From Kordiimonas sp. SCSIO 12610 (GTDB taxonomy: Bacteria; Pseudomonadota; Alphaproteobacteria; Sphingomonadales; Kordiimonadaceae), in assembly GCF_024398015.1 (NCBI RefSeq), contig NZ_CP073747.1, forward strand, positions 2,911,001 through 2,975,000: 64,000 nt of DNA, given 5' to 3'. Below are positions 1 to 64,000 of this stretch, one piece after another (the stretch's first letter is position 1; every line of letters starts with the position of its first letter). The notes beneath the pieces were generated by a model. That model made no database searches. It had not been told where the DNA came from and worked only from the letters and a program-made list of their open reading frames with translations. A program made the translations under genes and the position numbers.

Positions 1-871
1 TCTGGCCCTTAAGAGGGCGCATACTACAATCCCCAATAGCATATATATTGGGGTCACTCGTCAGCGCATTATCGTCAACAACTATTCCATTGTCACACAC
101 GAGGCCACACGCATCCGCAAGTTCCTGATTAGGCAAAACTCCAATACCAATAAGAAGCATGTCGGTGGATATTTCTGAACCATCAACTAACCGCACACCT
201 GTCACTTTATCGTGCTCTATTAGAAACTCTGCGACTTCTGCATCAAGCTTGATGCTAACACCGTTACCCTGATGCAATTTTAAAAAATAGTCTGAGATAA
301 GGTCGCCAGTTACCCGCGCGAGCAAGCGCGGCGTACGCTCCAAAACTGTAACAGTTTTACCCAACTCATTAGCAACGGCCGCAGCCTCCAACCCGATATA
401 CCCACCGCCGATCAGTAATATATCTTGTATATCTGGTAGCTTTGCCTTTAGAGACTTTGCGTCATTCATATCACGCATGACCGCAACATTTTTTAGCCCA
501 GTAAGTTCGGGTAACAATCGCGGACGTGAACCTGTTGCTATAATTAAGCGATCATACGGTATCGTTGAATTGTCAGACAGATGAATTCTCTGTTCAGCGC
601 GGTCGATACTTTTAACCCGTGTGTTCGTATGAAGACTAATCTGTTTGTTTTCATAGTATGTATCTGGCTTCAGATATAACCGTGCTTCTGGCAGCTCATC
701 CTTCAAAAACGCTTTTGAGAGCGGAGGACGCTGATAGGGTGCATAGGCCTCTTCACCAACAATCGTTATTTCCCCGTCAAATTTTTTAGCCCGCAACGCA
801 TGCGCTAAATGTATCGCAGCCTGCCCTGCGCCTATGATTACAATCTTTTCTGAATTTGATGGGTCCGACAT
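1..871 (-). CDS. FAD-dependent ferredoxin/rubredoxin reductase-like protein (C-terminus beyond window)
   Basis: NAD(P)H:flavin oxidoreductase of the pyridine nucleotide-disulfide family, of the kind that passes electrons to a ferredoxin or rubredoxin. The start at 871 reads MSDPSNSEKIVIIGAGQAA, with a GxGxxA FAD fold at residues 9-18. The family motif APYQRPPLSK follows near residue 47, then the ATGSRPR segment, a second dinucleotide fold (LLIGGGYIGLEAAA) near residue 150, and the ATG/GD-type flavin motif YAIGDC close to the window edge. About 290 residues are visible and roughly 110 more are expected outside. It is divergent from the phasin gene. The electron acceptor is not visible, so the partner (ferredoxin, rubredoxin or a dioxygenase component) is inference. 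Confidence 0.85.
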   Translation of the reverse strand, partial: MSDPSNSEKIVIIGAGQAAIHLAHALRAKKFDGEITIVGEEAYAPYQRPPLSKAFLKDELPEARLYLKPDTYYENKQISLHTNTRVKSIDRAEQRIHLSDNSTIPYDRLIIATGSRPRLLPELTGLKNVAVMRDMNDAKSLKAKLPDIQDILLIGGGYIGLEAAAVANELGKTVTVLERTPRLLARVTGDLISDYFLKLHQGNGVSIKLDAEVAEFLIEHDKVTGVRLVDGSEISTDMLLIGIGVLPNQELADACGLVCDNGIVVDDNALTSDPNIYAIGDCSMRPLKGQ

Positions 872-1109
872 AAATTATATCCACATGCTTTCGTTTAAAT
901 TTCCGCCCGAATAAACACAATTAGAAATAAAAACGTTATTTTTCAATACCTTAGAAAATTTTCTAGAAATTATTGGCGTTTAGTATGCGCTTTCTAATTT
1001 TTAAGAGTAGCTTCTATCTCAAGGTTAAACAACGACTGAGTGAAACATAAAATACACCCGGTCAAGACAATACAAAACGATTACACAAGCAAGATAGAAG
1101 GAATTCATC

Positions 1110-1607
1110 ATGGCTATTCTAGAAAACATCCAAGACTCACAAGTTGTTCGCGCTTACCGTCAGGGCTGGCTGGCATGGCTCGGCGCTCACAAAGCAGCAT
1201 TCGATTTCGCACAAGACGGTGTTGAAAAACTAATGAGCAACCGTGAAAAGCTTGTTGAAGAGCTCGTTCAAAAAGGTGAAAACGTTGAAGAACTTGCGAC
1301 AGCAAACTTCAACAAAGTGCGCGGCAATGTAGAAACACGTGTTAACGGTGTAAGCGAGAAAGTATCCGAAGCTCGCAACAAAGTTTTCTCACGTACAACA
1401 GAAGAAGCAACTGACCGTGTTGCAGAACTTACTGAAGAAGTTGCGAAACTTGCAAAAACAGTTTCAACACTTAGCCGCAAAGTAAATGCTGCACAAAAGC
1501 CAGCAGCAAAGAAAAAAGCACCTGCTAAGCGCACACCTGCAAAGAAAGCTGCTGCACCTAAAGCAGAAGCTCCAAAAACTGAAACAGAAGCGAAAGCTGC
1601 TGCATAA
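1110..1607 (+). CDS. phaF: PhaF-like phasin with lysine/alanine/proline-rich tail
   Basis: Polyhydroxyalkanoate granule-associated protein. The N-terminal 60 residues carry the phasin-type amphipathic region (RAYRQGWLAWLGAHKAAFD). Residues 55-125 look like a coiled coil, and the last 40 residues are an AAKKKAPAKRTPAKKA-type basic tail like the histone-like tail of Pseudomonas PhaF, which binds DNA and helps distribute granules at division. The start is supported by GAAGGAATT upstream. The gene stands upstream of the PHA synthase but is separated from it by two hairpins, one a very strong terminator, so it is probably an abundant single-gene transcript. The phaF symbol is by analogy; the second phasin at 4452 shares the same architecture. 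Confidence 0.85.
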   Translation: MAILENIQDSQVVRAYRQGWLAWLGAHKAAFDFAQDGVEKLMSNREKLVEELVQKGENVEELATANFNKVRGNVETRVNGVSEKVSEARNKVFSRTTEEATDRVAELTEEVAKLAKTVSTLSRKVNAAQKPAAKKKAPAKRTPAKKAAAPKAEAPKTETEAKAAA

Positions 1608-1618
1608 GGACCCTCTAG

Positions 1619-1650
1619 TCCCGAAGGTGTAGTGATTATACTTCGGGATT
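1619..1650 (+). terminator. Hairpin after phasin gene
   Basis: TCCCGAAG (1619-1626) pairs with CTTCGGGA (1641-1648) around a 14-base loop, 12 bases after the phasin stop. Only a short T run follows, so it is a weak terminator or a 3'-end stabilising hairpin ahead of the stronger one downstream. Confidence 0.5.
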
Positions 1651-1656
1651 ATACCC

Positions 1657-1724
1657 AGGCTGACAGGCCACCTTACCCTCCCCCAACCTCCAGGCCTGTC
1701 AGCCTACTATTTCCTGTTTTTTTT
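1657..1724 (+). terminator. Strong rho-independent terminator between phasin and phaC
   Basis: AGGCTGACAGGCC (1657-1669) is perfectly complementary to GGCCTGTCAGCCT (1693-1705), a 13-bp stem with a pyrimidine-rich 23-base loop. Eight T residues lie at 1717-1724. It isolates the phasin transcript from phaC. Confidence 0.8.
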
Positions 1725-1872
1725 GACTTTACTGAATTTTTGCCATTATGCTCAAAACATAGTGGGAAGAATTATTGGAACGCACAGCATTGTGCGTCGA
1801 AATTTTTACTGGAATTTGAATAGCTAATATCAATCCAATATCATTAACAGTATTATCCAAGGGGAACCAAGC

Positions 1873-3555
1873 ATGGCACCGACGAAGAAAAAGATTGGCG
1901 AAACTGCTGCTGAAACAACGACAGCATTTAATCCCATTGTTGGTGTACATCGCTCAGAACTGATCAAATCCCTAGGCATTGTTTTAAAACAAGCCGCCTT
2001 AAATCCTGTTACATTTGGTCAGCATTTCCTAAATTATAGCAAAGACATTGTTGATATCGCGCGCGGCAAATCCGAGTATGCACCAAATGCCAAGGACAGG
2101 CGCTTTCAGGACAGAGCATGGGCCTTTAATCCCCTATATCGCCGGGGTATGCAGTCCTGGATGGCGATGAAATCCAATCTAAATAATTGGTTGACCGAAG
2201 CAAATCTGGAAGAAATAGACAGAGCTAGAGCGCATTTTATTCTCGAAGTGATTACGGATAGCCTTGCGCCAACTAACTCGCTGATTGGTAATCCAAAAGC
2301 GATGAAGCGTCTCTATGAAACCGGAGGACTTTCAATCGTTCAGGGACTTAAAAATGCCTATAATGATATGGTCAACGGTATTGGTATTCCATCACAGGTC
2401 GATTCACGACCTTTCAAAGTTGGTGAAAACCTCGCTGCAACACCGGGCGACGTTGTCTTTAGAAACGACGTTCTGGAAGTGATCCAATATACCCCAACTA
2501 CAGAAAAAGTGCGCGAAATCCCGCTGATTGTCATTCCGCCGCAGATTAATAAGTTTTATGCGTCTGACCTTACGCCAGACAAAAGCTTGTTTCGGTTTAT
2601 GTTGTCACAAGGCATCCAGCTTTTTGCCATCAGTTGGCGAAATCCCGGCCCAGAGCACGCGCACTGGGGCTTAGAGACATATATTAATGCTGCCATTGAA
2701 GCCATGGATGCAGTCATGGCAATTACCAAATCCAAAAAAGTGAACGTGTCTGGCGCATGCTCAGGCGGCATCACTGTTGCCACACTTTTAAGCCATCTTG
2801 CAGCAAAGGGGGATGATCGTGTTAATTGCTCTACTTTCCAGGTGTGTGTGCTTGATCCAAGGCAAGAAGATAGTGAAGTAGGCGCTCTGGTTTCAGAGGA
2901 AACTCTAGAGCTTGCTCGCGCACGTTCAGCATCAAAGGGAATTTTATCTGGTGATGACTTGGCACGAACCTTTGCATGGATGCGCCCTAATGATCTGATC
3001 TGGAATTATGTTGTAAACAACTATTTGCTCGGTGATAGCCCGCCTGCTTTCGACATCCTTTTCTGGAACAATGACACCACAAACCTACCTGCTGCCCTAC
3101 ATTCAGATTTTCTAGACAGCTATATGGCTGCCCCATTTGCAAACCCTGGCACTGTTGAATTTATGGGAGAAAAGCTCGATTTAGGTAAAGTTACACATGA
3201 TAGCTTTGTTGTTGCAGGCTTTACAGACCATATAACGCCTTGGCGCGCCTGCTACCGAACGACAAAACTTCTTGGCGGCAATACTGAATTTTACGTGTCA
3301 AATAGCGGACACATTCAGTCTCTCTTAAACCCTCCTGGTAACCCTAAGGCAAAATATTTCCATAACCAGGGCGCCATGGATGGCAGCGCAGACGAATGGA
3401 TGGCAAGCGCAGAGCTGTTGGATGGTTCTTGGTGGACACCATGGTCAGAATGGTTAATCGCCCACGCAGGCAAAGAAAAACCAACGCCAAAATCAAATGG
3501 CAACCGCAAATACAAAAGCCTTGCCCCAGCACCAGGCGAATATGTTTTTGGTTAA
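1873..3555 (+). CDS. phaC: Class II (medium-chain) poly(3-hydroxyalkanoate) synthase
   Basis: Polymerises (R)-3-hydroxyacyl-CoA into PHA at the granule surface. At 560 residues it matches the length of Pseudomonas PhaC1. The lipase-like box GACSGG places the nucleophile at Cys296, with Asp452 (GFTDHITPW) and His480 (SGHIQS) completing the triad; these are the numbers expected for Pseudomonas class II enzymes. Long stretches also follow class II rather than class I wording, such as FAWMRPNDLIWNY and LLNPPGNPKA. An AAGGGGA ribosome site precedes ATG 1873. It is followed after 32 bases by phaZ. Substrate preference for medium-chain monomers is inferred from the class, not proven. Confidence 0.95.
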   Translation: MAPTKKKIGETAAETTTAFNPIVGVHRSELIKSLGIVLKQAALNPVTFGQHFLNYSKDIVDIARGKSEYAPNAKDRRFQDRAWAFNPLYRRGMQSWMAMKSNLNNWLTEANLEEIDRARAHFILEVITDSLAPTNSLIGNPKAMKRLYETGGLSIVQGLKNAYNDMVNGIGIPSQVDSRPFKVGENLAATPGDVVFRNDVLEVIQYTPTTEKVREIPLIVIPPQINKFYASDLTPDKSLFRFMLSQGIQLFAISWRNPGPEHAHWGLETYINAAIEAMDAVMAITKSKKVNVSGACSGGITVATLLSHLAAKGDDRVNCSTFQVCVLDPRQEDSEVGALVSEETLELARARSASKGILSGDDLARTFAWMRPNDLIWNYVVNNYLLGDSPPAFDILFWNNDTTNLPAALHSDFLDSYMAAPFANPGTVEFMGEKLDLGKVTHDSFVVAGFTDHITPWRACYRTTKLLGGNTEFYVSNSGHIQSLLNPPGNPKAKYFHNQGAMDGSADEWMASAELLDGSWWTPWSEWLIAHAGKEKPTPKSNGNRKYKSLAPAPGEYVFG

Positions 3556-3587
3556 TTGTCTGGGTATTTTTTTAGGTAGAGTGAAAT

Positions 3588-4418
3588 ATGAGTAACAATG
3601 AACCCGAAATTCAATTGATTGATGTCGGTGGCCAAAAGCTCCGCACCGCCGTCTGGAAAAGCGAAGGCAATGACCGCCCTATCCTTTTCTTCAACGGCAT
3701 AGGCGCTAATCTTGAGATGGTAGCCCCCTTGGGGGAAATGATGCAACACAGGTCAGATGTCATTGTTTTTGATATGCCTGGTATCGGTGGATCACCAAAG
3801 GCGAAAATACCCTATCGCTCAAGCACGATTACAAAATGGGCAAACAAAATTCTCGACCATCTTGGTATCGATGAAGTTGATGTAATGGGTATCTCATGGG
3901 GCGGCGCAGTTGCACAACAATATGCACGCTCGTGTCCCGAACGGGCGAAAAGCCTTGTTTTACTCGCCACAAGCGCTGGCATGGTAATGATACCGGGAAA
4001 CCTAAGCGCTATTACTAAAATGGCTAGCCCAAAACGCTATGTTGACCCAGACTATATGATGAAAAATTTCGAAACACTGTATGGGGATATTGTTGACTCT
4101 AGCGCTCGAGGTCATAAAACTCGGATACAACCCCCATCGGTTCAGGGATATATGTATCAATTGTTAGCGATGATTGGCTGGACAAGCGTGCATTTCTTAC
4201 CCTTCCTCAAACAACCAACCCTTGTTATGTCTGGTGATAGAGATCATATCGTGCCGCTAGCAAATTCTCGCTTACTGAAAAGTTTGATACCGCACGCAAG
4301 CCTTAAAATTGTCAAAGGTGGTGGACACTTATTTGCTGTCTCAAGAGCAAATCAAGTTATTCCAATTATCAGTAGTTTCCTGAATGATCATGCTGAACCC
4401 AAGGCGAACTCGGCCTAG
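3588..4418 (+). CDS. phaZ: Intracellular PHA depolymerase
   Basis: Alpha/beta hydrolase that releases 3-hydroxy acids from PHA granules. It has 276 residues, close to the 283 of Pseudomonas PhaZ. The nucleophile elbow GISWGGAVAQQ (Ser about residue 105) has the GxSWGG wording typical of medium-chain PhaZ. The acid is in MSGDRDHIVP near residue 220 and the histidine in VKGGGHLF near residue 248. It lies between phaC and the second phasin, the gene order of Pseudomonas phaC1ZC2DFI without the second synthase. Synthesis and mobilisation are therefore probably co-transcribed. Confidence 0.92.
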   Translation: MSNNEPEIQLIDVGGQKLRTAVWKSEGNDRPILFFNGIGANLEMVAPLGEMMQHRSDVIVFDMPGIGGSPKAKIPYRSSTITKWANKILDHLGIDEVDVMGISWGGAVAQQYARSCPERAKSLVLLATSAGMVMIPGNLSAITKMASPKRYVDPDYMMKNFETLYGDIVDSSARGHKTRIQPPSVQGYMYQLLAMIGWTSVHFLPFLKQPTLVMSGDRDHIVPLANSRLLKSLIPHASLKIVKGGGHLFAVSRANQVIPIISSFLNDHAEPKANSA

Positions 4419-4451
4419 AGTTAGCGCTGAATAAGAAAGAAAGTCATTATC

Positions 4452-4901
4452 ATGTCCAAAAAGCCGAAAAAAGAAATGGATATTGCCAGAAAGATATGGC
4501 TGGCTGGTATTGGTGCATACGGTAAAGCCTTCAATGATGCGCAGGATGCCTATACTAAAATGGGGCAGGAAACGACCAAAATATTTGAAGACTTGGTTGG
4601 TAAAGGTACTGAACTTGAAAACAAGGTTGCCGATACCGCCAAAAAATACGCTCCAAAAGCGCCAAACATCAGCAAAACAAATATCGAAGACCGAATGGAG
4701 CGCATGAAAACGGCGCTTGGTTTAGTTGGTGAAAGCAATGAGCAAAATGAACAGGTCGATAAAATCGAAGCGCGCCTAGATCAAATCGAAGAGAAATTGG
4801 ATGCCCTTATACTTGCAGTAGATAAAATCAACAAACCTGTGAGGCGCAGCAGGGCAACAACAGCGAAAAAAGTAACGCCAAAGAAAACGCCGACGAAATA
4901 A
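4452..4901 (+). CDS. phaI: Second phasin, PhaI/PhaF type
   Basis: Granule-associated protein of 149 residues. It starts with the phasin motif ARKIWLAGIGAYGKAFNDAQD, then a helical region. A leucine-heptad coiled coil (IEARLDQIEEKLDALILAV) lies near residues 98-118, followed by a short basic tail (RRSRATTAKKVTPKKTPTK). It sits 33 bases after phaZ and 17 before phaD. The basic tail is shorter than in the upstream phasin. Whether it corresponds to PhaI or PhaF cannot be decided here. Confidence 0.85.
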   Translation: MSKKPKKEMDIARKIWLAGIGAYGKAFNDAQDAYTKMGQETTKIFEDLVGKGTELENKVADTAKKYAPKAPNISKTNIEDRMERMKTALGLVGESNEQNEQVDKIEARLDQIEEKLDALILAVDKINKPVRRSRATTAKKVTPKKTPTK

Positions 4902-4918
4902 GCGACACATAAATACAT

Positions 4919-5563
4919 ATGAAAACCAAAGACAGGATATTAAAATATAGCTTGCAGCTCTTCAACAATGAAGGCGAGCAAAATATTACTCCTGTCGATA
5001 TTGCAAATGTCCTCGATATCAGTCCCGGCAACCTCTATTATCACTTCAAAGGCAAAGATCCGATAATCAGGCAGTTATTTCTGGATTTTGAAGAAGAATT
5101 CAAAATGGTGCTACGGGCCCCGATTGAAAAGCCATTAGACCTATCTGATAATTGGGTTTATTTTTACATTCTGTTTGAAGAGGTGGCTGATTTCCGGTTT
5201 TTCTATAGAAACCTGCAATCAATTCTGGAGCGGTATGAAGACTTGGAACGAAGATTTCGGGCATTGGTGTCTTTAAAAATCAAAACAATGCGTTCACTGT
5301 TGGATGCTCTCAACAAATCGGGCTTTACCACGATATCAGCCATAGAAGCAGATCAAATGGCAGAGCGTTTTGCCCTACAACTGACCTATTGGCCTACCTA
5401 TCAGACCTTGATGCACGATACTGATTCAACACCGATATCAATTCATAACGGTGTATTTGGTCTAATTAGTCAGCTTTCTCCTTATGTAAATAACGGCTCA
5501 GAAGAGTTTTTAAGCCTTTTGGTCGAATTTAGGGATAAAATGCTGCGGGCAGCCAATTCATAA
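4919..5563 (+). CDS. phaD: PhaD, TetR-family regulator of the PHA locus
   Basis: 214-residue TetR protein. The N-terminal helix-turn-helix is IANVLDISPGNLYYHFKGKD (residues 25-44), and the opening MKTKDRILKYSLQLFN is nearly word for word that of Pseudomonas PhaD, an activator of phasin and synthase promoters that responds to acyl-CoA ligands. It is the last gene of the phaC-phaZ-phasin run and is followed by a terminator hairpin. No clear ribosome site precedes ATG 4919, so translation may be coupled to the phasin gene. Its binding sites were not identified. Confidence 0.88.
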   Translation: MKTKDRILKYSLQLFNNEGEQNITPVDIANVLDISPGNLYYHFKGKDPIIRQLFLDFEEEFKMVLRAPIEKPLDLSDNWVYFYILFEEVADFRFFYRNLQSILERYEDLERRFRALVSLKIKTMRSLLDALNKSGFTTISAIEADQMAERFALQLTYWPTYQTLMHDTDSTPISIHNGVFGLISQLSPYVNNGSEEFLSLLVEFRDKMLRAANS

Positions 5564-5596
5564 ATTGCCCAAAAAATAGGCAATTGTCACTTTTTT
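5563..5596 (+). terminator. Terminator after phaD
   Basis: AATTGCC (5563-5569) pairs with GGCAATT (5579-5585), followed by GTCAC and a T6 run. The stem overlaps the last base of the phaD stop codon. Confidence 0.6.
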
Positions 5597-5698
5597 AATC
5601 AATAATTGATATCATTAATTGACGCGACAGAAAGTCGCTGTCATTGTTTTGTCATATTCAGACCGGGGAGGGTCTAACTAAACGAGTTAAAGGGAAGT

Positions 5699-6523
5699 AT
5701 GTTGTTTAAAAAACGTCAAAAAAAAATCAAAGCACCCTCAGTCATAAAAATTATGATGGAAGGAAGAGCACTCTGGGAACTCGGATCATACTATGCATCC
5801 AAACCACTTCTTAATCGACTACCCAAAGGAGACGGTCACCCTGTCCTCGTACTTCCGGGCTTAGCCGCCACAGACACATCAACAGTGCCGCTTAGAAATT
5901 TTTTAAAGGATCGCGGATACGCCGCCTATGATTGGGGCTTAGGAAGAAATTTCGGACTAAGAGAAGGCATCTTAGAGGGCATGCAAGATCGCCTCGATAC
6001 AATTTTCAAAGAGCATGGCCGTAAAGTATCGATAATCGGCTGGAGTCTTGGCGGCATCTTTGCGCGCGAACTGGCTAAACTTCACCCTGAAAAGGTTAGA
6101 AGCGTTATGTCACTCGGTAGTCCACATTCAGGCGACCCTAAAGCTACCAACGCATGGCGATTGTATGAATTGGTTGCGGGTCATTCTGTCGAAGAACCAC
6201 CAATTGAAACACTCCTTCACAAAGCGCCACCAGTGCCAACTACGTCAGTTTACACGAAAACAGACGGTGTCGTTGCTTGGGAAAATTGCTACCAAAGCAA
6301 ACCAATAAACCCTGATAAGGCCAAGCAAACAGAGAATATCTGTGTTCAGGGTAGTCATTGCGGCCTCGGTGTTAACCCAAGCGTTCTATACATCATTGCA
6401 GACAGGCTCGCGCAGCGCGAAGGTAAATGGCGCCCATTTGCAAACGTGGGGTCAAGAAAAGTATTTTTTGAAACACCGGGCTGGGGTCTCGATGAATTCT
6501 TTGGCAAAAAAGCACCTGCATAA
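5699..6523 (+). CDS. Alpha/beta hydrolase (esterase/lipase-like)
   Basis: 274-residue hydrolase. The oxyanion-region PVLVLPGLAATD lies near residue 48, the nucleophile motif GWSLGGIFARELA near residue 117, an acid in VYTKTDGVV, and a C-terminal histidine in VQGSHCGLGVNP. There is no signal peptide; the start is basic (MLFKKRQKKIK), so a cytoplasmic or granule-facing role is likely. AGGGAAG precedes ATG 5699. Its position between the PHA block and the wax ester synthase suggests a role in neutral lipid turnover, which is inference. The substrate is unknown. Confidence 0.75.
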   Translation: MLFKKRQKKIKAPSVIKIMMEGRALWELGSYYASKPLLNRLPKGDGHPVLVLPGLAATDTSTVPLRNFLKDRGYAAYDWGLGRNFGLREGILEGMQDRLDTIFKEHGRKVSIIGWSLGGIFARELAKLHPEKVRSVMSLGSPHSGDPKATNAWRLYELVAGHSVEEPPIETLLHKAPPVPTTSVYTKTDGVVAWENCYQSKPINPDKAKQTENICVQGSHCGLGVNPSVLYIIADRLAQREGKWRPFANVGSRKVFFETPGWGLDEFFGKKAPA

Positions 6524-6538
6524 AAGATATTAAAACAC

Positions 6539-6570
6539 ACATCGCCCTTCATTAGGGCGATGTTTCTAAT
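6539..6570 (+). terminator. Rho-independent terminator after the hydrolase
   Basis: ACATCGCCCT (6539-6548) pairs with AGGGCGATGT (6554-6563) around a 5-base loop, followed by TTTCTAATTT. Confidence 0.75.
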
Positions 6571-6665
6571 TTCTCCTGATATTCCAATCATAAGGTTATC
6601 AAATTATGATATAGTCGATCAACAAATCGCTGCGTTATGGCGATTGTTATGGGAAGGGAAGCAAT

Positions 6666-8129
6666 ATGCATAAGTTATCTGGAATGGACGCTACGTTTCT
6701 GTACATGGAAACAGACGAAACCCCGATGCACATATCCAGCCTTATGGTTTGCGAGCCTCCTCAAAAGGGCGAAAACCCTTATGAAGCGTTGAAGGCGCAA
6801 ATTGCTGCACGATTGCATGAAATTCCGTCATTTCACCGCAAACTCAAGCAGACCCCCTTTTATATTGATCACCCGGTTTGGATTACAGCCGACACTGTTG
6901 ATCTTGATTATCATATCAAGCATGCAAGTTTACCTGCACCCGGAAATGTAGAGCAACTCAGAATGCTTATACAAGGTCTGCATTCGATAACGCTCGACCG
7001 GGACCGCCCGCTCTGGCAATTCTATATTATTGAAGGCGTCGAAGACAAAAGCCTTGGCATAAAAAAAGGCAGCTTTGCGATCTACACCAAGGCCCATCAC
7101 GCAAGCATTGATGGCGGCGGCGGCATATCTGCAATGGATATATTATCAGACCGCGAGCCGACACCACGGCCACCGCTACCGAAGAGCAAGATACAGCTGT
7201 ATAATGAAGACCCTGGTTTCTTTGAACTCCTTGGAAATGCGTATGGCCGTTTCATTCAACAACAAGCGGACATGCTGGCCAGCCTTCCTGCGCTATCAAA
7301 AGCATTAGGCCGACTAGCGAAAGTCACTTTTGAAGATAGCAAGGGCATTTTGGACGCCCTCCAACCCGCCCCTAAGACACGTTTTAATGTTCGCATTAAG
7401 AAACAACGAGCTTACGGTGCGCAGACCTTAAACCTTTATGAGATTATTGGACTCGCCAAAAAGACAGAGACCACACTCAATGATGTCGTACTGAGCATTT
7501 GTGGAGGTGCACTCAGGAAATACTTAGAAAAGCATGGTGAATTACCCAAAAACTCATTGATTGCCGGCGTTCCCGTGTCTCTGCGTGAACTGGGAGACAC
7601 CAGCAACAACAATCAGGTGGCGGGCATGAACTGCCCGATCGGAACAGACATAGACGATCCAGTTAAACGCCTGCATACTGTTAATGAACATTCAAATCGC
7701 GCAAAGAAGCAGTTGGGCGCTATTCGTGATGTTTTCCCTACAGATTACTCATTCTTTGGCGCGCCAGTGATCATGTCGTCAATTGCGCAGATGATGAACC
7801 GAACCGATATCGCGAACTATATGCCCTCACCGTTGAACGTCGCCATCTCAAATGTTCCCGGACCGAGAAGACACGTCTATTTTGCTGGCAGCAAGGTTTT
7901 ATGCTTCTTCCCTGTTTCTATTCCAACGCACGGCTGCGCCCTCAACATAACATTACAAAGTTATGTGGACCGGCTGGATTTTGGTTTGATTGCTTGTAAA
8001 TTGGCAGTTCCTGATGTTCAGGAAATCGCAGATGATATTGTTCAGGAATTTGAAGCTCTGAAGGCAGCGACAAGCCATATTGATGATGTCCCCGCTAAAA
8101 AAGCAAAAACTAAGAAAGCGCCTCAATAA
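6666..8129 (+). CDS. Wax ester synthase/acyl-CoA:diacylglycerol acyltransferase
   Basis: Bifunctional acyltransferase that makes wax esters or triacylglycerols from acyl-CoA. It has 487 residues, typical of the family. The N-terminus MHKLSGMDATFLYMET and the catalytic HHxxxDG (AHHASIDGGGG, near residue 147) are canonical. The second conserved block NVPGPRRHVYFAG appears near residue 398, and a lysine-rich tail ends the protein. AGGGAAG precedes ATG 6666. Together with the PHA genes it indicates two carbon-storage routes encoded side by side. The relative wax ester and triacylglycerol activity cannot be predicted. Confidence 0.92.
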   Translation: MHKLSGMDATFLYMETDETPMHISSLMVCEPPQKGENPYEALKAQIAARLHEIPSFHRKLKQTPFYIDHPVWITADTVDLDYHIKHASLPAPGNVEQLRMLIQGLHSITLDRDRPLWQFYIIEGVEDKSLGIKKGSFAIYTKAHHASIDGGGGISAMDILSDREPTPRPPLPKSKIQLYNEDPGFFELLGNAYGRFIQQQADMLASLPALSKALGRLAKVTFEDSKGILDALQPAPKTRFNVRIKKQRAYGAQTLNLYEIIGLAKKTETTLNDVVLSICGGALRKYLEKHGELPKNSLIAGVPVSLRELGDTSNNNQVAGMNCPIGTDIDDPVKRLHTVNEHSNRAKKQLGAIRDVFPTDYSFFGAPVIMSSIAQMMNRTDIANYMPSPLNVAISNVPGPRRHVYFAGSKVLCFFPVSIPTHGCALNITLQSYVDRLDFGLIACKLAVPDVQEIADDIVQEFEALKAATSHIDDVPAKKAKTKKAPQ

Positions 8130-8144
8130 GAGACGCTTTCTTAG
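8105..8144 (-). terminator. Terminator of the chemoreceptor gene, inside the 3' end of the WS/DGAT gene
   Basis: CTAAGAAAGCG (8110-8120) and CGCTTTCTTAG (8134-8144) form an 11-bp stem that surrounds the stop codon of the plus-strand gene. On the minus strand it is followed by T5, so it most likely ends the chemoreceptor transcript. Confidence 0.65.
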
Positions 8145-8155
8145 CAAATAATCAA

Positions 8156-10627
8156 TTACCCAACTGCAGCAAAAGACACCTCTGATTGGCTTTGTGATCT
8201 GAGGTAATTAATAAGCGCACTAGCCTGCTCATCTTCAAGAAATGATAGCCCAGCAATGCTATCACCTGCCCATGCAATGCGCGCATCGATTTGCTCGTTA
8301 CCATACTTAACATGGACGATCATGTCCGTTTCAAGCGTAACCTCGTCCCGCATTTCATAAGAGAAACGTATGCCCGTATCTGAGTAATCTTCAACCTTAA
8401 CTCTCAATGATTGCTGATCGCTTGTCATCAACTGTAAATAGGCTGGCTTTAACGAAGCATCACTGCGCTCGGATTTACGCCGATCAGATTGACGGCGTGT
8501 TTCGTCAACCACCTCAAGCAACTTAGATTGTAGGGTACTTATGCTTTTTTCAATATCATCAGTAACATCCGCAATCTCTGAGCCAATCTGATGCAGACCT
8601 GCTGTATCGTTATTAACTGACTTCACATGTCCCTGTACTGTTTCAACACTATCAGTTGCCGTCTGAATAGAGCGTGCAATTTCCTCGGTGGTTTTAGACT
8701 GCTCAATGACAGCAGACGAAACAGCGTCACTTCGGCCTGTCACTTGCTGCATTTTCTCAGCAATATCGCGAACCTGACGAACCGCCGCGCCTACCTCTTG
8801 TTGCATCTGATCAACAAACTGGTGGATTTCACTTGAAGATTGTGCGGTTTGATTTGCAAGGGATTTAACCTCGGCAGCAACAACAGCAAAACCTTTGCCT
8901 GCATCGCCTGCACGAGCAGCTTCGATAGTCGCGTTCAGTGCCAGCAAATTCGTTTGCTCTGCGATGTCACCGATAATCGTTATTACGCCCGCAATTTTTT
9001 CCGCTGCATTTGTAAGTCCGGATAAAGATTGACGGATTGCATCGGCTTCATTCGCCGTTTTCTGGACCAAATCCTGTGACGCCCCAACCTGATTAGTAAT
9101 TTCAGATATAGACGCATGCATTTCCTCCGCCGCCGAAGCCACAGACTGGGAATTGGCTGATGCTTCATCAGACGCGCTATCAGCCGTTGTCGCTTTATTA
9201 CTAATATTCTGAGTATATTCAACCAGACGAAGGCCCGCTTTACTCGCTTGCTGTGATTTGTCAAACACTGATTTAATCATCGCCGCCAACTCGTTTTCCA
9301 CAACATGAGCCAACGCTTCCAAACCTTCTGCAACAGCTTTCTGCTGAGCGGCAGCAGCCTTTTCTGCTTTTACGCGGTCCTGCAACTGACGCTGCCTGTC
9401 TTCCTCAACACGACGGCGTTCTTCATCTTCAATTCTTTTACGCTCTTCTTCCTGCTGTCTCCGCAGTTCTTCAGATTCTTGCAGGCTCTCTCTGAAACGA
9501 TGGAGGTTTTTCGCAAAAACGCCAATTTCGCTTTTCGCTTCCTGAAAGGGAATATGAGCGTCAAATTCGCCTTTTGCTATTAAGTCCGTACCCTTCATCA
9601 AGGCATAAATCGGACGACGAATACTTTCACTGAATAACAAAGCAATAACCACAAGGGCAATAATCAGGAAGCCCACAAAAGCCAACGTTTGTACAAAATT
9701 ATTATCAGCACCCTCTATAGCATTTGCCGTATGGTTTAGGAGGTCCGTTGTCAAAAACTGCTCAAGGTCATAAAATTCATCAATTTTACCTGTAATCGTT
9801 GCAAACCACTGTGTTCCAGCAACTCCTTGAGTATCACCAGATGTGAAGCTATCGATTGCAATTTTCCTGAGTGCATCAACATCCTGCGAGGCACGTCCTG
9901 ACAATATATCATCTAATCGACTAACAACGCCGCGGGGGGCAATGGTCCTGAAGCTGTGCAAAAAAGCATTCTGCATAGCGATCAAGTTTCTAAAATTATT
10001 AGCAATATTTGGCTTAAAACTACCAGAGCCGAAGCCATTGGCACCCATAGCGCGCTCTAGGCCCGCACGCTCTTTCGCTTCCAGCAAAGCAAGCAAAGTC
10101 GCACCTTTGCTGACAACCATTTCATCGCTGCTTGAGGATACTGCATCCGAATATAGCTTCAGCAAGAGGTTGATTGTGCCAGTATAATATCCTGCCATTT
10201 CTGGAACGGTAAAATTAAGGTCACTGATACTTCCACGAACAGAAGACAACTGATTCAAACGATCTGTGATCGTGTTTAACTGCGTTCCAAACAATTCAAC
10301 AATCGCTGCATCCCTGGAAGCTGTCAGGTAAACCTGCAACGCAGGATCGGTTAAACTGCGCTGTGCATTCAAATTATTTTTGAAATTATCAGCACCTTTC
10401 GACCCGATAAATCCAGCGCTATTCCCGCGTTCTTTCTGGAGTTCATGCACAAGTGCACTTGCTTTGGAAGCAAAACTAACCCGCATGCTCGTCTGCTCTG
10501 CTTCGCGACTTTTATCAGACGCCGTCATAAGCGTTGGGACACTAAGTACGATTATCGAAAGTGCGGCAATGAAAACGATAATGAATAGCCTATTTCTAAT
10601 AGACAACGCATTGAGTAGTGAAAGCAT
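8156..10627 (-). CDS. Methyl-accepting chemotaxis protein: NIT sensor, HAMP, MCP signal, C-terminal PilZ
   Basis: Membrane chemoreceptor of 823 residues. In order: TM helix (about 13-33); an all-helical periplasmic domain of the nitrate/nitrite-sensing (NIT) type including [17 protein letters not shown] helix (312-334); HAMP; a long charged coiled coil rich in E/R/Q; the MCP signalling hairpin tip [20 protein letters not shown]; then a PilZ domain with the c-di-GMP motifs RKSER and DYSDTG. Family knowledge: NIT domains bind nitrate or nitrite and PilZ binds c-di-GMP. Inference: the receptor joins nitrogen-oxide sensing and c-di-GMP to motility. It is monocistronic. The C-terminal PilZ replaces the usual methylation/CheR pentapeptide tail. 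Confidence 0.88.
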
Positions 10628-11018
10628 TTTTATTCCCCAAAATCTGCCTCAACCAGAATTTCCGTTGCTGGGTTACTCATGATACGCAAAGTGCCCGCAA
10701 CTCAGCTTCTGATTACTTATTTTCTCATTAAGGACGGTATCCTGTTATTCATTAAAATTTTCTTAAATCAGCACCTTTTAAATAGAAAAATTAAAAAAAT
10801 CACACGTAAAACGATTAAATTCCTGCCTTAGATAAATTAAATTCCCAACAAAAGCCAATAATAGAGAATATTTTTTCAAAAATAGGGCTGCACTCAGGTT
10901 GTCGACTTAAAGGCAGAATATAGTTAAAACCGCAAGCAATTTAGTGATCTTGGCTATATGGACTTTGTCCAAAATCATGCATGATCACTGACTATGTTCA
11001 GTCATGTAGGAGGGAAGG
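10628..11018. other. Intergenic stretch without a visible gene
   Basis: AT-rich spacer between the divergent chemoreceptor and cupin genes, presumably carrying both promoters. AGGAGGGA at 11008-11015 is the ribosome site of the cupin. No RNA gene or repeat was recognised. Confidence 0.5.
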
Positions 11019-11396
11019 ATGACAGAAACAGCAAAACACTATAATTGGGAGAAAATGCCCACAGAAAACCTGAGCGATACAATCGGCCGCAAACTTATTA
11101 CTGGCACCAATATGATGATTGCTCATGTTTACCTTAAAAAAGGTGGCATAGTCCCTATGCATAGTCACCATAATGAGCAAATTACTTATATTCTCGATGG
11201 CGCACTCAAATTCTTACTCGGTGAAGATCAAGATGAAGAAGTCATTGTAAGAGCAGGTGAAGTCCTCGTTATTCCACCGCACTTACCGCATAGTGCCGAA
11301 GCCTTAGAGGACACATTGGATGTGGATGTGTTTAACCCACCTAGGGAAGATTGGCTTGATGGTAGTGATAATTATCTAAGAGACAGCAAAGAATAA
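11019..11396 (+). CDS. Small cupin-domain protein
   Basis: 125-residue single cupin barrel with the metal-binding HxH...E motif MHSHHNEQITYIL (residues 47-59) and the second histidine in VIPPHLPHSAEAL. An excellent Shine-Dalgarno (GGAGGGA) precedes ATG 11019. It lies 13 bases before the branched-chain aminotransferase gene and is probably co-transcribed with it. The function is unknown; small cupins of this type can be isomerases, dioxygenases or ligand sensors. Confidence 0.7.
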   Translation: MTETAKHYNWEKMPTENLSDTIGRKLITGTNMMIAHVYLKKGGIVPMHSHHNEQITYILDGALKFLLGEDQDEEVIVRAGEVLVIPPHLPHSAEALEDTLDVDVFNPPREDWLDGSDNYLRDSKE

Positions 11397-11409
11397 GTGA
11401 AACAGCGTA

Positions 11410-12495
11410 ATGAGTACTAAACGTTTAGACGAAATCTTAAAGTCTTATCAATTGCCAGAACCCCTTGGTTTCGGACAAGAACTTGCTCCTATTATGTACC
11501 GTGCGGATTACAAGGATGATACTTGGGATAGCGGTGAGCTCATCCCATTTACGTCTCTTGCCATTAACCCTGCCGCAACATGCGTTCAGTTTGGACAGCA
11601 ATGTTTTGAAGGTATGAAAGCCTATAAAACACGAGAAGGAACCATTCAACTTTTCAGGCCTGAAGAAAACTATGCTCGTTTCAGACGGTCTGCTGAACGA
11701 CTACAAATGCCTGCACCGACCTCTGAAATTTTTGCAAATGCTTTATCGAGTTTAACGCAGGCGTTTTCAAAGTTTGTGCCGAACGGTGAAGGACAGTCAC
11801 TGTATTTACGGCCTACCTTGTTGGGAATGGACCATACATTTGCTGTTAAAAGTTCTGAAACATATTGTTTCATCTTAATTGCCAGCCCTTCTGACGCTTA
11901 CTATTCTGCTCCCATCAAAGTCATGATCGAGCGCAACCACGCGCGCGCCGTAGAAGGGGGGACAGGGGCAGTAAAAGTTGGCGGTAACTACGCTGCTTCC
12001 ATGCAGGCAACATCAAAAAGCATTAATGCTGGTTATGACCAACCGCTTTGGCTTGATGCAAAACAGCAGAAGTATATTGAAGAACTTTCCGGCATGAATT
12101 TCATGGCCATTATTAACGGTGAATTACATACTCCTGCGCTCACAGGTACAATTCTTCCCGGCGTTACACGCAGCTCAATTCTAAAAATCGCAGCAGACCA
12201 AGGCATCAAAACCTGTGAACGGGCCATGGCTATTGACGAGTTGCTCGCTGATATAAAAAGCGGCACATGTACTGAGTTATTCGCCTGTGGCACAGCAGCG
12301 ATCATCAGTCCTATTGAACTAATTGGAGACAAAGATGGAAGTAATTACGAGCTCACGGATGTTGATGTTTTTGCTAAAAAATTCAGAACACATCTTTTGA
12401 ATATTCAACAGGGCAGCGTGATAGATCAAAATAATTGGATGGTCTCTACTGCAAGCAACGTTGAACTTCTTGATCGTTTTGAAAGCAAGCGCTGA
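11410..12495 (+). CDS. ilvE: Branched-chain amino acid aminotransferase
   Basis: PLP enzyme that interconverts leucine, isoleucine or valine and their 2-oxo acids. At 361 residues it belongs to the longer (group II) branched-chain aminotransferases. Recognisable segments are FGQQCFEGMKAY, LFRPEENYARF, LRPTLLGMD and the PLP-lysine region GAVKVGGNYAAS (about residue 195). The C-terminal part has ELFACGTAAIISPI. It follows the cupin and converges with an Lrp-type gene ending 5 bases away. The symbol is used for the enzyme family. Confidence 0.9.
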   Translation: MSTKRLDEILKSYQLPEPLGFGQELAPIMYRADYKDDTWDSGELIPFTSLAINPAATCVQFGQQCFEGMKAYKTREGTIQLFRPEENYARFRRSAERLQMPAPTSEIFANALSSLTQAFSKFVPNGEGQSLYLRPTLLGMDHTFAVKSSETYCFILIASPSDAYYSAPIKVMIERNHARAVEGGTGAVKVGGNYAASMQATSKSINAGYDQPLWLDAKQQKYIEELSGMNFMAIINGELHTPALTGTILPGVTRSSILKIAADQGIKTCERAMAIDELLADIKSGTCTELFACGTAAIISPIELIGDKDGSNYELTDVDVFAKKFRTHLLNIQQGSVIDQNNWMVSTASNVELLDRFESKR

Positions 12496-12499
12496 AGGT

Positions 12500-12934
12500 T
12501 TAGTTATTAATCAGAGAATTCATAATGAACACAGTTTCAGTGAGCCTAACATTTTCATGATCCCAGAGCATTTTGCAAATTTCTTGAATTCGGTCATGGG
12601 CAACCTGAGCGATTTCAATAACTAAATCTGCGTCCCCGCTTACCTGATAGCAGGTACGAATTTCGGGTAACTGTTTTAATTCATCAACTACACCTTCAGG
12701 AGACAATCTTTCATGCAAATATACAGTGATTATTGCCGTAATCTGATCAGACTCGTAAGGCGTTTGAAGGATTGTATACCCCTTAATCACGCCGGTTGTT
12801 TCAAGTTTATGAATACGTGCCTGAACCGCAGTTCTGGAACGATTTATACGCTTTGATATCTCGGTTAAGGGCATACGAGCATTCTCTCTCAAGAGAGCAA
12901 GTATTTTATTATCGATACTATCACCGGATGACAT
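12500..12934 (-). CDS. Lrp/AsnC-family transcriptional regulator
   Basis: 144-residue regulator. The N-terminal winged HTH (ISKRINRSRTAVQARIHKLE, about residues 24-43) is followed by the RAM ligand-binding domain with the CYQVSGDADLVIEI segment. Lrp-family proteins sense amino acids, and its position beside ilvE suggests a branched-chain amino acid. It is convergent with ilvE and divergent from the SDR gene, so the SDR promoter and its own promoter are the nearest possible targets. Confidence 0.85.
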   Translation of the reverse strand: MSSGDSIDNKILALLRENARMPLTEISKRINRSRTAVQARIHKLETTGVIKGYTILQTPYESDQITAIITVYLHERLSPEGVVDELKQLPEIRTCYQVSGDADLVIEIAQVAHDRIQEICKMLWDHENVRLTETVFIMNSLINN

Positions 12935-12942
12935 AAGATATA

Positions 12943-12990
12943 TTCACTATGATATTATGGGATCACTAAATTTCACTATGCACTATAATA
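12943..12990. promoter_or_regulatory. Repeated TTCACTATG boxes in the Lrp/SDR divergent region
   Basis: TTCACTATGATATTAT (12943-12958) and TTCACTATGCACTATAATA (12972-12990) share their first nine bases and lie 29 bp apart, roughly three helical turns, just upstream of the Lrp gene. Spaced AT-rich repeats are typical of Lrp/AsnC binding. The second box also contains a plausible -10 (TATAAT). Confidence 0.4.
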
Positions 12991-13057
12991 CCAAGCTACA
13001 TCAAATAAACCAACAAAATGATGCTAATGGCAGAATTCAGCAAATAGGATTAACGTT

Positions 13058-13831
13058 ATGGATTTAGGACTTAAGGGCAAATCAGCAATTATCTGCGCAT
13101 CCAGCAAAGGATTAGGCAAGGCCTGCGCCAAGGCGTTAGCTCAGGAAGGTGTTGATGTTTGGATAAGCGGCAGAACACCAGAAACTTTGACTACTGCGGC
13201 CGCAGAAATTCAAGAGGCTTCGGACGGTAATGTTCACACTGTGATAGCCGATGTAACGACCCTTGAAGGGCGGCAAGAGCTGCTGAATGCCTGCCCAACG
13301 CCAGATATAGTCGTTAACAATGCAGGAGGCCCTCCTCCAGGCGATTTTCGTGATTGGGACCAACAGGCATGGTTCGACGCAATCAATTCAAACATGTTCA
13401 GTGCAATCGATATGATCCGTAATACGATTGATGGCATGATCGAACGCAAATTTGGCCGAATTGTTAATATTACAAGCGTTGCAGTGAAGCTTCCACAAGC
13501 TGAACTTGGCTTATCTAACGGAGCACGTGCAGGCCTAACCGGTTTTATCGCGGGTATCGCACGGGAACCAGCACAGCATAATGTTACGATTAATAACCTA
13601 TTACCCGGCTTTATTGATACAGATCGCATGCGGGGTGTTGTTGACGCCAAAGCAAAAGGCAGTGAAGATCCGAACTTTGCGGATAATTTTTTCAATCGTA
13701 TTCCGGCTAAACGCCCGGGTGACCCGGATGAATTTGGGGCAACATGTGCGTTCTTGTGCAGCCAGCAGGCAGCCTATATTACTGCACAGAATTTGTTGGT
13801 TGACGGCGGTATTTACCCCGGCACACTATAG
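13058..13831 (+). CDS. SDR-family protein with degenerate catalytic site
   Basis: 257-residue Rossmann protein of the short-chain dehydrogenase family. The cofactor motif is ICASSKGLGKACAK (residues 12-25), with NNAGG near residue 88 and a C-terminal LLVDGGIYPG. The usual active-site Tyr-x-x-x-Lys is not visible: the position reads GLSNGARAGLTGF, so the Tyr and Lys appear replaced. The Ser is present in ITSVAVK. It is either a divergent SDR subgroup with other catalytic residues or a non-enzymatic member. It may be controlled by the divergent Lrp gene. Confidence 0.8.
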   Translation: MDLGLKGKSAIICASSKGLGKACAKALAQEGVDVWISGRTPETLTTAAAEIQEASDGNVHTVIADVTTLEGRQELLNACPTPDIVVNNAGGPPPGDFRDWDQQAWFDAINSNMFSAIDMIRNTIDGMIERKFGRIVNITSVAVKLPQAELGLSNGARAGLTGFIAGIAREPAQHNVTINNLLPGFIDTDRMRGVVDAKAKGSEDPNFADNFFNRIPAKRPGDPDEFGATCAFLCSQQAAYITAQNLLVDGGIYPGTL

Positions 13832-13859
13832 AAAAAGCGACAATCAGTTTCAAAGAAAT

Positions 13860-13893
13860 GCAAACATTGGATGATTAGCGATCCAGTGTTTGC
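13860..13893 (-). terminator. Imperfect hairpin at the convergent end of the SDR and MFS genes
   Basis: GCAAACATTGGAT (13860-13872) pairs with ATCCAGTGTTTGC (13881-13893) with one mismatch, around an 8-base loop containing the MFS stop codon. No good T run was seen on either side, so its role as a terminator is tentative. Confidence 0.4.
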
Positions 13894-15110
13894 GCGTTTC
13901 TAAGTTCCGGGAACATTTTTGCCCAAAGCCCGGCAACTGCAACCGCTGCTGCACCCCCGGCGGTGACTGTAAACACCGTACCGTATGCTGCTGCCATAAA
14001 GCCTGCCCTGAACTCCCCAAGTTCATTTGATGCACCAATAAAGATCGAATTTACCGCGTTCACCCGTCCTCTGACATGATCAGGGGTCCAAAGCTGCATC
14101 AACACTTCCCGGATATAAACCGAAACCATATCAAAACCGCCAACGAGCATAAGCGCTATGATAGATAACCAAGCATAGGTAGATGCACCAAACACAATGG
14201 TTGCCAAACCAAAGAAAGCAACACTTACAAAAAGCAAGACCCCAGCATGCCTGCGGATTGGAAATGCTGTTATCAAACCCATCATCGCAACCGCACCAAT
14301 ACCAGGCGCGGCCCTCAAAAGCCCAAGACCATCAGGCCCCAAATCAAGAATATCACGTGCATAAACTGGCATTAAGGCCACTGCACCCCCAAGTAACACA
14401 GCAAATAGGTCTAGCGATATTGCCCCTAATATAACCTTTTGCTTCCATACATAACTAAAGCCCCCTACAAGTTGCTTCAGGCTAGATTTCTCTTTTTCAA
14501 TGGTTTGTGTGGGCTTAGGAATAGAGAAGATTAAGATAGCGGCAATCAAAAACAAAATAACCGCTACGCCGTAAGCAAAAGCACCTGAAACACCGTAAAG
14601 CAACCCACCAGCAACCGGGCCAACAATACCAGCAAGCTGCCACGAGGCCGTACTCCAACCAACAGCATTCGCAAACAGTTCTTTTGGAACAATATTAACG
14701 ACCAAAGAAGACGCCGCAGGAGCATGAAAGGCACGAGCCACTCCAAATACTGTTAGAACTGCCAAGACATAAAACGGCATGAAATGACCGGATATAGCCA
14801 ACCCCAAAATGACTATCGCACACAGCATTTCCGTGCAAATCGACAGCCCCATCACTAACCTTCGTCCAAACCGATCGGAGGTAATCCCCGTCACTACAAC
14901 AAGCAGTAATGCTGGCGTAAATTGCACAAGACCAATCCAGCCCAGATATGCAGGATCACTTGTTAAATCATAAATCTGCCAACCAACCGCTACGGAGACG
15001 ATCTGGGTCGCGAAATATGTGAGAAAACGCGCTAAAAAATACCTGCTGAACGACGTGTTGCTAAACGCCGCAAATCGGTCTTCCGAAGAAGAGTGTGAAG
15101 TGTTGGCCAT
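13875..15110 (-). CDS. MFS exporter, EntS/MFS_3 type
   Basis: 411-residue, 12-TM major facilitator transporter. The N-terminus is cytoplasmic (MANTSHSSSEDRFAAF), then SRYFLARFLTYFATQIVSVAVGWQIYDLT, and the loop motif SDRFGRRLVMG follows TM3. This MFS_3 group includes the enterobactin exporter EntS and is annotated broadly as efflux. There is no siderophore gene nearby, so the substrate is unknown. Confidence 0.8.
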   Translation of the reverse strand: MANTSHSSSEDRFAAFSNTSFSRYFLARFLTYFATQIVSVAVGWQIYDLTSDPAYLGWIGLVQFTPALLLVVVTGITSDRFGRRLVMGLSICTEMLCAIVILGLAISGHFMPFYVLAVLTVFGVARAFHAPAASSLVVNIVPKELFANAVGWSTASWQLAGIVGPVAGGLLYGVSGAFAYGVAVILFLIAAILIFSIPKPTQTIEKEKSSLKQLVGGFSYVWKQKVILGAISLDLFAVLLGGAVALMPVYARDILDLGPDGLGLLRAAPGIGAVAMMGLITAFPIRRHAGVLLFVSVAFFGLATIVFGASTYAWLSIIALMLVGGFDMVSVYIREVLMQLWTPDHVRGRVNAVNSIFIGASNELGEFRAGFMAAAYGTVFTVTAGGAAAVAVAGLWAKMFPELRNAQTLDR

Positions 15111-15279
15111 CTATGCACTCTCTATAAGTCAGAGATTATAAGAAGTTGAATATGCAAACTGTCTTATCATAGCGTCGCAATATATGTCGCTAATAACTTA
15201 CGTCATAATTGATAAAAGCTATGTTTTTTAATTGATTACTAAAAATTCAGGCATAGGATAGCAGGGAGGGAGTTATTTT

Positions 15280-17235
15280 ATGCTAGGCGTTTGTTATTAT
15301 CCGGAGCATTGGCCTGAAACCATGTGGGCTGATGACGCCAGGGAAATGAAAGCTCTGGGTTTAACGTATGTCAGGATCGGTGAATTCGCATGGTCGCGTA
15401 TTGAACCCAAACCCGGTATCATACGGTTTGAATGGCTAGACCGAGCAATTGATACACTTGCAGATGCAGGCCTGAAGGTCGTATTAGGCACACCAACCGC
15501 AACCCCGCCCAAATGGCTTATCGATAAATACCCTGAGATATTGCCAATAGACCCGAATACGCTTCAAACGCGTGGCTTCGGATCGCGTCGACATTATGAC
15601 TTCTCCAGTGATATTTACACCCATGAGGCCGCTCGCATAACCGAGATGATGGCAGAACGGTACGGTAGGCACGAGGCTGTCGCTGGTTGGCAAACTGATA
15701 ATGAACTTAGTTGCCACGATACGACCTTGAGCGCATCCCCAAATGCTCTCGCGGGTTTCAGAGCGTGGTGCAAAGAACGATATCAAGACATCACGGCTCT
15801 TAATACAGCTTGGGGCGCCGTCTTTTGGTCAATGGAATATAACGATTTTGATGAAATTGATTTGCCGGTCGGTGCCGTTACGGAAACAAACCCTTCTCAT
15901 CAGTTGGCATTTCGTCGTTATTCCTCAGACAAAGTAGTTGAATTCCATCAAAGAATGATCGACGTGATCAAAAAACATTCCCCAAACAAGTGGATCACTC
16001 ATAATTTCATTCCCAAAGAAGATATCAGCGCAGACACATATGCGCTTGGGGAAAATCTCGATTTCGCAAGCTATGATAATTATCCGCTTGGCCGAAGTGA
16101 TTTGTTTTTATCAGATGCACCCGCTGAAACGCTGAAAAAATACATACGTACCGGCCATCCTGATCTTGCTTGCTATTACCATGATACCACCCGCAGTTTC
16201 GCAAAAGGTGATTTTTGGGTTATGGAGCAGCAGCCCGGCCCCGTAAACTGGGCCCCCAACAACCCGCGTCCCCACAAAGGCATGATCAGGCTATGGTCGT
16301 TAGAAGCGTTTGCACAAGGCGCCGAGTGTGTAAGCTATTTCCGCTGGCGCCAAGCTCCTTTTGCTCAGGAACAGATGCATGCAGGCCTCAAGCGTGTGGA
16401 TAATTCAAAATCATCCGCATGGACTGAGATCGAACAGGTGTATCAAGAAATTAACATGCTTGATATCCTCGCTGAGAAAAAGAAAAAATCCAAAATTGCC
16501 ATTATTACTGATGTACAATCACTCTGGGTTACTGATATTCAGCGGCAAGCGAATGGGTATGATTTTACCAGAGTGGAATTTGAATACTATTCAGCTTTGC
16601 GTCAGCTTGGCCTCGATGTGGATTTCATATCAAAAGATACTTCTTTTGATGGCTACAGCCTTATCGTGGCACCATCACTGCCAATCATAAGCGATGATTT
16701 AATAGGCCGCATTGACGCGAGTGAAGCACTCTTTGTGTTTGGCCCGCTTTCAGGCAGCAAAACCGAAGAGCTGACGATGCCGCTTAATCTCGCTCCTGGA
16801 AAGCTGCAATCACTCATTTCATTGAAGGTTCTTTCTGTTGAGACACTAAGGCCCGATTGCCCGCAGTCAATCCTGTATAAAGATAAGAACTATGAATGCG
16901 GTATTTGGTGCGAAGAACTAAGTCATACCGGAGGCGAAACAATAGCAACATATGCTTCCAATGAAGCCGCGATTATCAGGCAAGATCAATTGGTTTATAT
17001 TGGTGCACTTATTGATGATACCCTCTTAAAAGCCCTGTTTTCTGATTTGTGCGCTGAGCAGAATTTAACAATTTACTCTTCGGAAGAAGACGTACGGATA
17101 AGTACCCGCGGCGCCCTGACCTTTGCTTTCAACTATTCAGGTAAGGCAAAGTCAGCACCAGTTCCAGAAAATGCTACTATACTCATCGGGGGCAAAGAAA
17201 TAGCCCCGTATAATGTCACTGTATGGCGTCAATAA
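15280..17235 (+). CDS. GH42 beta-galactosidase
   Basis: 651-residue glycoside hydrolase family 42 enzyme, cytoplasmic (no signal peptide). It opens with LGVCYYPEHWPETMW. The acid/base glutamate is in WQTDNELSCHD (about residue 147) and the nucleophile glutamate in FWVMEQQPGPVNW (about residue 312). A trimerisation/Rossmann-like domain and a short C-terminal beta domain follow. It lies 22 bases upstream of a sodium:solute symporter, which would import the galactoside. No adjacent regulator is seen. Confidence 0.9.
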   Translation: MLGVCYYPEHWPETMWADDAREMKALGLTYVRIGEFAWSRIEPKPGIIRFEWLDRAIDTLADAGLKVVLGTPTATPPKWLIDKYPEILPIDPNTLQTRGFGSRRHYDFSSDIYTHEAARITEMMAERYGRHEAVAGWQTDNELSCHDTTLSASPNALAGFRAWCKERYQDITALNTAWGAVFWSMEYNDFDEIDLPVGAVTETNPSHQLAFRRYSSDKVVEFHQRMIDVIKKHSPNKWITHNFIPKEDISADTYALGENLDFASYDNYPLGRSDLFLSDAPAETLKKYIRTGHPDLACYYHDTTRSFAKGDFWVMEQQPGPVNWAPNNPRPHKGMIRLWSLEAFAQGAECVSYFRWRQAPFAQEQMHAGLKRVDNSKSSAWTEIEQVYQEINMLDILAEKKKKSKIAIITDVQSLWVTDIQRQANGYDFTRVEFEYYSALRQLGLDVDFISKDTSFDGYSLIVAPSLPIISDDLIGRIDASEALFVFGPLSGSKTEELTMPLNLAPGKLQSLISLKVLSVETLRPDCPQSILYKDKNYECGIWCEELSHTGGETIATYASNEAAIIRQDQLVYIGALIDDTLLKALFSDLCAEQNLTIYSSEEDVRISTRGALTFAFNYSGKAKSAPVPENATILIGGKEIAPYNVTVWRQ

Positions 17236-17257
17236 AACCAAGTAACGGAGAGAACAC

Positions 17258-18694
17258 ATGTCGCTTCAGACAATTCAAATCGCAGTCTTTCTATTTGTAA
17301 CTGCACTGATTGCTTTTGCGACCTACTTGAAATGCCGCGGCACACGTGTAAACGCGAACTCCAACAAAGAATATTTTTTGGCGGGTGGCGGTTTATCCTG
17401 GGTGTTTGTCGCCGGGTCAATAACACTGACCAACCTCAGCACTGATCAACTGGTGGGTATGAACGGCAATCAAATGGCCCTGCTCGCATGGTGGGAATTT
17501 GCAGCAGTTCTAGGCCTCGTGATCCTCGCCAAAGTTTTTCTACCAGTTTATTATAAGAATGATTGCACAACGACGACAGAACTGTTGGAAAAACGTTATA
17601 ATGACAAGCATATCAGAGCGACAATCTCTGTCATGTTTCTCCTCGGCAATGTCTTCATTTTCTTGCCATCAATGCTTTATGGCGGGTCGCTTTTCATGCA
17701 ATCCATGTTCAATATCGATACGGACATCATGATACTGGCCACCCTGTTTGGTATTATCGGCGCATGTTACGCTGTTTTTGGCGGCCTGAGGGCAGTTGCC
17801 GTCTCTGATACCTACAGTGGGATCATGCTCCTTGGTATGGGCATGCTTGTTGTTGTTCTTGCCTTAATTGCGATTGATTTTGATTTTTCAGGTATACCGA
17901 GTGAACGCCTGACACTGATAGGTGCGAATGATAGCCCCATTCCCTGGCACACACTTTTAACAGGAATGATTTTCATTCAGATTTTTTACTGGAGCACCAA
18001 CCAAACCATAACCCAACGGGCGATGGCATCCCCAACACTCAAGGAAGCGCAAAAGGGTGTCTTGGCGGCGGGCGCGATCCGGCTATTGATCATCCCTCCC
18101 ATGATCGTACTGCCCGGTATCGTATCCTATAAACTATACGGCGATATAGGTGACGCCGCCTATGGGCGCATTGTGGGCGACATATTGCCCGTTTGGTTAT
18201 CTGGTATGTTTGCCGCTGCGATCGCAGCCGCCGTTTTAACCAGCTTCAATAGCATTCTGAATTCGTCTACCGCTCTTTATGTCTGCGACATCCATGAGAA
18301 ATATATTTCTGAAGACCCGAATGTTAAAAAACTGAGCGCAATTGTAACCGCCGTCTTTGTTATCATTGCCCTATTTTTGGTACCTGTGTACGCGACAAGT
18401 GACAGTATTATCAACACTGTTCAGGAACTGTATGGCCTCTTGAGCATGCCAATCCTGTCTACCTTTTTAGTAGGTTTAATATTCAAAAACGTTGACCCCA
18501 GGGCAATGATCAGTGCTGTCGTATCTGGTACCGGATTATACGCCTTCTTTACCTTTGAGTGGTCGCCCACGCACTATATCCATCTAATGTTTGTTACATT
18601 GATATTCTGCGTATTATTCGCTCTCGTTATCAATTCATTGGTTTTCGGGAAACGGGCAGAGCTAATCTTCAAGCAACACAAAGCATATGAATAA
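17258..18694 (+). CDS. Sodium:solute symporter (SSS/SGLT family)
   Basis: 478-residue membrane carrier with about 14 TM helices. Family wording includes EYFLAGGGLSWVFVAGSITLTN near residue 40 and GGLRAVAVSDTYSG near residue 175. ACGGAGAG precedes ATG 17258. Directly downstream of the GH42 beta-galactosidase, it is most simply a sugar or galactoside importer driven by sodium. The substrate is inferred only from this pairing. Confidence 0.85.
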   Translation: MSLQTIQIAVFLFVTALIAFATYLKCRGTRVNANSNKEYFLAGGGLSWVFVAGSITLTNLSTDQLVGMNGNQMALLAWWEFAAVLGLVILAKVFLPVYYKNDCTTTTELLEKRYNDKHIRATISVMFLLGNVFIFLPSMLYGGSLFMQSMFNIDTDIMILATLFGIIGACYAVFGGLRAVAVSDTYSGIMLLGMGMLVVVLALIAIDFDFSGIPSERLTLIGANDSPIPWHTLLTGMIFIQIFYWSTNQTITQRAMASPTLKEAQKGVLAAGAIRLLIIPPMIVLPGIVSYKLYGDIGDAAYGRIVGDILPVWLSGMFAAAIAAAVLTSFNSILNSSTALYVCDIHEKYISEDPNVKKLSAIVTAVFVIIALFLVPVYATSDSIINTVQELYGLLSMPILSTFLVGLIFKNVDPRAMISAVVSGTGLYAFFTFEWSPTHYIHLMFVTLIFCVLFALVINSLVFGKRAELIFKQHKAYE

Positions 18695-18730
18695 AGCGGA
18701 CCTCGATAAACCCTTCCGGTGCTATTTCGA

Positions 18731-19423
18731 CTAACTTTTCTGAACTCGGTCGATCTGATCCACTATATTTTGCAAATTACCGTGTTTGATCCAGACTTTT
18801 GCACCCTCAAAGTCTGTGTAGGCCTTTACTCGCGCTCCTTCTGGCACTCGCATCCAACTATGCTTAACAAGTTTATCATCACCTTCAGAAAAATTACCAT
18901 CCAACACTAGGAATTCAGCACCACGGGGCGCATCAAACTCAACAATCGTATTCGGTTCCCATATTTGTAATTCAACGCGTTCATGATCATCTATATATAG
19001 GAGAGTTATTGAAACTCCTTCATGATCACGATGTGGTACCGGCTCCATATAATTGACATTCAACCGAACATGCGTTCGGTCTATTGGATCAAATTGCCAT
19101 AATTTCACAAAAATTACACACCCCTCTTCTGCCCCTGGAGTATGCTTGGATTGTGGAGGGTTACGGATATAGGATCCAACGGGAAAATCGCCATGTTCAT
19201 CCTGAAAGACCCCATCAAGAACTATAAACTCTTCACCGCCAGTATGAACATGCGGGGAAAATTTGCTTCCCGGCGCATACTTTACAATTGACGTAGCCCG
19301 AGCAACCTCATCGCCGACACGGTCAAGCGGCCTTCTGTAAACACCCGGCATTGGTGATTTGATCCATTCTTCTTGTTCACTATGAACGACAACTCTTTGG
19401 TCAAAGTCAGCATTAATTTTCAT
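18731..19423 (-). CDS. Double-cupin protein (ChrR-like)
   Basis: 230 residues with two cupin barrels. The first has SPHVHTGGEEFIVLDG (about residues 57-72) and the metal-site histidine in PPQSKHTPG. The second, beginning near residue 140, has lost most histidines. ATG 19423 is chosen over an in-frame ATG 24 bases upstream because GGAG lies at the right distance and MKINADFDQR is the usual family start. Related to the cupin half of the anti-sigma factor ChrR, but without its zinc-binding N-terminal domain, so anti-sigma activity is not implied. Convergent with the symporter gene. Confidence 0.75.
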   Translation of the reverse strand: MKINADFDQRVVVHSEQEEWIKSPMPGVYRRPLDRVGDEVARATSIVKYAPGSKFSPHVHTGGEEFIVLDGVFQDEHGDFPVGSYIRNPPQSKHTPGAEEGCVIFVKLWQFDPIDRTHVRLNVNYMEPVPHRDHEGVSITLLYIDDHERVELQIWEPNTIVEFDAPRGAEFLVLDGNFSEGDDKLVKHSWMRVPEGARVKAYTDFEGAKVWIKHGNLQNIVDQIDRVQKS

Positions 19424-19555
19424 AATAAACTCCATATAAAGCCACAAGAATATTGATTTTTATCACAGCATTTGAAACCTCGGCATAAACAATCCTGTGA
19501 AAGTTACCGCGTGTAAAATTTACAACGCATTCCACTATGCATTATCAAAAACTAT

Positions 19556-19587
19556 AAAAATGCCCGCTACCATCCGGCAGCAGGCAT
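19556..19587 (-). terminator. Terminator of the DUF2339 gene
   Basis: ATGCC (19560-19564) pairs with GGCAT (19583-19587), extended inward by GCT/AGC across a mismatch. Read on the minus strand the stem is followed by T5. Confidence 0.6.
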
Positions 19588-19610
19588 CATATTTTTATAC
19601 ATTATGAATA

Positions 19611-22130
19611 CTAGTCCATACTGTAGAGATTTAAATCATCACCTTCACGGGTATGTTCGATCCTTTGTTTCTGCTGATGCCTAAAATATTGATAAAGATA
19701 ACCCATCGCGATTAATGTTATGCCAAGCCCAATGAAAGATAAAGCGCGTGCAATACCTTCAAGATGATTAAGGTCTAGCAAGAAAACTTTTAGAACAACC
19801 AGTGCCAGCATAGCCATACCAGCTTTTCTGATCCCCTGAATATTAATCTTCACCCCAACCAAAAGAAGGAAAAATGCATATGCGAGCCAGACTGCAGAAT
19901 ATCCATACCATTCCCATTCGCTAACGGCACCTGATCCACCCATAGGATAAAAGATGTGTCTGATTTCCAGGGTTAGCCACAGGAACACAGCGCCGAGCGA
20001 CACTATACCAGAGCTAAGTCGAATCCATTTTTCATAAGGTTCCTTTGCCAGTAGCGCCTTAAATCCATAAAGCAAACCCGGGATCAAAAACTGTATGAAT
20101 TGCAAGTTGAAAACAGGTAAAGATCCAACATTAATTTCCTTGAACAGAATATTATTGAACACACCTCCTCCAAAAACGAGAGCAACAACCCCTGCAAAAG
20201 AAATTACATGGCTTAATGACATCAAAAGGTCATTATAATCTCTTTTAGCTCGCCAATAGATAATCAGACCAAGAATAGTCCAGTTTATCGTTTGCAGCGC
20301 CGTTTCAAATGCTGTCATAGAGCCAAGCAACGTATTATCGCTACTGAGCAAAATACGAAGTTCAAAGGTTACAAAACCGCATGCCAGAAGCGCAGACCCA
20401 GCCTTTAAGACTGAAATAAGTGTCTCACTATTATCGCCGCGATCAAATAGTTTCGCCGAAATTAAGAAAAGAACAGAACCCAGCCCATAACTGTACCAAA
20501 TCCAGTTAATAATCGGCAAAGCAACGCCGCCTCCGTAATCGAAAATCGCAACGTTCAAAAACAGCCTTACCAAAACAACCAAAGCCAAAATAACGGCGAG
20601 TTTACGAAGCCCTTCAACAGAAGTTTTTTGCCAGATATAAGCAAGCGCGAAAACTTCTAAGGCTAACGCAAAGCTTAACCATGCATCCTTTAGAACCATT
20701 GCCAAGGCTAATGAGATTGCAGTTGTAGCACCTGCCAAATATGCAGATAACGGTAAAGCCCAATCACCATTCTGTCTTCGGTAAAGCTGATAAGCACAGA
20801 ATGCAAAAAACCCTGCAAGCGTGAAAGTTACGGATACAAAAGGAATATTGTTTGCATATCCGTCGAGGCGCCAGAAATCGATCGCCAGAACCAGTATTGG
20901 ATAGGCTGTACCAATAATAGACCACATGCTCTTGCGAAGCACGCGCTTCAGGCAAACATATGTAGAGCCACCAACAAATGCTGCCACAAAGATGGATACA
21001 CTCAAAAATATTTCAAAGCCCGGAGCTTGAACTGGCAAACGCGCAAATGCGTTCACAGGTGTTTCGCCAATATAGCTGGCTAAATCTGTAATTCCCGGGG
21101 TATGCCAAGTCGCTAGCAAAAACAAGCTACCTATCAATGCAACGATTAAACCAGCATCATATTCCGCCCCACCATGGTCTTTTTTGAAGATCGGTGATGC
21201 TGCGGCGAACATTCCGACAAATCCAATACCTGCAATTATCAAGCTTAATAGGCTATAGTGCTCGAGACGAACCATTGCGATAATCAAAATTGTACAAAAA
21301 ACCATCATCGCATCTGAAATTATCGTAATCACACTACCAGCCCTAAGACCGATAATTGTTTCATCCAACACCCGTTGGTCGCTGGCACCACGGAGCATCC
21401 ATTGATTAACACTGGCCAAAGACAAGACAAATAACCCAACGGGAAGCATATCACCTGTATGCCAGTTGGTCATAATCCAACCAACTACCCAAAGACTAGC
21501 CATTAACAAGGAAGTGACTGTTATATCTGTCCAGCGATTATGCCGAGCCCCCCATAAGCTTGCGCTAATAATAGCTATCAAATAAGGAAACAACCCCCAA
21601 GCACTTGGCACATTCGAGGAAACGAGTGCCGGGACCGCCATCCCGGCAATCAAGCCAAGATAAGCAAAATATTTTCCGTGCACTCGAGCTAGCCAAGACG
21701 ACATTAAAGATACACATGCCAAACTTATAAATGTTAGCCAGAACGGAATTAGTTCGTAAAGCGAATATGCGCTATAGACTGCAGCGAATATAATCAATAA
21801 CCCCGCAGCGGCCACAGCGCCCGGTACGTATGAAGGCCTGTCTTTTAACCAACTTACAGAAGATTGTTTGCGACGCACCCATTCCCCTGAACCAACAAGA
21901 AAAATACCTAGTATTGCTCCAAGTGCGACTCTAATTGCTGGATGGAGCAAACCTTCGTCAATCGAGTACTTAACTAAAAATACTCCTCCCAGCGCCAGAA
22001 CCACTCCGCCAATCCAAATCATCCATTTGGAGGACATATCGCCCTCAAGACTGTTTGTTTTACGAGAACTGTTTTCATTCAACTTGTTTTCCACCTGCTC
22101 CCCAGATGCAGGTTTAGCATTATGTGTCAC
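19611..22130 (-). CDS. DUF2339 polytopic membrane protein
   Basis: 839-residue integral membrane protein with more than 20 predicted TM helices. A short hydrophilic N-terminus is followed by WMIWIGGVVLALGGVFLVKYSID, the DUF2339 signature. The GTG start at 22130 is supported by AGGAGG. The function of the family is unknown; cell-envelope roles have been proposed. It is divergent from a TetR gene with three inverted repeats between them, so repression by that protein is likely. Confidence 0.8.
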   Translation of the reverse strand: MTHNAKPASGEQVENKLNENSSRKTNSLEGDMSSKWMIWIGGVVLALGGVFLVKYSIDEGLLHPAIRVALGAILGIFLVGSGEWVRRKQSSVSWLKDRPSYVPGAVAAAGLLIIFAAVYSAYSLYELIPFWLTFISLACVSLMSSWLARVHGKYFAYLGLIAGMAVPALVSSNVPSAWGLFPYLIAIISASLWGARHNRWTDITVTSLLMASLWVVGWIMTNWHTGDMLPVGLFVLSLASVNQWMLRGASDQRVLDETIIGLRAGSVITIISDAMMVFCTILIIAMVRLEHYSLLSLIIAGIGFVGMFAAASPIFKKDHGGAEYDAGLIVALIGSLFLLATWHTPGITDLASYIGETPVNAFARLPVQAPGFEIFLSVSIFVAAFVGGSTYVCLKRVLRKSMWSIIGTAYPILVLAIDFWRLDGYANNIPFVSVTFTLAGFFAFCAYQLYRRQNGDWALPLSAYLAGATTAISLALAMVLKDAWLSFALALEVFALAYIWQKTSVEGLRKLAVILALVVLVRLFLNVAIFDYGGGVALPIINWIWYSYGLGSVLFLISAKLFDRGDNSETLISVLKAGSALLACGFVTFELRILLSSDNTLLGSMTAFETALQTINWTILGLIIYWRAKRDYNDLLMSLSHVISFAGVVALVFGGGVFNNILFKEINVGSLPVFNLQFIQFLIPGLLYGFKALLAKEPYEKWIRLSSGIVSLGAVFLWLTLEIRHIFYPMGGSGAVSEWEWYGYSAVWLAYAFFLLLVGVKINIQGIRKAGMAMLALVVLKVFLLDLNHLEGIARALSFIGLGITLIAMGYLYQYFRHQQKQRIEHTREGDDLNLYSMD

Positions 22131-22167
22131 AGCTTCCTCCTATGTGATTAAGTGACAAACATTATTA

Positions 22168-22237
22168 ATTGAACAATGTTCAATTATTCTATATTGTCAT
22201 TTTGAACGATGTTCAATATAAAAATGAACATTGTTTA
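22168..22237. promoter_or_regulatory. Three TetR-type palindromic operators between DUF2339 and tetR genes
   Basis: ATTGAACAATGTTCAAT (22168-22184) is a perfect palindrome around a central A. TTGAACGATGTTCAA (22202-22216) repeats the arms TTGAAC/GTTCAA. TGAACATTGTTTA (22225-22237) is a third, degraded copy. They lie between the divergent starts at 22130 and 22255, where they could occlude both promoters. Confidence 0.75.
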
Positions 22238-22254
22238 GTTTATGGAGAGTAAAA

Positions 22255-22851
22255 TTGGGACGTCGTTCAGATCACAGTCGAAAAGATTTATTAAATCTTG
22301 CATTGAATGCCGCGGAAAAAATTGTAGAAAAACAAGGAACTAAGGGCCTAACAGCCCGAAAGGTAGCAAGTGAAATTGGATATTCAGTTGGTACGATTTA
22401 TAATCTTTTTGACAATTTGGATGACCTTAATCTTCATATTAAAGCAAGAACGCTGGATGCAATGTATGAATTTGTGAAGGATGTCCCTCTAGGTAACCAT
22501 GTAGAATCAGACTTTCAGGCACTTAACAAAGCGTATTTCGAATTCTTGCGCCAAAATCCAAAAACTCTAGGCACTATTCTTGACCGCTTGGACTCAAACG
22601 GAAAACCATTACCTGATTGGTACCTAGAAAAGGTTGCAAAACCATTCTCTGTAGTCGAAAATGCCCTAGCCCCCTTATTCCACAGCAAAGATCGTGAAAA
22701 GTTAGAATATGCTGCGCGAACGCTTTGGTGTGGTGTTCACGGCATTGCAACCCTCGAGCTTGATAACCCTGCAGACTTCATCGGGCAAACAACCGCCGAG
22801 GAAATGGCGCTTTACCTGATCGAAACTTTCCTCAAAGGGTTAAAATCATAA
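22255..22851 (+). CDS. TetR-family regulator
   Basis: 198-residue regulator. HTH: ARKVASEIGYSVGTIYNLFD in the N-terminal third. The C-terminal domain contains LWCGVHGIATLEL, typical of the WHG-domain TetR group. TTG 22255 is preferred over an upstream in-frame TTG (22231) because GGAGAG lies 5 bases before it and the family begins with a basic GRRSDHSRKDLL. It is the natural ligand of the three palindromes upstream and so probably controls itself and the DUF2339 gene. Confidence 0.82.
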   Translation: MGRRSDHSRKDLLNLALNAAEKIVEKQGTKGLTARKVASEIGYSVGTIYNLFDNLDDLNLHIKARTLDAMYEFVKDVPLGNHVESDFQALNKAYFEFLRQNPKTLGTILDRLDSNGKPLPDWYLEKVAKPFSVVENALAPLFHSKDREKLEYAARTLWCGVHGIATLELDNPADFIGQTTAEEMALYLIETFLKGLKS

Positions 22852-23023
22852 TATTCTAGGGTTAGCTCTTCAGATACCCATAATTATGCACAATAATGTC
22901 TATAGATAATCTTTCGGTTCTAAACGATTTATGGTATAGAAAATTACACCATAATGGATTCCATTATAACTGAGTATCAGGGGAGTGATATTTCAGTTCG
23001 AGGGTCACGAAGAGGGAAGTCAA

Positions 23024-25048
23024 ATGAAACATTTATCGTCACTATTAGTGGCATTATGCCTTACCGCCTGTGGAACAGAGGTAGACACAAACCAATCCAC
23101 TGAATCAGAAGCCAAGATTTCACTTCATACTGCAGCGTCAGAGGTAACATCCGAAGATCTGTATGTTGATAATTTTCAACTTTTGGATCACGAAGGGCGC
23201 GCGCACGAGCTTTACTATTATGACGACGCTCCCGCCATTGTCATAATGATACAAGGAAATGGTTGCCCAATCGTTCGCAACGCATGGTCGGATTACCGCG
23301 ACATTCGCGATGAATATCAGGACCAAGGCATCCAATTTTACATGCTTAATGCAAACAAACAGGATAACCGTGAGCGCATCGGCCTGGAAGCAGCGAACTA
23401 TTCCTATGACATCCCTATTCTCAAAGATGATACGCAGTTAATTGCTGAATCGCTAAATGTAACGCGAACCGCTGAAGTCCTTGTTATCTCCCCCAGTGAT
23501 TGGAGCATTTTATACAGAGGTCCTGTAAACGATCGCCTAAGCTATGGACAGCAGCGTAAAGAGGCTAAAAACCATTACTTGAAAGAGGCGATTGACGCGG
23601 CCATTGCTGGTGAAGCTGTTGAAGTTCCTGTTCGTAAATCTAAAGGCTGTATTGTCAATCTACCTGAAACCAAGAAACGTCCTGAGCACGCAAAAATCAG
23701 CTATAGTGAAACAATTGCACCGATGCTCGAGAAAAATTGCGCAGAATGTCATCAGGACGGCGGCATTGGCCCTTGGGCTATGACAGGATATGACATGGTT
23801 GAAGGATTTGCTCCGATGATCCGCGAGGTTGTGCGCACTCAGCGGATGCCGCCTTGGTCAGCGGACCCCCATGTTGGAAAGTTTAACAATGGTCGCGGCC
23901 TTAGTATTGAGGAAAAACGTACCCTTGTTCATTGGATCGAGGCCGGTGCACCGAGGGGCGATGGGCCCGACCCACTTGCTGACCGTGTAAGCGATGCAAC
24001 CGTATGGCCGCTTGGTGAACCTGACCTTATTATTGAGGCACCGGCCTTTGATGTACCTGCGTCTGGTATTATCGATTATCAATTCCCAACGGCACCGAAC
24101 CCGCTTGACCGCGATGTTTGGGTAAAAGCTGTCACCGTAGTTCCCGGTGATAAAACCGTTGTCCACCATGCTTTGGTTGGCTCTTCTGAGACCGTAACAC
24201 CAGCAGGTCAAGGGGACGGAGATGATGTTTTTGAAAACTACCTAATTGGTTTCGTGCCTGGTGCAGAAAGCTATGTATATCCTGAAAACACAGGCGTAGA
24301 AGTGAAAGCAGGTGGCGAATTCCGCTTCCAGATGCACTATACAACAAGCGGCAAAGCGACCACTGACAAAACCAAACTGGGTCTCTACTTCCACGACAAA
24401 GAACCAGAGCATCGCTTACGCCAGCAAGTAGCGATCAACTTCAGGATCAACATACCTGCAAATTCTGATAACCATCAGGAACAGGCCTATTTTGAGTTTG
24501 ATCATGATGCGACGCTTTATATGCTGTTCCCACATGCCCATTATCGCGGTAAATCAAGCGAATTTGCAGTTCAATATCCTGACGGCAAAGAGGAAACTAT
24601 CCTGTCAGTTCCCAAATATGATTTTAACTGGCAGCATTCTTATAATCTTGAGAAACCTTTGGATGTTCCTGCGGGTGCGCGCCTGATCCACCGCACGCGG
24701 TACGACAATTCAAAGCGTAATCTTGCCAATCCCGATCCTGACAGCAATATACGCTGGGGTCTTCAGTCCGCAGAGGAAATGCTATACGGCAGCTTCTTCT
24801 TCCGCTGGACTGACGAAAGCAAAACCAACCCGCTCCATGACCCCCTTCAATTCAATTTGCGGCAGTTCTTTGGTTTTGCCGACAGGAATATGGATGGGAA
24901 GTTATCGCGCGATGAATTAAGCGGAAACCTTGCGCAAGCTTGGGATAGTGGCCGACTAAAACAAGTTGACCGCGATAATGACAATGCACTCTCGTTTGCC
25001 GAATTCTATGCTATGCAAAAAGCGCGCAGGCAAGCACAAGGTAGATAA
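23024..25048 (+). CDS. Exported lipoprotein: redoxin + cytochrome c + copper monooxygenase-like + EF-hands
   Basis: 674-residue multidomain protein. MKHLSSLLVALCLTAC is a lipoprotein signal (lipobox LTAC). A redoxin-like domain follows (single Cys in GNGCPIVR). Then a cytochrome c segment with CAECH and the possible axial Met in RMPPWSADPH. Next is a domain like ascorbate-dependent copper type II monooxygenases (VVHHALVG, FRFQMHYT, FPHAHYRGKS). Two EF-hand loops (DRNMDGKLSRDE and DRDNDNALSFAE) end it. AGAGGGAAG before ATG 23024 decides the start over an upstream GTG. Electron flow from haem to copper is inference; the substrate is unknown. Confidence 0.75.
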   Translation: MKHLSSLLVALCLTACGTEVDTNQSTESEAKISLHTAASEVTSEDLYVDNFQLLDHEGRAHELYYYDDAPAIVIMIQGNGCPIVRNAWSDYRDIRDEYQDQGIQFYMLNANKQDNRERIGLEAANYSYDIPILKDDTQLIAESLNVTRTAEVLVISPSDWSILYRGPVNDRLSYGQQRKEAKNHYLKEAIDAAIAGEAVEVPVRKSKGCIVNLPETKKRPEHAKISYSETIAPMLEKNCAECHQDGGIGPWAMTGYDMVEGFAPMIREVVRTQRMPPWSADPHVGKFNNGRGLSIEEKRTLVHWIEAGAPRGDGPDPLADRVSDATVWPLGEPDLIIEAPAFDVPASGIIDYQFPTAPNPLDRDVWVKAVTVVPGDKTVVHHALVGSSETVTPAGQGDGDDVFENYLIGFVPGAESYVYPENTGVEVKAGGEFRFQMHYTTSGKATTDKTKLGLYFHDKEPEHRLRQQVAINFRINIPANSDNHQEQAYFEFDHDATLYMLFPHAHYRGKSSEFAVQYPDGKEETILSVPKYDFNWQHSYNLEKPLDVPAGARLIHRTRYDNSKRNLANPDPDSNIRWGLQSAEEMLYGSFFFRWTDESKTNPLHDPLQFNLRQFFGFADRNMDGKLSRDELSGNLAQAWDSGRLKQVDRDNDNALSFAEFYAMQKARRQAQGR

Positions 25049-25070
25049 ATATTATTAAACTCAAATTACT

Positions 25071-25106
25071 AAAACACCATAATGACCTGAAGCATTATGG
25101 TGTTTT
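25071..25106. terminator. Bidirectional terminator
   Basis: AAAACACCATAATG (25071-25084) and CATTATGGTGTTTT (25093-25106) form a 14-bp stem with an 8-base loop between two convergent genes; both strands end in T4. Confidence 0.75.
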
Positions 25107-25191
25107 GACTATATTCGAGTTGATCGGGTTAACAGCGTCCATCTTACTCAAAAATATGAACGAAGAGCCTAACAACACTCACTTAAATCAA

Positions 25192-26376
25192 TCAGCCTGA
25201 CAGGGAGTTTCGTAGTTTGTTTCGGCTCAAAAGTATATAGCCGAAGCACAAGAAATAGATCAGGATAACAAGCGCACCAATCCATTGAATTTCAAGAAAG
25301 TCACCTTGAAACGCCATAGTGAGCAGCGATAAAATAGCAAAATTTCCAAACCAATATTTAGCCCTGCCAAGGCGCGCGACCGTGAACCCTAGATTGTCGG
25401 TGTAAAGACGTATTAATGAATCCAGCGAGTTGATGACAAAAGTGATACCAACAAAAACCATTGCCCAGTTCATGATGTTGGTAATAGGCCATTCATTCTG
25501 ATGATATTGATAGAGAATAGAAAACCACAAGGCTATCGGAATCGATGGTACTACAATCATAGCAATCATTACTTGATAGGTTTTCATCCCCCCGACAAAC
25601 CGAGCAGTAAACTGGCCAATCATGATGCTCCATGCAAACCACCAGTAGAGGTAAAACTCATGATAATCATTGATAGGCAGCATAAATTTTTCAATGTTGG
25701 TAAAATAACCAGTGATAAACCCAAGTGTGTTCAGATAATTCAAGAGGCTGTTACTTTCCTGAAACGATCCGAGCCATAAAAAGAGTACGAGCGTTAAGAA
25801 CAAAAGCGAACTACCAACACTGAGTATTTTTACATATTTGATGTCAGTGCTGGAAAAGGCAGCTATACCAATGACCATTAGCACCAGCGATCCGAAGATA
25901 TACTGAGCATTCTCTTTATCTGCGACATCAGCGAGATACCAAGGCAAGTTACTGAACAAAAGATAAGCTGTGAAAGCGCACGTACCAATGATGACAAGAT
26001 TGTTGAGAAACTTGATAATGCCAATTTCGAAAAAGCGGACCTTGGGCTCGAGCACACAAAAATAGAAACACGTCAGGAAATAAAAACCCCAGATTAAAAA
26101 GCCCCAAAAACCAAATTCAATCGCTAGGGGGTTCGTAAAACCATATTCTGGGTTTGCTGCAATATCAGCATATGTGCCAAATTCAGTAAGTGGGAACATA
26201 ATTAATCCCACATCCAAACCCGACGTAAATAAAATGGCGATAAAGACAAGCGGATGCGCCGGGCTAACCCCTTCACATCGCATATTGCCATAGCGAAAAA
26301 GTGTGAAAGCAATGGCTGCAAACGTAAATATAAGCCCCGCGCTAAGCCAGATCGTCATAATATCATTGGTTTCCAA
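25192..26376 (-). CDS. Divergent BCCT-type (choline/betaine) transporter, short
   Basis: 394-residue membrane protein with about 10 TM helices. The segment FYLYWWFAWSIMIGQFTARFVGG corresponds to the BCCT motif with the substrate-binding tryptophans. It is shorter than the usual 500 or more residues: the cytoplasmic N-terminus and first TM helices seem reduced and no long C-terminal tail is present. It is transcribed with betA and betB, 15 bases after betA, so choline or glycine betaine uptake is the natural reading. Family assignment is moderately sure. Confidence 0.65.
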   Translation of the reverse strand: METNDIMTIWLSAGLIFTFAAIAFTLFRYGNMRCEGVSPAHPLVFIAILFTSGLDVGLIMFPLTEFGTYADIAANPEYGFTNPLAIEFGFWGFLIWGFYFLTCFYFCVLEPKVRFFEIGIIKFLNNLVIIGTCAFTAYLLFSNLPWYLADVADKENAQYIFGSLVLMVIGIAAFSSTDIKYVKILSVGSSLLFLTLVLFLWLGSFQESNSLLNYLNTLGFITGYFTNIEKFMLPINDYHEFYLYWWFAWSIMIGQFTARFVGGMKTYQVMIAMIVVPSIPIALWFSILYQYHQNEWPITNIMNWAMVFVGITFVINSLDSLIRLYTDNLGFTVARLGRAKYWFGNFAILSLLTMAFQGDFLEIQWIGALVILIYFLCFGYILLSRNKLRNSLSG

Positions 26377-26391
26377 CGTGCATGTTTTTGA

Positions 26392-28044
26392 TCATCGCTG
26401 TTTTTCCCTCCAGTTTTCGTGTTCGAAAACTGGCACATGCTCAGCAGATAATAAAGGGTTTCCTAGAATTATATCGGCAGCACGCTCGGCCACCATAATG
26501 GTGGGCGCGTTCAGATTACCATTTGTAGTGGTTGGAAAAATCGAACTATCAACAATCCTAAGGCCTTTTAGACCATGCACTTTAGTATCCGGGCCCACAA
26601 CTGCCATGTCATCGGTTCCCATTTTACAGGAACACGATGGATGATAGGCGCTTTCGACTGATGTTCTGACAAATTCATCAATCTCAGCGTCAGTAGCAAT
26701 TGCCTTACCGGGCTGAATTTCGTCCCCTCTATAGTCATCAAAGGCTGCTTGTTCGATAATATCGCGTGTTAAGCGAACACACGCTCTAAAGCCCTCGACA
26801 TCATCACTGTGTTGCAAGTAATTAAACAATATCTCTGGTGGTTCGCTCTGCACGCTACTGACTGTTTTTACATGACCACGGCTTTTGGGTTTATTATGAC
26901 CAACATGGACCTGGAACCCATGGCCGTCAAATGCTGACTTGCCATCATATCGCATCGCGGCTGGAAGAAAGTGATATTGGATATCCGGCCACGACGTACC
27001 TGCCTTAGACCTTATGAAACCGCACGATTCAAAATGATTGGTGGCTCCAAGCCCGGATTTAGTCAATAACCACTTAGCCCCGATCAAACCTTTATGAAAC
27101 CAATCGAGTTGACCATTTAATGTGATCGGCTGCTTACATTCATACTGAAAATAAAACTCCAAGTGATCTTGCAGATTTTTACCGACACCCGGAAGGTCGT
27201 GTTGAACGTTTATACCAGCGTCCTTCAGGTCATCTTCTGCTCCAATCCCAGATAACTGCAAAATATGCGGTGTTCCAATCGGTCCCGCCGACAGAATAAC
27301 GTCACGTTTTGCCTTCACCTGTTTGTTTTGGCCTGCGTCAATATATGAAACACCCGTGACTGATTTGCCTTCCAATATAAGCTTGTCTACCGTTACATTC
27401 GTGATAACGGTTAAGTTAGATCGCTTCATAGCGGGTCTTAGGTAGGCATTTGCGGTTGACCAACGTACCCCGTCTTTTACGGTCATATGCATCGCCCCAA
27501 AGCCTTCCTGATTGAAACCATTATAGTCAGGAGTTTCCAGATAACCCGCTTCAACTCCCGCTTTAACAAAGGTCCGGTAAAGCGGGTTCTGCATTTCATT
27601 ACCGTTATTTACAGCAAGGGGACCGCTGTCGCCGCGATACTTATCACCGCCCATAATCCAGCTCTCAGCTTTTTTGAAATATGGCAAGCAATGAGCATAA
27701 TCCCAGTCTAATGCCCCCTCCTCCGCCCATTCATCAAAATCACGGGCATGGCCGCGCACATAAACCATACCATTGATAGAAGAGGAGCCACCAAGCACCT
27801 TCCCACGCGGGCAATGCATTCGCCGGCCACCAAGGCCGGGCTCTGGCTGTGTGTGATATTGCCAAGCATATTTATCCGTATTCATGGGAATGGAAAGCGC
27901 AGTTGGCATCTGGATAAAGATACTCTTATCAGAACCACCTGCTTCCATCAAAAGGACCGAATGTTTGCCATTCTCAGTTAATCGGTTGGCAAGCACACAT
28001 CCAGCAGAACCTGCCCCAACAATGATATAATCATAATCCGGCAT
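26392..28044 (-). CDS. betA: Choline dehydrogenase (GMC oxidoreductase)
   Basis: 550-residue FAD enzyme oxidising choline to betaine aldehyde. The FAD fold [19 protein letters not shown] is at the start, the GMC signature [18 protein letters not shown] near residue 80, and the catalytic histidine region [10 protein letters not shown] near residue 470. The C-terminus reads [20 protein letters not shown] 28044 lies one base after the betB stop codon and gives the normal [10 protein letters not shown] start; a longer reading frame inside betB is discarded. Operon order is betB-betA-BCCT. Confidence 0.88.
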
Positions 28045-28045
28045 A

Positions 28046-29509
28046 TTAAAATGGGCTCTCGATCGGCTGCATACCAACATAAATCGATTTTATTTGGGTG
28101 TAGTGTTTTATCGTTTCAATGCCGTTCTCGCGGCCAATACCTGACTGCTTGTACCCACCAACAGGCATTTCAGCGGGCGACGCGCCATAAGCATTTATCC
28201 AGCATATCCCTGCCTGCATCTGGTGGATAACACGATGTGCGCGACGAATATCCTTGGTATATACACCTGCTGCAAGGCCGTAGCTGGTTGCGTTAGCGCG
28301 GGCAATCACTTCCTCTTCGCTATCAAAGGGGAGAACAGACATAACCGGGCCAAAAATTTCTTCCTTACAAATTTGCATGTCATCTGTGCAATCAGCAAAC
28401 ACGGTCGGTTCAACAAAATAACCACCTTCACAGCCTTTAGGCGACACCCCTTTGCCACCAGTTATTAATCGTGCACCGCTAGCAATACCTTTCTCGATAT
28501 AGCCCAGGACAAGATCTCGGTGTTTTTCCGATATCAGCCCCCCCAGATTAGTGTCAGGGCTCATAGGGTCACCAATAACCACATTATTCTCGGTACGTGC
28601 CTTCACACGCGCCAAAAAAGCGTCATAGATCGTGCGCTCTACAAACACACGGGTTCCGTGCGTGCAAACCTCACCCTGCGTATAAAAATTGGCAACCATT
28701 GCCGCAGAAACGGCCTCTTCCAAATCTGCATCACCAAATATAATTAAGGGGGACTTGCCGCCAAGTTCCATAGTCACGTCCTTGAGCGAACTTGCCGCTG
28801 CTGCCATAACCTTCTTGCCGGTTGAGACTTCACCCGTGAAAGATACTTTGGCGATACGGTTATCGTGCGTCAGTTTCTCGCCAACTGATGCTGCGCCCTG
28901 CACAACATTGAATACGCCGGCAGGAACTCCCGCCTCTATGAATATTTCAGCAAGTTTAATCGCGCCGAGTGGGGTTTCCTCTGACGGCTTGAAAATCATC
29001 GCGTTCCCGCAAGCAAGCGCTGGCGCTGATTTCCAGCAAGCGATCTGTAACGGATAATTCCATGCGCCAATGCCGGCACACACACCAAGCGGTTCGCGGC
29101 GGGAATAATAAAAATCCCCCCCTAAATCTTGCTGATTTCCTTCAATTGACTGCGCAATGCCTGCAAAAAATTCAATCGCATCCGCACCTGTTACCACATC
29201 AACAACTGATGCCTCTTGTATTGGCTTACCGGTATCCAGCACCTCTATTTCAGCAAGTTCATCGTTACGTTCACGCAGTATTGCGACAGCACGAAGTAAA
29301 ATACGACTTCGCTCAACCGCTGGCATTTTAGACCAGACTTGAAAACCTTCCTCAGCACTTTTTATCGCCGTTTCCATGACATAATTATCGGCAACTTCGA
29401 CAGAATAAATGGGTTGACCTGTGGCTGGATTAAAAACTGTAAATGTTTCACCTGATTTATTGGCTAAACTATGACCATCAACGAAACTTTGATAACATGT
29501 AAGAGGCAT
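28046..29509 (-). CDS. betB: Betaine aldehyde dehydrogenase
   Basis: 487-residue NAD(P)-dependent aldehyde dehydrogenase making glycine betaine, an osmoprotectant. Visible: cofactor motif [12 protein letters not shown], catalytic glutamate in MELGGKSP (about residue 249) and nucleophilic cysteine in [12 protein letters not shown] (about residue 283). It is the first gene of the bet operon. No betI-type repressor is visible nearby. Confidence 0.9.
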
Positions 29510-30107
29510 TGATTTCCCTGCTGAAATAATTTTTTCGTAACTACACAGAACATATTGCTACATTATTCTCTTAAATAGTAAAACAAGTCTCATAGTAAAA
29601 GAATACCCCTCACAATTATTAAAACGGCGATAGAGTATCTATCTTTGCAAATCATAAGAGCAATTGGCGCTTCTTTCGTACTCCTTCTTATAATACCCTA
29701 CCCCATTCAAACTCAGTATTTAGCCAACTACTGCACAACAACATGAATGACGCCGTTCCCCGGCCCTGACTTACAAAAACAAGACCTACCAACGAAACTA
29801 AAATTTTTAATTGTATAAGATAGGGTTTTGAATTCACTCGAAGCATCGGAGAAAATAATGCTCACATTTGTTTTGTAAATCCGTTTAGCGTCTTATAAAC
29901 TTATTCTAGGGTTCATTACGTCTCATTTCTGCGAATAAAGCTTGCTTCTCCGGTGTTGTAAGATTGAATTTTTTGTAACGATATCAAAGCAACCAAATAC
30001 AAGAAATGACCTACCTGAGGAGTATATGGATCGTCGTATTATCCAGCCGTGGGTCAATTTGTGGGTTAACAACTCAAACTGATGAACAATATAAGGAGGC
30101 AGTGATA
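29510..30107. other. Intergenic stretch, about 600 bp, no gene recognised
   Basis: AT-rich sequence between betB and the exported hydrolase. It should hold the betB promoter. I looked here for the left end of the older transposon whose right end lies at 31591 and did not find one. AAGGAGG at 30093-30099 is the ribosome site of the next gene. Confidence 0.5.
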
Positions 30108-31556
30108 ATGTGGATTAGGGTATTGTTGCTATGTGTAGTCGCTGGATTGCTCGCGGCTTGTCAGCCAGAAAGTCCTTTAGAAAGCAGGAATTCTGTTGTC
30201 CCAAGGTTTGAGACTGTAAAAGAGGATGGAGACTTTCCTGTTAAGATACCATCTGCCTTTGATGCAACTCTTGGCTGGTTAGTTATCGCTGAAGACCGCA
30301 ATAACGCACAGTCGCCCGAAATCCGATTACCCGTTGCCATTATTCATACATCGGCCAAAACTTCCAAAAGTCCTGTTGTGTATTTGTCTGGTGGTCCAGG
30401 TACGTCCGCGATGAGAACAGCTGCATTTCCAGGGGCCTATCCATGGCTCAAAGAACGGGACTTCATCGTCATCGGACAGCGGGGAACCCATTATGCAAAG
30501 CCTGCACTTATGTGCCCGGAATATCGTAATGCTGTGGAAAAAGGCACTGATCTAGTAGCCTCAGTAAAGGCTTGCAAGGCCAGACTCACACAGGATGGAA
30601 TTGGCCTCAAGAATTATAACAGCCTTACGAGCGCCGCAGACCTTGAGGACCTGCGTACAGTGTTGGGGATAGACACATGGAACCTGTACGGCGTCTCTTA
30701 CGGTACTCGCCTCGGTCTAATATATGCCAAGAACCATGGAGGTAGCCTCGATGCGATGGTGCTAGACTCGCCCCTTCCTCCTAACGCTATTTATGATGAT
30801 CAGAGCGCCAAAAACCTGGAAAATACACTCAGAAATATCGCCAAGGATTGTGCGTCGCAACCGTCCTGCAATAATGCCTTCCCAAATCTGGAGCAGCGGT
30901 TTTTTCAAACTATTGACGCTATAGTGAAATCGCCACTAGAGATTGACGGCCTCAATCAGCCTGTTACGGCGCCAGAGCTCGTATCACTTGTACCGCTCAA
31001 CTCTGGCAATGATGTTCGTCGTGCACCTTTGTTTATGGACTATTTAGCGCGGTTCGACCCTGTAATACAAGGCTATCTCGACAGCCCGGCACAAGCATCT
31101 GATCTTGCTTGGGGGATGCGTTTCTCCGTCTGGTGCAGCGAGGCCTTGCCTTTTAGTAAGCGCAGCCGCATGGAAAAACCAGGGCCAGTGTTAGGCGGAT
31201 ATGAAAGCGCAGCAATAACCCCAGAATTATGCCAGGCGTGGAGGGTGCCATCGCTGGATCAAAGTGTTGTGGAACCCGTCATTTCAGATGTCCCCACGCT
31301 TATTTTCGCCGGTGACTTTGACCCGCTTACACCGCCAATATGGGGGGAGCTGGCAGCTAACACTTTATCCAAAAGCTTAGTTGTAACGGTTAGAGGGGGC
31401 GGCCATTCAACCACTCAACAATGGGGCGGGGATGGATGTGCAATGGCGCTCGCCAACGACTTCATAAAAGAACCAGAGAGTGTTCTAGCGGCAGATAAAT
31501 CCGACTACTGTGTATTTGAACGTTCTGCACCTTCTTATATGTTGCAACTGGACTAG
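30108..31556 (+). CDS. Exported alpha/beta hydrolase, TAP-like (tripeptidyl aminopeptidase family)
   Basis: 482-residue lipoprotein-type hydrolase: MWIRVLLLCVVAGLLAAC is a signal with lipobox LAAC. The oxyanion-region YLSGGPGTSA is near residue 95, the nucleophile in YGVSYGTRLGLIYA near residue 195, and a C-terminal TAP domain carries the acid (FAGDFDPLTPP) and histidine (RGGGHSTTQ). ATG 30108 is chosen because AAGGAGG lies 8 bases before it and it starts the signal peptide. The gene ends 35 bp before a transposon right-end relic and may be chromosomal or leftover cargo of that older element. Confidence 0.8.
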   Translation: MWIRVLLLCVVAGLLAACQPESPLESRNSVVPRFETVKEDGDFPVKIPSAFDATLGWLVIAEDRNNAQSPEIRLPVAIIHTSAKTSKSPVVYLSGGPGTSAMRTAAFPGAYPWLKERDFIVIGQRGTHYAKPALMCPEYRNAVEKGTDLVASVKACKARLTQDGIGLKNYNSLTSAADLEDLRTVLGIDTWNLYGVSYGTRLGLIYAKNHGGSLDAMVLDSPLPPNAIYDDQSAKNLENTLRNIAKDCASQPSCNNAFPNLEQRFFQTIDAIVKSPLEIDGLNQPVTAPELVSLVPLNSGNDVRRAPLFMDYLARFDPVIQGYLDSPAQASDLAWGMRFSVWCSEALPFSKRSRMEKPGPVLGGYESAAITPELCQAWRVPSLDQSVVEPVISDVPTLIFAGDFDPLTPPIWGELAANTLSKSLVVTVRGGGHSTTQQWGGDGCAMALANDFIKEPESVLAADKSDYCVFERSAPSYMLQLD

Positions 31557-31590
31557 TTTATGGCCGATAGCATAAATTTGTACAACCATG

Positions 31591-31622
31591 GCCGTTATTC
31601 TCATTAATTATGAAAATGGACA
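31591..31622. repeat. Right end of an older, related Tn7-like element, outside the target duplication
   Basis: The terminal 26 bases, ending ATGAAAATGGACA, are identical to the right end at 53924-53949 and are followed by the same GCTGG. The preceding ATGGCC(G)TTATTCTC matches the sequence beside the third right-end site (53874-53889), so this end looks like the full right end after a 42-bp deletion between two of its repeated sites. Confidence 0.8.
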
Positions 31623-31627
31623 GCTGG
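31623..31627. repeat. Left target site duplication GCTGG
   Basis: GCTGG directly before the TGT terminus at 31628; the same five bases follow the ACA terminus at 53949. Five-base duplications are the hallmark of Tn7-family insertion. Confidence 0.85.
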
Positions 31628-31760
31628 TGTCCGTTCTCATAAATCACGAGAATCCAACAATTGAAATTATTAGACTTTTTCTAACCATTTTCACAATGAA
31701 CGAGACTCATTTTCACATAAAACGAGAAGAAAGTCCGTATTTTCATAATTAACGAGAATA
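31628..31760. repeat. Transposon left end with four TnsB-type sites
   Basis: Four direct copies of a motif close to TTTTCATAATTAACGAGAAT begin near 31633, 31687, 31709 and 31740. The outermost is joined to the terminal TGTCC. Spacing is uneven, as in Tn7 left ends. The innermost is the best match to the right-end sites. Confidence 0.8.
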
Positions 31761-31768
31761 AACCAAAA

Positions 31769-33355
31769 TCAATCATCGCATAGCTCGGGCCATGTTAAAC
31801 CAAACTTATTCAGGTATTTTCGGAGCCTGTCAGCATCATTCGGTTGCTTCTTGTTTTTCCTTGAAACTGCAAATAATATACGCCCAGCTTCAGACATAGA
31901 CTTCGAGTTTCGACATACATGAATGACCTTTTCAAGTTGTGCTTGATCAAACAAGTCAATATTATCAGCTTGTAAACCTGATATACTATCTAACGCTTCA
32001 TAACCTTGTGGCTGGGCCGACTGCCACTGTCGTTTTAGTCTTTCGATTTCATTGGATACCTGCTCAACACCAATCCTACCTCCATGTGCAAACGTTGCCA
32101 TTCTGGTCACCGCCGCCGACAAATCCCTGAAATTAGCTGACCACAGAGCTTCGCTTGATAATGCAAACCTCAGAAAACGCTCACGAGCTTCCTTATTAAA
32201 CGTCACACGGTCACCGCCTTGCCTAGCATAGCGATGTATTTCATAATCCAGGTTTGGTTCAATATCCTCCCGCCGTTCGGCCAGACCCGGCAAATGAAAT
32301 GTCCAGAGATTAAGGCGAGCATAAAGATCTTCTCTAAAATCTCCTTTTAAAACTGCTTCACCTAAATCCTTATTTGTTCCTGCAATCAGCTGAAATCTGC
32401 TTTCAGTTTCCTGATCAGCCCCTACAGGCATAAACCTGCCATCCTCAATAGCGCGAAGCATCATGGCTTGCTCATCCAAGCCAAGCTCGCCAATTTCATC
32501 AAGAAACAATACACCCTTATCAGCCGACTTTAACAAACCAGCTCGGTCAGACTGTGCACCAGTAAACGCGCCGCGCTTATGACCAAACAGTGCTGACATA
32601 GCACTATCCCCTCTAAGTGTTGCGCAGTTCACTTCAACAAAGCGTCCTTTCACCTGATGACGATTTTGCTTAAGATCATAAATCCGGCTAGCCAGCTGTG
32701 ATTTACCAGCCCCCGTCGGCCCCATCAACAGAACGGGCAGAGTTGACCTGATTGCGACCTGCTCGATCTCATCGATCATCACATTAAAGGCCTGATTACG
32801 CGTTTCAATCCCTGACTTCAGGAAGGAAATACCTTCCTTCTTTTCGCTCGCGAACCGACTTGCCAGCAAATCGTATTTTGACAGATCCAGATCAATAATT
32901 TGATAAGTTCCTGGGCCTAGATGCCCGCGCGAAGGGGACACCTGCATCAATTTCGCCGGGAAATGATGGCTCTCTGACATCAAAAACATACAAATCTGTG
33001 CAACATGTGTGCCCGTTGTAATGTTAATCAGATAGTCTTCTCGCTCAGGCATGAATGAATAATTCTGCGCAAAATCAAAAAGCACCCCATAGACTTCCTC
33101 GAAGTCCCAGGGGTCATCGATGATAATTTCAACACAGTTGACCTCTGTTTCGGGCGACACTTGCCACATATCGCGTGCTATTCGCTGGGCCAGTGCTTTG
33201 TGACGTCGATCATATAATAGCTCATAACGATCTATTACCAAATCTTCATGCATGCACGCAGCCACAGTGGGCCGCCAGCGATGCCATCGCTTATCCCCCT
33301 TGCCAGAGTCAAGCGTTGTCCCCAAGAAGCCAATAGCGACTGTTTTTTTAGCCAT
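31769..33355 (-). CDS. rtcR: RtcR, sigma54-dependent activator of RNA repair genes
   Basis: 528-residue enhancer-binding protein. The N-terminal RtcR/CARF-like sensor (KTVAIGFLGTTLDSG to about residue 180) is followed by the sigma54 AAA+ domain with Walker A GPTGAGKSQLA, the sigma54-contact loop GAFTGA, Walker B VLFLDEIGEL, and a C-terminal HTH. Family knowledge: RtcR senses RNA ends, probably 2',3'-cyclic phosphate fragments, and switches on rtcBA with sigma54. It is divergent from rtcB with a matching sigma54 promoter between them. The gene starts next to the transposon left end, so the module is carried inside the element. Confidence 0.93.
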   Translation of the reverse strand: MAKKTVAIGFLGTTLDSGKGDKRWHRWRPTVAACMHEDLVIDRYELLYDRRHKALAQRIARDMWQVSPETEVNCVEIIIDDPWDFEEVYGVLFDFAQNYSFMPEREDYLINITTGTHVAQICMFLMSESHHFPAKLMQVSPSRGHLGPGTYQIIDLDLSKYDLLASRFASEKKEGISFLKSGIETRNQAFNVMIDEIEQVAIRSTLPVLLMGPTGAGKSQLASRIYDLKQNRHQVKGRFVEVNCATLRGDSAMSALFGHKRGAFTGAQSDRAGLLKSADKGVLFLDEIGELGLDEQAMMLRAIEDGRFMPVGADQETESRFQLIAGTNKDLGEAVLKGDFREDLYARLNLWTFHLPGLAERREDIEPNLDYEIHRYARQGGDRVTFNKEARERFLRFALSSEALWSANFRDLSAAVTRMATFAHGGRIGVEQVSNEIERLKRQWQSAQPQGYEALDSISGLQADNIDLFDQAQLEKVIHVCRNSKSMSEAGRILFAVSRKNKKQPNDADRLRKYLNKFGLTWPELCDD

Positions 33356-33506
33356 TAAATTTATCCAAATTTATAATGTACGATTATTTTATATAATATA
33401 ATTGCATTATTGACAATCGGTTTACCAAGGAAAATAATACCAAACAATTTAAAATATACAATATAATCAATATCTTAAATACATATGTCGAGTGCAACTT
33501 CGAAAC

Positions 33507-33522
33507 TGGCACACCTCCTGCT
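33507..33522 (+). promoter_or_regulatory. Sigma54 promoter of the RNA-repair operon
   Basis: TGGCACACCTCCTGCT has the invariant GG and GC exactly 10 bases apart and fits the -24/-12 consensus TGGCAC-N5-TTGCW with one mismatch. A start near 33533 would give a 140-base leader before rtcB. The AT-rich stretch 33360-33490 could hold RtcR and bending-protein sites. Confidence 0.85.
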
Positions 33523-33549
33523 ATATCACATACATAGCAAAATAGATTT

Positions 33550-33641
33550 TGCTCCCGCGCCCTGAACAGATTGGGGGCAGAAGTCAAAGGGCTTGCGGTA
33601 ACGGGCTGTGGGAACCGGATCATTATCGAGGCGCGGGAGCA
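33550..33641 (+). ncRNA. Structured leader RNA of the RNA-repair operon (Y-RNA-like candidate)
   Basis: TGCTCCCGCGCC (33550-33561) and GGCGCGGGAGCA (33630-33641) form a perfect 12-bp GC-rich helix enclosing 68 bases. Inside, ACAG/CTGT and CGGT/ACCG can pair as alternatives. It begins about 17 bases after the predicted sigma54 start and ends 32 bases before the rtcB start codon. A long closing helix is also the shape of bacterial Y RNAs, which are encoded beside rtcB in some species, but no Ro gene or T-loop-like sequence is present here. Confidence 0.55.
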
Positions 33642-33673
33642 GGACAGAGAATTGAGTAGGTTAGGAAAAGAAA

Positions 33674-34909
33674 ATGTCTGAACAGAATTACGAAGTTATT
33701 GCAAGCGAAGGCCATGCCCCTGTCAAAATGTGGACACAGGGTGTGCCAGTAGATGAAGGTGCAAAAACCCAGCTTACCAAAGCCGCATCTATGCCGTTCA
33801 TTCACAAACATATCGCCGTTATGCCTGATGTGCACGTTGGTATTGGCGCTACAATTGGTTCGGTCATTCCAACGAAAAATGCTATTATTCCAGCGGCTGT
33901 TGGCGTTGATATCGGCTGCGGCATGATGGCTGCCAAAACAGATTTAACAGCTAATGACTTGCCGGATAATCTTTTTGGTATCCGAACCGCGATTGAGCGC
34001 GCTGTCCCGCATGGCATGACACCGTCACGAAGCCGCAGGAAAGGCCGCGATAAAGGATCATGGCATGATATTCCAGAACTCTCAGCGAAAGCTTGGGGTG
34101 GCCTTGTGGATAGGTTTGATCGTATCTGCGAGAACATGCCAGCGATCAAAAACACCAATAACGTAAACCACATGGGTACCCTTGGAACCGGCAATCACTT
34201 TGTCGAAGTATGCCTTGATGAACATGATCAGGTTTGGATTATGTTGCATTCGGGCTCACGGGGCGTTGGTAATGCAATTGGTCGCCGTTATATTGAACTT
34301 GCACGCAAGGACATGGAAAAATGGATGATTAACTTGCCGGATAAGGACCTTGCGTATTTCCCAGAGGGCACAGACCATTTCAATGACTATGTTTTTGCCG
34401 TTGAATGGGCGCAGGATTATGCCCGTAAAAACCGCGAGGTCATGATGGCAAATGTGATTGAAAGTATTCAAGTCGAACTTGGCCGCATGTTCAATGCTGA
34501 TGTGGAGGCAGTAAACTGCCACCACAACTATGTGACACGCGAAAATCACTTCGGTGAAAATGTTTTCGTGACACGCAAGGGCGCTGTGAGAGCGCGCAAA
34601 GGCGATTTGGGTATTATTCCAGGCTCGATGGGCGCACGGTCATATATCGTCCGCGGTCTTGGTAATGAAGAAAGTTTCTGTTCATGCAGCCACGGCGCTG
34701 GCCGAGTGATGAGCCGGACAGAGGCCAAAAAACGAGTGAGCCTTGAAGAACATATCACGGCAACCGCCGATGTTGAATGCCGCAAGGACAAAGGTGTTAT
34801 CGACGAAACACCGTCGGCTTACAAAAACATCGACGATGTAATGGAAGCACAGAAAGACCTTGTTGAGATCATGTATACATTGAAGCAAGTTGTATGCGTT
34901 AAGGGGTAA
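33674..34909 (+). CDS. rtcB: RtcB, GTP-dependent 3'-5' RNA ligase
   Basis: 411-residue ligase joining RNA 2',3'-cyclic phosphate or 3'-phosphate ends to 5'-OH ends. Metal and active-site blocks: PDVHVGIGATIGSV, GVDIGCGMMAAK (Mn-binding Cys), GTLGTGNHFVEV, VNCHHNYV, and the guanylated histidine in SHGAGRVMSR. The length is that of the compact bacterial RtcB. It is the first gene of a sigma54-controlled operon and overlaps no neighbour. Confidence 0.95.
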   Translation: MSEQNYEVIASEGHAPVKMWTQGVPVDEGAKTQLTKAASMPFIHKHIAVMPDVHVGIGATIGSVIPTKNAIIPAAVGVDIGCGMMAAKTDLTANDLPDNLFGIRTAIERAVPHGMTPSRSRRKGRDKGSWHDIPELSAKAWGGLVDRFDRICENMPAIKNTNNVNHMGTLGTGNHFVEVCLDEHDQVWIMLHSGSRGVGNAIGRRYIELARKDMEKWMINLPDKDLAYFPEGTDHFNDYVFAVEWAQDYARKNREVMMANVIESIQVELGRMFNADVEAVNCHHNYVTRENHFGENVFVTRKGAVRARKGDLGIIPGSMGARSYIVRGLGNEESFCSCSHGAGRVMSRTEAKKRVSLEEHITATADVECRKDKGVIDETPSAYKNIDDVMEAQKDLVEIMYTLKQVVCVKG

Positions 34910-34922
34910 TAAACAAGTGCTC

Positions 34923-35567
34923 ATGGAAAACCCATGGGCACACTTACAGAGCAATACCATGAAAACTGCACGATTAGAAAGAAAACGACAAGATCCATTG
35001 ATATGGAAACAAATATGGCAAAGAGTTATTATCGAGGACGTTACGTCATCCGACGAACGTATTATTGGAGTTGTTGAAAAACTAAAAACTGACTTCGTAT
35101 ATGGTGAGGTTATATTTCATCAGTACCAAATCTCGATTGATGCTGACGATAATGAGCAAACTTCAGACAACAATTTCAACATGCATGATAACTTACTAGA
35201 TTTATTAAATCATGAAAAAGTAAAAAGTGATTTGCCACAAATAAAGACGAATACTGCCAAGAAAGATTTCAAGTTAGAAGCTATTAGTTCATATCAATTC
35301 ATAGCTGATCTAGCTGGCATCCTCCATACGGGCGGTGCTTACACACCATCTGGTCATATAGTTGGTGATAAAGCTTTGATTTTGGCAAAAGACTTCTTTG
35401 AAGCTCTTTATGGATCACAAGGCTATCAATATCACTCGGGTGTAATTTATCGAGCTTCTACAGACTGGAGTTGTTGGTTTAATAACATATTTTGGGATTT
35501 TGTTTGGTTCCATCACGATTTCAAGAAACAAATAGTGACTATATTTCTAGGCACTGACACAGATTAA
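34923..35567 (+). CDS. Hypothetical protein in the RNA-repair operon
   Basis: I do not recognise this 214-residue protein. The N-terminal half is charged and soluble. The C-terminal half is aromatic-rich, with AGILHTGGAYTPSGHIVGDK near residue 140 and DWSCWFNNIFWDFVWFHHDF near residue 190, and the protein ends FLGTDTD. No signal or TM helix is certain. The start is uncertain (ATG 34923 or 34959; neither has a good ribosome site). Its place between rtcB and rlaP suggests an RNA-repair or RNA-sensing role, which is inference only. Confidence 0.6.
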   Translation: MENPWAHLQSNTMKTARLERKRQDPLIWKQIWQRVIIEDVTSSDERIIGVVEKLKTDFVYGEVIFHQYQISIDADDNEQTSDNNFNMHDNLLDLLNHEKVKSDLPQIKTNTAKKDFKLEAISSYQFIADLAGILHTGGAYTPSGHIVGDKALILAKDFFEALYGSQGYQYHSGVIYRASTDWSCWFNNIFWDFVWFHHDFKKQIVTIFLGTDTD

Positions 35568-35593
35568 ATGACGCTTCAAGTAGTAGACAAATA

Positions 35594-36427
35594 ATGAATC
35601 AATTAGCCAATATATCCCCATCGGCTCATACCGAAATCATGGAAAACCTCAATGCAATCCAAAGCGATCATGATGTACGCATCCTATTTGCGATTGAAAG
35701 TGGATCACGCGCATGGGGTTTTCCGTCACCGGATAGCGATTACGATGTTCGGTTTGTCTATGTGCATTCGCAAGATTGGTATTTAACAATAACACCGGGG
35801 CGCGATGTGATCGAATTACCATTATTCGACAAAGACACTTACTATGAAAACCGCTACGAACACGATCTGGATATCAATGGTTGGGACTTAAAGAAAGCCT
35901 TAAACTTACTCATGAAGCCAAACCCGGTTTTGCTCGAATGGCTTTCAAGCCCGATCAGATATATGTGGAACAATGAAGCCTGTGATGATTTAACGGCGCT
36001 TTCAAGAAAAGTTACCTTTGGGCCTGCTTGCCTACATCATTATCTAAACCTTGGAAGGCGCCAATGGAACACGTATGTCGGTGATAAAACCGAGGTAAAT
36101 CTGAAGAAATATTTTTACATCGTTCGCCCCGCTATGGCGATCAGATGGTTAAGGATGAACTCTGACATAACGCCCCCAATGAACTTTTATGATTTGAAGG
36201 CTGGTATTAATTTATCAGCAAATCTTAATGAGCAACTAGACGAACTCCTTGAAAAGAAAAGTCGCTCAAAGGAACTTGGGGAAGCCAAAAGAATAGATAT
36301 TGTTGATAAATTCGTAATGAATGAGCTCTTTTGGGCATCAGAAGCTGTCAAAAAAATGCCCAGAGCATCCACCAACTTGCAGGATGAAGCGAATAACATT
36401 TTCAAAAAATGGATTAAACTGGTGTGA
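35594..36427 (+). CDS. rlaP: RlaP-like nucleotidyltransferase (YcgL family)
   Basis: 277-residue DNA polymerase beta-superfamily protein. The nucleotidyltransferase motif IESGSRAWGFPSPDSDYDVR (residues 34-53) gives the GS and DxD metal site, and RFVYVHSQDWYL and PVLLEWLSSPIRY follow the family. RlaP-type proteins recur beside RtcB and RtcA and are annotated as RNA-repair associated; their substrate is not established. It probably adds a nucleotide to RNA or protein. It lies in the middle of the rtc operon. Confidence 0.85.
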   Translation: MNQLANISPSAHTEIMENLNAIQSDHDVRILFAIESGSRAWGFPSPDSDYDVRFVYVHSQDWYLTITPGRDVIELPLFDKDTYYENRYEHDLDINGWDLKKALNLLMKPNPVLLEWLSSPIRYMWNNEACDDLTALSRKVTFGPACLHHYLNLGRRQWNTYVGDKTEVNLKKYFYIVRPAMAIRWLRMNSDITPPMNFYDLKAGINLSANLNEQLDELLEKKSRSKELGEAKRIDIVDKFVMNELFWASEAVKKMPRASTNLQDEANNIFKKWIKLV

Positions 36428-36484
36428 TGGTCGAGGGCAAGAACGACACCCCGCATTTTACTCATCAGCTTGTAGATTAGATAA

Positions 36485-37522
36485 ATGAAAAAAATAATAA
36501 AAATAGATGGCAGTAAAGGCGAAGGTGGCGGACAGGTTCTTCGCACTAGCCTTAGCCTATCGATGATAACGGGACACCCTTTTATCATCGAAAATATTCG
36601 CGCAAACAGGAAAAAGCTGGGCTTGATGCGTCAGCATCTAACCTGCGTCAAAGCAGCAGCAACTATCTGCGGTGCCACAATTGAAGGCGCAGAGCTTGGC
36701 TCTAGTACCGTTTCTTTTATACCCAATGCAGTAAAGGCGGGCTTATATGATTTTTCGATTGGCACTGCGGGCAGCACACTGCTTGTTTTGCAAACCTTAT
36801 TACCCGCCTTAATGCTTGCAAACAATCCATCGAAACTACATTTGAATGGTGGTACACATAATAAGCAAGCCCCCAGCTTTGAGTTTATCAACAACGCGTA
36901 TATACCCATTCTGGCCAAAATGGGGGTGCGTATTGATGCCTTACTGGAGCGCCGTGGTTTCTTTCCGGCAGGTGGTGGTCAAGTGGCCTTTGATATCACC
37001 CCAACGACCAAATTAAACCCAATCGACCTTAGTGACGGTGGCAAAATCAAAAAGGTTCTGGCGAAAGCTATTTTGGCTAAAATTCCTATGAACATCGGAC
37101 CGCGCGAATTAAAGGTTGCGAAATCGCGCCTCAATATCGATGAGGCGAACTGCATAGTGATTGATGATCGCAACACTGACGGGCCTGGTAATACATTCAG
37201 CATCGAAGTTCAGCGGGAGCATGTAACAGAAGTTTTTGTCCAACACGGCGAACTGGGGGTTTCCGCAGAGAGTGTGGCAAAAAACGCTTGCCGTTCTGCC
37301 GGGCGGTATTTACGTGCACCTGATGCGGCCGTCGGCCCTTATCTCGCTGATCAGCTATTGCTGCCGATGTCACTAGCAGGCAAAGGGAAATTCACAACAT
37401 TACGCCCAAGCCTACATACAATAACAAATATCGATACGATTAAACAGTTTCTTGATGTCGATATACAATTGATTGAAACTGGCGAAGGTATTTGGACTAT
37501 TGAAGTAGGGAGGAACTTTTAA
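36485..37522 (+). CDS. rtcA: RtcA, RNA 3'-terminal phosphate cyclase
   Basis: 345-residue ATP-dependent enzyme converting RNA 3'-phosphate to 2',3'-cyclic phosphate. It starts IIKIDGSKGEGGGQVLRTSL. The conserved GTAGSTLLVLQTLLPAL is near residue 97, FPAGGGQV near 163, and the adenylated histidine lies in PSLHTITN near residue 315. Its product is a substrate for RtcB, so the two act in sequence. The stop codon shares one base with the next start (TAATG), indicating translational coupling. Confidence 0.94.
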   Translation: MKKIIKIDGSKGEGGGQVLRTSLSLSMITGHPFIIENIRANRKKLGLMRQHLTCVKAAATICGATIEGAELGSSTVSFIPNAVKAGLYDFSIGTAGSTLLVLQTLLPALMLANNPSKLHLNGGTHNKQAPSFEFINNAYIPILAKMGVRIDALLERRGFFPAGGGQVAFDITPTTKLNPIDLSDGGKIKKVLAKAILAKIPMNIGPRELKVAKSRLNIDEANCIVIDDRNTDGPGNTFSIEVQREHVTEVFVQHGELGVSAESVAKNACRSAGRYLRAPDAAVGPYLADQLLLPMSLAGKGKFTTLRPSLHTITNIDTIKQFLDVDIQLIETGEGIWTIEVGRNF

Positions 37523-37851
37523 TGAATAAGAACACTAAGGTTATTGACTCCGATATAATAACCCCTTTCAAGATTGAACATAATGTCGATGAAATTATCA
37601 CCAATGGCAAACTGGAACAGTATTATAATTTCATCGACTACCATTTTGAAAAAAATGGTGCATTCATGTTAGCTAGAACGTATTTAGACGACATAAAAAC
37701 CATTACACTGGATGGACCATTTTCCGATGCAAATCATTATGAAGAAGTTGACATGCCCGATCTCAAAGAAAACGTTATTGCCTATTTGCGACGACGTTAT
37801 TCTGAAATTCAAACACAGGGTAAAGACGGATACCAAACAATAAGAGAATAA
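37522..37851 (+). CDS. Small hypothetical protein coupled to rtcA
   Basis: 109 residues, acidic and aromatic, with no recognised domain, TM helix or signal. Features are the segment YYNFIDYHFEKNGAFMLARTYLD in the middle and VIAYLRRRYSEIQ near the C-terminus. It overlaps the rtcA stop by one base and is followed after 7 bases by the phosphatase gene, so it is almost certainly expressed with the repair operon. A small adaptor or subunit is possible; no function is claimed. Confidence 0.6.
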   Translation: MNKNTKVIDSDIITPFKIEHNVDEIITNGKLEQYYNFIDYHFEKNGAFMLARTYLDDIKTITLDGPFSDANHYEEVDMPDLKENVIAYLRRRYSEIQTQGKDGYQTIRE

Positions 37852-37858
37852 CATACTC

Positions 37859-38302
37859 ATGAAGCCTCTCGTTATTTTTGACATTGATGGCACACTTGCC
37901 GATATCAGCCATCGTCGTCACTTTGTCATGGGCGACAATCAAAATTGGGCTGCTTTTTTTAAAGAAATGGGCGATGACACACCAAATAAGCCTGTTGTCG
38001 GCCTCTATCAAACCCTCACGGTATCAAATGTCTATGACCTTATTATTGTCTCTGCTCGCCCCGAGAACTACAGGCTATTGACCGAACAATGGCTTGTTTG
38101 GAATGGCATTGAATTTGACCGACTGATCATGCGTCCTGAAAAGGATTATCGCCCGGATACAGAGATCAAGAAAGAAATTCTGGATCTGTTGTTATCAGAA
38201 GGTCGGGAAATTGCTTTTGTAGTAGATGACAGAGATAGCGTTGTGGACATGTGGCGAGAGAACGGCATTACCTGCCTTCAGTGTGCACCCGGCGATTTTT
38301 AG
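37859..38302 (+). CDS. HAD-type polynucleotide 3'-phosphatase (Pnkp C-terminal-like)
   Basis: 147-residue HAD phosphatase: motif I IFDIDGTLAD (residues 6-15), motif II in IIVSARPENY, and the motif IV aspartates in VVDDRDSVVDMWRENGI. The wording matches the C-terminal phosphatase half of phage T4 polynucleotide kinase-phosphatase, which removes 3'- or 2',3'-cyclic phosphates from RNA. The kinase half is absent. In this operon it would oppose RtcA at 3' ends, which is inference. It is the last gene of the operon. Confidence 0.8.
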   Translation: MKPLVIFDIDGTLADISHRRHFVMGDNQNWAAFFKEMGDDTPNKPVVGLYQTLTVSNVYDLIIVSARPENYRLLTEQWLVWNGIEFDRLIMRPEKDYRPDTEIKKEILDLLLSEGREIAFVVDDRDSVVDMWRENGITCLQCAPGDF

Positions 38303-38381
38303 AATTGCACCGTCATTGTTCACAGGCGCGTATCTAACTAGCTATAAATTTGCTTTAAAGCTTTTACAAATTTCTCATCTC

Positions 38382-41300
38382 TCAATGAAAGTTTCGCCCT
38401 TTCGGTAAAATAGCTTTCACCCGATTAATCTTATTTCCCTTAGTTTTGTCTCTTCTATCCCTTGCATCTGATCCACCATATTTAAACTCGTCTACATCAG
38501 AATGAGGCTCAAACATCTCATCACAGCCTGTGATCTGAACAAGCTCGTTATTCAGATCAAAAAGCTGCCGTGCAACCACGTGAATAACGCCGTCTTCTTT
38601 TTGCACTTGCCCAACAACCCCTAGCACCTTGGCACCAATCACCGTTCTGCGTTCCGCTTCGAATAATTTGGGCCAGATGATAATATTCATTACGCCTGTT
38701 TCATCTTCCAAAGTCGCGAAAATCACACCTGATGCCGTTCCCGGACGCTGCCTTACAAGCACGAGACCTGCCAGCGAGACAAGATGCTTATCCGGGTGTG
38801 CCTTGAGTTCTTCGGCAGTAATGAAATAGCGCTCGCTCAAACTTGGTCGCAGGAAAGCCAAAGGGTGGCCCTTTAGGGATAATTTGATTGTCGTATAATC
38901 CTCAATCACATGCTCGCCAAGTGGCATTGACGGCAAAGCCATCTCCGCCTCATGTTGCATGTTTTGATTATTATCGTTCATCGCCCGATTGAACAGCGGC
39001 AAGTCTTCAACCGCACTGCGCTTACCTATGGAAGCTCCCAATCCCTGTGCTGCCCATAGTGCTGTTCGCCTATCCAAACCAATTGAGCGAAAAGCATCTG
39101 CTCTTGCAAGCCGCTCTATTGTTTTAACGGAAAACCCTGTCCTGAAATAAAGATCACGCACGCTATCAAACCCTTGCTCTCGAACACGGACCAATTGTTC
39201 AGCATCATCTTGGCCAATACCTTTGATTTGCCTAAGGCCAAGCCGAAGCGCATGCGCATTACCCCCCTCAGGCGTTTGGGCTTTTGGGCTTTCTATTGGT
39301 TCTAACGTATGATCCCACAGGCTTTTGTTTATGTCTGGCGGCAGGACCGTACCCCCATGTTCCTGCAAGTCTCGCACAAGCGACGCGCTTGAATAAAAGC
39401 CCATAGGGAGCGAGTTTAGAAGCGCGCAGGTAAAGACATCAGGATAGTAGCATTTTAGCCATGAGGACACATAAGCCAAGAGTGCAAAGCTGGCTGAATG
39501 ACTTTCAGGAAATCCATAATCAGAAAACCCCTCAATCTGTTTGAAACATTGCTCGGCAAATATTGACGTGTATTTGTTAGCAATCATGCCTTTGATAAAT
39601 TTCTCTTTGAAAGCATCAATACTGCCAGAACGCTTGAAAGTCGCCATAGCCTTTCTAAGTCTGTCGGCCTCGCTTGGTGTAAAGCCTGCCCCCACAATCG
39701 CGATTTTCATTGCCTGTTCCTGAAATAAGGGCACACCCAAGGTTTTTGAAAGGACTTCCTCAAGTTCCCTAGAAGGATACTCTACTTTTTCCTTCTTTTG
39801 TCGGCGCTTGAGGTATGGGTGCACCATATCCCCCTGAATGGGTCCAGGGCGCACAATAGCAATTTCAATTACCAGATCATAAAATTCACGGGGGCGTAAG
39901 CGTGGCAACATCGACATCTGCGCACGGCTCTCAATCTGGAAAACACCAACTGTATCTGCCCGACAGATCATCTCATACGTTCCTTGATCTTCCGCTGGTA
40001 CAGTCGCAAGCTCCAACGGCCGCTCATAATGATCTTCAATAAGCTTGAATGCCTTTCTAATTGCGCTCAACATGCCAAGAGCCAAGATATCAATCTTAAG
40101 AATACCAAGCGCATCCAGATCATCTTTATCCCATTCAACATAAGTCCGATCTGCCATAGCGGCATTGGCAATGGGTATCACCTCATCAAGCGGACCGTTC
40201 GTAATGACAAAGCCGCCCACATGCTGCGATAGATGCCTTGGGAACCCAGCAATCTGCTTCACAAGAATAAGTGTTTGATTAAGCGTTGGATCATTAAGAT
40301 CAAGGCCGAGTTCAGTAACGCGCTCTGGTGTTAAGCCACCCTTGGACCAATGGGAACCATTTGCTGATAAGGCTGAAACAGTGTCCAAGGATAATCCCAT
40401 GGCTGTCCCAACCTCACGCACTGCGCTGCGAGTTCTATAGGTCACAACCGTTGCGGCAATCCCGGCACGGTGACGTCCATATTTTTCATAAATATATTGG
40501 ATAACCTCTTCCCGGCGCTCGTGCTCGAAATCCACATCGATGTCTGGAGGTTCATTGCGGTCGGCAGAGATAAACCTTTCAAAGAGAAGGTCAATTTTAG
40601 TCGGATCAACACTTGTGATACCAAGGCAAAAACAAACCGCAGAATTCGCCGCAGACCCGCGCCCTTGGCATAGAATGCCCTTATCTCTCGCGTACCGGAC
40701 AATATCATCAACGGTCAGAAAATATGAAGCGTAATTGAGCTCTTTAATAAGCGACAATTCATGCTCAAGGGTCGCTTTGACCTTATCACTAATACCATCT
40801 GGATACCGACGCTTGGCACCTAACCACGTAAGGCGCTCCAGCTCTTCTTGTGGTGTCGCACTTTCACCTGCTGGCTCATTAGGATATTCATATCTCAGCT
40901 CGTCCAGTGAAAACGTGAGCGCATGCATAATCTCCGAGGTTCTGTGAACAGCGTCTTCATAGCCCTTGAAAATATGACGAACATCGGCTGTTGTTTTCAT
41001 ATGCCGTTCAGCACTCGCCTGTAAACGCATCCCGGCATCCATAATTGTCACATGTTCGCGGATGCAGGTAAGAATGTCCTGTAAAGGTCGCCTGTTAGGT
41101 TGGTGATAAAGAATATCACCAATCGCAACGAGTGGTGTCTGATACACTTTTGCTATCGCTTTAAGGCGCAACATGCGGCGGTCGTCATTACCTTGGTAAA
41201 GCCGTGTTAAGCCAAGATATACATGCTCTCCAAAAAGGCCTGATAACCTTAACAATCCTGCTTCAAGTTCGTCAGTCAGCTTATACTCAGGAACAGCAAT

Positions 41301-41678
41301 GAATATGTGGCCCTGATCAAGGTCCCTCAAATCGTCAAAATTCAGAATGCAAGTACCTTTCTCAGCGCGGCGATTACCTTTCGTGAGTAGTTTGGTCAGG
41401 CGACCATAGGCCGCGCGGTCTTTAGGGAACGTAAGCACCTCAAAGCCACATGTTAGGACAAGTCGAACACCAACAATATAGCGTATCCCAGCTTCTTTGG
41501 CAGCGACATGACCTCTTACAATGCCTGCAACACTATTTCTGTCGGTAATAGCAACGGCGCCGTAACCGAAAACAGCCGCCTGTGTAACCAATTCATCAGG
41601 GTGAGAAGCACCGCGCAGGAATGAGAAATTACTGGCGACACACAGTTCTGCATATGGAATGTCAACATTCTTACTCAT
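38382..41678 (-). CDS. dnaE2: Error-prone DNA polymerase III alpha subunit DnaE2
   Basis: 1098-residue C-family translesion polymerase. An N-terminal PHP domain (YAELCVASNFSFLRGASHP) is followed by the polymerase core with the catalytic aspartates in PDIDVDFEH (about residue 400), a helix-hairpin-helix region and an OB fold. ATG 41678 overlaps the imuB stop as ATGA; the upstream in-frame start inside imuB is not used. With ImuA and ImuB it forms the SOS mutasome, in which DnaE2 does the synthesis. Conserved sequence and full length argue that it works. Confidence 0.93.
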   Translation of the reverse strand: MSKNVDIPYAELCVASNFSFLRGASHPDELVTQAAVFGYGAVAITDRNSVAGIVRGHVAAKEAGIRYIVGVRLVLTCGFEVLTFPKDRAAYGRLTKLLTKGNRRAEKGTCILNFDDLRDLDQGHIFIAVPEYKLTDELEAGLLRLSGLFGEHVYLGLTRLYQGNDDRRMLRLKAIAKVYQTPLVAIGDILYHQPNRRPLQDILTCIREHVTIMDAGMRLQASAERHMKTTADVRHIFKGYEDAVHRTSEIMHALTFSLDELRYEYPNEPAGESATPQEELERLTWLGAKRRYPDGISDKVKATLEHELSLIKELNYASYFLTVDDIVRYARDKGILCQGRGSAANSAVCFCLGITSVDPTKIDLLFERFISADRNEPPDIDVDFEHERREEVIQYIYEKYGRHRAGIAATVVTYRTRSAVREVGTAMGLSLDTVSALSANGSHWSKGGLTPERVTELGLDLNDPTLNQTLILVKQIAGFPRHLSQHVGGFVITNGPLDEVIPIANAAMADRTYVEWDKDDLDALGILKIDILALGMLSAIRKAFKLIEDHYERPLELATVPAEDQGTYEMICRADTVGVFQIESRAQMSMLPRLRPREFYDLVIEIAIVRPGPIQGDMVHPYLKRRQKKEKVEYPSRELEEVLSKTLGVPLFQEQAMKIAIVGAGFTPSEADRLRKAMATFKRSGSIDAFKEKFIKGMIANKYTSIFAEQCFKQIEGFSDYGFPESHSASFALLAYVSSWLKCYYPDVFTCALLNSLPMGFYSSASLVRDLQEHGGTVLPPDINKSLWDHTLEPIESPKAQTPEGGNAHALRLGLRQIKGIGQDDAEQLVRVREQGFDSVRDLYFRTGFSVKTIERLARADAFRSIGLDRRTALWAAQGLGASIGKRSAVEDLPLFNRAMNDNNQNMQHEAEMALPSMPLGEHVIEDYTTIKLSLKGHPLAFLRPSLSERYFITAEELKAHPDKHLVSLAGLVLVRQRPGTASGVIFATLEDETGVMNIIIWPKLFEAERRTVIGAKVLGVVGQVQKEDGVIHVVARQLFDLNNELVQITGCDEMFEPHSDVDEFKYGGSDARDRRDKTKGNKINRVKAILPKGRNFH

Positions 41679-43282
41679 GCGAAAAATCCATGCATAAACC
41701 ATGTGGGCTTTTCCTCGCGCTCATAAAGCCCGCACCTAAATAGCCAATAGCGATATCCGTCCATGTCTTCTACACGGTAATAATCCCGCGTTCGCTCTAT
41801 GGCGTCGCTTCTTCGTGCCCACCATTCAGGCGCGATGCGTTCAGGCCCTTCTGCTGCGTGAATGCGGCACTTAAGCTTGCGCCATTCGAACAATACAGGC
41901 GGTCCATCAGGTACTTCTGCAATCGCCGTAATTGGTTCGGGTTTTGGAAGCAACATGATCGGCCGCCCCAGATGATTATCGCCCTGAAGCTTCTCAAGAA
42001 AGGCATTCCAATTAGCCGTCTTAAGGCGTTTATCATCAGGAGCCACATAGGCCTCAGAACGTTCTGGAATATAGCTCTCATTCGGGATCAATTGCCCGAC
42101 CGCTTGCGAACCGAACCGATTGGCGATCCGGTTAATGAGCGTATCAAAACTCGCTGCGCGGTCCGAAGTGCCATGCGAGAGTATACCTATTTGCTCAATA
42201 GTTAAGTGCTCGCATGCATATGCAGCGAGGCTAATCTGCTCAACCCCAAAGCCTGCATCATAGGTTTCGATAAAGAATTTCAGTTTTTCACTTAGAAGTC
42301 GAACCAAAAGGCTTGTGTCGTTTGTATGCCGATGAGTGCCAATAATAAGATCATTTGCAACCCCATCAACACGGTAAAGCGTTAACTCAAAACGCTGTGC
42401 ACCCTTTTTTGCTTCTTTGAGCATATTCATTAACTCTGCGGCCAAGCTGACCACGTGATGCTCTAAACTCTCTAGGTGTAATATCGGTTCAAGAAAACGA
42501 GCGCTGTTTCTATAAACTGGTGGTTCCTTAAGCGGCACCAAACTTTCACTTTTATGTCCTAAAGCCTGATCCAGTCGGGTGAGTAATAGATCACCATAAC
42601 GGGCAGCAATTGGTGCACGAGGCTTATCATAGAGGCTGCCTACCGTTGTCAGCCCAACCTGGGCAAGCCTGTCCGCTATATCACTACCAACCCGAAGGCT
42701 TTCAATAGGAAGCGACCTCATCGCGTGTTTTGATGTTACAGAGGTAATTATACTTTTAGGGCTCTGACCATAGCGAGCGACAGCATGCGCGCAGCCAATT
42801 GTATCCGCGATAGCAATACGAGTGCTAAAGCCAAATTCACTAAACCGCATAATAATATCATTTAAAAGCGCGTCTTCACCGCCCACAAGATGGACTGAGC
42901 CTGTAATATCCATCAACAGACCATCAGGTGGATCATAAGTAACCCATGGACAATAACGCATGAGCCACAAGGCCAGTTGCCTTAAAGTATTTGCATCGCC
43001 TTCAGGTTCATAGTCCTTTACTATCAAGGCAGGATAAAGCGTTCGAGCATCAGCAAGTAATTGGTGAATATCCACGCCAACAGCACGAGCTCTCGGGTTC
43101 ATTGCCATGACACGTGTACCGCCTTGGGCAGAGGCGACGAGAACTAAAGGGTGATCTGGCTCTTTAGCCGACTGCGCTGATTGGCTCCAGTCTGACCTGG
43201 TTTGATCCAATCGCTTCAACCTTTCGGTTGGCCAATTCGGAAGCCAGATCGAGACGAAGCGCCTCTGTGTTCCAGACAACAT
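41675..43282 (-). CDS. imuB: ImuB, Y-family-like mutasome protein
   Basis: 535 residues. MLSGTQRRFVSIWLPNWPTE is the usual ImuB start, so ATG 43282 is chosen over an upstream in-frame ATG. Typical segments are GVDIHQLLADARTLYP and GLLMDITGSVHLVGGE. The acidic catalytic triad of active Y-family polymerases is missing, as in known ImuB, which serves as a hub contacting the beta clamp, ImuA and DnaE2. Its 5' end overlaps imuA by 119 bases in another frame, and its 3' end overlaps dnaE2 by 4 bases. Confidence 0.9.
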   Translation of the reverse strand: MLSGTQRRFVSIWLPNWPTERLKRLDQTRSDWSQSAQSAKEPDHPLVLVASAQGGTRVMAMNPRARAVGVDIHQLLADARTLYPALIVKDYEPEGDANTLRQLALWLMRYCPWVTYDPPDGLLMDITGSVHLVGGEDALLNDIIMRFSEFGFSTRIAIADTIGCAHAVARYGQSPKSIITSVTSKHAMRSLPIESLRVGSDIADRLAQVGLTTVGSLYDKPRAPIAARYGDLLLTRLDQALGHKSESLVPLKEPPVYRNSARFLEPILHLESLEHHVVSLAAELMNMLKEAKKGAQRFELTLYRVDGVANDLIIGTHRHTNDTSLLVRLLSEKLKFFIETYDAGFGVEQISLAAYACEHLTIEQIGILSHGTSDRAASFDTLINRIANRFGSQAVGQLIPNESYIPERSEAYVAPDDKRLKTANWNAFLEKLQGDNHLGRPIMLLPKPEPITAIAEVPDGPPVLFEWRKLKCRIHAAEGPERIAPEWWARRSDAIERTRDYYRVEDMDGYRYWLFRCGLYEREEKPTWFMHGFFA

Positions 43283-43946
43283 GATGATTACCAAGGCGAT
43301 TATCCCTGGCCTTTGTGACCTTGAGGTGCCAGGCAGGATAGCCCATAAGAGAGAAGGCACTTCGGTGGCTTTGCAAACCAACACCTGGACTTGCCTCAAC
43401 CAAAATACGCTGATCCGCAGCCGTTGTCCCGTTTGCCCTGTGGGGCCTGACCATTAGAACTGGCGTATTGGTTTCGCGAGCACGAAGGCGCAAGCGTTTG
43501 CTTTCAGTGAATCCATAGAGCTTTTCTGACCAGAGAACGCCGCATACGGCAGCAACAGAACCGGATGCAATAGCTTCTTCCATTACCCACAATAGATCAC
43601 GCTCAGCGCTAAGGGTTACTTTAGTAATCCGCGCGGGATTAAGACCGTATGCAGTCAAACCAGGAGCATGCAAGTGCAAGCGTTCAGGTTCTCTTAACTG
43701 GCACCATAGAATGGAACCGGAATTATTTTGACTGAAGCTAACAAGCGACGCCAGAACACTACCGAGTGCCGCCACGCGGTCACGGTAACATGCAGGCTGC
43801 ACCTCTACCAGAGTACCAGGTTTAATCTCATTAGCCTGCATGCCAAAAGGCGCCTCTTGATCGCCACTCGCAAGGCGACATGTACCTTGCGGCCCCTCAA
43901 GATGAGCGATTTTTTCTCGCAGATTTTGAACTGGTGACTGTTTCAT
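43164..43946 (-). CDS. imuA: ImuA, mutasome accessory protein
   Basis: 260-residue RecA-superfamily relative that regulates the mutasome. Recognisable segments are LVEVQPACYRDRVAALGSVLASL and LLWVMEEAIASGSVAAVCG near residue 120. It lacks a good Walker A, as usual. It is the first gene of imuA-imuB-dnaE2, with a LexA box 22 bp before the start codon. The overlap with imuB is longer than the few bases seen in most operons. Confidence 0.85.
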   Translation of the reverse strand: MKQSPVQNLREKIAHLEGPQGTCRLASGDQEAPFGMQANEIKPGTLVEVQPACYRDRVAALGSVLASLVSFSQNNSGSILWCQLREPERLHLHAPGLTAYGLNPARITKVTLSAERDLLWVMEEAIASGSVAAVCGVLWSEKLYGFTESKRLRLRARETNTPVLMVRPHRANGTTAADQRILVEASPGVGLQSHRSAFSLMGYPAWHLKVTKARDNRLGNHHVVWNTEALRLDLASELANRKVEAIGSNQVRLEPISAVG

Positions 43947-43967
43947 TTCTTGATTAGCTTATTGTAT

Positions 43968-43982
43968 GTTCACTATATGTTC
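43968..43982 (-). promoter_or_regulatory. LexA box (SOS operator) of imuA-imuB-dnaE2
   Basis: GTTCACTATATGTTC is a perfect GTTC-N7-GTTC direct repeat, the LexA site of Alphaproteobacteria, 22 bp upstream of the imuA start codon. It indicates DNA-damage induction and marks the host lineage. Confidence 0.88.
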
Positions 43983-44080
43983 TCATATATTCAAACCTAG
44001 GAAAGAGTCAAGAAATGAGTCAAATACAGTCTAAGCCTGGTGAATAGATGAGCCGATTGGGACATAATTAACAGGACAAG

Positions 44081-44107
44081 TGTCCATTTCCATAATTAGC
44101 GAGAATA
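44081..44107. repeat. Internal transposon left end (single site)
   Basis: TGTCCATTTCCATAATTA followed by GCGAGAATA matches the terminal TGT plus TnsB site, in the same orientation as the left end at 31628 and closest in sequence to the right end. No further sites follow within 150 bp. It divides the element into the repair/mutagenesis module (31628-44080) and the transposition/retron module (44081-53949). Confidence 0.75.
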
Positions 44108-44359
44108 AAAACTGATCCCGTAATCAAAGCTAAACATTAGAAATTAATGTCGCCAAAGGACGGTTTCATTGCCTTTTTTATTTTTTTCGATTTTTGAAAA
44201 ATTTTTCGATCTTCAAGCATAAATAGTTATAGAGCTTGTGGAAGCTTATCTATGATATGCAACTTTTACTTGACAAATTTGTGATTTTATGATATAACAA
44301 TAAACCCACTCTGTGCGATTTCACACTAAGTGGATTTCATTAATAACAGGGAGAAATAT

Positions 44360-44620
44360 ATGGAAATATTTTTTGTTTTAACCATGTTGGTAGCATGGGT
44401 TAAAAAGTACTTACTAATAAAAACAATACTGCTTATTGGACAAAGTGTCAACAAAAATCTCAATAAATCAGAAATACTTAAACCTGACAGAACTGATAAC
44501 CTAATCAAAGCGCAATTAAAGAGATACATATACTCTTTTAGCGTCTGGCTCAATGTGGCTTTTCAGGTATATCGTAGTTGCTGGCTTATTAGAATTTTAT
44601 TGTACTTGTTTGGAAACTAA
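44360..44620 (+). CDS. Small membrane-associated hypothetical protein
   Basis: 86 residues. ATG 44360 follows GGGAG at a good distance and starts with a hydrophobic helix (MEIFFVLTMLVAW), then a basic region, and ends with a second aromatic/hydrophobic stretch (FQVYRSCWLIRILLYLF). I do not recognise a family. A hairpin terminator lies directly after it. It is AT-rich and lies just inside the internal transposon end, so it is cargo. A small toxin-like or membrane-anchor role is possible but unproven. Confidence 0.45.
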   Translation: MEIFFVLTMLVAWVKKYLLIKTILLIGQSVNKNLNKSEILKPDRTDNLIKAQLKRYIYSFSVWLNVAFQVYRSCWLIRILLYLFGN

Positions 44621-44630
44621 CAAAAAAGTT

Positions 44631-44663
44631 CTATAAGGGGAGTATATCGTACTTCCCTTATAG
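44631..44663 (+). terminator. Hairpin terminator after the small membrane protein
   Basis: CTATAAGGGGAGTA (44631-44644) pairs with TACTTCCCTTATAG (44650-44663) with one G-T pair, loop TATCG, followed by GTTTATT. Confidence 0.6.
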
Positions 44664-44737
44664 GTTTATTATGTAAATCGTAAATAACCTCATTCAATAA
44701 TGTTTTTGAGTGACAAACAATAAATCCGGGTTTGAAT

Positions 44738-45727
44738 ATGGCTGCTAAAAATCAATACCAAGCTTTTTTAAGAGCAAAAATAACTGGTGCTATAGAAGAA
44801 GCTCGCGCCGCTAGTACTTTAACGCATCAAGGAGTTAAAGGCACAGTGCTAGAAATATTGATATCAAAACTTTTTCGGCCACTACTACCGTCAGACATTG
44901 GATTAGGTACAGGGCAGATAATTGAACAACAATCAGGTCAGACTTCTAAGCAGATTGATATTATATTGTATGATAAGTCTATCCTGCCACCTATATTATT
45001 TGACGATACCACGGGTATTTTTCCAATAGAATCTGTATTGTACGCTATTGAAGTAAAAACCATGTTGGACAAAAATGGTTTATCTCAGGCTCACGAAAGC
45101 GCAAAACTAATTACGAGTTTTCCACATCTCAAGGGAATAGACCACAATGGTCATAACAATACTCACGTTGATTCAGTAAGAAATGTTGTTTTTGCGTTAA
45201 ATTCAAACCTAAAAGGTGCCCGATACAGTGATGCGGATAGGTATTCTAAAATTTGTAAGGAGACAAACGACCCTGCTTTTTTAAGGGCAATATGTGTAGC
45301 AGATAAATGGTACTATTATGACAATGGCGAGAACTGGGTTTCTCCTGAGACAGTGGATAAACATGATGAAATACTTAGTTTTATCGGCGGTATTTCGAAT
45401 ACATATAAAAGTATAAGCCTTAACAGAAACTACCCTCTATTAGGTCATTACATAATACCTGAATGGTCAGAAGTTATTACCGGACCAGAGACAAATTTTG
45501 ACAAAAATGAAGAAGCAACTAATATTAATTCGATACCAATTAAGTGTGAAAAATGCGGACTTACTGGCACTTTAGAACCTAAAATTGAGATGCTCGGTAC
45601 AATGACAGTAAACAGTAAACTATCTCATTCCTGCCCTAGCTGTAGTGGTACAATGACATCTAAGGCAGGTAGCTTTATTTTTAAATCAGGACGATTAGTA
45701 GAATATTTATTCTCTGAAGAACATTAA
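44738..45727 (+). CDS. DUF6602-domain protein with PD-(D/E)XK-like core and zinc ribbon
   Basis: 329 residues. The N-terminal two thirds match the DUF6602 pattern: PSDIGLGTGQIIEQQ, SKQIDIILYD (Asp of a nuclease-like core, about residue 72) and PIESVLYAIEVKTMLD (ExK, about residue 106). The C-terminus has a CxxC...CxxC zinc ribbon (CEKCG and CPSC). The order D...ExK is that of PD-(D/E)XK nucleases, so cleavage of nucleic acid is plausible. ATG 44738 is preferred over a TTG 6 bases upstream. Cargo position inside a transposon suggests defence, which is inference. Confidence 0.65.
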   Translation: MAAKNQYQAFLRAKITGAIEEARAASTLTHQGVKGTVLEILISKLFRPLLPSDIGLGTGQIIEQQSGQTSKQIDIILYDKSILPPILFDDTTGIFPIESVLYAIEVKTMLDKNGLSQAHESAKLITSFPHLKGIDHNGHNNTHVDSVRNVVFALNSNLKGARYSDADRYSKICKETNDPAFLRAICVADKWYYYDNGENWVSPETVDKHDEILSFIGGISNTYKSISLNRNYPLLGHYIIPEWSEVITGPETNFDKNEEATNINSIPIKCEKCGLTGTLEPKIEMLGTMTVNSKLSHSCPSCSGTMTSKAGSFIFKSGRLVEYLFSEEH

Positions 45728-45919
45728 GGTAATTTATGCACGATTTTCGGTTTTTTCGTGCTTCCCTCAGTTACAAAGTTTCCTGATCTGTAGAGCGCAT
45801 ATCTATATTTCTCTACTTTCTTTAAGTCCGAACCAACTGTCCGTCGTCAGATAAAATGTAACCAGACTGGCTTTACATTAAGAGAGGGTTTGATCTTATA
45901 GTGAGTTGTCTCTAGTTGA

Positions 45920-46297
45920 CTAGAAAAGCAATCCATCACCATCACTTTCGATCAGAATTCTTTGCGGTTCATCCAGAGATGATTGCAGACGCTTCTTTTT
46001 TCTCACTCTTTTCGGTAATCGTTCTTTACGCAATAAGTCTCCAATCGGGTCACGAGTAGACACATCAAGAATGTCACTCAACTGGTCAAGAGCTTGTAAA
46101 ATCGCTAATATATGAGCAACACTCCCAATCGAGACGCCAGGCTTACCTTTTTCAATATTCATAACTGTTTGCGAAGATACCCGCATACGCTTGGCGATAT
46201 CCTCTACTGTATAACGGCGTTCAATTCTGGCCAGTCGGATATTAGCGCCTAATTGTACTAAAGCTTTTTGAACAGAATAGTTGGGGCGTTTGGTCAT
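45920..46297 (-). CDS. XRE-family (HipB-like) regulator
   Basis: 125 residues with a cro/C1 HTH (AKRMRVSSQTVMNIEKGKPG, about residues 35-54) and a basic, disordered C-terminus. It resembles the antitoxin-type regulators that accompany HipA, but no hipA gene is here. It lies downstream of tniQ in the same direction with a 130-bp gap, so it could be a separate regulator of cargo or transposition genes. Confidence 0.75.
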   Translation of the reverse strand: MTKRPNYSVQKALVQLGANIRLARIERRYTVEDIAKRMRVSSQTVMNIEKGKPGVSIGSVAHILAILQALDQLSDILDVSTRDPIGDLLRKERLPKRVRKKKRLQSSLDEPQRILIESDGDGLLF

Positions 46298-46427
46298 ATT
46301 ATATCTATATTATTGGTTATTTTAGATATATTAACATAGATAATAATGTATTTTAAGGAAAAATAGAGAATTCATCCTGTCCAATATATAGACCATAATA
46401 TGACCTCACACCTACAACTACAGAGGC

Positions 46428-47603
46428 TTACTGACTTTCTTCAAAACGTTCCACAGATTTAGTTTCAATGCGGTACACATGCTGATCGCCCATTTTTATC
46501 TTATGACCAGTAAAGGTACCATCATTAAACAACCTAATAACCCTGGCAGACGACATCGACAGTCTTTCCTTAACTTCACTACGAGTAAGAAATTGTTCCT
46601 GAATTTTACTAGCTTCATGAAGACTATGACCGCCACGCCCAGTAATCCGGGAACAATATTCAGAACTGTAAATAAAATGCTCTACTGAATCACGGAGGTG
46701 CCGGAAACACTGCGCTCCCGGTTCATCAACAATCCTATGGTATAGCCTGCCAAAGCGAGTATCATTTCGGAGTGAAAACTCATTCCCGCCTCTCGCATCC
46801 CATTTTAGAAGTTGCCGTAAATAATCTTCAAAATTATTGGGCCAATCAAACAATGCATTAGCAATTGCATCTGCAATATTTGAAGCTGAGGTAGGCATTA
46901 ACTTTCCTATGCTGTCATCAGTTGCTAGTAAGCGTTCTGCCAGCAACAGCACTGTACGCCAAAAATATTTATAACCTCCGCAATTAAAATCAATTTCAGC
47001 ATCTGCAGAATATGGCATAGGCCATCCTCGCTCAATAAATTCAGAGAAGGCCAACATATGATCTGAAGGCGCCTTGTTATTAAGAGCATGTGTGAAAGGC
47101 TCATCACATTTATTACATACACCGACTTTGGAGCGCCACCATGTTAGACGACCGCCGCAGCCTGGTCTTTGACACCGGTCGATGAGGTAACACTTATGCC
47201 TAGAGCATACATGATAGAACCTCAGGTCCCAAACAGAGCTAATAGCGCCTGTTTCCTGCACACAATCCGGACATATCTTTGGGTTTTGTAGATCAAAGAG
47301 GGATGCTGGCATATCACCAAACCGTCCAAAACTTATATTTTGATACCGACTTGTATTTGATCGAGCATACGTGATTGCAACAACCTCATCATCAAACCCA
47401 TCGAGTATTTTGGATAAGGACGATACAGCTTCTCTCACAAATGCGAAGGACATAATGGGGTCTTTCTCAGATAAAAGACTGTAGATCCATCTCGGCTTCT
47501 CATAACGGTTAAGTTCTGAAAGCCGCATAACATAACCAGGAACATTCTCAAAAGGCTTGGGAGCATCCACAAGGGGCAAGGTAAGGTGTTTATTCAAAAT
47601 CAT
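46428..47603 (-). CDS. tniQ: TniQ-family target-selection protein
   Basis: 391 residues. An N-terminal TniQ domain (GYVMRLSELNRYEKPRW) is followed by a zinc-binding region with CPDCVQ, CSRH and the CxxxC/CxxC pairs of QRPGCGG and VCNKCDEP. A C-terminal HTH-like module begins FLTRSEVKERLSMSS. TniQ/TnsD proteins bind the attachment site and recruit TnsC. As the only such protein here, it is the best candidate for recognising the tRNA-Ile2 gene. Its ATG overlaps the tnsC stop by 4 bases. Confidence 0.88.
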   Translation of the reverse strand: MILNKHLTLPLVDAPKPFENVPGYVMRLSELNRYEKPRWIYSLLSEKDPIMSFAFVREAVSSLSKILDGFDDEVVAITYARSNTSRYQNISFGRFGDMPASLFDLQNPKICPDCVQETGAISSVWDLRFYHVCSRHKCYLIDRCQRPGCGGRLTWWRSKVGVCNKCDEPFTHALNNKAPSDHMLAFSEFIERGWPMPYSADAEIDFNCGGYKYFWRTVLLLAERLLATDDSIGKLMPTSASNIADAIANALFDWPNNFEDYLRQLLKWDARGGNEFSLRNDTRFGRLYHRIVDEPGAQCFRHLRDSVEHFIYSSEYCSRITGRGGHSLHEASKIQEQFLTRSEVKERLSMSSARVIRLFNDGTFTGHKIKMGDQHVYRIETKSVERFEESQ

Positions 47604-48529
47604 TGCTTATACTCCTTTTCCACGCTGTAGGGGTTATAAACAGGCGCTAGGGTACCTTTCTCCAGATCACGAGCCAGCTCATGGACTGCATGTTCAAAAT
47701 GAACCTTCTTCAGCTTGATATCACCGTGCTCGAGTGCATTAAGACAGGTTTTGATAAGGATCTTGGCAACGCGGCCAATGGCCCCTCCTGATGCCACATG
47801 CAATGCCTTTGCCCAGGTTTCTGAATAAATATATTCAGCATCGTCGAAAGGCATCTGTTCAGCAAACATAGCCAGGACAAGCTGAAACTTTTCAAAGGAC
47901 TGCGGTGTTGCAATCGACATAGGATTCAAAGATGTTTGCCCAATCAAGCGGCGCTGCAACTGGCCATTGGCATCAAACACATTCTGCAAGCTGGGGAGGC
48001 CAGCCAGCAAAAACGGACATGACGTTTCGTTCAATAAGGACTTCAACCAATCGGCCGTAGCATACTGAACCTTATCACTCTTGGTTTCCACAAGGTGCTG
48101 AAACTCGTCAAAGATGACCATCGGAATATCCAACTCCTTGATATAATGGATAATGCGATCCGTCATACTCATCGTTGAGCCTTTGTCTGCTGCCGGGTCA
48201 CCGAGTTTAACCAGCATATCTGATGCGAGTGCCTTCGGTGTTGCATTGGCCGGCACGGACATGGATAGGATTTCTCCACGCACCTTTTTATGGGGTGCAG
48301 TATCCTGCACCCACTTACAGAAACATTCGATGATTGTGGTTTTCCCGACACCTGTCTCGCCGCAAAGTGTCATCAGACTGGTAGTGTCCGAGTATTGTGA
48401 CAGTTTATAAAACTGCTGAATTCTCTTAAGGGTTAATGCAAACTCATCATAGTTGAAACACAGGTGTTCAATCCCTGCGATTTGCTCAAGAAGATCATTC
48501 TCGTCAAAATTATAAGTAAGATCATTCAT
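47600..48529 (-). CDS. tnsC: TnsC/TniB-type AAA+ transposition ATPase
   Basis: 309-residue AAA+ regulator linking target recognition to the transposase. Walker A is GETGVGKTT, Walker B is MVIFDEFQHLVE, and a sensor region lies near LLAGLPSLQNVF. ATG 48529 (MNDLTYNF) overlaps the tnsB stop by 8 bases and is preferred over an in-frame start further inside tnsB. Second to last gene of the tnsABC-tniQ operon. Confidence 0.92.
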   Translation of the reverse strand: MNDLTYNFDENDLLEQIAGIEHLCFNYDEFALTLKRIQQFYKLSQYSDTTSLMTLCGETGVGKTTIIECFCKWVQDTAPHKKVRGEILSMSVPANATPKALASDMLVKLGDPAADKGSTMSMTDRIIHYIKELDIPMVIFDEFQHLVETKSDKVQYATADWLKSLLNETSCPFLLAGLPSLQNVFDANGQLQRRLIGQTSLNPMSIATPQSFEKFQLVLAMFAEQMPFDDAEYIYSETWAKALHVASGGAIGRVAKILIKTCLNALEHGDIKLKKVHFEHAVHELARDLEKGTLAPVYNPYSVEKEYKQ

Positions 48530-50519
48530 TGTCTGAACCCTCCTGACCAAAGAGGTTCGTCAGGCCAGCTTGCTTAGCGCGGAGCATCATATTCTCAATC
48601 GTCGGCGTAGCCTGGCCGTGACCACCTTCAATTCCATAAGTGTCAATTGACTTCAGCGCTTCATCGATTGCTGATGGCCTAACTGGAGGTTTTGCGTTCT
48701 GCCCTGATTTGTACCTGGCTGCCCGCTTACCTGATTTCTTCTTGCCCAGCTTCTTCTTGGATGACTTAATTTCTTCATCTATCAGACTATGCATTTCTAT
48801 GAAAGCATCATTGATATTGTATTTCTTGTCGCCCGTTTTGCGTTTCAAATTCAGGAGTTTTCGCGTGGCTTTATGCTGCCACTTACTCAGGCCACTGTAT
48901 TTGGATTCGATAGCCGGTACCGTCATAAACTTTTGAGATCTCTCATTGAACACGTAGGCTTGCCCTAGATCAGAAGGGTCAATTTTAACCTTGATCTTCG
49001 TCGTTTTGCCAAATGCGCGGAAATATGTGTTCAATTCATCTGAGTTATACCAGACCTTATCAACTGTGACGCCTTTCCTTGTGAGCTTACGGTACTGCAC
49101 TTCGGAGAGCAGGATAATGAGATCTTCAGGCGAAGCTGGTAGGTCGACAGGATACTCTTTCACCCCTCGTTGCCACACTTCAATAGGGTAATCCTCTAAG
49201 CCCGTATTGAAGCGTCTAAGATAGACATCTACAATCCACTTATAGAGCGCCTTTTCAAACGCAGCCATCGGTATGGCCGCGTTTTTGACAGAGTCATAAT
49301 CGCCTTTCTCGGCAATGTTCGAGAAGGTTTTTCCCTTTAGTTGGGATAGAAGGCCTGTATTGATTGATCCGAAGAACCGCTCAACAGCCCCTTTGTAATG
49401 TGGCACTCGAACAGGATGATAAATAATATTTATCCCGAGCGCATTGCAGGCGTCTTTGAGGTGTTCAGAGTGAAACTCCTTACCGTTATCAAGAACAATA
49501 GCTCGCATGACACCGTGACATGGCCAATCCTTTTTGATCCATTCGAATTGCTTGAGCCGCACATCTTTGGGAAGGATCGCATTCCTGAGGCACAGCATAA
49601 CGCTCTCATAGCCAGGCGACGCGAAACCAACATAGATACCTATAGGTATGGATGTCTTAACATCGAAAGCAACGGTTAGCGTCGGCCTGGCAACAACATT
49701 CTCAAAGGGTGTCAGAACGTGGATATCGAGAATTGTATGATCAATCTGTACCAAATCCAATGGTGCTTCAACCTCAACGCCTTTTCCAACTTTCTTGAAA
49801 AAGCGATCGGCAGCTTGCTTACCCTTACGCTTGAGCATCACCTCATAAGAATCTAGGCCTTTTATATATCGATAAATAGTTGAATAAGATGGGCATGTGA
49901 GCTCTCTCAGTGGATGGCGGTCGTTGTATTCCTTGAAAGTATCCACAATTGATTGATAAGCAGACATAAGAGTTGGAGACTCTCTGATTAAAAACTTCTT
50001 CCTTAAAACTTCATCGATCAGCGCTTGCGCTTCTCGGCTTATGTAGGGCTTTTGTGGCCCGCGCTTATGCGATTTTGATAGGAGTGCGGACTTCGTTTGC
50101 CCGCCATCTCGCCATTGTTTGTGCCAGGCATATACCCTTGAAACACTAGGAGGTCTCGTATCACCGTACAACGCTGCAACCTCATCAATAACTTCCGCTA
50201 CCAACGACTTGCTAATGTTTCCGCCAGACAGCCCCACAAGCCTGCTGACATAGTTGTACTTCCGGTCTAACGCCAACTTTTGCTCAGCATTGAGCATATC
50301 GATTGCCCTGGGTACGGGGTCAGTGACCGAAATTGCATCAAGATCAACGATATACTCAGCATTGAAAAACTTCATTTCAAGATCAACACGGTTGATCATT
50401 GAAGTGTCATGATTGCTTAGATTCTCAACGAGAAACTGGTTCTCAATCTCACTTTTAATGAGAAAAGGTGTTTGGTTGTCATAATATTTAAGGCCGGGCT
50501 CAATAGAAATCTTATGCAT
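48522..50519 (-). CDS. tnsB: TnsB-type DDE transposase
   Basis: 665-residue integrase-fold transposase that cuts and joins the 3' ends of the element. An N-terminal HTH (RPPSVSRVYAWHKQWRDGG) precedes the rve-type core with Asp260 (VQIDHT), Asp344 (VLDNGKEF) and Glu380 (VERFFG), giving the classic 35-residue D-E spacing. The C-terminal barrel and the basic tail (KKKLGKKKSGKRAARYKSG) follow. It overlaps tnsA by 8 bases. It should bind the repeated 20-bp sites at both ends. Confidence 0.94.
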   Translation of the reverse strand: MHKISIEPGLKYYDNQTPFLIKSEIENQFLVENLSNHDTSMINRVDLEMKFFNAEYIVDLDAISVTDPVPRAIDMLNAEQKLALDRKYNYVSRLVGLSGGNISKSLVAEVIDEVAALYGDTRPPSVSRVYAWHKQWRDGGQTKSALLSKSHKRGPQKPYISREAQALIDEVLRKKFLIRESPTLMSAYQSIVDTFKEYNDRHPLRELTCPSYSTIYRYIKGLDSYEVMLKRKGKQAADRFFKKVGKGVEVEAPLDLVQIDHTILDIHVLTPFENVVARPTLTVAFDVKTSIPIGIYVGFASPGYESVMLCLRNAILPKDVRLKQFEWIKKDWPCHGVMRAIVLDNGKEFHSEHLKDACNALGINIIYHPVRVPHYKGAVERFFGSINTGLLSQLKGKTFSNIAEKGDYDSVKNAAIPMAAFEKALYKWIVDVYLRRFNTGLEDYPIEVWQRGVKEYPVDLPASPEDLIILLSEVQYRKLTRKGVTVDKVWYNSDELNTYFRAFGKTTKIKVKIDPSDLGQAYVFNERSQKFMTVPAIESKYSGLSKWQHKATRKLLNLKRKTGDKKYNINDAFIEMHSLIDEEIKSSKKKLGKKKSGKRAARYKSGQNAKPPVRPSAIDEALKSIDTYGIEGGHGQATPTIENMMLRAKQAGLTNLFGQEGSDNE

Positions 50520-51285
50520 GGGTATTCTCCTCGGCTAAGATACGAACAGTACTGGTTGCTGATATTGTCTGGGTCAGATCGATCCAGAGATGGCCGTGAG
50601 CGATTGCCCTGAAAATCTCAGCTTCACCGTACGGGTAGTCATCAGAATTCAGGATTTTCTCAAAGGTCGTTAGTCCGTCTTCAAAGGGATAAACCCCAGT
50701 CTCATAGCAGGCTTGTGGTAAGCTGCGCCGTACTTCCCGCATCAAGCGCTCAACGTTTGCGCGCAGCGGGTTGGCTAATAGAGTTTGGGATGTGATCAGA
50801 CGAAGCTCATGGCCATTTAACCTGAAATGTCGCTGTAGGCCCCGAATGCGCTCCATCTCATCGTCATCATGATAGACCTTATCTGGCTTAACTTCAGCGA
50901 AATAAGAGTTAGTTCGCGTCACCACATAGGCATCAGGTGTATAGCGCCCCAAACGGGTTCGGATTGTTGAGGGCTGGGCATAAAAGGCAAGCACATCGGG
51001 ATCAACTTCCAGCCATTCCAAATGTTTTTTCTCAAGCTGAGATTCCCAGCCAATTAAGCATCGCATTTTGCGGCTGGCATGCCAGCCAACCACGCGCACC
51101 GGATTTTTCCTGACAACTTCCCGTGCCGGCTCGCCGAAAAGTTCATCGCATCTCTCTATCTCTGCACATTTAGCGCAACGGATAGGGTTTTTCTTTGCGA
51201 TATTTTTAAAGTTTACGAATCTTCTACATTTTGAACATGCGGAAGGGTTTTCAGAACCCACAAGGGTCATAAAATCATCGGGCAT
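50512..51285 (-). CDS. tnsA: TnsA endonuclease
   Basis: 257-residue restriction-like nuclease that cuts the 5' ends, allowing cut-and-paste. An N-terminal zinc ribbon (CSKC and CAKC) precedes the nuclease core with a glutamate in WESQLEKKHLEWL, Asp in YTPDAYVV and ExK in FAEVKPDK. ATG 51285 has a textbook AGGAGG five bases upstream. First gene of the transposition operon, transcribed away from the right end as in Tn7. Presence of TnsA separates this element from replicative Tn5053-like relatives. Confidence 0.9.
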   Translation of the reverse strand: MPDDFMTLVGSENPSACSKCRRFVNFKNIAKKNPIRCAKCAEIERCDELFGEPAREVVRKNPVRVVGWHASRKMRCLIGWESQLEKKHLEWLEVDPDVLAFYAQPSTIRTRLGRYTPDAYVVTRTNSYFAEVKPDKVYHDDDEMERIRGLQRHFRLNGHELRLITSQTLLANPLRANVERLMREVRRSLPQACYETGVYPFEDGLTTFEKILNSDDYPYGEAEIFRAIAHGHLWIDLTQTISATSTVRILAEENTHA

Positions 51286-51360
51286 CAAGGCCTCCTAACA
51301 TTAGTTAATAGAGAACCGCGCTGAAAAGTATGTTTCCAGTTGCAATTCGTTCGAATGTAT

Positions 51361-51441
51361 GAGAACCTCTTAGGACATTGAGAGTTTCCGAGAGGATCTC
51401 ACAAGCCGACTGAAGTTCAGCAAAACTTCAGTCGGCTTTAT
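51361..51441 (+). ncRNA. Candidate small RNA ending in a terminator, divergent from tnsA
   Basis: An imperfect hairpin (GAGAACCTCT at 51361-51370 with AGAGGATCTC at 51391-51400) is followed by a perfect 13-bp stem, AAGCCGACTGAAG (51403-51415) with CTTCAGTCGGCTT (51426-51438), then TTATTT. No coding sequence precedes it on this strand, so it terminates either a short RNA starting near 51340 or leftward-blocked transcription. No convincing promoter was found. Confidence 0.4.
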
Positions 51442-51757
51442 TTATGGATTTTCATAATACCTCCCCTTAATCGACGCCCAATACCTATTTTTACACCCCA
51501 ATTTTAAGGCATCAGAAATGCTGCGTTATTTTTTAGCTACCGTCAATCGCTAAGAGAAACTCCCAAGAGAACTGCTAAAATAACCGCTAAGTATTTGAAT
51601 TAATTAATATTTTTTTATACTATAAAAAACTGCTAATTATTTACGATAGTATTTCAATTCTTCACCGTAAATCAAAGCCTTAGATGGAGGGACGTCGTTT
51701 GAAAATTATGAAGAGTTCCGTAGAAGTTAGGAAATCGATCAAAATTTAGCCTTATAA

Positions 51758-51928
51758 TCTAAACGAATTGACCGCATCGTTAGTTACGAACGTTTCAGCT
51801 TGCAAAACACCGAATCAGAACACGGCGTAACACTATATATAGACCTCGCAACAAATAGCCGCACTCAATATGGATCATCAAAAGGCAATTCAACTTCAGC
51901 TATTAATATGTTCATGCGTCAGTTTTAA
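51758..51928 (+). pseudogene. Possible gene remnant (56 codons open, no start)
   Basis: This frame reads through segments such as RIVSYERFSLQNTESEHGV and ends MFMRQF with a stop at 51926-51928, which looks protein-like, but it has no start codon or ribosome site and a stop lies directly upstream. The rest of the 51442-52020 spacer shows no gene. It could be the C-terminus of a decayed cargo gene. Confidence 0.25.
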
Positions 51929-52021
51929 CTGATCACGACCCAAAGATGATATATGAACAAGCAATTCATTTTCGAAGGTGCTCAATAAACCTTGTAAAGC
52001 TATTGTGAATTAACCATTAGT

Positions 52022-52052
52022 AATAAAATATCGCATACAGCGATATTTTATT
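52022..52052. terminator. Perfect 13-bp hairpin upstream of the retron promoter
   Basis: AATAAAATATCGC (52022-52034) pairs with GCGATATTTTATT (52040-52052), loop ATACA. It sits immediately before the -35 box and may insulate the retron from upstream transcription. Confidence 0.5.
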
Positions 52053-52080
52053 TGACTCTGATAAGCCGACTTCCTATATA
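52052..52080 (+). promoter_or_regulatory. Sigma70-type promoter of the retron
   Basis: TTGACT (52052-52057) and TATATA (52075-52080) are 17 bp apart. A start near 52087 would place the first retron RNA helix about 30 bases into the transcript. The four retron components downstream are all on this strand. Confidence 0.7.
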
Positions 52081-52116
52081 TCTAAGCATGATGTTTAGGT
52101 ATCAAATTGAACCCGT

Positions 52117-52282
52117 CCATATGTGGGGCCTTGAGCCCTGTGAAGACTTAGTGTCTTCGATTGACAACTCCGTTTCGGCTAGGGGAATGGCGACGCGCCG
52201 CACCCACCCGGGACTGGGTGCGGCATCTTCGAGGTCAAACGTCGCTGATCAATTCTCTCTTTCTTACGGGCGCCACATTTGG
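52117..52282 (+). ncRNA. Retron ncRNA (msr-msd) with a1/a2 pairing
   Basis: a1 CCATATGTGGGGCCT (52117-52131) can pair with a2 GGGCGCCACATTTGG (52268-52282) over 15 positions with two mismatches and one G-U. Just inside a1 lies AGC with a candidate branching G at 52135. Then come a msr hairpin GAAGAC/GTCTTC (52142-52158), a small CCG/CGG hairpin, and a perfect 10-bp msd hairpin GCCGCACCCA/TGGGTGCGGC (52197-52224). The size (about 166 nt) and order fit known retron RNAs. Exact msDNA ends cannot be read off the sequence. Confidence 0.7.
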
Positions 52283-52301
52283 CGAGAAGGAGAGTTTAAC
52301 A

Positions 52302-52433
52302 ATGATACGATCAAACAAACATCATCAGCGACGGCGCCCTTCACGAAAGCGCCCTTGGCACTGGCTTTTTACGGCTATTGTCTTGGTAGCGCGAGTAGCG
52401 GCTTTCTTAGTTCGTTTTTTCGATCGAGAATGA
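52302..52433 (+). CDS. 43-residue basic membrane peptide, candidate retron effector
   Basis: Small gene between the retron RNA and the HTH gene. AAGGAGAG (52288-52295) lies at good distance from ATG 52302. The peptide has a strongly basic N-terminus (HHQRRRPSRKRP), then one TM helix (WHWLFTAIVLVARVAAFLV) and ends RFFDRE. This is the architecture of small membrane-active toxins. An upstream extension of the frame runs through the msd hairpin without a ribosome site and is rejected. Inference: it is the toxic effector, and the retron RNA, msDNA or HTH protein holds it in check. Confidence 0.6.
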   Translation: MIRSNKHHQRRRPSRKRPWHWLFTAIVLVARVAAFLVRFFDRE

Positions 52434-52466
52434 GTGCGACCTCGAAAATAGCCATTAGGAATTGCC

Positions 52467-52787
52467 ATGCCTGAACTCAAAAGACCCATGATTAATGAGG
52501 CGCTTACGCTAGTTCGGCTTTACTGGGGATACTCTCAGATTGAGCTGTCCAATCTACTGAGTTTGTCACAATCCCTAATTTCAGACATTGAACGTGGGTC
52601 TAAACCAGTCACTATGGAAGTGTTAGAACGATACAGTGAAAGACTTAATATTAGGATGTCGCAACTGCTCTTTTTCGCAGAAGAAATGGAAGGAGAACCT
52701 CCGGTGAGAAAAGGTAAATTGATTGTTGCACAAAAAGCTCTATCGCTCTTAGAAAAGCTCAGCCCAGCAGAAGTCAAACACCATTGA
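52467..52787 (+). CDS. XRE/HTH retron accessory protein
   Basis: 106 residues with a cro/C1-type HTH (IELSNLLSLSQSLISDIERG, about residues 25-44). It overlaps the reverse transcriptase start by 4 bases (TTGA), so the two are translated together. Retrons whose recognised partner is a single HTH protein form a named class (type VI in the current scheme, from memory). It probably represses the retron promoter or binds msDNA. Confidence 0.82.
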   Translation: MPELKRPMINEALTLVRLYWGYSQIELSNLLSLSQSLISDIERGSKPVTMEVLERYSERLNIRMSQLLFFAEEMEGEPPVRKGKLIVAQKALSLLEKLSPAEVKHH

Positions 52788-53830
52788 GGCGTCGTTCGAA
52801 ACAGAAATATGAGCGCTATGAAATTGACCGCTCTCCATTTTCTCAGAAGCCAACCCAGAAAGACCTTGCAACTCTGCTTGGTATGACGCGCGACGAACTT
52901 CGAAGGACTTTGAATTATAAAGATACATGCATAGTCAAGCGTAGCGAGGAGATAAATGGCAAGGTAAGAGACCTTGCCTATCCTGTTGGACCTCTACGAG
53001 TAATCCACGAAAAGCTCAAATATCATTTAAACAAAATAAAGCAGCCAGAATACCTGTTCAGCCCAAGAAAGGGGCGGGGGCAACGTGATAATGCAGCACT
53101 CCATATAGATCGCCAGCAATACCTTTCACTAGATTTAAAACAGTTTTATCCATCTACTACACTCGCGATGGTCAAAAACTGGCTGATAAAATCATTAGGG
53201 ATGTATGAAGATGTGGCCGGACTACTTGCTAAACTAGCAACCGTAGATGGTGTCGTATCGTTCGGCTCTCCACTCACACCTGTGCTGGTATCGCTAGTAC
53301 ATCGTGAGATGTTTAATGAAATCGCACATGAATGTACCAAAAGAGATTTAAATTACTCCGTTTGGGTCGACGACCTGACTATCTCTGGTGATTTCATTGA
53401 GGGTGAACTGCTAAAGAAAATCCGCAAAACAATTACTAAACACGGTCATAAATCACATAAGATTACCTACCGCACCGGGAACAAACCAGTATTCATAACA
53501 GGAATTGGCGTGGTAGGCGCACATTTAGTGGCGCCTCAAACACTACACCTACGTATAAAAAAACTCTGGGAAGACCTGCATGATTCAAAGACACTTGGAG
53601 AACGTGAATCAGTTTCGCAGCAACTTCTGGCCCAACTAGGCACATTAAAGCATATCGTGGGACCAAAATCCGAGCAGGGTCGTAAAGCAGCTGACCAGAT
53701 GAATTCTCTGCGGCAAAAGAGAGATAAATGGCGTAAGGAAGAAGTGAAAGATACCAATATAACTAAACTAGCAAATATGGAAGAAACTCGTACTGACGAT
53801 ATTCTAGAGTCACATTCTGTGCCTTGGTAG
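52784..53830 (+). CDS. Retron reverse transcriptase
   Basis: 348-residue RT that primes from a branching guanosine and makes msDNA from the adjacent RNA. The retron-specific motif NAxxH is present as NAALH (residues 103-107), followed by LSLDLKQFYPST. The catalytic motif is WVDDLTISG (Asp196-Asp197) and a region-Y ITG lies near residue 238. It uses a TTG start at 52784 overlapping the HTH stop. A C-terminal basic/helical tail follows the thumb. No fused effector domain. The gene ends 50 bp before the transposon right-end sites. Confidence 0.9.
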   Translation: MRRRSKQKYERYEIDRSPFSQKPTQKDLATLLGMTRDELRRTLNYKDTCIVKRSEEINGKVRDLAYPVGPLRVIHEKLKYHLNKIKQPEYLFSPRKGRGQRDNAALHIDRQQYLSLDLKQFYPSTTLAMVKNWLIKSLGMYEDVAGLLAKLATVDGVVSFGSPLTPVLVSLVHREMFNEIAHECTKRDLNYSVWVDDLTISGDFIEGELLKKIRKTITKHGHKSHKITYRTGNKPVFITGIGVVGAHLVAPQTLHLRIKKLWEDLHDSKTLGERESVSQQLLAQLGTLKHIVGPKSEQGRKAADQMNSLRQKRDKWRKEEVKDTNITKLANMEETRTDDILESHSVPW

Positions 53831-53881
53831 TTCAATTATCCGCTTGTGGCCGTTAGTAGACCTCTTAGAAATATGGCCATT

Positions 53882-53949
53882 ATTCTCATTAATTGTGAAA
53901 ATAATTCTCGCTTAAATGAAAATATTCTCATTAATTATGAAAATGGACA
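53882..53949. repeat. Transposon right end with three TnsB-type sites
   Basis: ATTCTCATTAATTGTGAAAA (from 53882), ATTCTCGCTTAAATGAAAAT (53904-53923) and ATTCTCATTAATTATGAAAA (from 53924) are closely packed, as in Tn7 right ends, and the last runs into TGGACA, the element terminus. They are inverted relative to the left-end sites. Confidence 0.85.
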
Positions 53950-53954
53950 GCTGG
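53950..53954. repeat. Right target site duplication GCTGG
   Basis: GCTGG after the ACA terminus, identical to 31623-31627, four bases from the encoded CCA end of the tRNA gene. Confidence 0.85.
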
Positions 53955-53958
53955 AAAG

Positions 53959-54035
53959 TGGTGGGCCCTGCAGGACTCGAACCTGCGACCAAACCGTTAT
54001 GAGCGGTTTGCTCTAACCAACTGAGCTAAGGGCCC
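53959..54035 (-). tRNA. ileX: tRNA-Ile2 (anticodon CAU), transposon attachment site
   Basis: Reverse-complement cloverleaf: acceptor GGGCCCT/AGGGCCC, D arm GCTC/GAGC, anticodon arm AACCG-CTCATAA-CGGTT, T arm GCAGG-TTCGAGT-CCTGC, encoded CCA. 77 nt in all. The CAU anticodon is shared by Met and lysidine-modified Ile2 tRNAs; the acceptor and the GGTCGC variable/T region resemble E. coli ileX more than initiator or elongator Met, so Ile2 is preferred. The transposon lies just beyond its 3' end. Confidence 0.9.
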
Positions 54036-54151
54036 TCTTAGGATGGAAACTACCTAGCAAATGCTTTCTGGAATGGGTAGCGAAAAATACAGTTTTCTGA
54101 ATATTTTTTGTGAAATTTCAACTGAAGCACAAATTATACTGAGCGCATAAC

Positions 54152-54367
54152 TTACAGTGCGTCGATTTCCTCGCGAAGCGATATGCCTTTATCGGTTGTT
54201 ATGCGCTCCAGCGTTATAACCCGTTCCTCTAATTCCTTTATGAGCTTTATAGCTTCGTCACTCTTCTTAGCCTCAGCAATTTTCTTTTGCGCTGAAATCC
54301 AGCGATTAACGGTACCCGCGACAAATACTATAGCAACGATAACCACAACCATCGTATAAACACCCAT
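54152..54367 (-). CDS. PspB-like small membrane protein
   Basis: 71 residues: an N-terminal TM helix (MGVYTMVVVIVAIVFVAG) followed by a charged coiled coil (IKLIKELEERVITLERITTD) and the ending LREEIDAL, the layout of phage-shock protein B relatives in Alphaproteobacteria. ATG 54367 is chosen because GAGGGGA lies just before it; an upstream ATG 15 bases earlier overlaps that site. No pspA or pspC is visible, so an envelope-stress role is inferred from resemblance only. Confidence 0.6.
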   Translation of the reverse strand: MGVYTMVVVIVAIVFVAGTVNRWISAQKKIAEAKKSDEAIKLIKELEERVITLERITTDKGISLREEIDAL

Positions 54368-54587
54368 GCTATTTCCCCTCATTTGAATATATTAATTTTC
54401 TATTACATGGACATTCAGTTAGGCCGTTACAATATTCTTTCAAGAAAACTATATAGAATAACGCCTGAATACGATAAATTAATGGTGAAACAGAACAAGA
54501 TTACTTTGCTTATTTTTCTGCCTACTGTATAACTCCACCCGATTTAAATTTTTTGGTGAGGAAAACAGCCCCTTTCTCTCCAAAAAG

Positions 54588-54618
54588 AACCCTACCTTCT
54601 AACGAAGGTAGGGTTTTT
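54588..54618 (+). terminator. Strong terminator without an obvious upstream gene
   Basis: AACCCTACCTTC (54588-54599) pairs perfectly with GAAGGTAGGGTT (54604-54615), loop TAAC, then further T. No plus-strand gene lies between the tRNA and this stem, so a small RNA from 54383-54587 may end here. The 54383-54736 gap otherwise shows no gene. Confidence 0.65.
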
Positions 54619-54736
54619 AATTGCCCAACTAAAATTCACAAAGCGTCTATCAAAATACCGTAATTTGATCATTTCAATAGATTCAGGCATAAAAGTACAC
54701 TAATATAAAAGTTATGTAGTTATACGAAAGTGATAC

Positions 54737-55081
54737 ATGATGGCAGGCCCTATTAGTTCAACAACCGGCATAGCAGCAGGTTTTCAGTCGATTCAAAACC
54801 GTACAAATCAATCAGCCACGAGTGAAGAGACTGATACAGTCACAACGCCTGAAGGTGCAGCAACAAATACAGATATTGAAACAACAGAAATTGTTGAATT
54901 TGGCCCATCAGAGCTAATCGAACAATCCTTGCTTCAAGGCTTAGATATCAACCAATCATTTTCTGAGGAAGACGCAACACAGCAAGCATCTGCTCTCGGG
55001 CAATCACTTGGCTTAGAAACATTATCGATAGCAAATAACCGCTTAGACACGATAAGCCCACTATTTACAGAACTGACTTAA
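54737..55081 (+). CDS. Hypothetical protein, 114 residues
   Basis: Low-complexity Thr/Ser/Glu-rich sequence (TDTVTTPEGAATNTDIETTE) followed by a helical C-terminus containing LIEQSLLQGLDINQSF. No TM helix, signal or known domain. Two adjacent ATGs (54737 and 54740) are possible starts and the ribosome site is weak. I do not recognise a family. It is followed 42 bases later by the sulfatase-fold gene. Confidence 0.5.
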   Translation: MMAGPISSTTGIAAGFQSIQNRTNQSATSEETDTVTTPEGAATNTDIETTEIVEFGPSELIEQSLLQGLDINQSFSEEDATQQASALGQSLGLETLSIANNRLDTISPLFTELT

Positions 55082-55123
55082 TGTACGCGCGTGTGTTTTA
55101 AAGCATACAGATTTCTGTAGCCT

Positions 55124-56809
55124 ATGACACATTATTTCAGAAGTTCTTTTACCATCAACCGTATACACATCGTGTGCATTGCAGTTCTGCTGGCAATTCT
55201 TCACATTAAAGCCATAAGTGGCTTATTCAGTGCAACCCTCGCGATCAGTAATTACCTTTTTGTGGTGTCATTAAGTTTTTTAAGCATATCGCTTTTAAGA
55301 AAATTGAATGATAAACTTGCAGTTCTGGCCACCATATTATGGATACTGTTTTTATTAACTGAATTAATAATTAATCAGTTAACGGGCTTACATTTGAATA
55401 GTTTTGTTTTTGCTAGCTTGCTTCAACAAGCAACTAACTCATCTATGGCATTCGTCAGCTATTTGATTACAGCTATCGCTATAGTTACGCTTGTTTACTT
55501 CCTGCAGTTTTATAATTTACCTCGCAGAAAGCAGAACAAGATTTCGATTAAATATGGTCATGTAATAGGCGCACTATTCGCGTCACTTACCTGCACCCAA
55601 GCAATATATGCTATAGGATATTACTTTGGAGAGTTGGAAACTGTTTATATTAAACGCAAGCTTTCCATACTGGTAACACCGCACCCTTACTATATCAAAA
55701 AAGGCCTATCGATACTGTTTGAACCCAGTACCGACAATCCATTTGCACGTTCACGGTCGATATCTGAACGACAAATATCAGATGGTACTTTATCAGAAGC
55801 CACTTTAGATCAGAGAACTAACATCCTGATCATTATTGCCGATAGCTTACGGGGCCAGGATATTATGAAGACCCCGTCCCTAGCTCCTAACATTGCAACT
55901 TGGTCATATAATCTAAAATTCAGATCTTTTAATCATTACAGCACATCCAATTGCACGCACTTTAGTATATATAGTTTACTCTCTGGGCAGTTACCGACAA
56001 ATTTCAGCTCAGCTCGTAAGGCACCTGTGGTAGTTCAACCTATCCAAACGCTTATCTCTGAGGGATATCAGATTTCCACCAGTGAAGCCGAAACACTCGA
56101 CTGGTATGATACTGCTAGTACAGTTTATGCGGGACAGGCAAATCGACACATTGTCCCCTCAAAGCAGCCGAATAAAGATGAGATGGCAATAGTTGATAGC
56201 CTCAATAAAATTCAGCAATATCAAGCAAAGAAGCAGCCTTTTTTTCACGTTACATATCTTAGCGACACGCATTTCCCATATACTTCCAGCACGAACAAAC
56301 AGAACAAATCCATTTATGAACAGTATCTGAGCGCCATAAAAGAAGTTGATAACAATATTGGCTTTTACCTTGGGGAATTAAAATCAACAGGCGCGCTCGA
56401 TGATACGCTCGTCATCATTACATCTGATCACGGTGAAGAACTATTGGAAAATGGCATAATTGGGCATAGCAGTCGCCTAAGTCCGGAACAGGTTAAGGTA
56501 CCTTTAGTTATCATTAGCCCTGTATTACAGGATAACACCCAATGGCCCAAAAGTCATATTGACATTATGCCCTACGCACTAAGTTCGTTATCATTATCTG
56601 CAAAAACCATTGATGATAACAATTCAATAATCCTAGCAAATTGTGATTACGATTACCCGAATGGCTTTGCGGTCATTACTGATCAATCCAGAACAGACTT
56701 TATATTTGAAGACGGGTTTTTATATAATGCACAAACACCGTATTCTCGATCAACAACGATCAACCGAGAACAGGCGACAAAAACCCTACTCGAAACCTTG
56801 AGTGACTAG
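55124..56809 (+). CDS. Membrane sulfatase/phosphoethanolamine transferase-fold protein (YejM-like)
   Basis: 561 residues. Five N-terminal TM helices (to about residue 165) precede an alkaline phosphatase/sulfatase-fold domain: metal Asp in NILIIIADSLRGQD (about residue 240), nucleophile region SNCTHFSIYSLLSGQLP (about residue 280), YLSDTHFPY, and the metal motif VIITSDHGEELLENGIIGHSS (about residue 430). The architecture matches the YejM/LtaS/DUF3413 group, which acts on lipids or lipid-linked glycans in the envelope. The conserved nucleophile and metal residues suggest catalytic activity. The substrate is unknown. Confidence 0.78.
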   Translation: MTHYFRSSFTINRIHIVCIAVLLAILHIKAISGLFSATLAISNYLFVVSLSFLSISLLRKLNDKLAVLATILWILFLLTELIINQLTGLHLNSFVFASLLQQATNSSMAFVSYLITAIAIVTLVYFLQFYNLPRRKQNKISIKYGHVIGALFASLTCTQAIYAIGYYFGELETVYIKRKLSILVTPHPYYIKKGLSILFEPSTDNPFARSRSISERQISDGTLSEATLDQRTNILIIIADSLRGQDIMKTPSLAPNIATWSYNLKFRSFNHYSTSNCTHFSIYSLLSGQLPTNFSSARKAPVVVQPIQTLISEGYQISTSEAETLDWYDTASTVYAGQANRHIVPSKQPNKDEMAIVDSLNKIQQYQAKKQPFFHVTYLSDTHFPYTSSTNKQNKSIYEQYLSAIKEVDNNIGFYLGELKSTGALDDTLVIITSDHGEELLENGIIGHSSRLSPEQVKVPLVIISPVLQDNTQWPKSHIDIMPYALSSLSLSAKTIDDNNSIILANCDYDYPNGFAVITDQSRTDFIFEDGFLYNAQTPYSRSTTINREQATKTLLETLSD

Positions 56810-56811
56810 CA

Positions 56812-57456
56812 TCACTGCAAATCCAAACTTTTGAGGATTAACGCAATCACTGTTTCTTTTGCATATTCAAATTGCTGCTCATCTAATGGCTGACCATCAT
56901 TCATTACAATCATTTGTGCTTCAAAGTCTGCGTAATGCTGTGTAGTTGCCCAAATCATATAAAAAAGATATCGCGCTTTAACAGGCTTTAACTTACCCTC
57001 GCTAACCCACCGTTCAATAACCTTTTCCCGACTTTCTAGCCATGGCTTAACCGTATTGGTCAGATAACCTTGAATGAAAGGGGCACCACTCGCCATTTCT
57101 ATGGCCCATAATCTAGACCCATGTGGGCGATTTCGAGCAAGCTCCATTTTTGACGCAACATAGTGCCTAAATGCAGGAACAGGGTCATCGATATCGTCAA
57201 ATGTATCTGCCGCTTTTAACCAAATCGAACAAATATCTTCTACAACTTTTCGATATAAAGTCTCTTTACTGCCAAAATAATAATAGACATTCGGCTTGGG
57301 AACACCCGCTCGCTTAGCGATCAGATCTACACTCGCACCATTAAAGCCCTTTTCCGCAAAAACCGTTTCAGCGGCCACCAAAATCTTGATAACATTCTCT
57401 TGGCGTATTCCGGCTTTATGACGACCGGGGCCGTCTCCTCCGTTATCAATAGTCAT
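56812..57456 (-). CDS. RutR-like TetR-family regulator
   Basis: 214 residues. HTH: AKRAGVPKPNVYYYFGSKE near the N-terminus. The C-terminal domain has SRLWAIEMASGAPFIQGYL and LFYMIWATTQHYADFEAQM, wording close to E. coli RutR, which senses uracil or thymine and controls pyrimidine use. ATG 57456 is supported by GAGGGG; an upstream in-frame start is rejected. Adjacent to a TonB receptor that carries a RutR-like box upstream, so it probably regulates that receptor. It converges with the sulfatase-fold gene, 2 bases apart. Confidence 0.8.
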   Translation of the reverse strand: MTIDNGGDGPGRHKAGIRQENVIKILVAAETVFAEKGFNGASVDLIAKRAGVPKPNVYYYFGSKETLYRKVVEDICSIWLKAADTFDDIDDPVPAFRHYVASKMELARNRPHGSRLWAIEMASGAPFIQGYLTNTVKPWLESREKVIERWVSEGKLKPVKARYLFYMIWATTQHYADFEAQMIVMNDGQPLDEQQFEYAKETVIALILKSLDLQ

Positions 57457-57515
57457 AAAACTACCCCTCGCAGCAACCATCTGGTCTTACTCTAGATACC
57501 AATTTTATTCTAGAT

Positions 57516-57546
57516 AAAAAGAAAGCCCGAGTTACCCCGAGCTTTC
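57516..57546 (-). terminator. Terminator of the TonB receptor gene
   Basis: On the minus strand GAAAGCTCGGGG pairs with CTCGGGCTTTC (with G-U pairs), followed by T5 (57516-57520). Confidence 0.7.
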
Positions 57547-57571
57547 TCTTTAATTCGTTTTAATCAGTTGG

Positions 57572-60500
57572 TTAGAACTTGTATTTCACACCAACCTGAA
57601 TACGCCATAGTGTATCAAGGCTATCCACATCAACATCAACAGCATTTGCATTAAAGTCGTCAAATACAAACTGTCCCTGATCGTTGATAGTCGCACCAAG
57701 AACATCAACACCTTCAGCTGTGTTACTTGTGTTGATAAAGCGTTGAACACCAGCACCGCTATCGATGAAGTTCAAGAAGTTCTCAAAGTTAAGCGATAGC
57801 TCAATTTTGTGGCCGTCAAACGGTGTTGGAACTTCCTGCGTAAAGCGAAGATCGATATCTGCGTTAGTTTGCTGTGTAATTGCACCACGAGGAGCAATGC
57901 CACCTGCAAACTGAGTAAGATCATTATCTGCTAGGAACTGGAAGAAACCATCTACATCAAAACCGTCAGCAAACTGTACCAATGGATCATTTGGACCAGT
58001 TGGGATGTAAAGCAAGCTACGTGCTTCATCATCAGAGTCGCCAAATGTATCAGCAGATGTATCGTTGTCGAACACGAAGCTAAGTGGGCGACCAGTGTTT
58101 ACGCGGAAGAAAACACCCGCAGTTGTTGCTAGATCTTCCCAGAACTCATTGCGGTATGTTGCAGCGAGTACAAAGTTGTGGCGGTTATTGAAGAAAGAGT
58201 CAGCAACTGGAACATTGTTAAAGTTCGAAGTTGTTACTTCTTCAAAGTTTGAACCGGCAGTTGATGAGTTACCTGCGTTACCAACATTTGCGTCAGAGAA
58301 TGCATAACCGAGGCGAACATCAAGTGTTCCTGTGTCTGAAAGCAAGAACTCTTTACCGAACTGTGCAGAAATCGACAGGGCATCACCACCGCCATTTACA
58401 GCGTTTGTCAGAAGAATATTCTGACCAACATCAGCGCCAGCAAAACACTCTGGTGAAAGGTTGTTATAGCTACGTAGATCAGAACTTAGCGTAGCATTAC
58501 AACCTGCCAAGAGTGGATCAATATTAGCAAAGATCGGACGACCATCAGGCGCTGTACCATTTTGAGCAATACTCAAATCGATAAAGTCAACAGCGTTACG
58601 GTTACGGCTATAGATAGCATCAATCTGGATGTTCCAGTCGTTGAAGAAATCAATACCTGTATCCTGAGTGTAGTGCGTTAAGCCAATATTGAAGCGATCA
58701 ACACTTGGAGGTGTGAAGTTTGGATCAGTCGCAGCAACGTCTGAGTCAAAAGCACCAGTTCTTAGTTGTTGCTCAGCAGCCAAACAAGCAGGAAGACCCT
58801 GGAATTGACCATTGACAATAGTGCTCGCAAGATCAGCATCTGTACAAACATCGTTTGAACCAAAGCTATCACCAGCATCACCAAGGCCAATTGTACCACC
58901 AAAGTTCTGGAATGCGTTAGAGAACCATACTGTTGGATCACCACCAGCAAAACGTCCCCAACCAGCTGTCAATGTTGTTTCACCAAAGTTATCCGGCAAT
59001 TCCCAAGTCACACCGAGGCGCGGCTGGAAAATTTCAAAGCCGTCGAGGCCTTGGTTATTAGCAAAGCCATAACGCTCTTGGAAAACAGGGTTAAGATTTG
59101 GCGCATCATCAGATGTGTAGAAATCGTAACGAAGACCTGCAACAACTTGTAGGCTGTCAGTTACTTGCCATTCATCTTGGATGTAGAGTGAGTGAATATT
59201 ACGTGTAAACGCAGCGGCTGCGTCGTTAATATCACCAGAGAATGAACCGTTTTGACGGATTGCACGGATATTACCAGCTTCAAGATCGTCAACGCTATTG
59301 AAGAACAGAGTACCTGTTGCGTTGATAACAAAAAGGTTGAATACGTCTAGGCTATCAAGCTCATAACCGGCAGTAATCTGGTGGTTACCAGAATTGTATG
59401 TACCCGCGATCTTAATCTGATCGACAGTTGTATCAAGTTGGTTTGCACTTCGGAAAATACCTGGGCCAGAAGCAAAGTCTTGACCAAAGAATTCGTTAGC
59501 AAATGGCAATCCAATAGCAACACGTGGAATTGGGTTGTCGCTCTGCTGCTCACCACCACCAATTGGGTTTTGGATATCTTCAACTTCGATACGTGAAGCA
59601 CGGATCTCAGTAGAGAAATTGTCTGTCCAGTCAGAGAAAAGCGCTACGCGGTATGCGTTTGAATTTGAACCAACATTTTGGAAGTTATCAGAGAATGTGA
59701 ACTCACCACGGCCACCGCCAATTGCGTCGCCAAAAGTTGATAGCTCTTCAAGTCTTGTGTAAGTCGCTTCCAAACGATGCCCATCAGCAACGTTCCAATC
59801 AACACGGCCAAAGAAACGACGGCTTGTTGCAGGAAGAGTTGTTACCTGTTCACCAACATCGCGGCCAAAAATATTCTGAATAGCGGCAGCAGCTCGGTTT
59901 GCTTCATCCAATGAGATCGATGTAATCTGGTTAGCAAATCCAGCGCCAATACCTTCGTCTTGAATTCCGCCAGCATCAGTTTCTTCGTATGAACCATAGA
60001 AGAAAAGCTTGTCTTCAATAATCGGACCGCCAAGTTCAGCGCCCCAGTTATAGTTATCGAAATCAGCTTCGATCGGTCCAGGAACCGCTGGATCATCAAT
60101 AGTTGAACCAGTAAGGCCATCACCTGTGTAAAGGAAGAATGCAGACCCGTGGAATTCATTACTACCAGACTTGGTTGTTACGTTGATCGCACAACCTGTA
60201 AACTGACCGTACTGAACATCAACCGGTGAAAATTCAACAGCAGCAGCCGCGATCGTATCAAACGGGATCGGGAATGTGTTACGTGCTGAGTTACCAGAAG
60301 CATTCAAACCAAATGCGTCACCAGAGCGTACGCCGTCAATTGTGAATGCGTTACCACGAGAGTTACCGCCGAGACAGTTCGCTTGGAAACCTTGACCGCC
60401 ACCACTTCGTGCAATGTTCACACGTGGGTCGAGACGAATAACGTCACGGATTTGACGGCTAACAGAAGGCAAAGTCTCAATATCTGTAAGATTGAAAGAA

Positions 60501-60922
60501 GAGCTTGGGCCAATGGCAACATTTGTCACGATAGAAGCAGAAGCTGTTACCGTAATCTCTTCAATATCAGAGTTTGCAGATTGAAGGTTTACATCGATAT
60601 CAGCACCACCGGAAAGGCTTAGTGAAATACCAGTGATTACTTGACCTTGGTATTGTGAAGATGACACGCGAACCGTGTATGGCCCACCTACTGCAAGACC
60701 ACGTGCACTGAACAAACCGTTGTTGTTTGTTGTAACACTGGTGCTCGCGCCCGTGCGTGTGTCTGTAATAGTTACCGCTGCACCAGCAACTACAGATCCA
60801 TCAGGTGCAAATACTGTACCTTGGATCGTCGATGTAATTTGTTGCGCAATTACAGGTGTATTCACAGCGAGCGCTGCAAGCGCTACACTACCCCATAATG
60901 CTGCTTTAGTTTGGCTTTTCAT
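57572..60922 (-). CDS. Oar-type TonB-dependent outer-membrane receptor
   Basis: 1116 residues, outer membrane. Signal peptide MKSQTKAALWGSVALAALAV ending in VIAQQ, then a carboxypeptidase-regulatory-like domain (GTVFAPDGSVVAGAAVTITD), a plug domain (IETLPSVSRQIRDVIRLDP and NAFTIDGV), and a large barrel ending VGVKYKF with the terminal Phe of outer-membrane proteins. The Oar group transports bulky nutrients such as peptides or glycans. Here the neighbouring RutR-like regulator and deo genes hint at nucleosides or nucleobases, which is inference. Confidence 0.88.
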   Translation of the reverse strand: MKSQTKAALWGSVALAALAVNTPVIAQQITSTIQGTVFAPDGSVVAGAAVTITDTRTGASTSVTTNNNGLFSARGLAVGGPYTVRVSSSQYQGQVITGISLSLSGGADIDVNLQSANSDIEEITVTASASIVTNVAIGPSSSFNLTDIETLPSVSRQIRDVIRLDPRVNIARSGGGQGFQANCLGGNSRGNAFTIDGVRSGDAFGLNASGNSARNTFPIPFDTIAAAAVEFSPVDVQYGQFTGCAINVTTKSGSNEFHGSAFFLYTGDGLTGSTIDDPAVPGPIEADFDNYNWGAELGGPIIEDKLFFYGSYEETDAGGIQDEGIGAGFANQITSISLDEANRAAAAIQNIFGRDVGEQVTTLPATSRRFFGRVDWNVADGHRLEATYTRLEELSTFGDAIGGGRGEFTFSDNFQNVGSNSNAYRVALFSDWTDNFSTEIRASRIEVEDIQNPIGGGEQQSDNPIPRVAIGLPFANEFFGQDFASGPGIFRSANQLDTTVDQIKIAGTYNSGNHQITAGYELDSLDVFNLFVINATGTLFFNSVDDLEAGNIRAIRQNGSFSGDINDAAAAFTRNIHSLYIQDEWQVTDSLQVVAGLRYDFYTSDDAPNLNPVFQERYGFANNQGLDGFEIFQPRLGVTWELPDNFGETTLTAGWGRFAGGDPTVWFSNAFQNFGGTIGLGDAGDSFGSNDVCTDADLASTIVNGQFQGLPACLAAEQQLRTGAFDSDVAATDPNFTPPSVDRFNIGLTHYTQDTGIDFFNDWNIQIDAIYSRNRNAVDFIDLSIAQNGTAPDGRPIFANIDPLLAGCNATLSSDLRSYNNLSPECFAGADVGQNILLTNAVNGGGDALSISAQFGKEFLLSDTGTLDVRLGYAFSDANVGNAGNSSTAGSNFEEVTTSNFNNVPVADSFFNNRHNFVLAATYRNEFWEDLATTAGVFFRVNTGRPLSFVFDNDTSADTFGDSDDEARSLLYIPTGPNDPLVQFADGFDVDGFFQFLADNDLTQFAGGIAPRGAITQQTNADIDLRFTQEVPTPFDGHKIELSLNFENFLNFIDSGAGVQRFINTSNTAEGVDVLGATINDQGQFVFDDFNANAVDVDVDSLDTLWRIQVGVKYKF

Positions 60923-61035
60923 TCCCTAAGCTCCATATCAATGGTTATGATGTTTGTTTGCATCATGACATCGACGCCTACGTCGATATTAAAAACTCTT
61001 TACATATTAAAACTAAAAAGCATGCTGACCTCTTC

Positions 61036-61051
61036 CTGACCAAACGGTCAA
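61036..61051. promoter_or_regulatory. RutR-like operator upstream of the TonB receptor
   Basis: CTGACCAAACGGTCAA matches the RutR consensus TTGACCANNTGGTCAA at 12 of 14 fixed positions and lies 114 bp upstream of the receptor start codon. The receptor's regulator candidate is encoded just past its 3' end (56812-57456). Confidence 0.65.
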
Positions 61052-61185
61052 TCGAAGGCAAAAAAAGACCGGCTTCTTTCGTCGCCATCTCTTTTATTGA
61101 CGCTCCTTTTCAGTTTTATGACAGATTCGTCAACAAACTTAGGGGCTTTCTTAACGGTTCTTGAACAACTGTTGCTATTCGGTAA

Positions 61186-62268
61186 CTATTTTATCGATAT
61201 GGACACGTTTTGTACCACTTGGCCTGTATTATTCTTCAGATTCAGTGAAACTTGACCAGTGTTCCAGTCGACTAAAATCAAGCCATAATTCTCTGGACCG
61301 TATAAATCGCCTAACTGATTCGGGCCCGTTTCATCGACCTTACCTGAATTGAAGGATAAATTTAAAGAACTCGATGTAATTTCCGTTAATTTCGACTTGA
61401 ACACATCTGATTTTTGATAAAATCCACCAACATGCCTATCACCAGAGAGAATTACTGTATTGCTCGCCCCGGTGTCCTGTAACAATTTGTATAGACGCTC
61501 ACGCTCTTTAGGCATGGTACGCCATGCTTCCCATCCATGGCCATCTGCAAGAACCTGTATAGAAGACACCAACAATCTCAAATCTGCTGGCTTCTCAAGC
61601 TCCTCAGCGAGCCATTTCCACTGAGCATCGCCAAGCATATCCTGATCAGGATCCTGGCTCGGTAAATAACGCTCTTTGCCTTTAGCTCCCCGCTCGTCAG
61701 TGACTGTTAAAGCGCTTCTATACCAACGCGTATCAAGCATAATGATTTGGATACGTTTCCCATCCTCACCAAAATACGCAGAATGATATACACCGTCACG
61801 GTCAGCAATCGACGAATCTTGCGGTAAACCAAAGGTTTCGAGCATTAATTCCTTGGCATCCGTCTTCAGATCAAATTCTATACCAGCGTCATTTTTGCCA
61901 AAATCATGGTCGTCCCATGTTACAAGCATGGGAAACTTCGACTGGAAATCTGTAAATTCTGGGTGTTGTTGTAGTGTACGGTATGAGTATTCCAGTTCTG
62001 CGCGACTAAAATCATTAACCCATTCACCTCGGTTTTTATCGGCATACACATTATCGCCAATAAAAAGGAAAAGCTCAGGGTTATCCGCAGCAATTTGTTT
62101 CCAGATTGGCTGTGCAATTTCTTCGTCAGCGCAGGAACCAAATGCAATCCTGGTCAAATTCTGTGAAGCATCTGGTAGTTTTGCAATTTTAGGTGCGTCA
62201 GCGAGGAGCGCCTCATGACTAAAAACCACACTAGACATCAAGTAAACTGGAATAATAAACCGTTTCAT
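61186..62268 (-). CDS. PhoD-like alkaline phosphatase/phosphodiesterase
   Basis: 360 residues. A signal peptide (MKRFIIPVYLMSSVVFSHEA, cleavage near LLADA) without twin arginine precedes the metallophosphatase core: IAFGSCADEE, FLFIGDNVYAD (metal Asp, about residue 74), VTWDDHDFGKNDAG and ILSGDRHVGG. The PhoD family hydrolyses phosphomonoesters or diesters outside the cytoplasm. It lies 12 bases after deoB and is likely co-transcribed, which would fit release of phosphate from nucleotides before nucleoside uptake (inference). Confidence 0.82.
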   Translation of the reverse strand: MKRFIIPVYLMSSVVFSHEALLADAPKIAKLPDASQNLTRIAFGSCADEEIAQPIWKQIAADNPELFLFIGDNVYADKNRGEWVNDFSRAELEYSYRTLQQHPEFTDFQSKFPMLVTWDDHDFGKNDAGIEFDLKTDAKELMLETFGLPQDSSIADRDGVYHSAYFGEDGKRIQIIMLDTRWYRSALTVTDERGAKGKERYLPSQDPDQDMLGDAQWKWLAEELEKPADLRLLVSSIQVLADGHGWEAWRTMPKERERLYKLLQDTGASNTVILSGDRHVGGFYQKSDVFKSKLTEITSSSLNLSFNSGKVDETGPNQLGDLYGPENYGLILVDWNTGQVSLNLKNNTGQVVQNVSISIK

Positions 62269-62280
62269 ATTACCACCTTT

Positions 62281-63504
62281 CTATGTGGTTAGTGCACAAA
62301 CACCCTCTTCGAGTGGTGCAATATTCAAATGACTAGCGACCGTTTGTCCAATATCGGCAAAACTGTCTCGCACACCAATATTACGCGCAGCAATATTTCG
62401 TCCAAACGCAACAAAAGGGACATGCTCTCGTGTGTGGTCTGTCCCTGGCCATGTTGGGTCACACCCATGATCCGCCGTCAGGATCACCATATCATCATCT
62501 TGTAATAGCGCCATTAATTCAGGAAGTCTGCTATCAAAATATTCAAGTGCCGCTGCATACCCGCCTACATTTCGGCGATGTCCAAAATTTTGATCAAAAT
62601 CTACAAAATTTGTAAAAATTAACGATCCATCCGGTGCTGCTTTCGCCTCACTAAGTGTTGCGTCAAACAAAGCGGCGTTTCCAGTCGCTTTAATTTTTCG
62701 CGTCAGTCCTTGATGGGCGAATATATCGGCAATCTTTCCAATAGAAATTACCTCGCGGCCATTTGCAGCAAGTTTATCAAGTAATGTTGGCGATGGTGGC
62801 GGTGTCGCATAATCTCTGCGATTTCCCGTACGCTCGAATGTACCCTTTTCACCAATAAACGGGCGCGCAATGACACGACCAATTTCATATTCATCAACCA
62901 ACTCACGGGCAACTTCACAAACGCTATATAGGCGGTCCAAACCAAAATGCTCTTCATGTGCAGCAATTTGAAATACACTATCGGCTGATGTGTAAACAAT
63001 CGGCATACCAGTACGAATGTGCTCTTCGCCCAATTCCTCTAAAACAACTGTACCTGAAGCATGTTTATTCCCAATAACACCGGGAAGTTTACATCGTTCT
63101 ACAAGCGCATTCGTTAACGCTTCTGGAAAACTAGGATATTCAGGTGGGAAATACCCCCAGTCAAATCTGACCGGAACACCAGCCATTTCCCAATGACCCG
63201 AGGGCGTATCCTTCCCATAGGACTGTTCCGCGCAAGCCCCGAACATGCCAGTCACCTCACCATCAAATCCAAGTTTTGCTGGTTCGTTTCCAGTTACGTT
63301 CTGATAGGCTTTGCCTAAACCTAGCTTTATCATGTTAGGTATCGCCAATGGCCCGGGCGTTGGGCGATCATCATTTACGTTCCCATTAGCGCACCATTCA
63401 GCAATATGGCCAAGCGTGTTCGCCCCAACATCGCCAAACTTATCAGCGTCAGTAGTTTCACCAATACCAAAACTATCGAGCACTAAAATGAACGATCTAG
63501 CCAT
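62281..63504 (-). CDS. deoB: Phosphopentomutase
   Basis: 407 residues, the family's usual length. Interconverts (deoxy)ribose 1- and 5-phosphate in nucleoside catabolism. The N-terminal metal motif is [29 protein letters not shown] near residue 97 holds the phosphorylated threonine, and [20 protein letters not shown] near residue 345 the metal ligands. It starts 5 bases after the deoA stop. Confidence 0.95.
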
Positions 63505-63509
63505 TGTAC

Positions 63510-64000
63510 CTATCCTTCAATCACATTCGTAACAACCGGGGACATATTGGGTTGCCCCTCAGACACAACAAATGCACCCTTTAATGTTTCTTCGGCAATA
63601 TCTGCATCCGCTTCATTCTTCGCATAAACCATAGCGATTGGTTTATCCCGGTCTACTCGATCACCGATTTGAGCAATCTCTGTAATACCGACAGAGTGAT
63701 CAATAGCATGGCCAGGGTTTACTCTTCCACCACCAAGGGCCACAACTGCTACACCAATAGCCCTCGTATCCATAGCAGAGACAAAACCAGTATCCTTCAC
63801 ATAGACCGCGCGCTCGACTGGCGCAATATCAAGATACTTGGTTGGATTTTCTATGAAATCAATCGGGCCCTTTTGAGCGGCTACCATCTTTGCAAATATT
63901 TCAAGGGCTCGCCCGTTTTCAAGAGCAGCTTTTGCATGAGACCTCGCCTCTGACGGCGTTGAATATATTTTCCCAAGCGACGCCATATGAGCAGCCAGAC
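63510..64000 (-). CDS. deoA: Thymidine phosphorylase, C-terminal part
   Basis: The open frame continues past the window edge, so only the last 163 codons are seen. It splits thymidine or deoxyuridine to base and deoxyribose 1-phosphate. The visible part has [20 protein letters not shown], the C-terminal domain [23 protein letters not shown] and the ending [11 protein letters not shown], all typical. It directly precedes deoB, whose substrate it makes. Confidence 0.9.

Follow-up and report, generated by a model that had tools for sequence, protein, structure and literature searches.

A probable RtcR-controlled RNA-repair operon, preceded by a structured leader RNA, as cargo of a Tn7-like transposon in Kordiimonas

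We propose, with somewhat better than even confidence, that an operon carried at the left end of a Tn7-like transposon in Kordiimonas sp. SCSIO 12610 is a damage-sensing, RtcR-controlled system for the repair of RNA, most likely tRNA. In the window (the whole stretch of 64,000 nucleotides analysed), the genes follow a σ54 promoter-like site in the order rtcB-ORF2-rlaP-rtcA-ORF5-Pnkp-type HAD phosphatase, with rtcR divergent. The proposal draws on this gene content, the promoter-like site, conserved enzyme motifs, the transposon boundaries, the conservation of a leader RNA and the swapping of genes between two copies. The physiological function of RtcR-rtcBA is still termed poorly understood in passages of PMC9879122. 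That RtcB and RtcA are joined here by a 3'-phosphatase and a nucleotidyltransferase, in a transposon that also holds a retron-type reverse transcriptase, points to the repair of deliberately cleaved RNAs, and this operon variant is a small gene set open to testing.

The six open reading frames and the divergent rtcR gene have the coordinates that a sequence-only reading had given them (ORF list; Pfam families over cut-offs), and the Pfam scores for RtcR, RtcB, RlaP, RTC (PF01137) and HAD_PNKP all exceed their family cut-offs. On the minus strand, rtcR (31769-33355) encodes the RtcR N-domain (PF06956, 264.8 bits) and a σ54 activator domain, and its product scores 819.8 bits against NCBIfam NF038308, whose cut-off is 650. 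The remaining genes lie on the plus strand. The product of rtcB (33674-34909; PF01139, 438.1 bits), a ligase of RNA 3'-P/cyclic-P to 5'-OH ends, aligns with 2epg and retains Cys/His positions that we take to be active-site residues. It is accompanied by RlaP (35594-36427; PF10127, 277.6 bits), an RNA-ligase-associated Polβ-type nucleotidyltransferase, and by the RNA 3'-phosphate cyclase RtcA (36485-37522; PF01137, 266.1 bits), which matches the solved RtcA chain 3kgd with 337 bits (E 1.2e-99). Ahead of rtcB stands a single -24/-12 σ54 promoter-like site, TGGCACACCTCCTGCT (33507-33522, plus strand), recognised by consensus match rather than by a mapped start; the sequence-only reading had proposed one such promoter and began at exactly this nucleotide, 33507, and the site is identical in a relative, uncultured Kordiimonas 81-G (L019). 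That reading also held that the operon offers more than the usual rtcBA pair, which is borne out for the phosphatase, ORF2 and ORF5 but not for rlaP, since rlaP accompanies rtcB in 12 of 34 RtcR loci, nine of them in the order rtcB-rlaP-rtcA. The frequency of rtcB with rlaP also tells against the gene set being unusual as a whole; the operon is a variant of the RtcR-rtcBA kind whose uncommon components are the phosphatase, ORF2 and ORF5.

The last gene (37859-38302, plus strand) matches HAD_PNKP (PF25109, 117.5 bits) and PHROG polynucleotide kinase families, and the DxDGT and DDR regions of its product align with Pnkp1 (4xrp) and with 5uj0. The protein is thus predicted, from family and motifs, to be a 3'-phosphatase of the Pnkp type. 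A HAD_PNKP gene is present in two of the 34 RtcR genomes and in 0/32 of the others. Neither ORF2 nor ORF5 was found by tblastn (E<=1e-3) at the other 32 RtcR loci. ORF2 (34959-35567, plus strand) encodes 202 aa from an ATG, or 225 aa from a TTG at 34890, and was rejected as a member of a known family, nothing convincing appearing in Pfam (E<=0.1), PHROGs and PADLOC (E<=1), NCBIfam, plasmids, viral contigs or genome contigs; its best family matches were at chance level (NCBIfam E 0.073, Pfam E 0.32), and 385 class genomes gave two weak matches (E 1.5e-4 and 4.1e-4). ORF5 (37522-37851, plus strand; 109 aa) gave no family match below E 0.06 in Pfam, PADLOC, PHROGs and NCBIfam and no plasmid match. 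In a PDB sequence search the best E values were 0.7 for ORF5 and 1.3 for ORF2, and the AlphaFold models (pLDDT 34 for ORF2, 44 for ORF5) were too poor for a fold search. Both are putative accessories of the operon.

Between the promoter and rtcB, about 30 nt upstream of the latter and with no gene intervening, lies a structured leader RNA of about 100 nt (33547-33644, plus strand), closed by a 15-bp basal stem (33547-33561 with 33630-33644). It is absent from the account given by the sequence-only reading. Its fold has a z of -3.92, and 0/200 shuffles were equally stable. In 81-G the leader is identical at 103 of 108 nt (95%), the loop region included; the fourfold sites of the operon genes shared by the two copies are 35-72% identical (6/17 to 65/90, with rtcB at 93/180). 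The leader may thus be more strongly constrained than silent positions in these genes, although a patch of recombination could produce the same pattern. Within the basal stem the structure is provisional, the two copies having different best folds, and two sequences give no useful covariation. The leader matched no Rfam family over a cut-off, with nothing at E<=1 across 31400-38500; with a 151-nt leader query the one hit was to a miRNA model, well short of its cut-off, and ARAGORN found no tRNA in the leader, which hence matches neither the YrlA nor the tRNA models. A DNA search of 29 family genomes and an RNA model (R1) search of 276 order genomes each found the leader in one genome besides that of the window, and the model found it in no other RtcR locus searched. 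It also matched L109, at E 1.5. Among 60 order genomes there were two further short matches of 19 and 29 nt (G430 and G436, E 0.004-0.006). Several other candidates were set aside: a model match in G824 (30 bits, E 4e-4) falls in what was taken to be a repeat within a gene of acyltransferase type, and is a chance match by that reading alone; a 16-nt leader pattern had 11 viral matches whose flanks look unrelated, and the leader sequence itself had no match in phages or plasmids. The leader was also considered as coding sequence. Across the 135 nt that were compared, one frame has no stop in either copy, but no ATG was seen, the frame is out of frame with rtcB, and the codon differences comprise five non-synonymous and one synonymous.

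The operon is carried by a 22.3-kb Tn7-like transposon (31628-53949), as had been supposed. Its TGTCC...GGACA termini, TGTCCGTTCTCAT and ATGAAAATGGACA, are flanked by the 5-bp target duplication GCTGG (31623-31627 and 53950-53954); the corresponding flanks in 81-G agree at 4/5. The left end (31628-31760, plus strand) has four end repeats of about 20 nt and a homologue in 81-G, and the right end (53881-53949, minus strand) has two inverted end repeats and adjoins a tRNA-Met(CAT) gene (53959-54035, minus strand; ARAGORN). TnsA-like, TniA, TniB and TniQ genes occupy 46428-51288; in Pfam, TniQ scores 37.7, TniB 82.6 and Mu-transpos_C (TniA/TnsB) 37.7 bits, and Tn7_TnsA-like_N, at 26.8 bits, is just over its cut-off of 26.5. 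The other cargo comprises a DUF6602 gene, an HTH gene, DNA-polymerase genes with DNA_pol3_alpha and IMS domains, presumably of the dnaE2/imuB type, and a retron type VI-like reverse transcriptase (PADLOC RT_VI, 208 bits). This last was described as a retron next to the operon; it does belong to the same element, but lies about 14 kb away.

The 81-G copy of the operon occupies a 7.5-kb element whose ends are similar and which adjoins the same tRNA-Met. The genes around rlaP there are uncharacterised and differ from those of the window, a different gene occupying the ORF2 slot. ORF5 is 56% identical between the two elements, the remaining shared operon genes 88-96%. Searches with the leader, as DNA in 29 family genomes and as an RNA model in 276 order genomes, led to the exact operon in these two only. 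The sequence-only reading had suggested a search for the same gene order on other mobile elements, and the one further genome found has it between similar transposon ends but at the same tRNA-Met; that reading had also held that an operon restricted to fixed chromosomal loci would count against it. Both copies do share a locus, but they lie inside transposon termini, and the left neighbours of the window copy were not found in the 3.1 kb left of the 81-G element. No second insertion site was seen in the two genomes, and recent mobility of the element is presumed. tRNA-Met was matched at 25 places in 24 of 29 family genomes; 18 of the 25 left flanks were read, in surroundings that are not syntenic, and none of the 16 outside the window and 81-G carried a GGACA end, so the end of this element is missing at those tRNAs. 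The right-hand sulfatase gene is not beside tRNA-Met outside the genus (19 other family genomes matched, and the upstream regions of 15 were read, with a tRNA in 0/15), so the search gave no empty site in synteny.

The mechanism that we propose goes beyond what the sequences show: which substrates are used, how the operon is induced, how the enzymes share the work and whatever the leader RNA, ORF2 and ORF5 do are inferences. Going by the protein families, the CARF domain of RtcR would sense tRNA cleavage fragments with 2',3'-cyclic phosphate termini, upon which the σ54 promoter would fire and yield the structured leader RNA and the enzymes. RtcB would join cyclic-phosphate or 3'-phosphate ends to 5'-OH ends, and RtcA would turn 3'-phosphate back into cyclic phosphate. 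The HAD phosphatase would convert 3'-phosphate to 3'-OH, enabling RlaP to restore lost nucleotides or, alternatively, letting exonucleases clear the fragment, with ORF5 as a conserved accessory and the genes flanking rlaP as exchangeable ones. To our knowledge, RtcB does not use 3'-OH ends. Since the RlaP product would end in such a 3'-OH, and a search limited to PF09414 found this RNA ligase in 0/2 genomes with the operon, the HAD/RlaP branch may have a purpose other than resealing. These steps are in keeping with parts of the literature: in Salmonella, RtcR was found to bind 5' fragments of tRNA that bear a cyclic phosphate (PMC7790460), and PMC7824862 predicts that RlaP replaces lost nucleotides beside RNA ligases and that Pnk-HAD phosphatases clear phosphates. 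As the same genome has a separate rtcB2-prfH-like pair (L002), a module reported to give protection when colicin E3 cleaves 16S (PMC9223846), tRNA is the likelier target of the RtcR operon. Genes for tRNAs, tRNA-like RNAs or YrlA in some other RtcR operons further support the repair reading. By analogy with the work on RtcR and tRNA fragments (PMC7790460), an anti-phage or anticodon-nuclease function appears plausible.

The same enzymes could instead provide housekeeping or general stress repair (oxidative or antibiotic damage, to rRNA or tmRNA) and ride the transposon by chance, without any conflict or defence role. PMC9650030 and PMC12606134 tie E. coli Rtc to tmRNA under oxidative stress and to ribosome-targeting antibiotics, respectively; 76 of 72,556 plasmid records carry RtcR at E<=1e-60, Rhizobium accounting for 47; and PADLOC at E<=1 matched RtcR alone among the seven proteins, with 0 families for the six operon proteins, so that apart from RtcR none matches a known defence model. 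However, the phosphatase is of a phage type (relatives in 3366 of 50,697 phage records), ORF5 evolves fast, accessory genes are swapped and a retron-type reverse transcriptase shares the element, features that suggest a conflict role, and we consider such a generalist function unlikely. Still less probable, in our judgement, is that the operon was inherited chromosomally at the tRNA-Met locus beside a smaller transposon bounded by an inner left-end-like repeat, TGTCCATTTCCATAATTAGCGAGAATA, at 44081, although both copies adjoin the same tRNA-Met and have their right flank in common. The inner end lacks a matching duplication (ACAAG against GCTGG), whereas the 5-bp duplication is perfect for the outer end (31628), and in 81-G the operon lies between matching ends with no transposition genes seen there. 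When fourfold sites are pooled, those of six operon genes are identical at 397/708 and those of four genes from the host flanks at 61/211; a fifth flank gene (54/77) opposes this pattern and brings the flank total to 115/288.

What the leader does is a separate matter. That it is merely a 5' UTR, whose stable stem protects or translationally regulates the rtcB mRNA, has a substantial chance of being right, if somewhat short of even: only about 30 nt and no gene separate it from rtcB, its model is without matches at the other RtcR loci searched, and some alphaproteobacterial RtcR leaders are simple GC hairpins without sequence likeness. Nevertheless, conservation that extends to the loop and exceeds that of fourfold sites is more than a mere stem would need. 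In some other RtcR operons the space between rtcR and rtcB holds genes for tRNAs, tRNA-like RNAs or YrlA, which together with this conserved leader suggests that operon RNAs are worth testing as decoys, replacements or sensors. We venture, tentatively and with more doubt than belief, that the RNAs at the head of RtcR-driven operons do work of their own (as decoy or replacement tRNAs, or as damage sensors). The one here would be an unrelated new class of RNA of about 100 nt, and, with the accessory genes that can be exchanged around rlaP, the element would form a modular, transposon-borne counter-nuclease kit.

Returning to the operon as a probable tRNA-repair system, its closest counterparts are the RtcR-rtcBA operons of E. 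coli and Salmonella, which have in common with it the divergent RtcR, the σ54 promoter, rtcB and rtcA; the Salmonella operon also includes a noncoding RNA in the same transcription unit, like the leader here. In contrast to these, no Rsr or YrlA was found in the Kordiimonas operon, the leader has no tRNA or YrlA match in Rfam, the genes are transposon-borne, and rlaP, the Pnkp-type phosphatase, ORF2 and ORF5 are additional. RtcR operons with rlaP (12/34 loci) likewise pair it with rtcB, usually alongside rtcA, and are divergent from rtcR, but in the other 32 RtcR genomes no HAD_PNKP gene was found, nor ORF2 or ORF5 at their RtcR loci. The RtcB2-PrfH module likewise uses an RtcB-family RNA ligase, yet at a separate locus here, with an rRNA target and no RtcR in the 3.7 kb seen. 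Finally, the phosphatase shares the HAD family and aligned DxDGT and DDR...MWR motifs with the phosphatase domains of phage T4 Pnkp and bacterial Pnkp1, and differs from them in standing alone, without a kinase domain, and in accompanying RtcB instead of Rnl.

The rtcB, ORF2, rlaP, rtcA and ORF5 genes and that of a Pnkp-type HAD phosphatase (33674-38302, + strand), together with the divergent rtcR (31769-33355, - strand) and the σ54 site (33507), all lie where the sequence-only reading had placed them. RtcR, RtcB, RlaP, RtcA and the phosphatase of the window matched Pfam families far above the cut-off; ORF2 (34959-35567), between rtcB and rlaP, and ORF5 (37522-37851), between rtcA and the phosphatase gene, matched none. 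The RtcB, RtcA and HAD proteins could be aligned with solved relatives, and the alignments were inspected for the presumed active-site residues. For RlaP, no solved relative was found by sequence at E<=1.

That the operon is carried by a transposon is borne out by its ends, a target duplication, end repeats and transposition genes. The Tn7-like element runs from TGTCCGTTCTCAT at 31628 to ATGAAAATGGACA at 53949, with repeats of about 20 nt at its ends and GCTGG flanking both, and it contains genes for TnsA-like, TniA, TniB and TniQ proteins. It also holds a retron type VI-like RT gene and an HTH gene that overlap each other (52467-53830), and, adjoining the operon, DNA polymerase III alpha-type and IMS-domain genes (38382-43399) that by our reading are of the mutagenesis-cassette type. 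The tRNA-Met gene (53959-54035) is 9 bases from the right end. Directly outside the left end, 31596-31627 repeats exactly the 32 nt formed by the right end and GCTGG (53923-53954); most simply, this is an older right end, and it suggests repeated insertion at the tRNA-Met site. Inside the element, a lone left-end-like repeat (44081-44108), without a matching duplication, matches the right end of the element in L019, a contig of the relative uncultured Kordiimonas 81-G, and may mark another element, fused or older. In another family member (L173), a different repeat array (GTCACTAATAGTGAA-like) immediately left of tRNA-Met may be one end of a further transposon with this target site. A published cargo survey describes Tn7-like elements that target tRNA sites and carry defence genes, including retrons (PMC8649781); the words RtcB and RNA repair are absent from its main text. 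tRNA homing is described in PMC10293859.

The sequence-only reading proposed looking for this gene order on other mobile elements. The L019 operon also lies between transposon-like ends, with different genes around rlaP. It is contained in 3140-10613, bounded by TGTCC and GGACA, with flanks AAGGG/AATGG that match at 4 of 5 positions. This element also adjoins tRNA-Met and has the same right-hand neighbours as the window, whose two tested left-hand neighbours were not found in the 3.1 kb to its left; apart from a weak transposase-HTH match slightly below the Pfam cut-off, the L019 element showed no sign of transposition genes. The two elements share 86% identity across 3289 nt, from the left end through rtcB. 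The slot between rtcB and rlaP is occupied in L019 by a 186-aa gene in which no similarity to ORF2 could be detected, and a further gene of 149 aa, not present in the window, separates rlaP from rtcA. Thus, between the two operons, the enzymes and ORF5 stay constant and the rlaP-flanking genes are swapped.

In the class sample (385 genomes) RtcR was found in 12, and in the phylum sample (378 genomes) in 26, 25 of them above the cut-off; the weak match, in G517, was left out. We compared 34 RtcR loci, some of which end at contig ends (L095): the window, L019, 11 from the class sample (L020-L030) and 21 further ones from the phylum sample (L092-L112). The operon had been said to exceed the usual rtcBA pair. 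This is true of the phosphatase, as HAD_PNKP genes are confined to 2 of the 34 RtcR genomes, but rlaP with rtcB on the operon strand, seen at 12 loci, is not surprising. The order rtcB-rlaP-rtcA occurs at nine (window, L019, L092, L093, L094, L097, L102, L104, L107); rtcA was not detected at two (L098, L100), and rlaP is downstream of rtcA at one (L105). In one further genome (L113) rlaP comes after rtcR, and RlaP is encoded in 20 of the 385 class-sample genomes, mainly apart from RtcR. ORF2 and ORF5 had no match in the other 32 loci (tblastn, E<=1e-3). Relatives of the phosphatase are common in phages (3366 of 50,697 records) and also occur on plasmids (638 of 72,556).

Between the promoter and rtcB lies a structured leader RNA of about 100 nt (33547-33644, + strand), closed by a 15-bp basal stem. 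The folding energy of the 141-nt leader is -46.6 kcal/mol; its shuffled versions average -34.67 (z -3.92), and none of 200 is equally stable. Its sequence is present in two of 29 family genomes, that of the window and G405, whose coordinates match those of L019, and these copies are identical at 103 of 108 nt. Upstream of the promoter, 101 of 146 aligned positions are identical; fourfold-site identity is 93/180 in rtcB, 119/213 in rtcR, 92/155 in rtcA, 65/90 in rlaP, 22/53 in the HAD gene and 6/17 in ORF5. Thus no shared gene has silent sites as conserved as the leader. Selection on the RNA is the simplest cause, a recombination patch being a possible one. Inside the basal stem, the best folds of the two copies differ. 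The leader had no Rfam match above any cut-off, and a covariance model built from both copies gave no convincing third copy in 35 sources; one further match among 276 order genomes was judged to be chance. A near-palindromic GC hairpin (GGGCGGCCGGAATGGGCCGGCCGCCC-like) recurs in the leaders of L022, L025, L026, L103 and L104; it has no sequence relation to the window RNA.

In other RtcR operons, ARAGORN places tRNA genes in the rtcR-rtcB interval, on the operon strand, at 5 of the 34 loci (L023, L093, L097, L104, L105). An Rfam scan of the window and 23 of the 33 other loci found YrlA in L020 and in L094, where a 33-bit tRNA match overlaps it, and a weak tRNA match in L102; in the majority of loci these tools show neither tRNA nor YrlA in this interval (ARAGORN on 34, Rfam on 24). 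The first tRNA or tRNA-like gene begins 246-294 nt from the rtcR start in L093, L097, L104 and L105, where single or tandem genes precede rtcB (L093:9483-9628, L097:9565-9710, L104:9714-9791, L105:869-1083); in L104 a σ54-like site is followed by tRNA-Pro(TGG) and rtcB. Since several, by our reading, have no normal anticodon or encoded CCA, these genes may be decoys or replacements. At L096:5165-6333, tRNA-Asn, His, Gly and Ile genes lie 3' of rtcA on the operon strand. YrlA in RtcR operons was already known (PMC7790460, PMC9879122); a limited literature search, which is weak evidence, found no published account of tRNA genes there.

Salmonella RtcR binds tRNA 5' fragments with 2',3'-cyclic phosphate (PMC7790460), and in E. 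coli RtcAB bind the CARF domain of RtcR and are needed for activation (PMC9650030). RlaP is a predicted restorer of lost nucleotides, and the Pnk-HAD enzymes of phage repair sets are predicted to remove phosphates (PMC7824862). Because of these findings and predictions, two branches can be envisaged: RtcB with RtcA would reseal ends, and the HAD enzyme, then RlaP, would reset and extend them. The latter branch remains in tension with the substrate range of RtcB, which is not known to use extended 3'-OH ends, and with the missing PF09414 ligase (0 of 2 operon-bearing genomes, for this family only). The second rtcB locus of the host (L002:1138-2879; G000:C1, about 1.164 Mb) encodes an RtcB and then a GGQ-motif protein, which we take from this motif to be PrfH; this rtcB2-prfH-like pair would cover 16S damage. 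Altogether, the operon is a real, transposon-borne variant of the known RtcR-rtcBA kind. Its association of rtcB with rlaP and rtcA is not surprising; the phage-type phosphatase, the swapping of accessory genes and the conservation of the leader RNA are.
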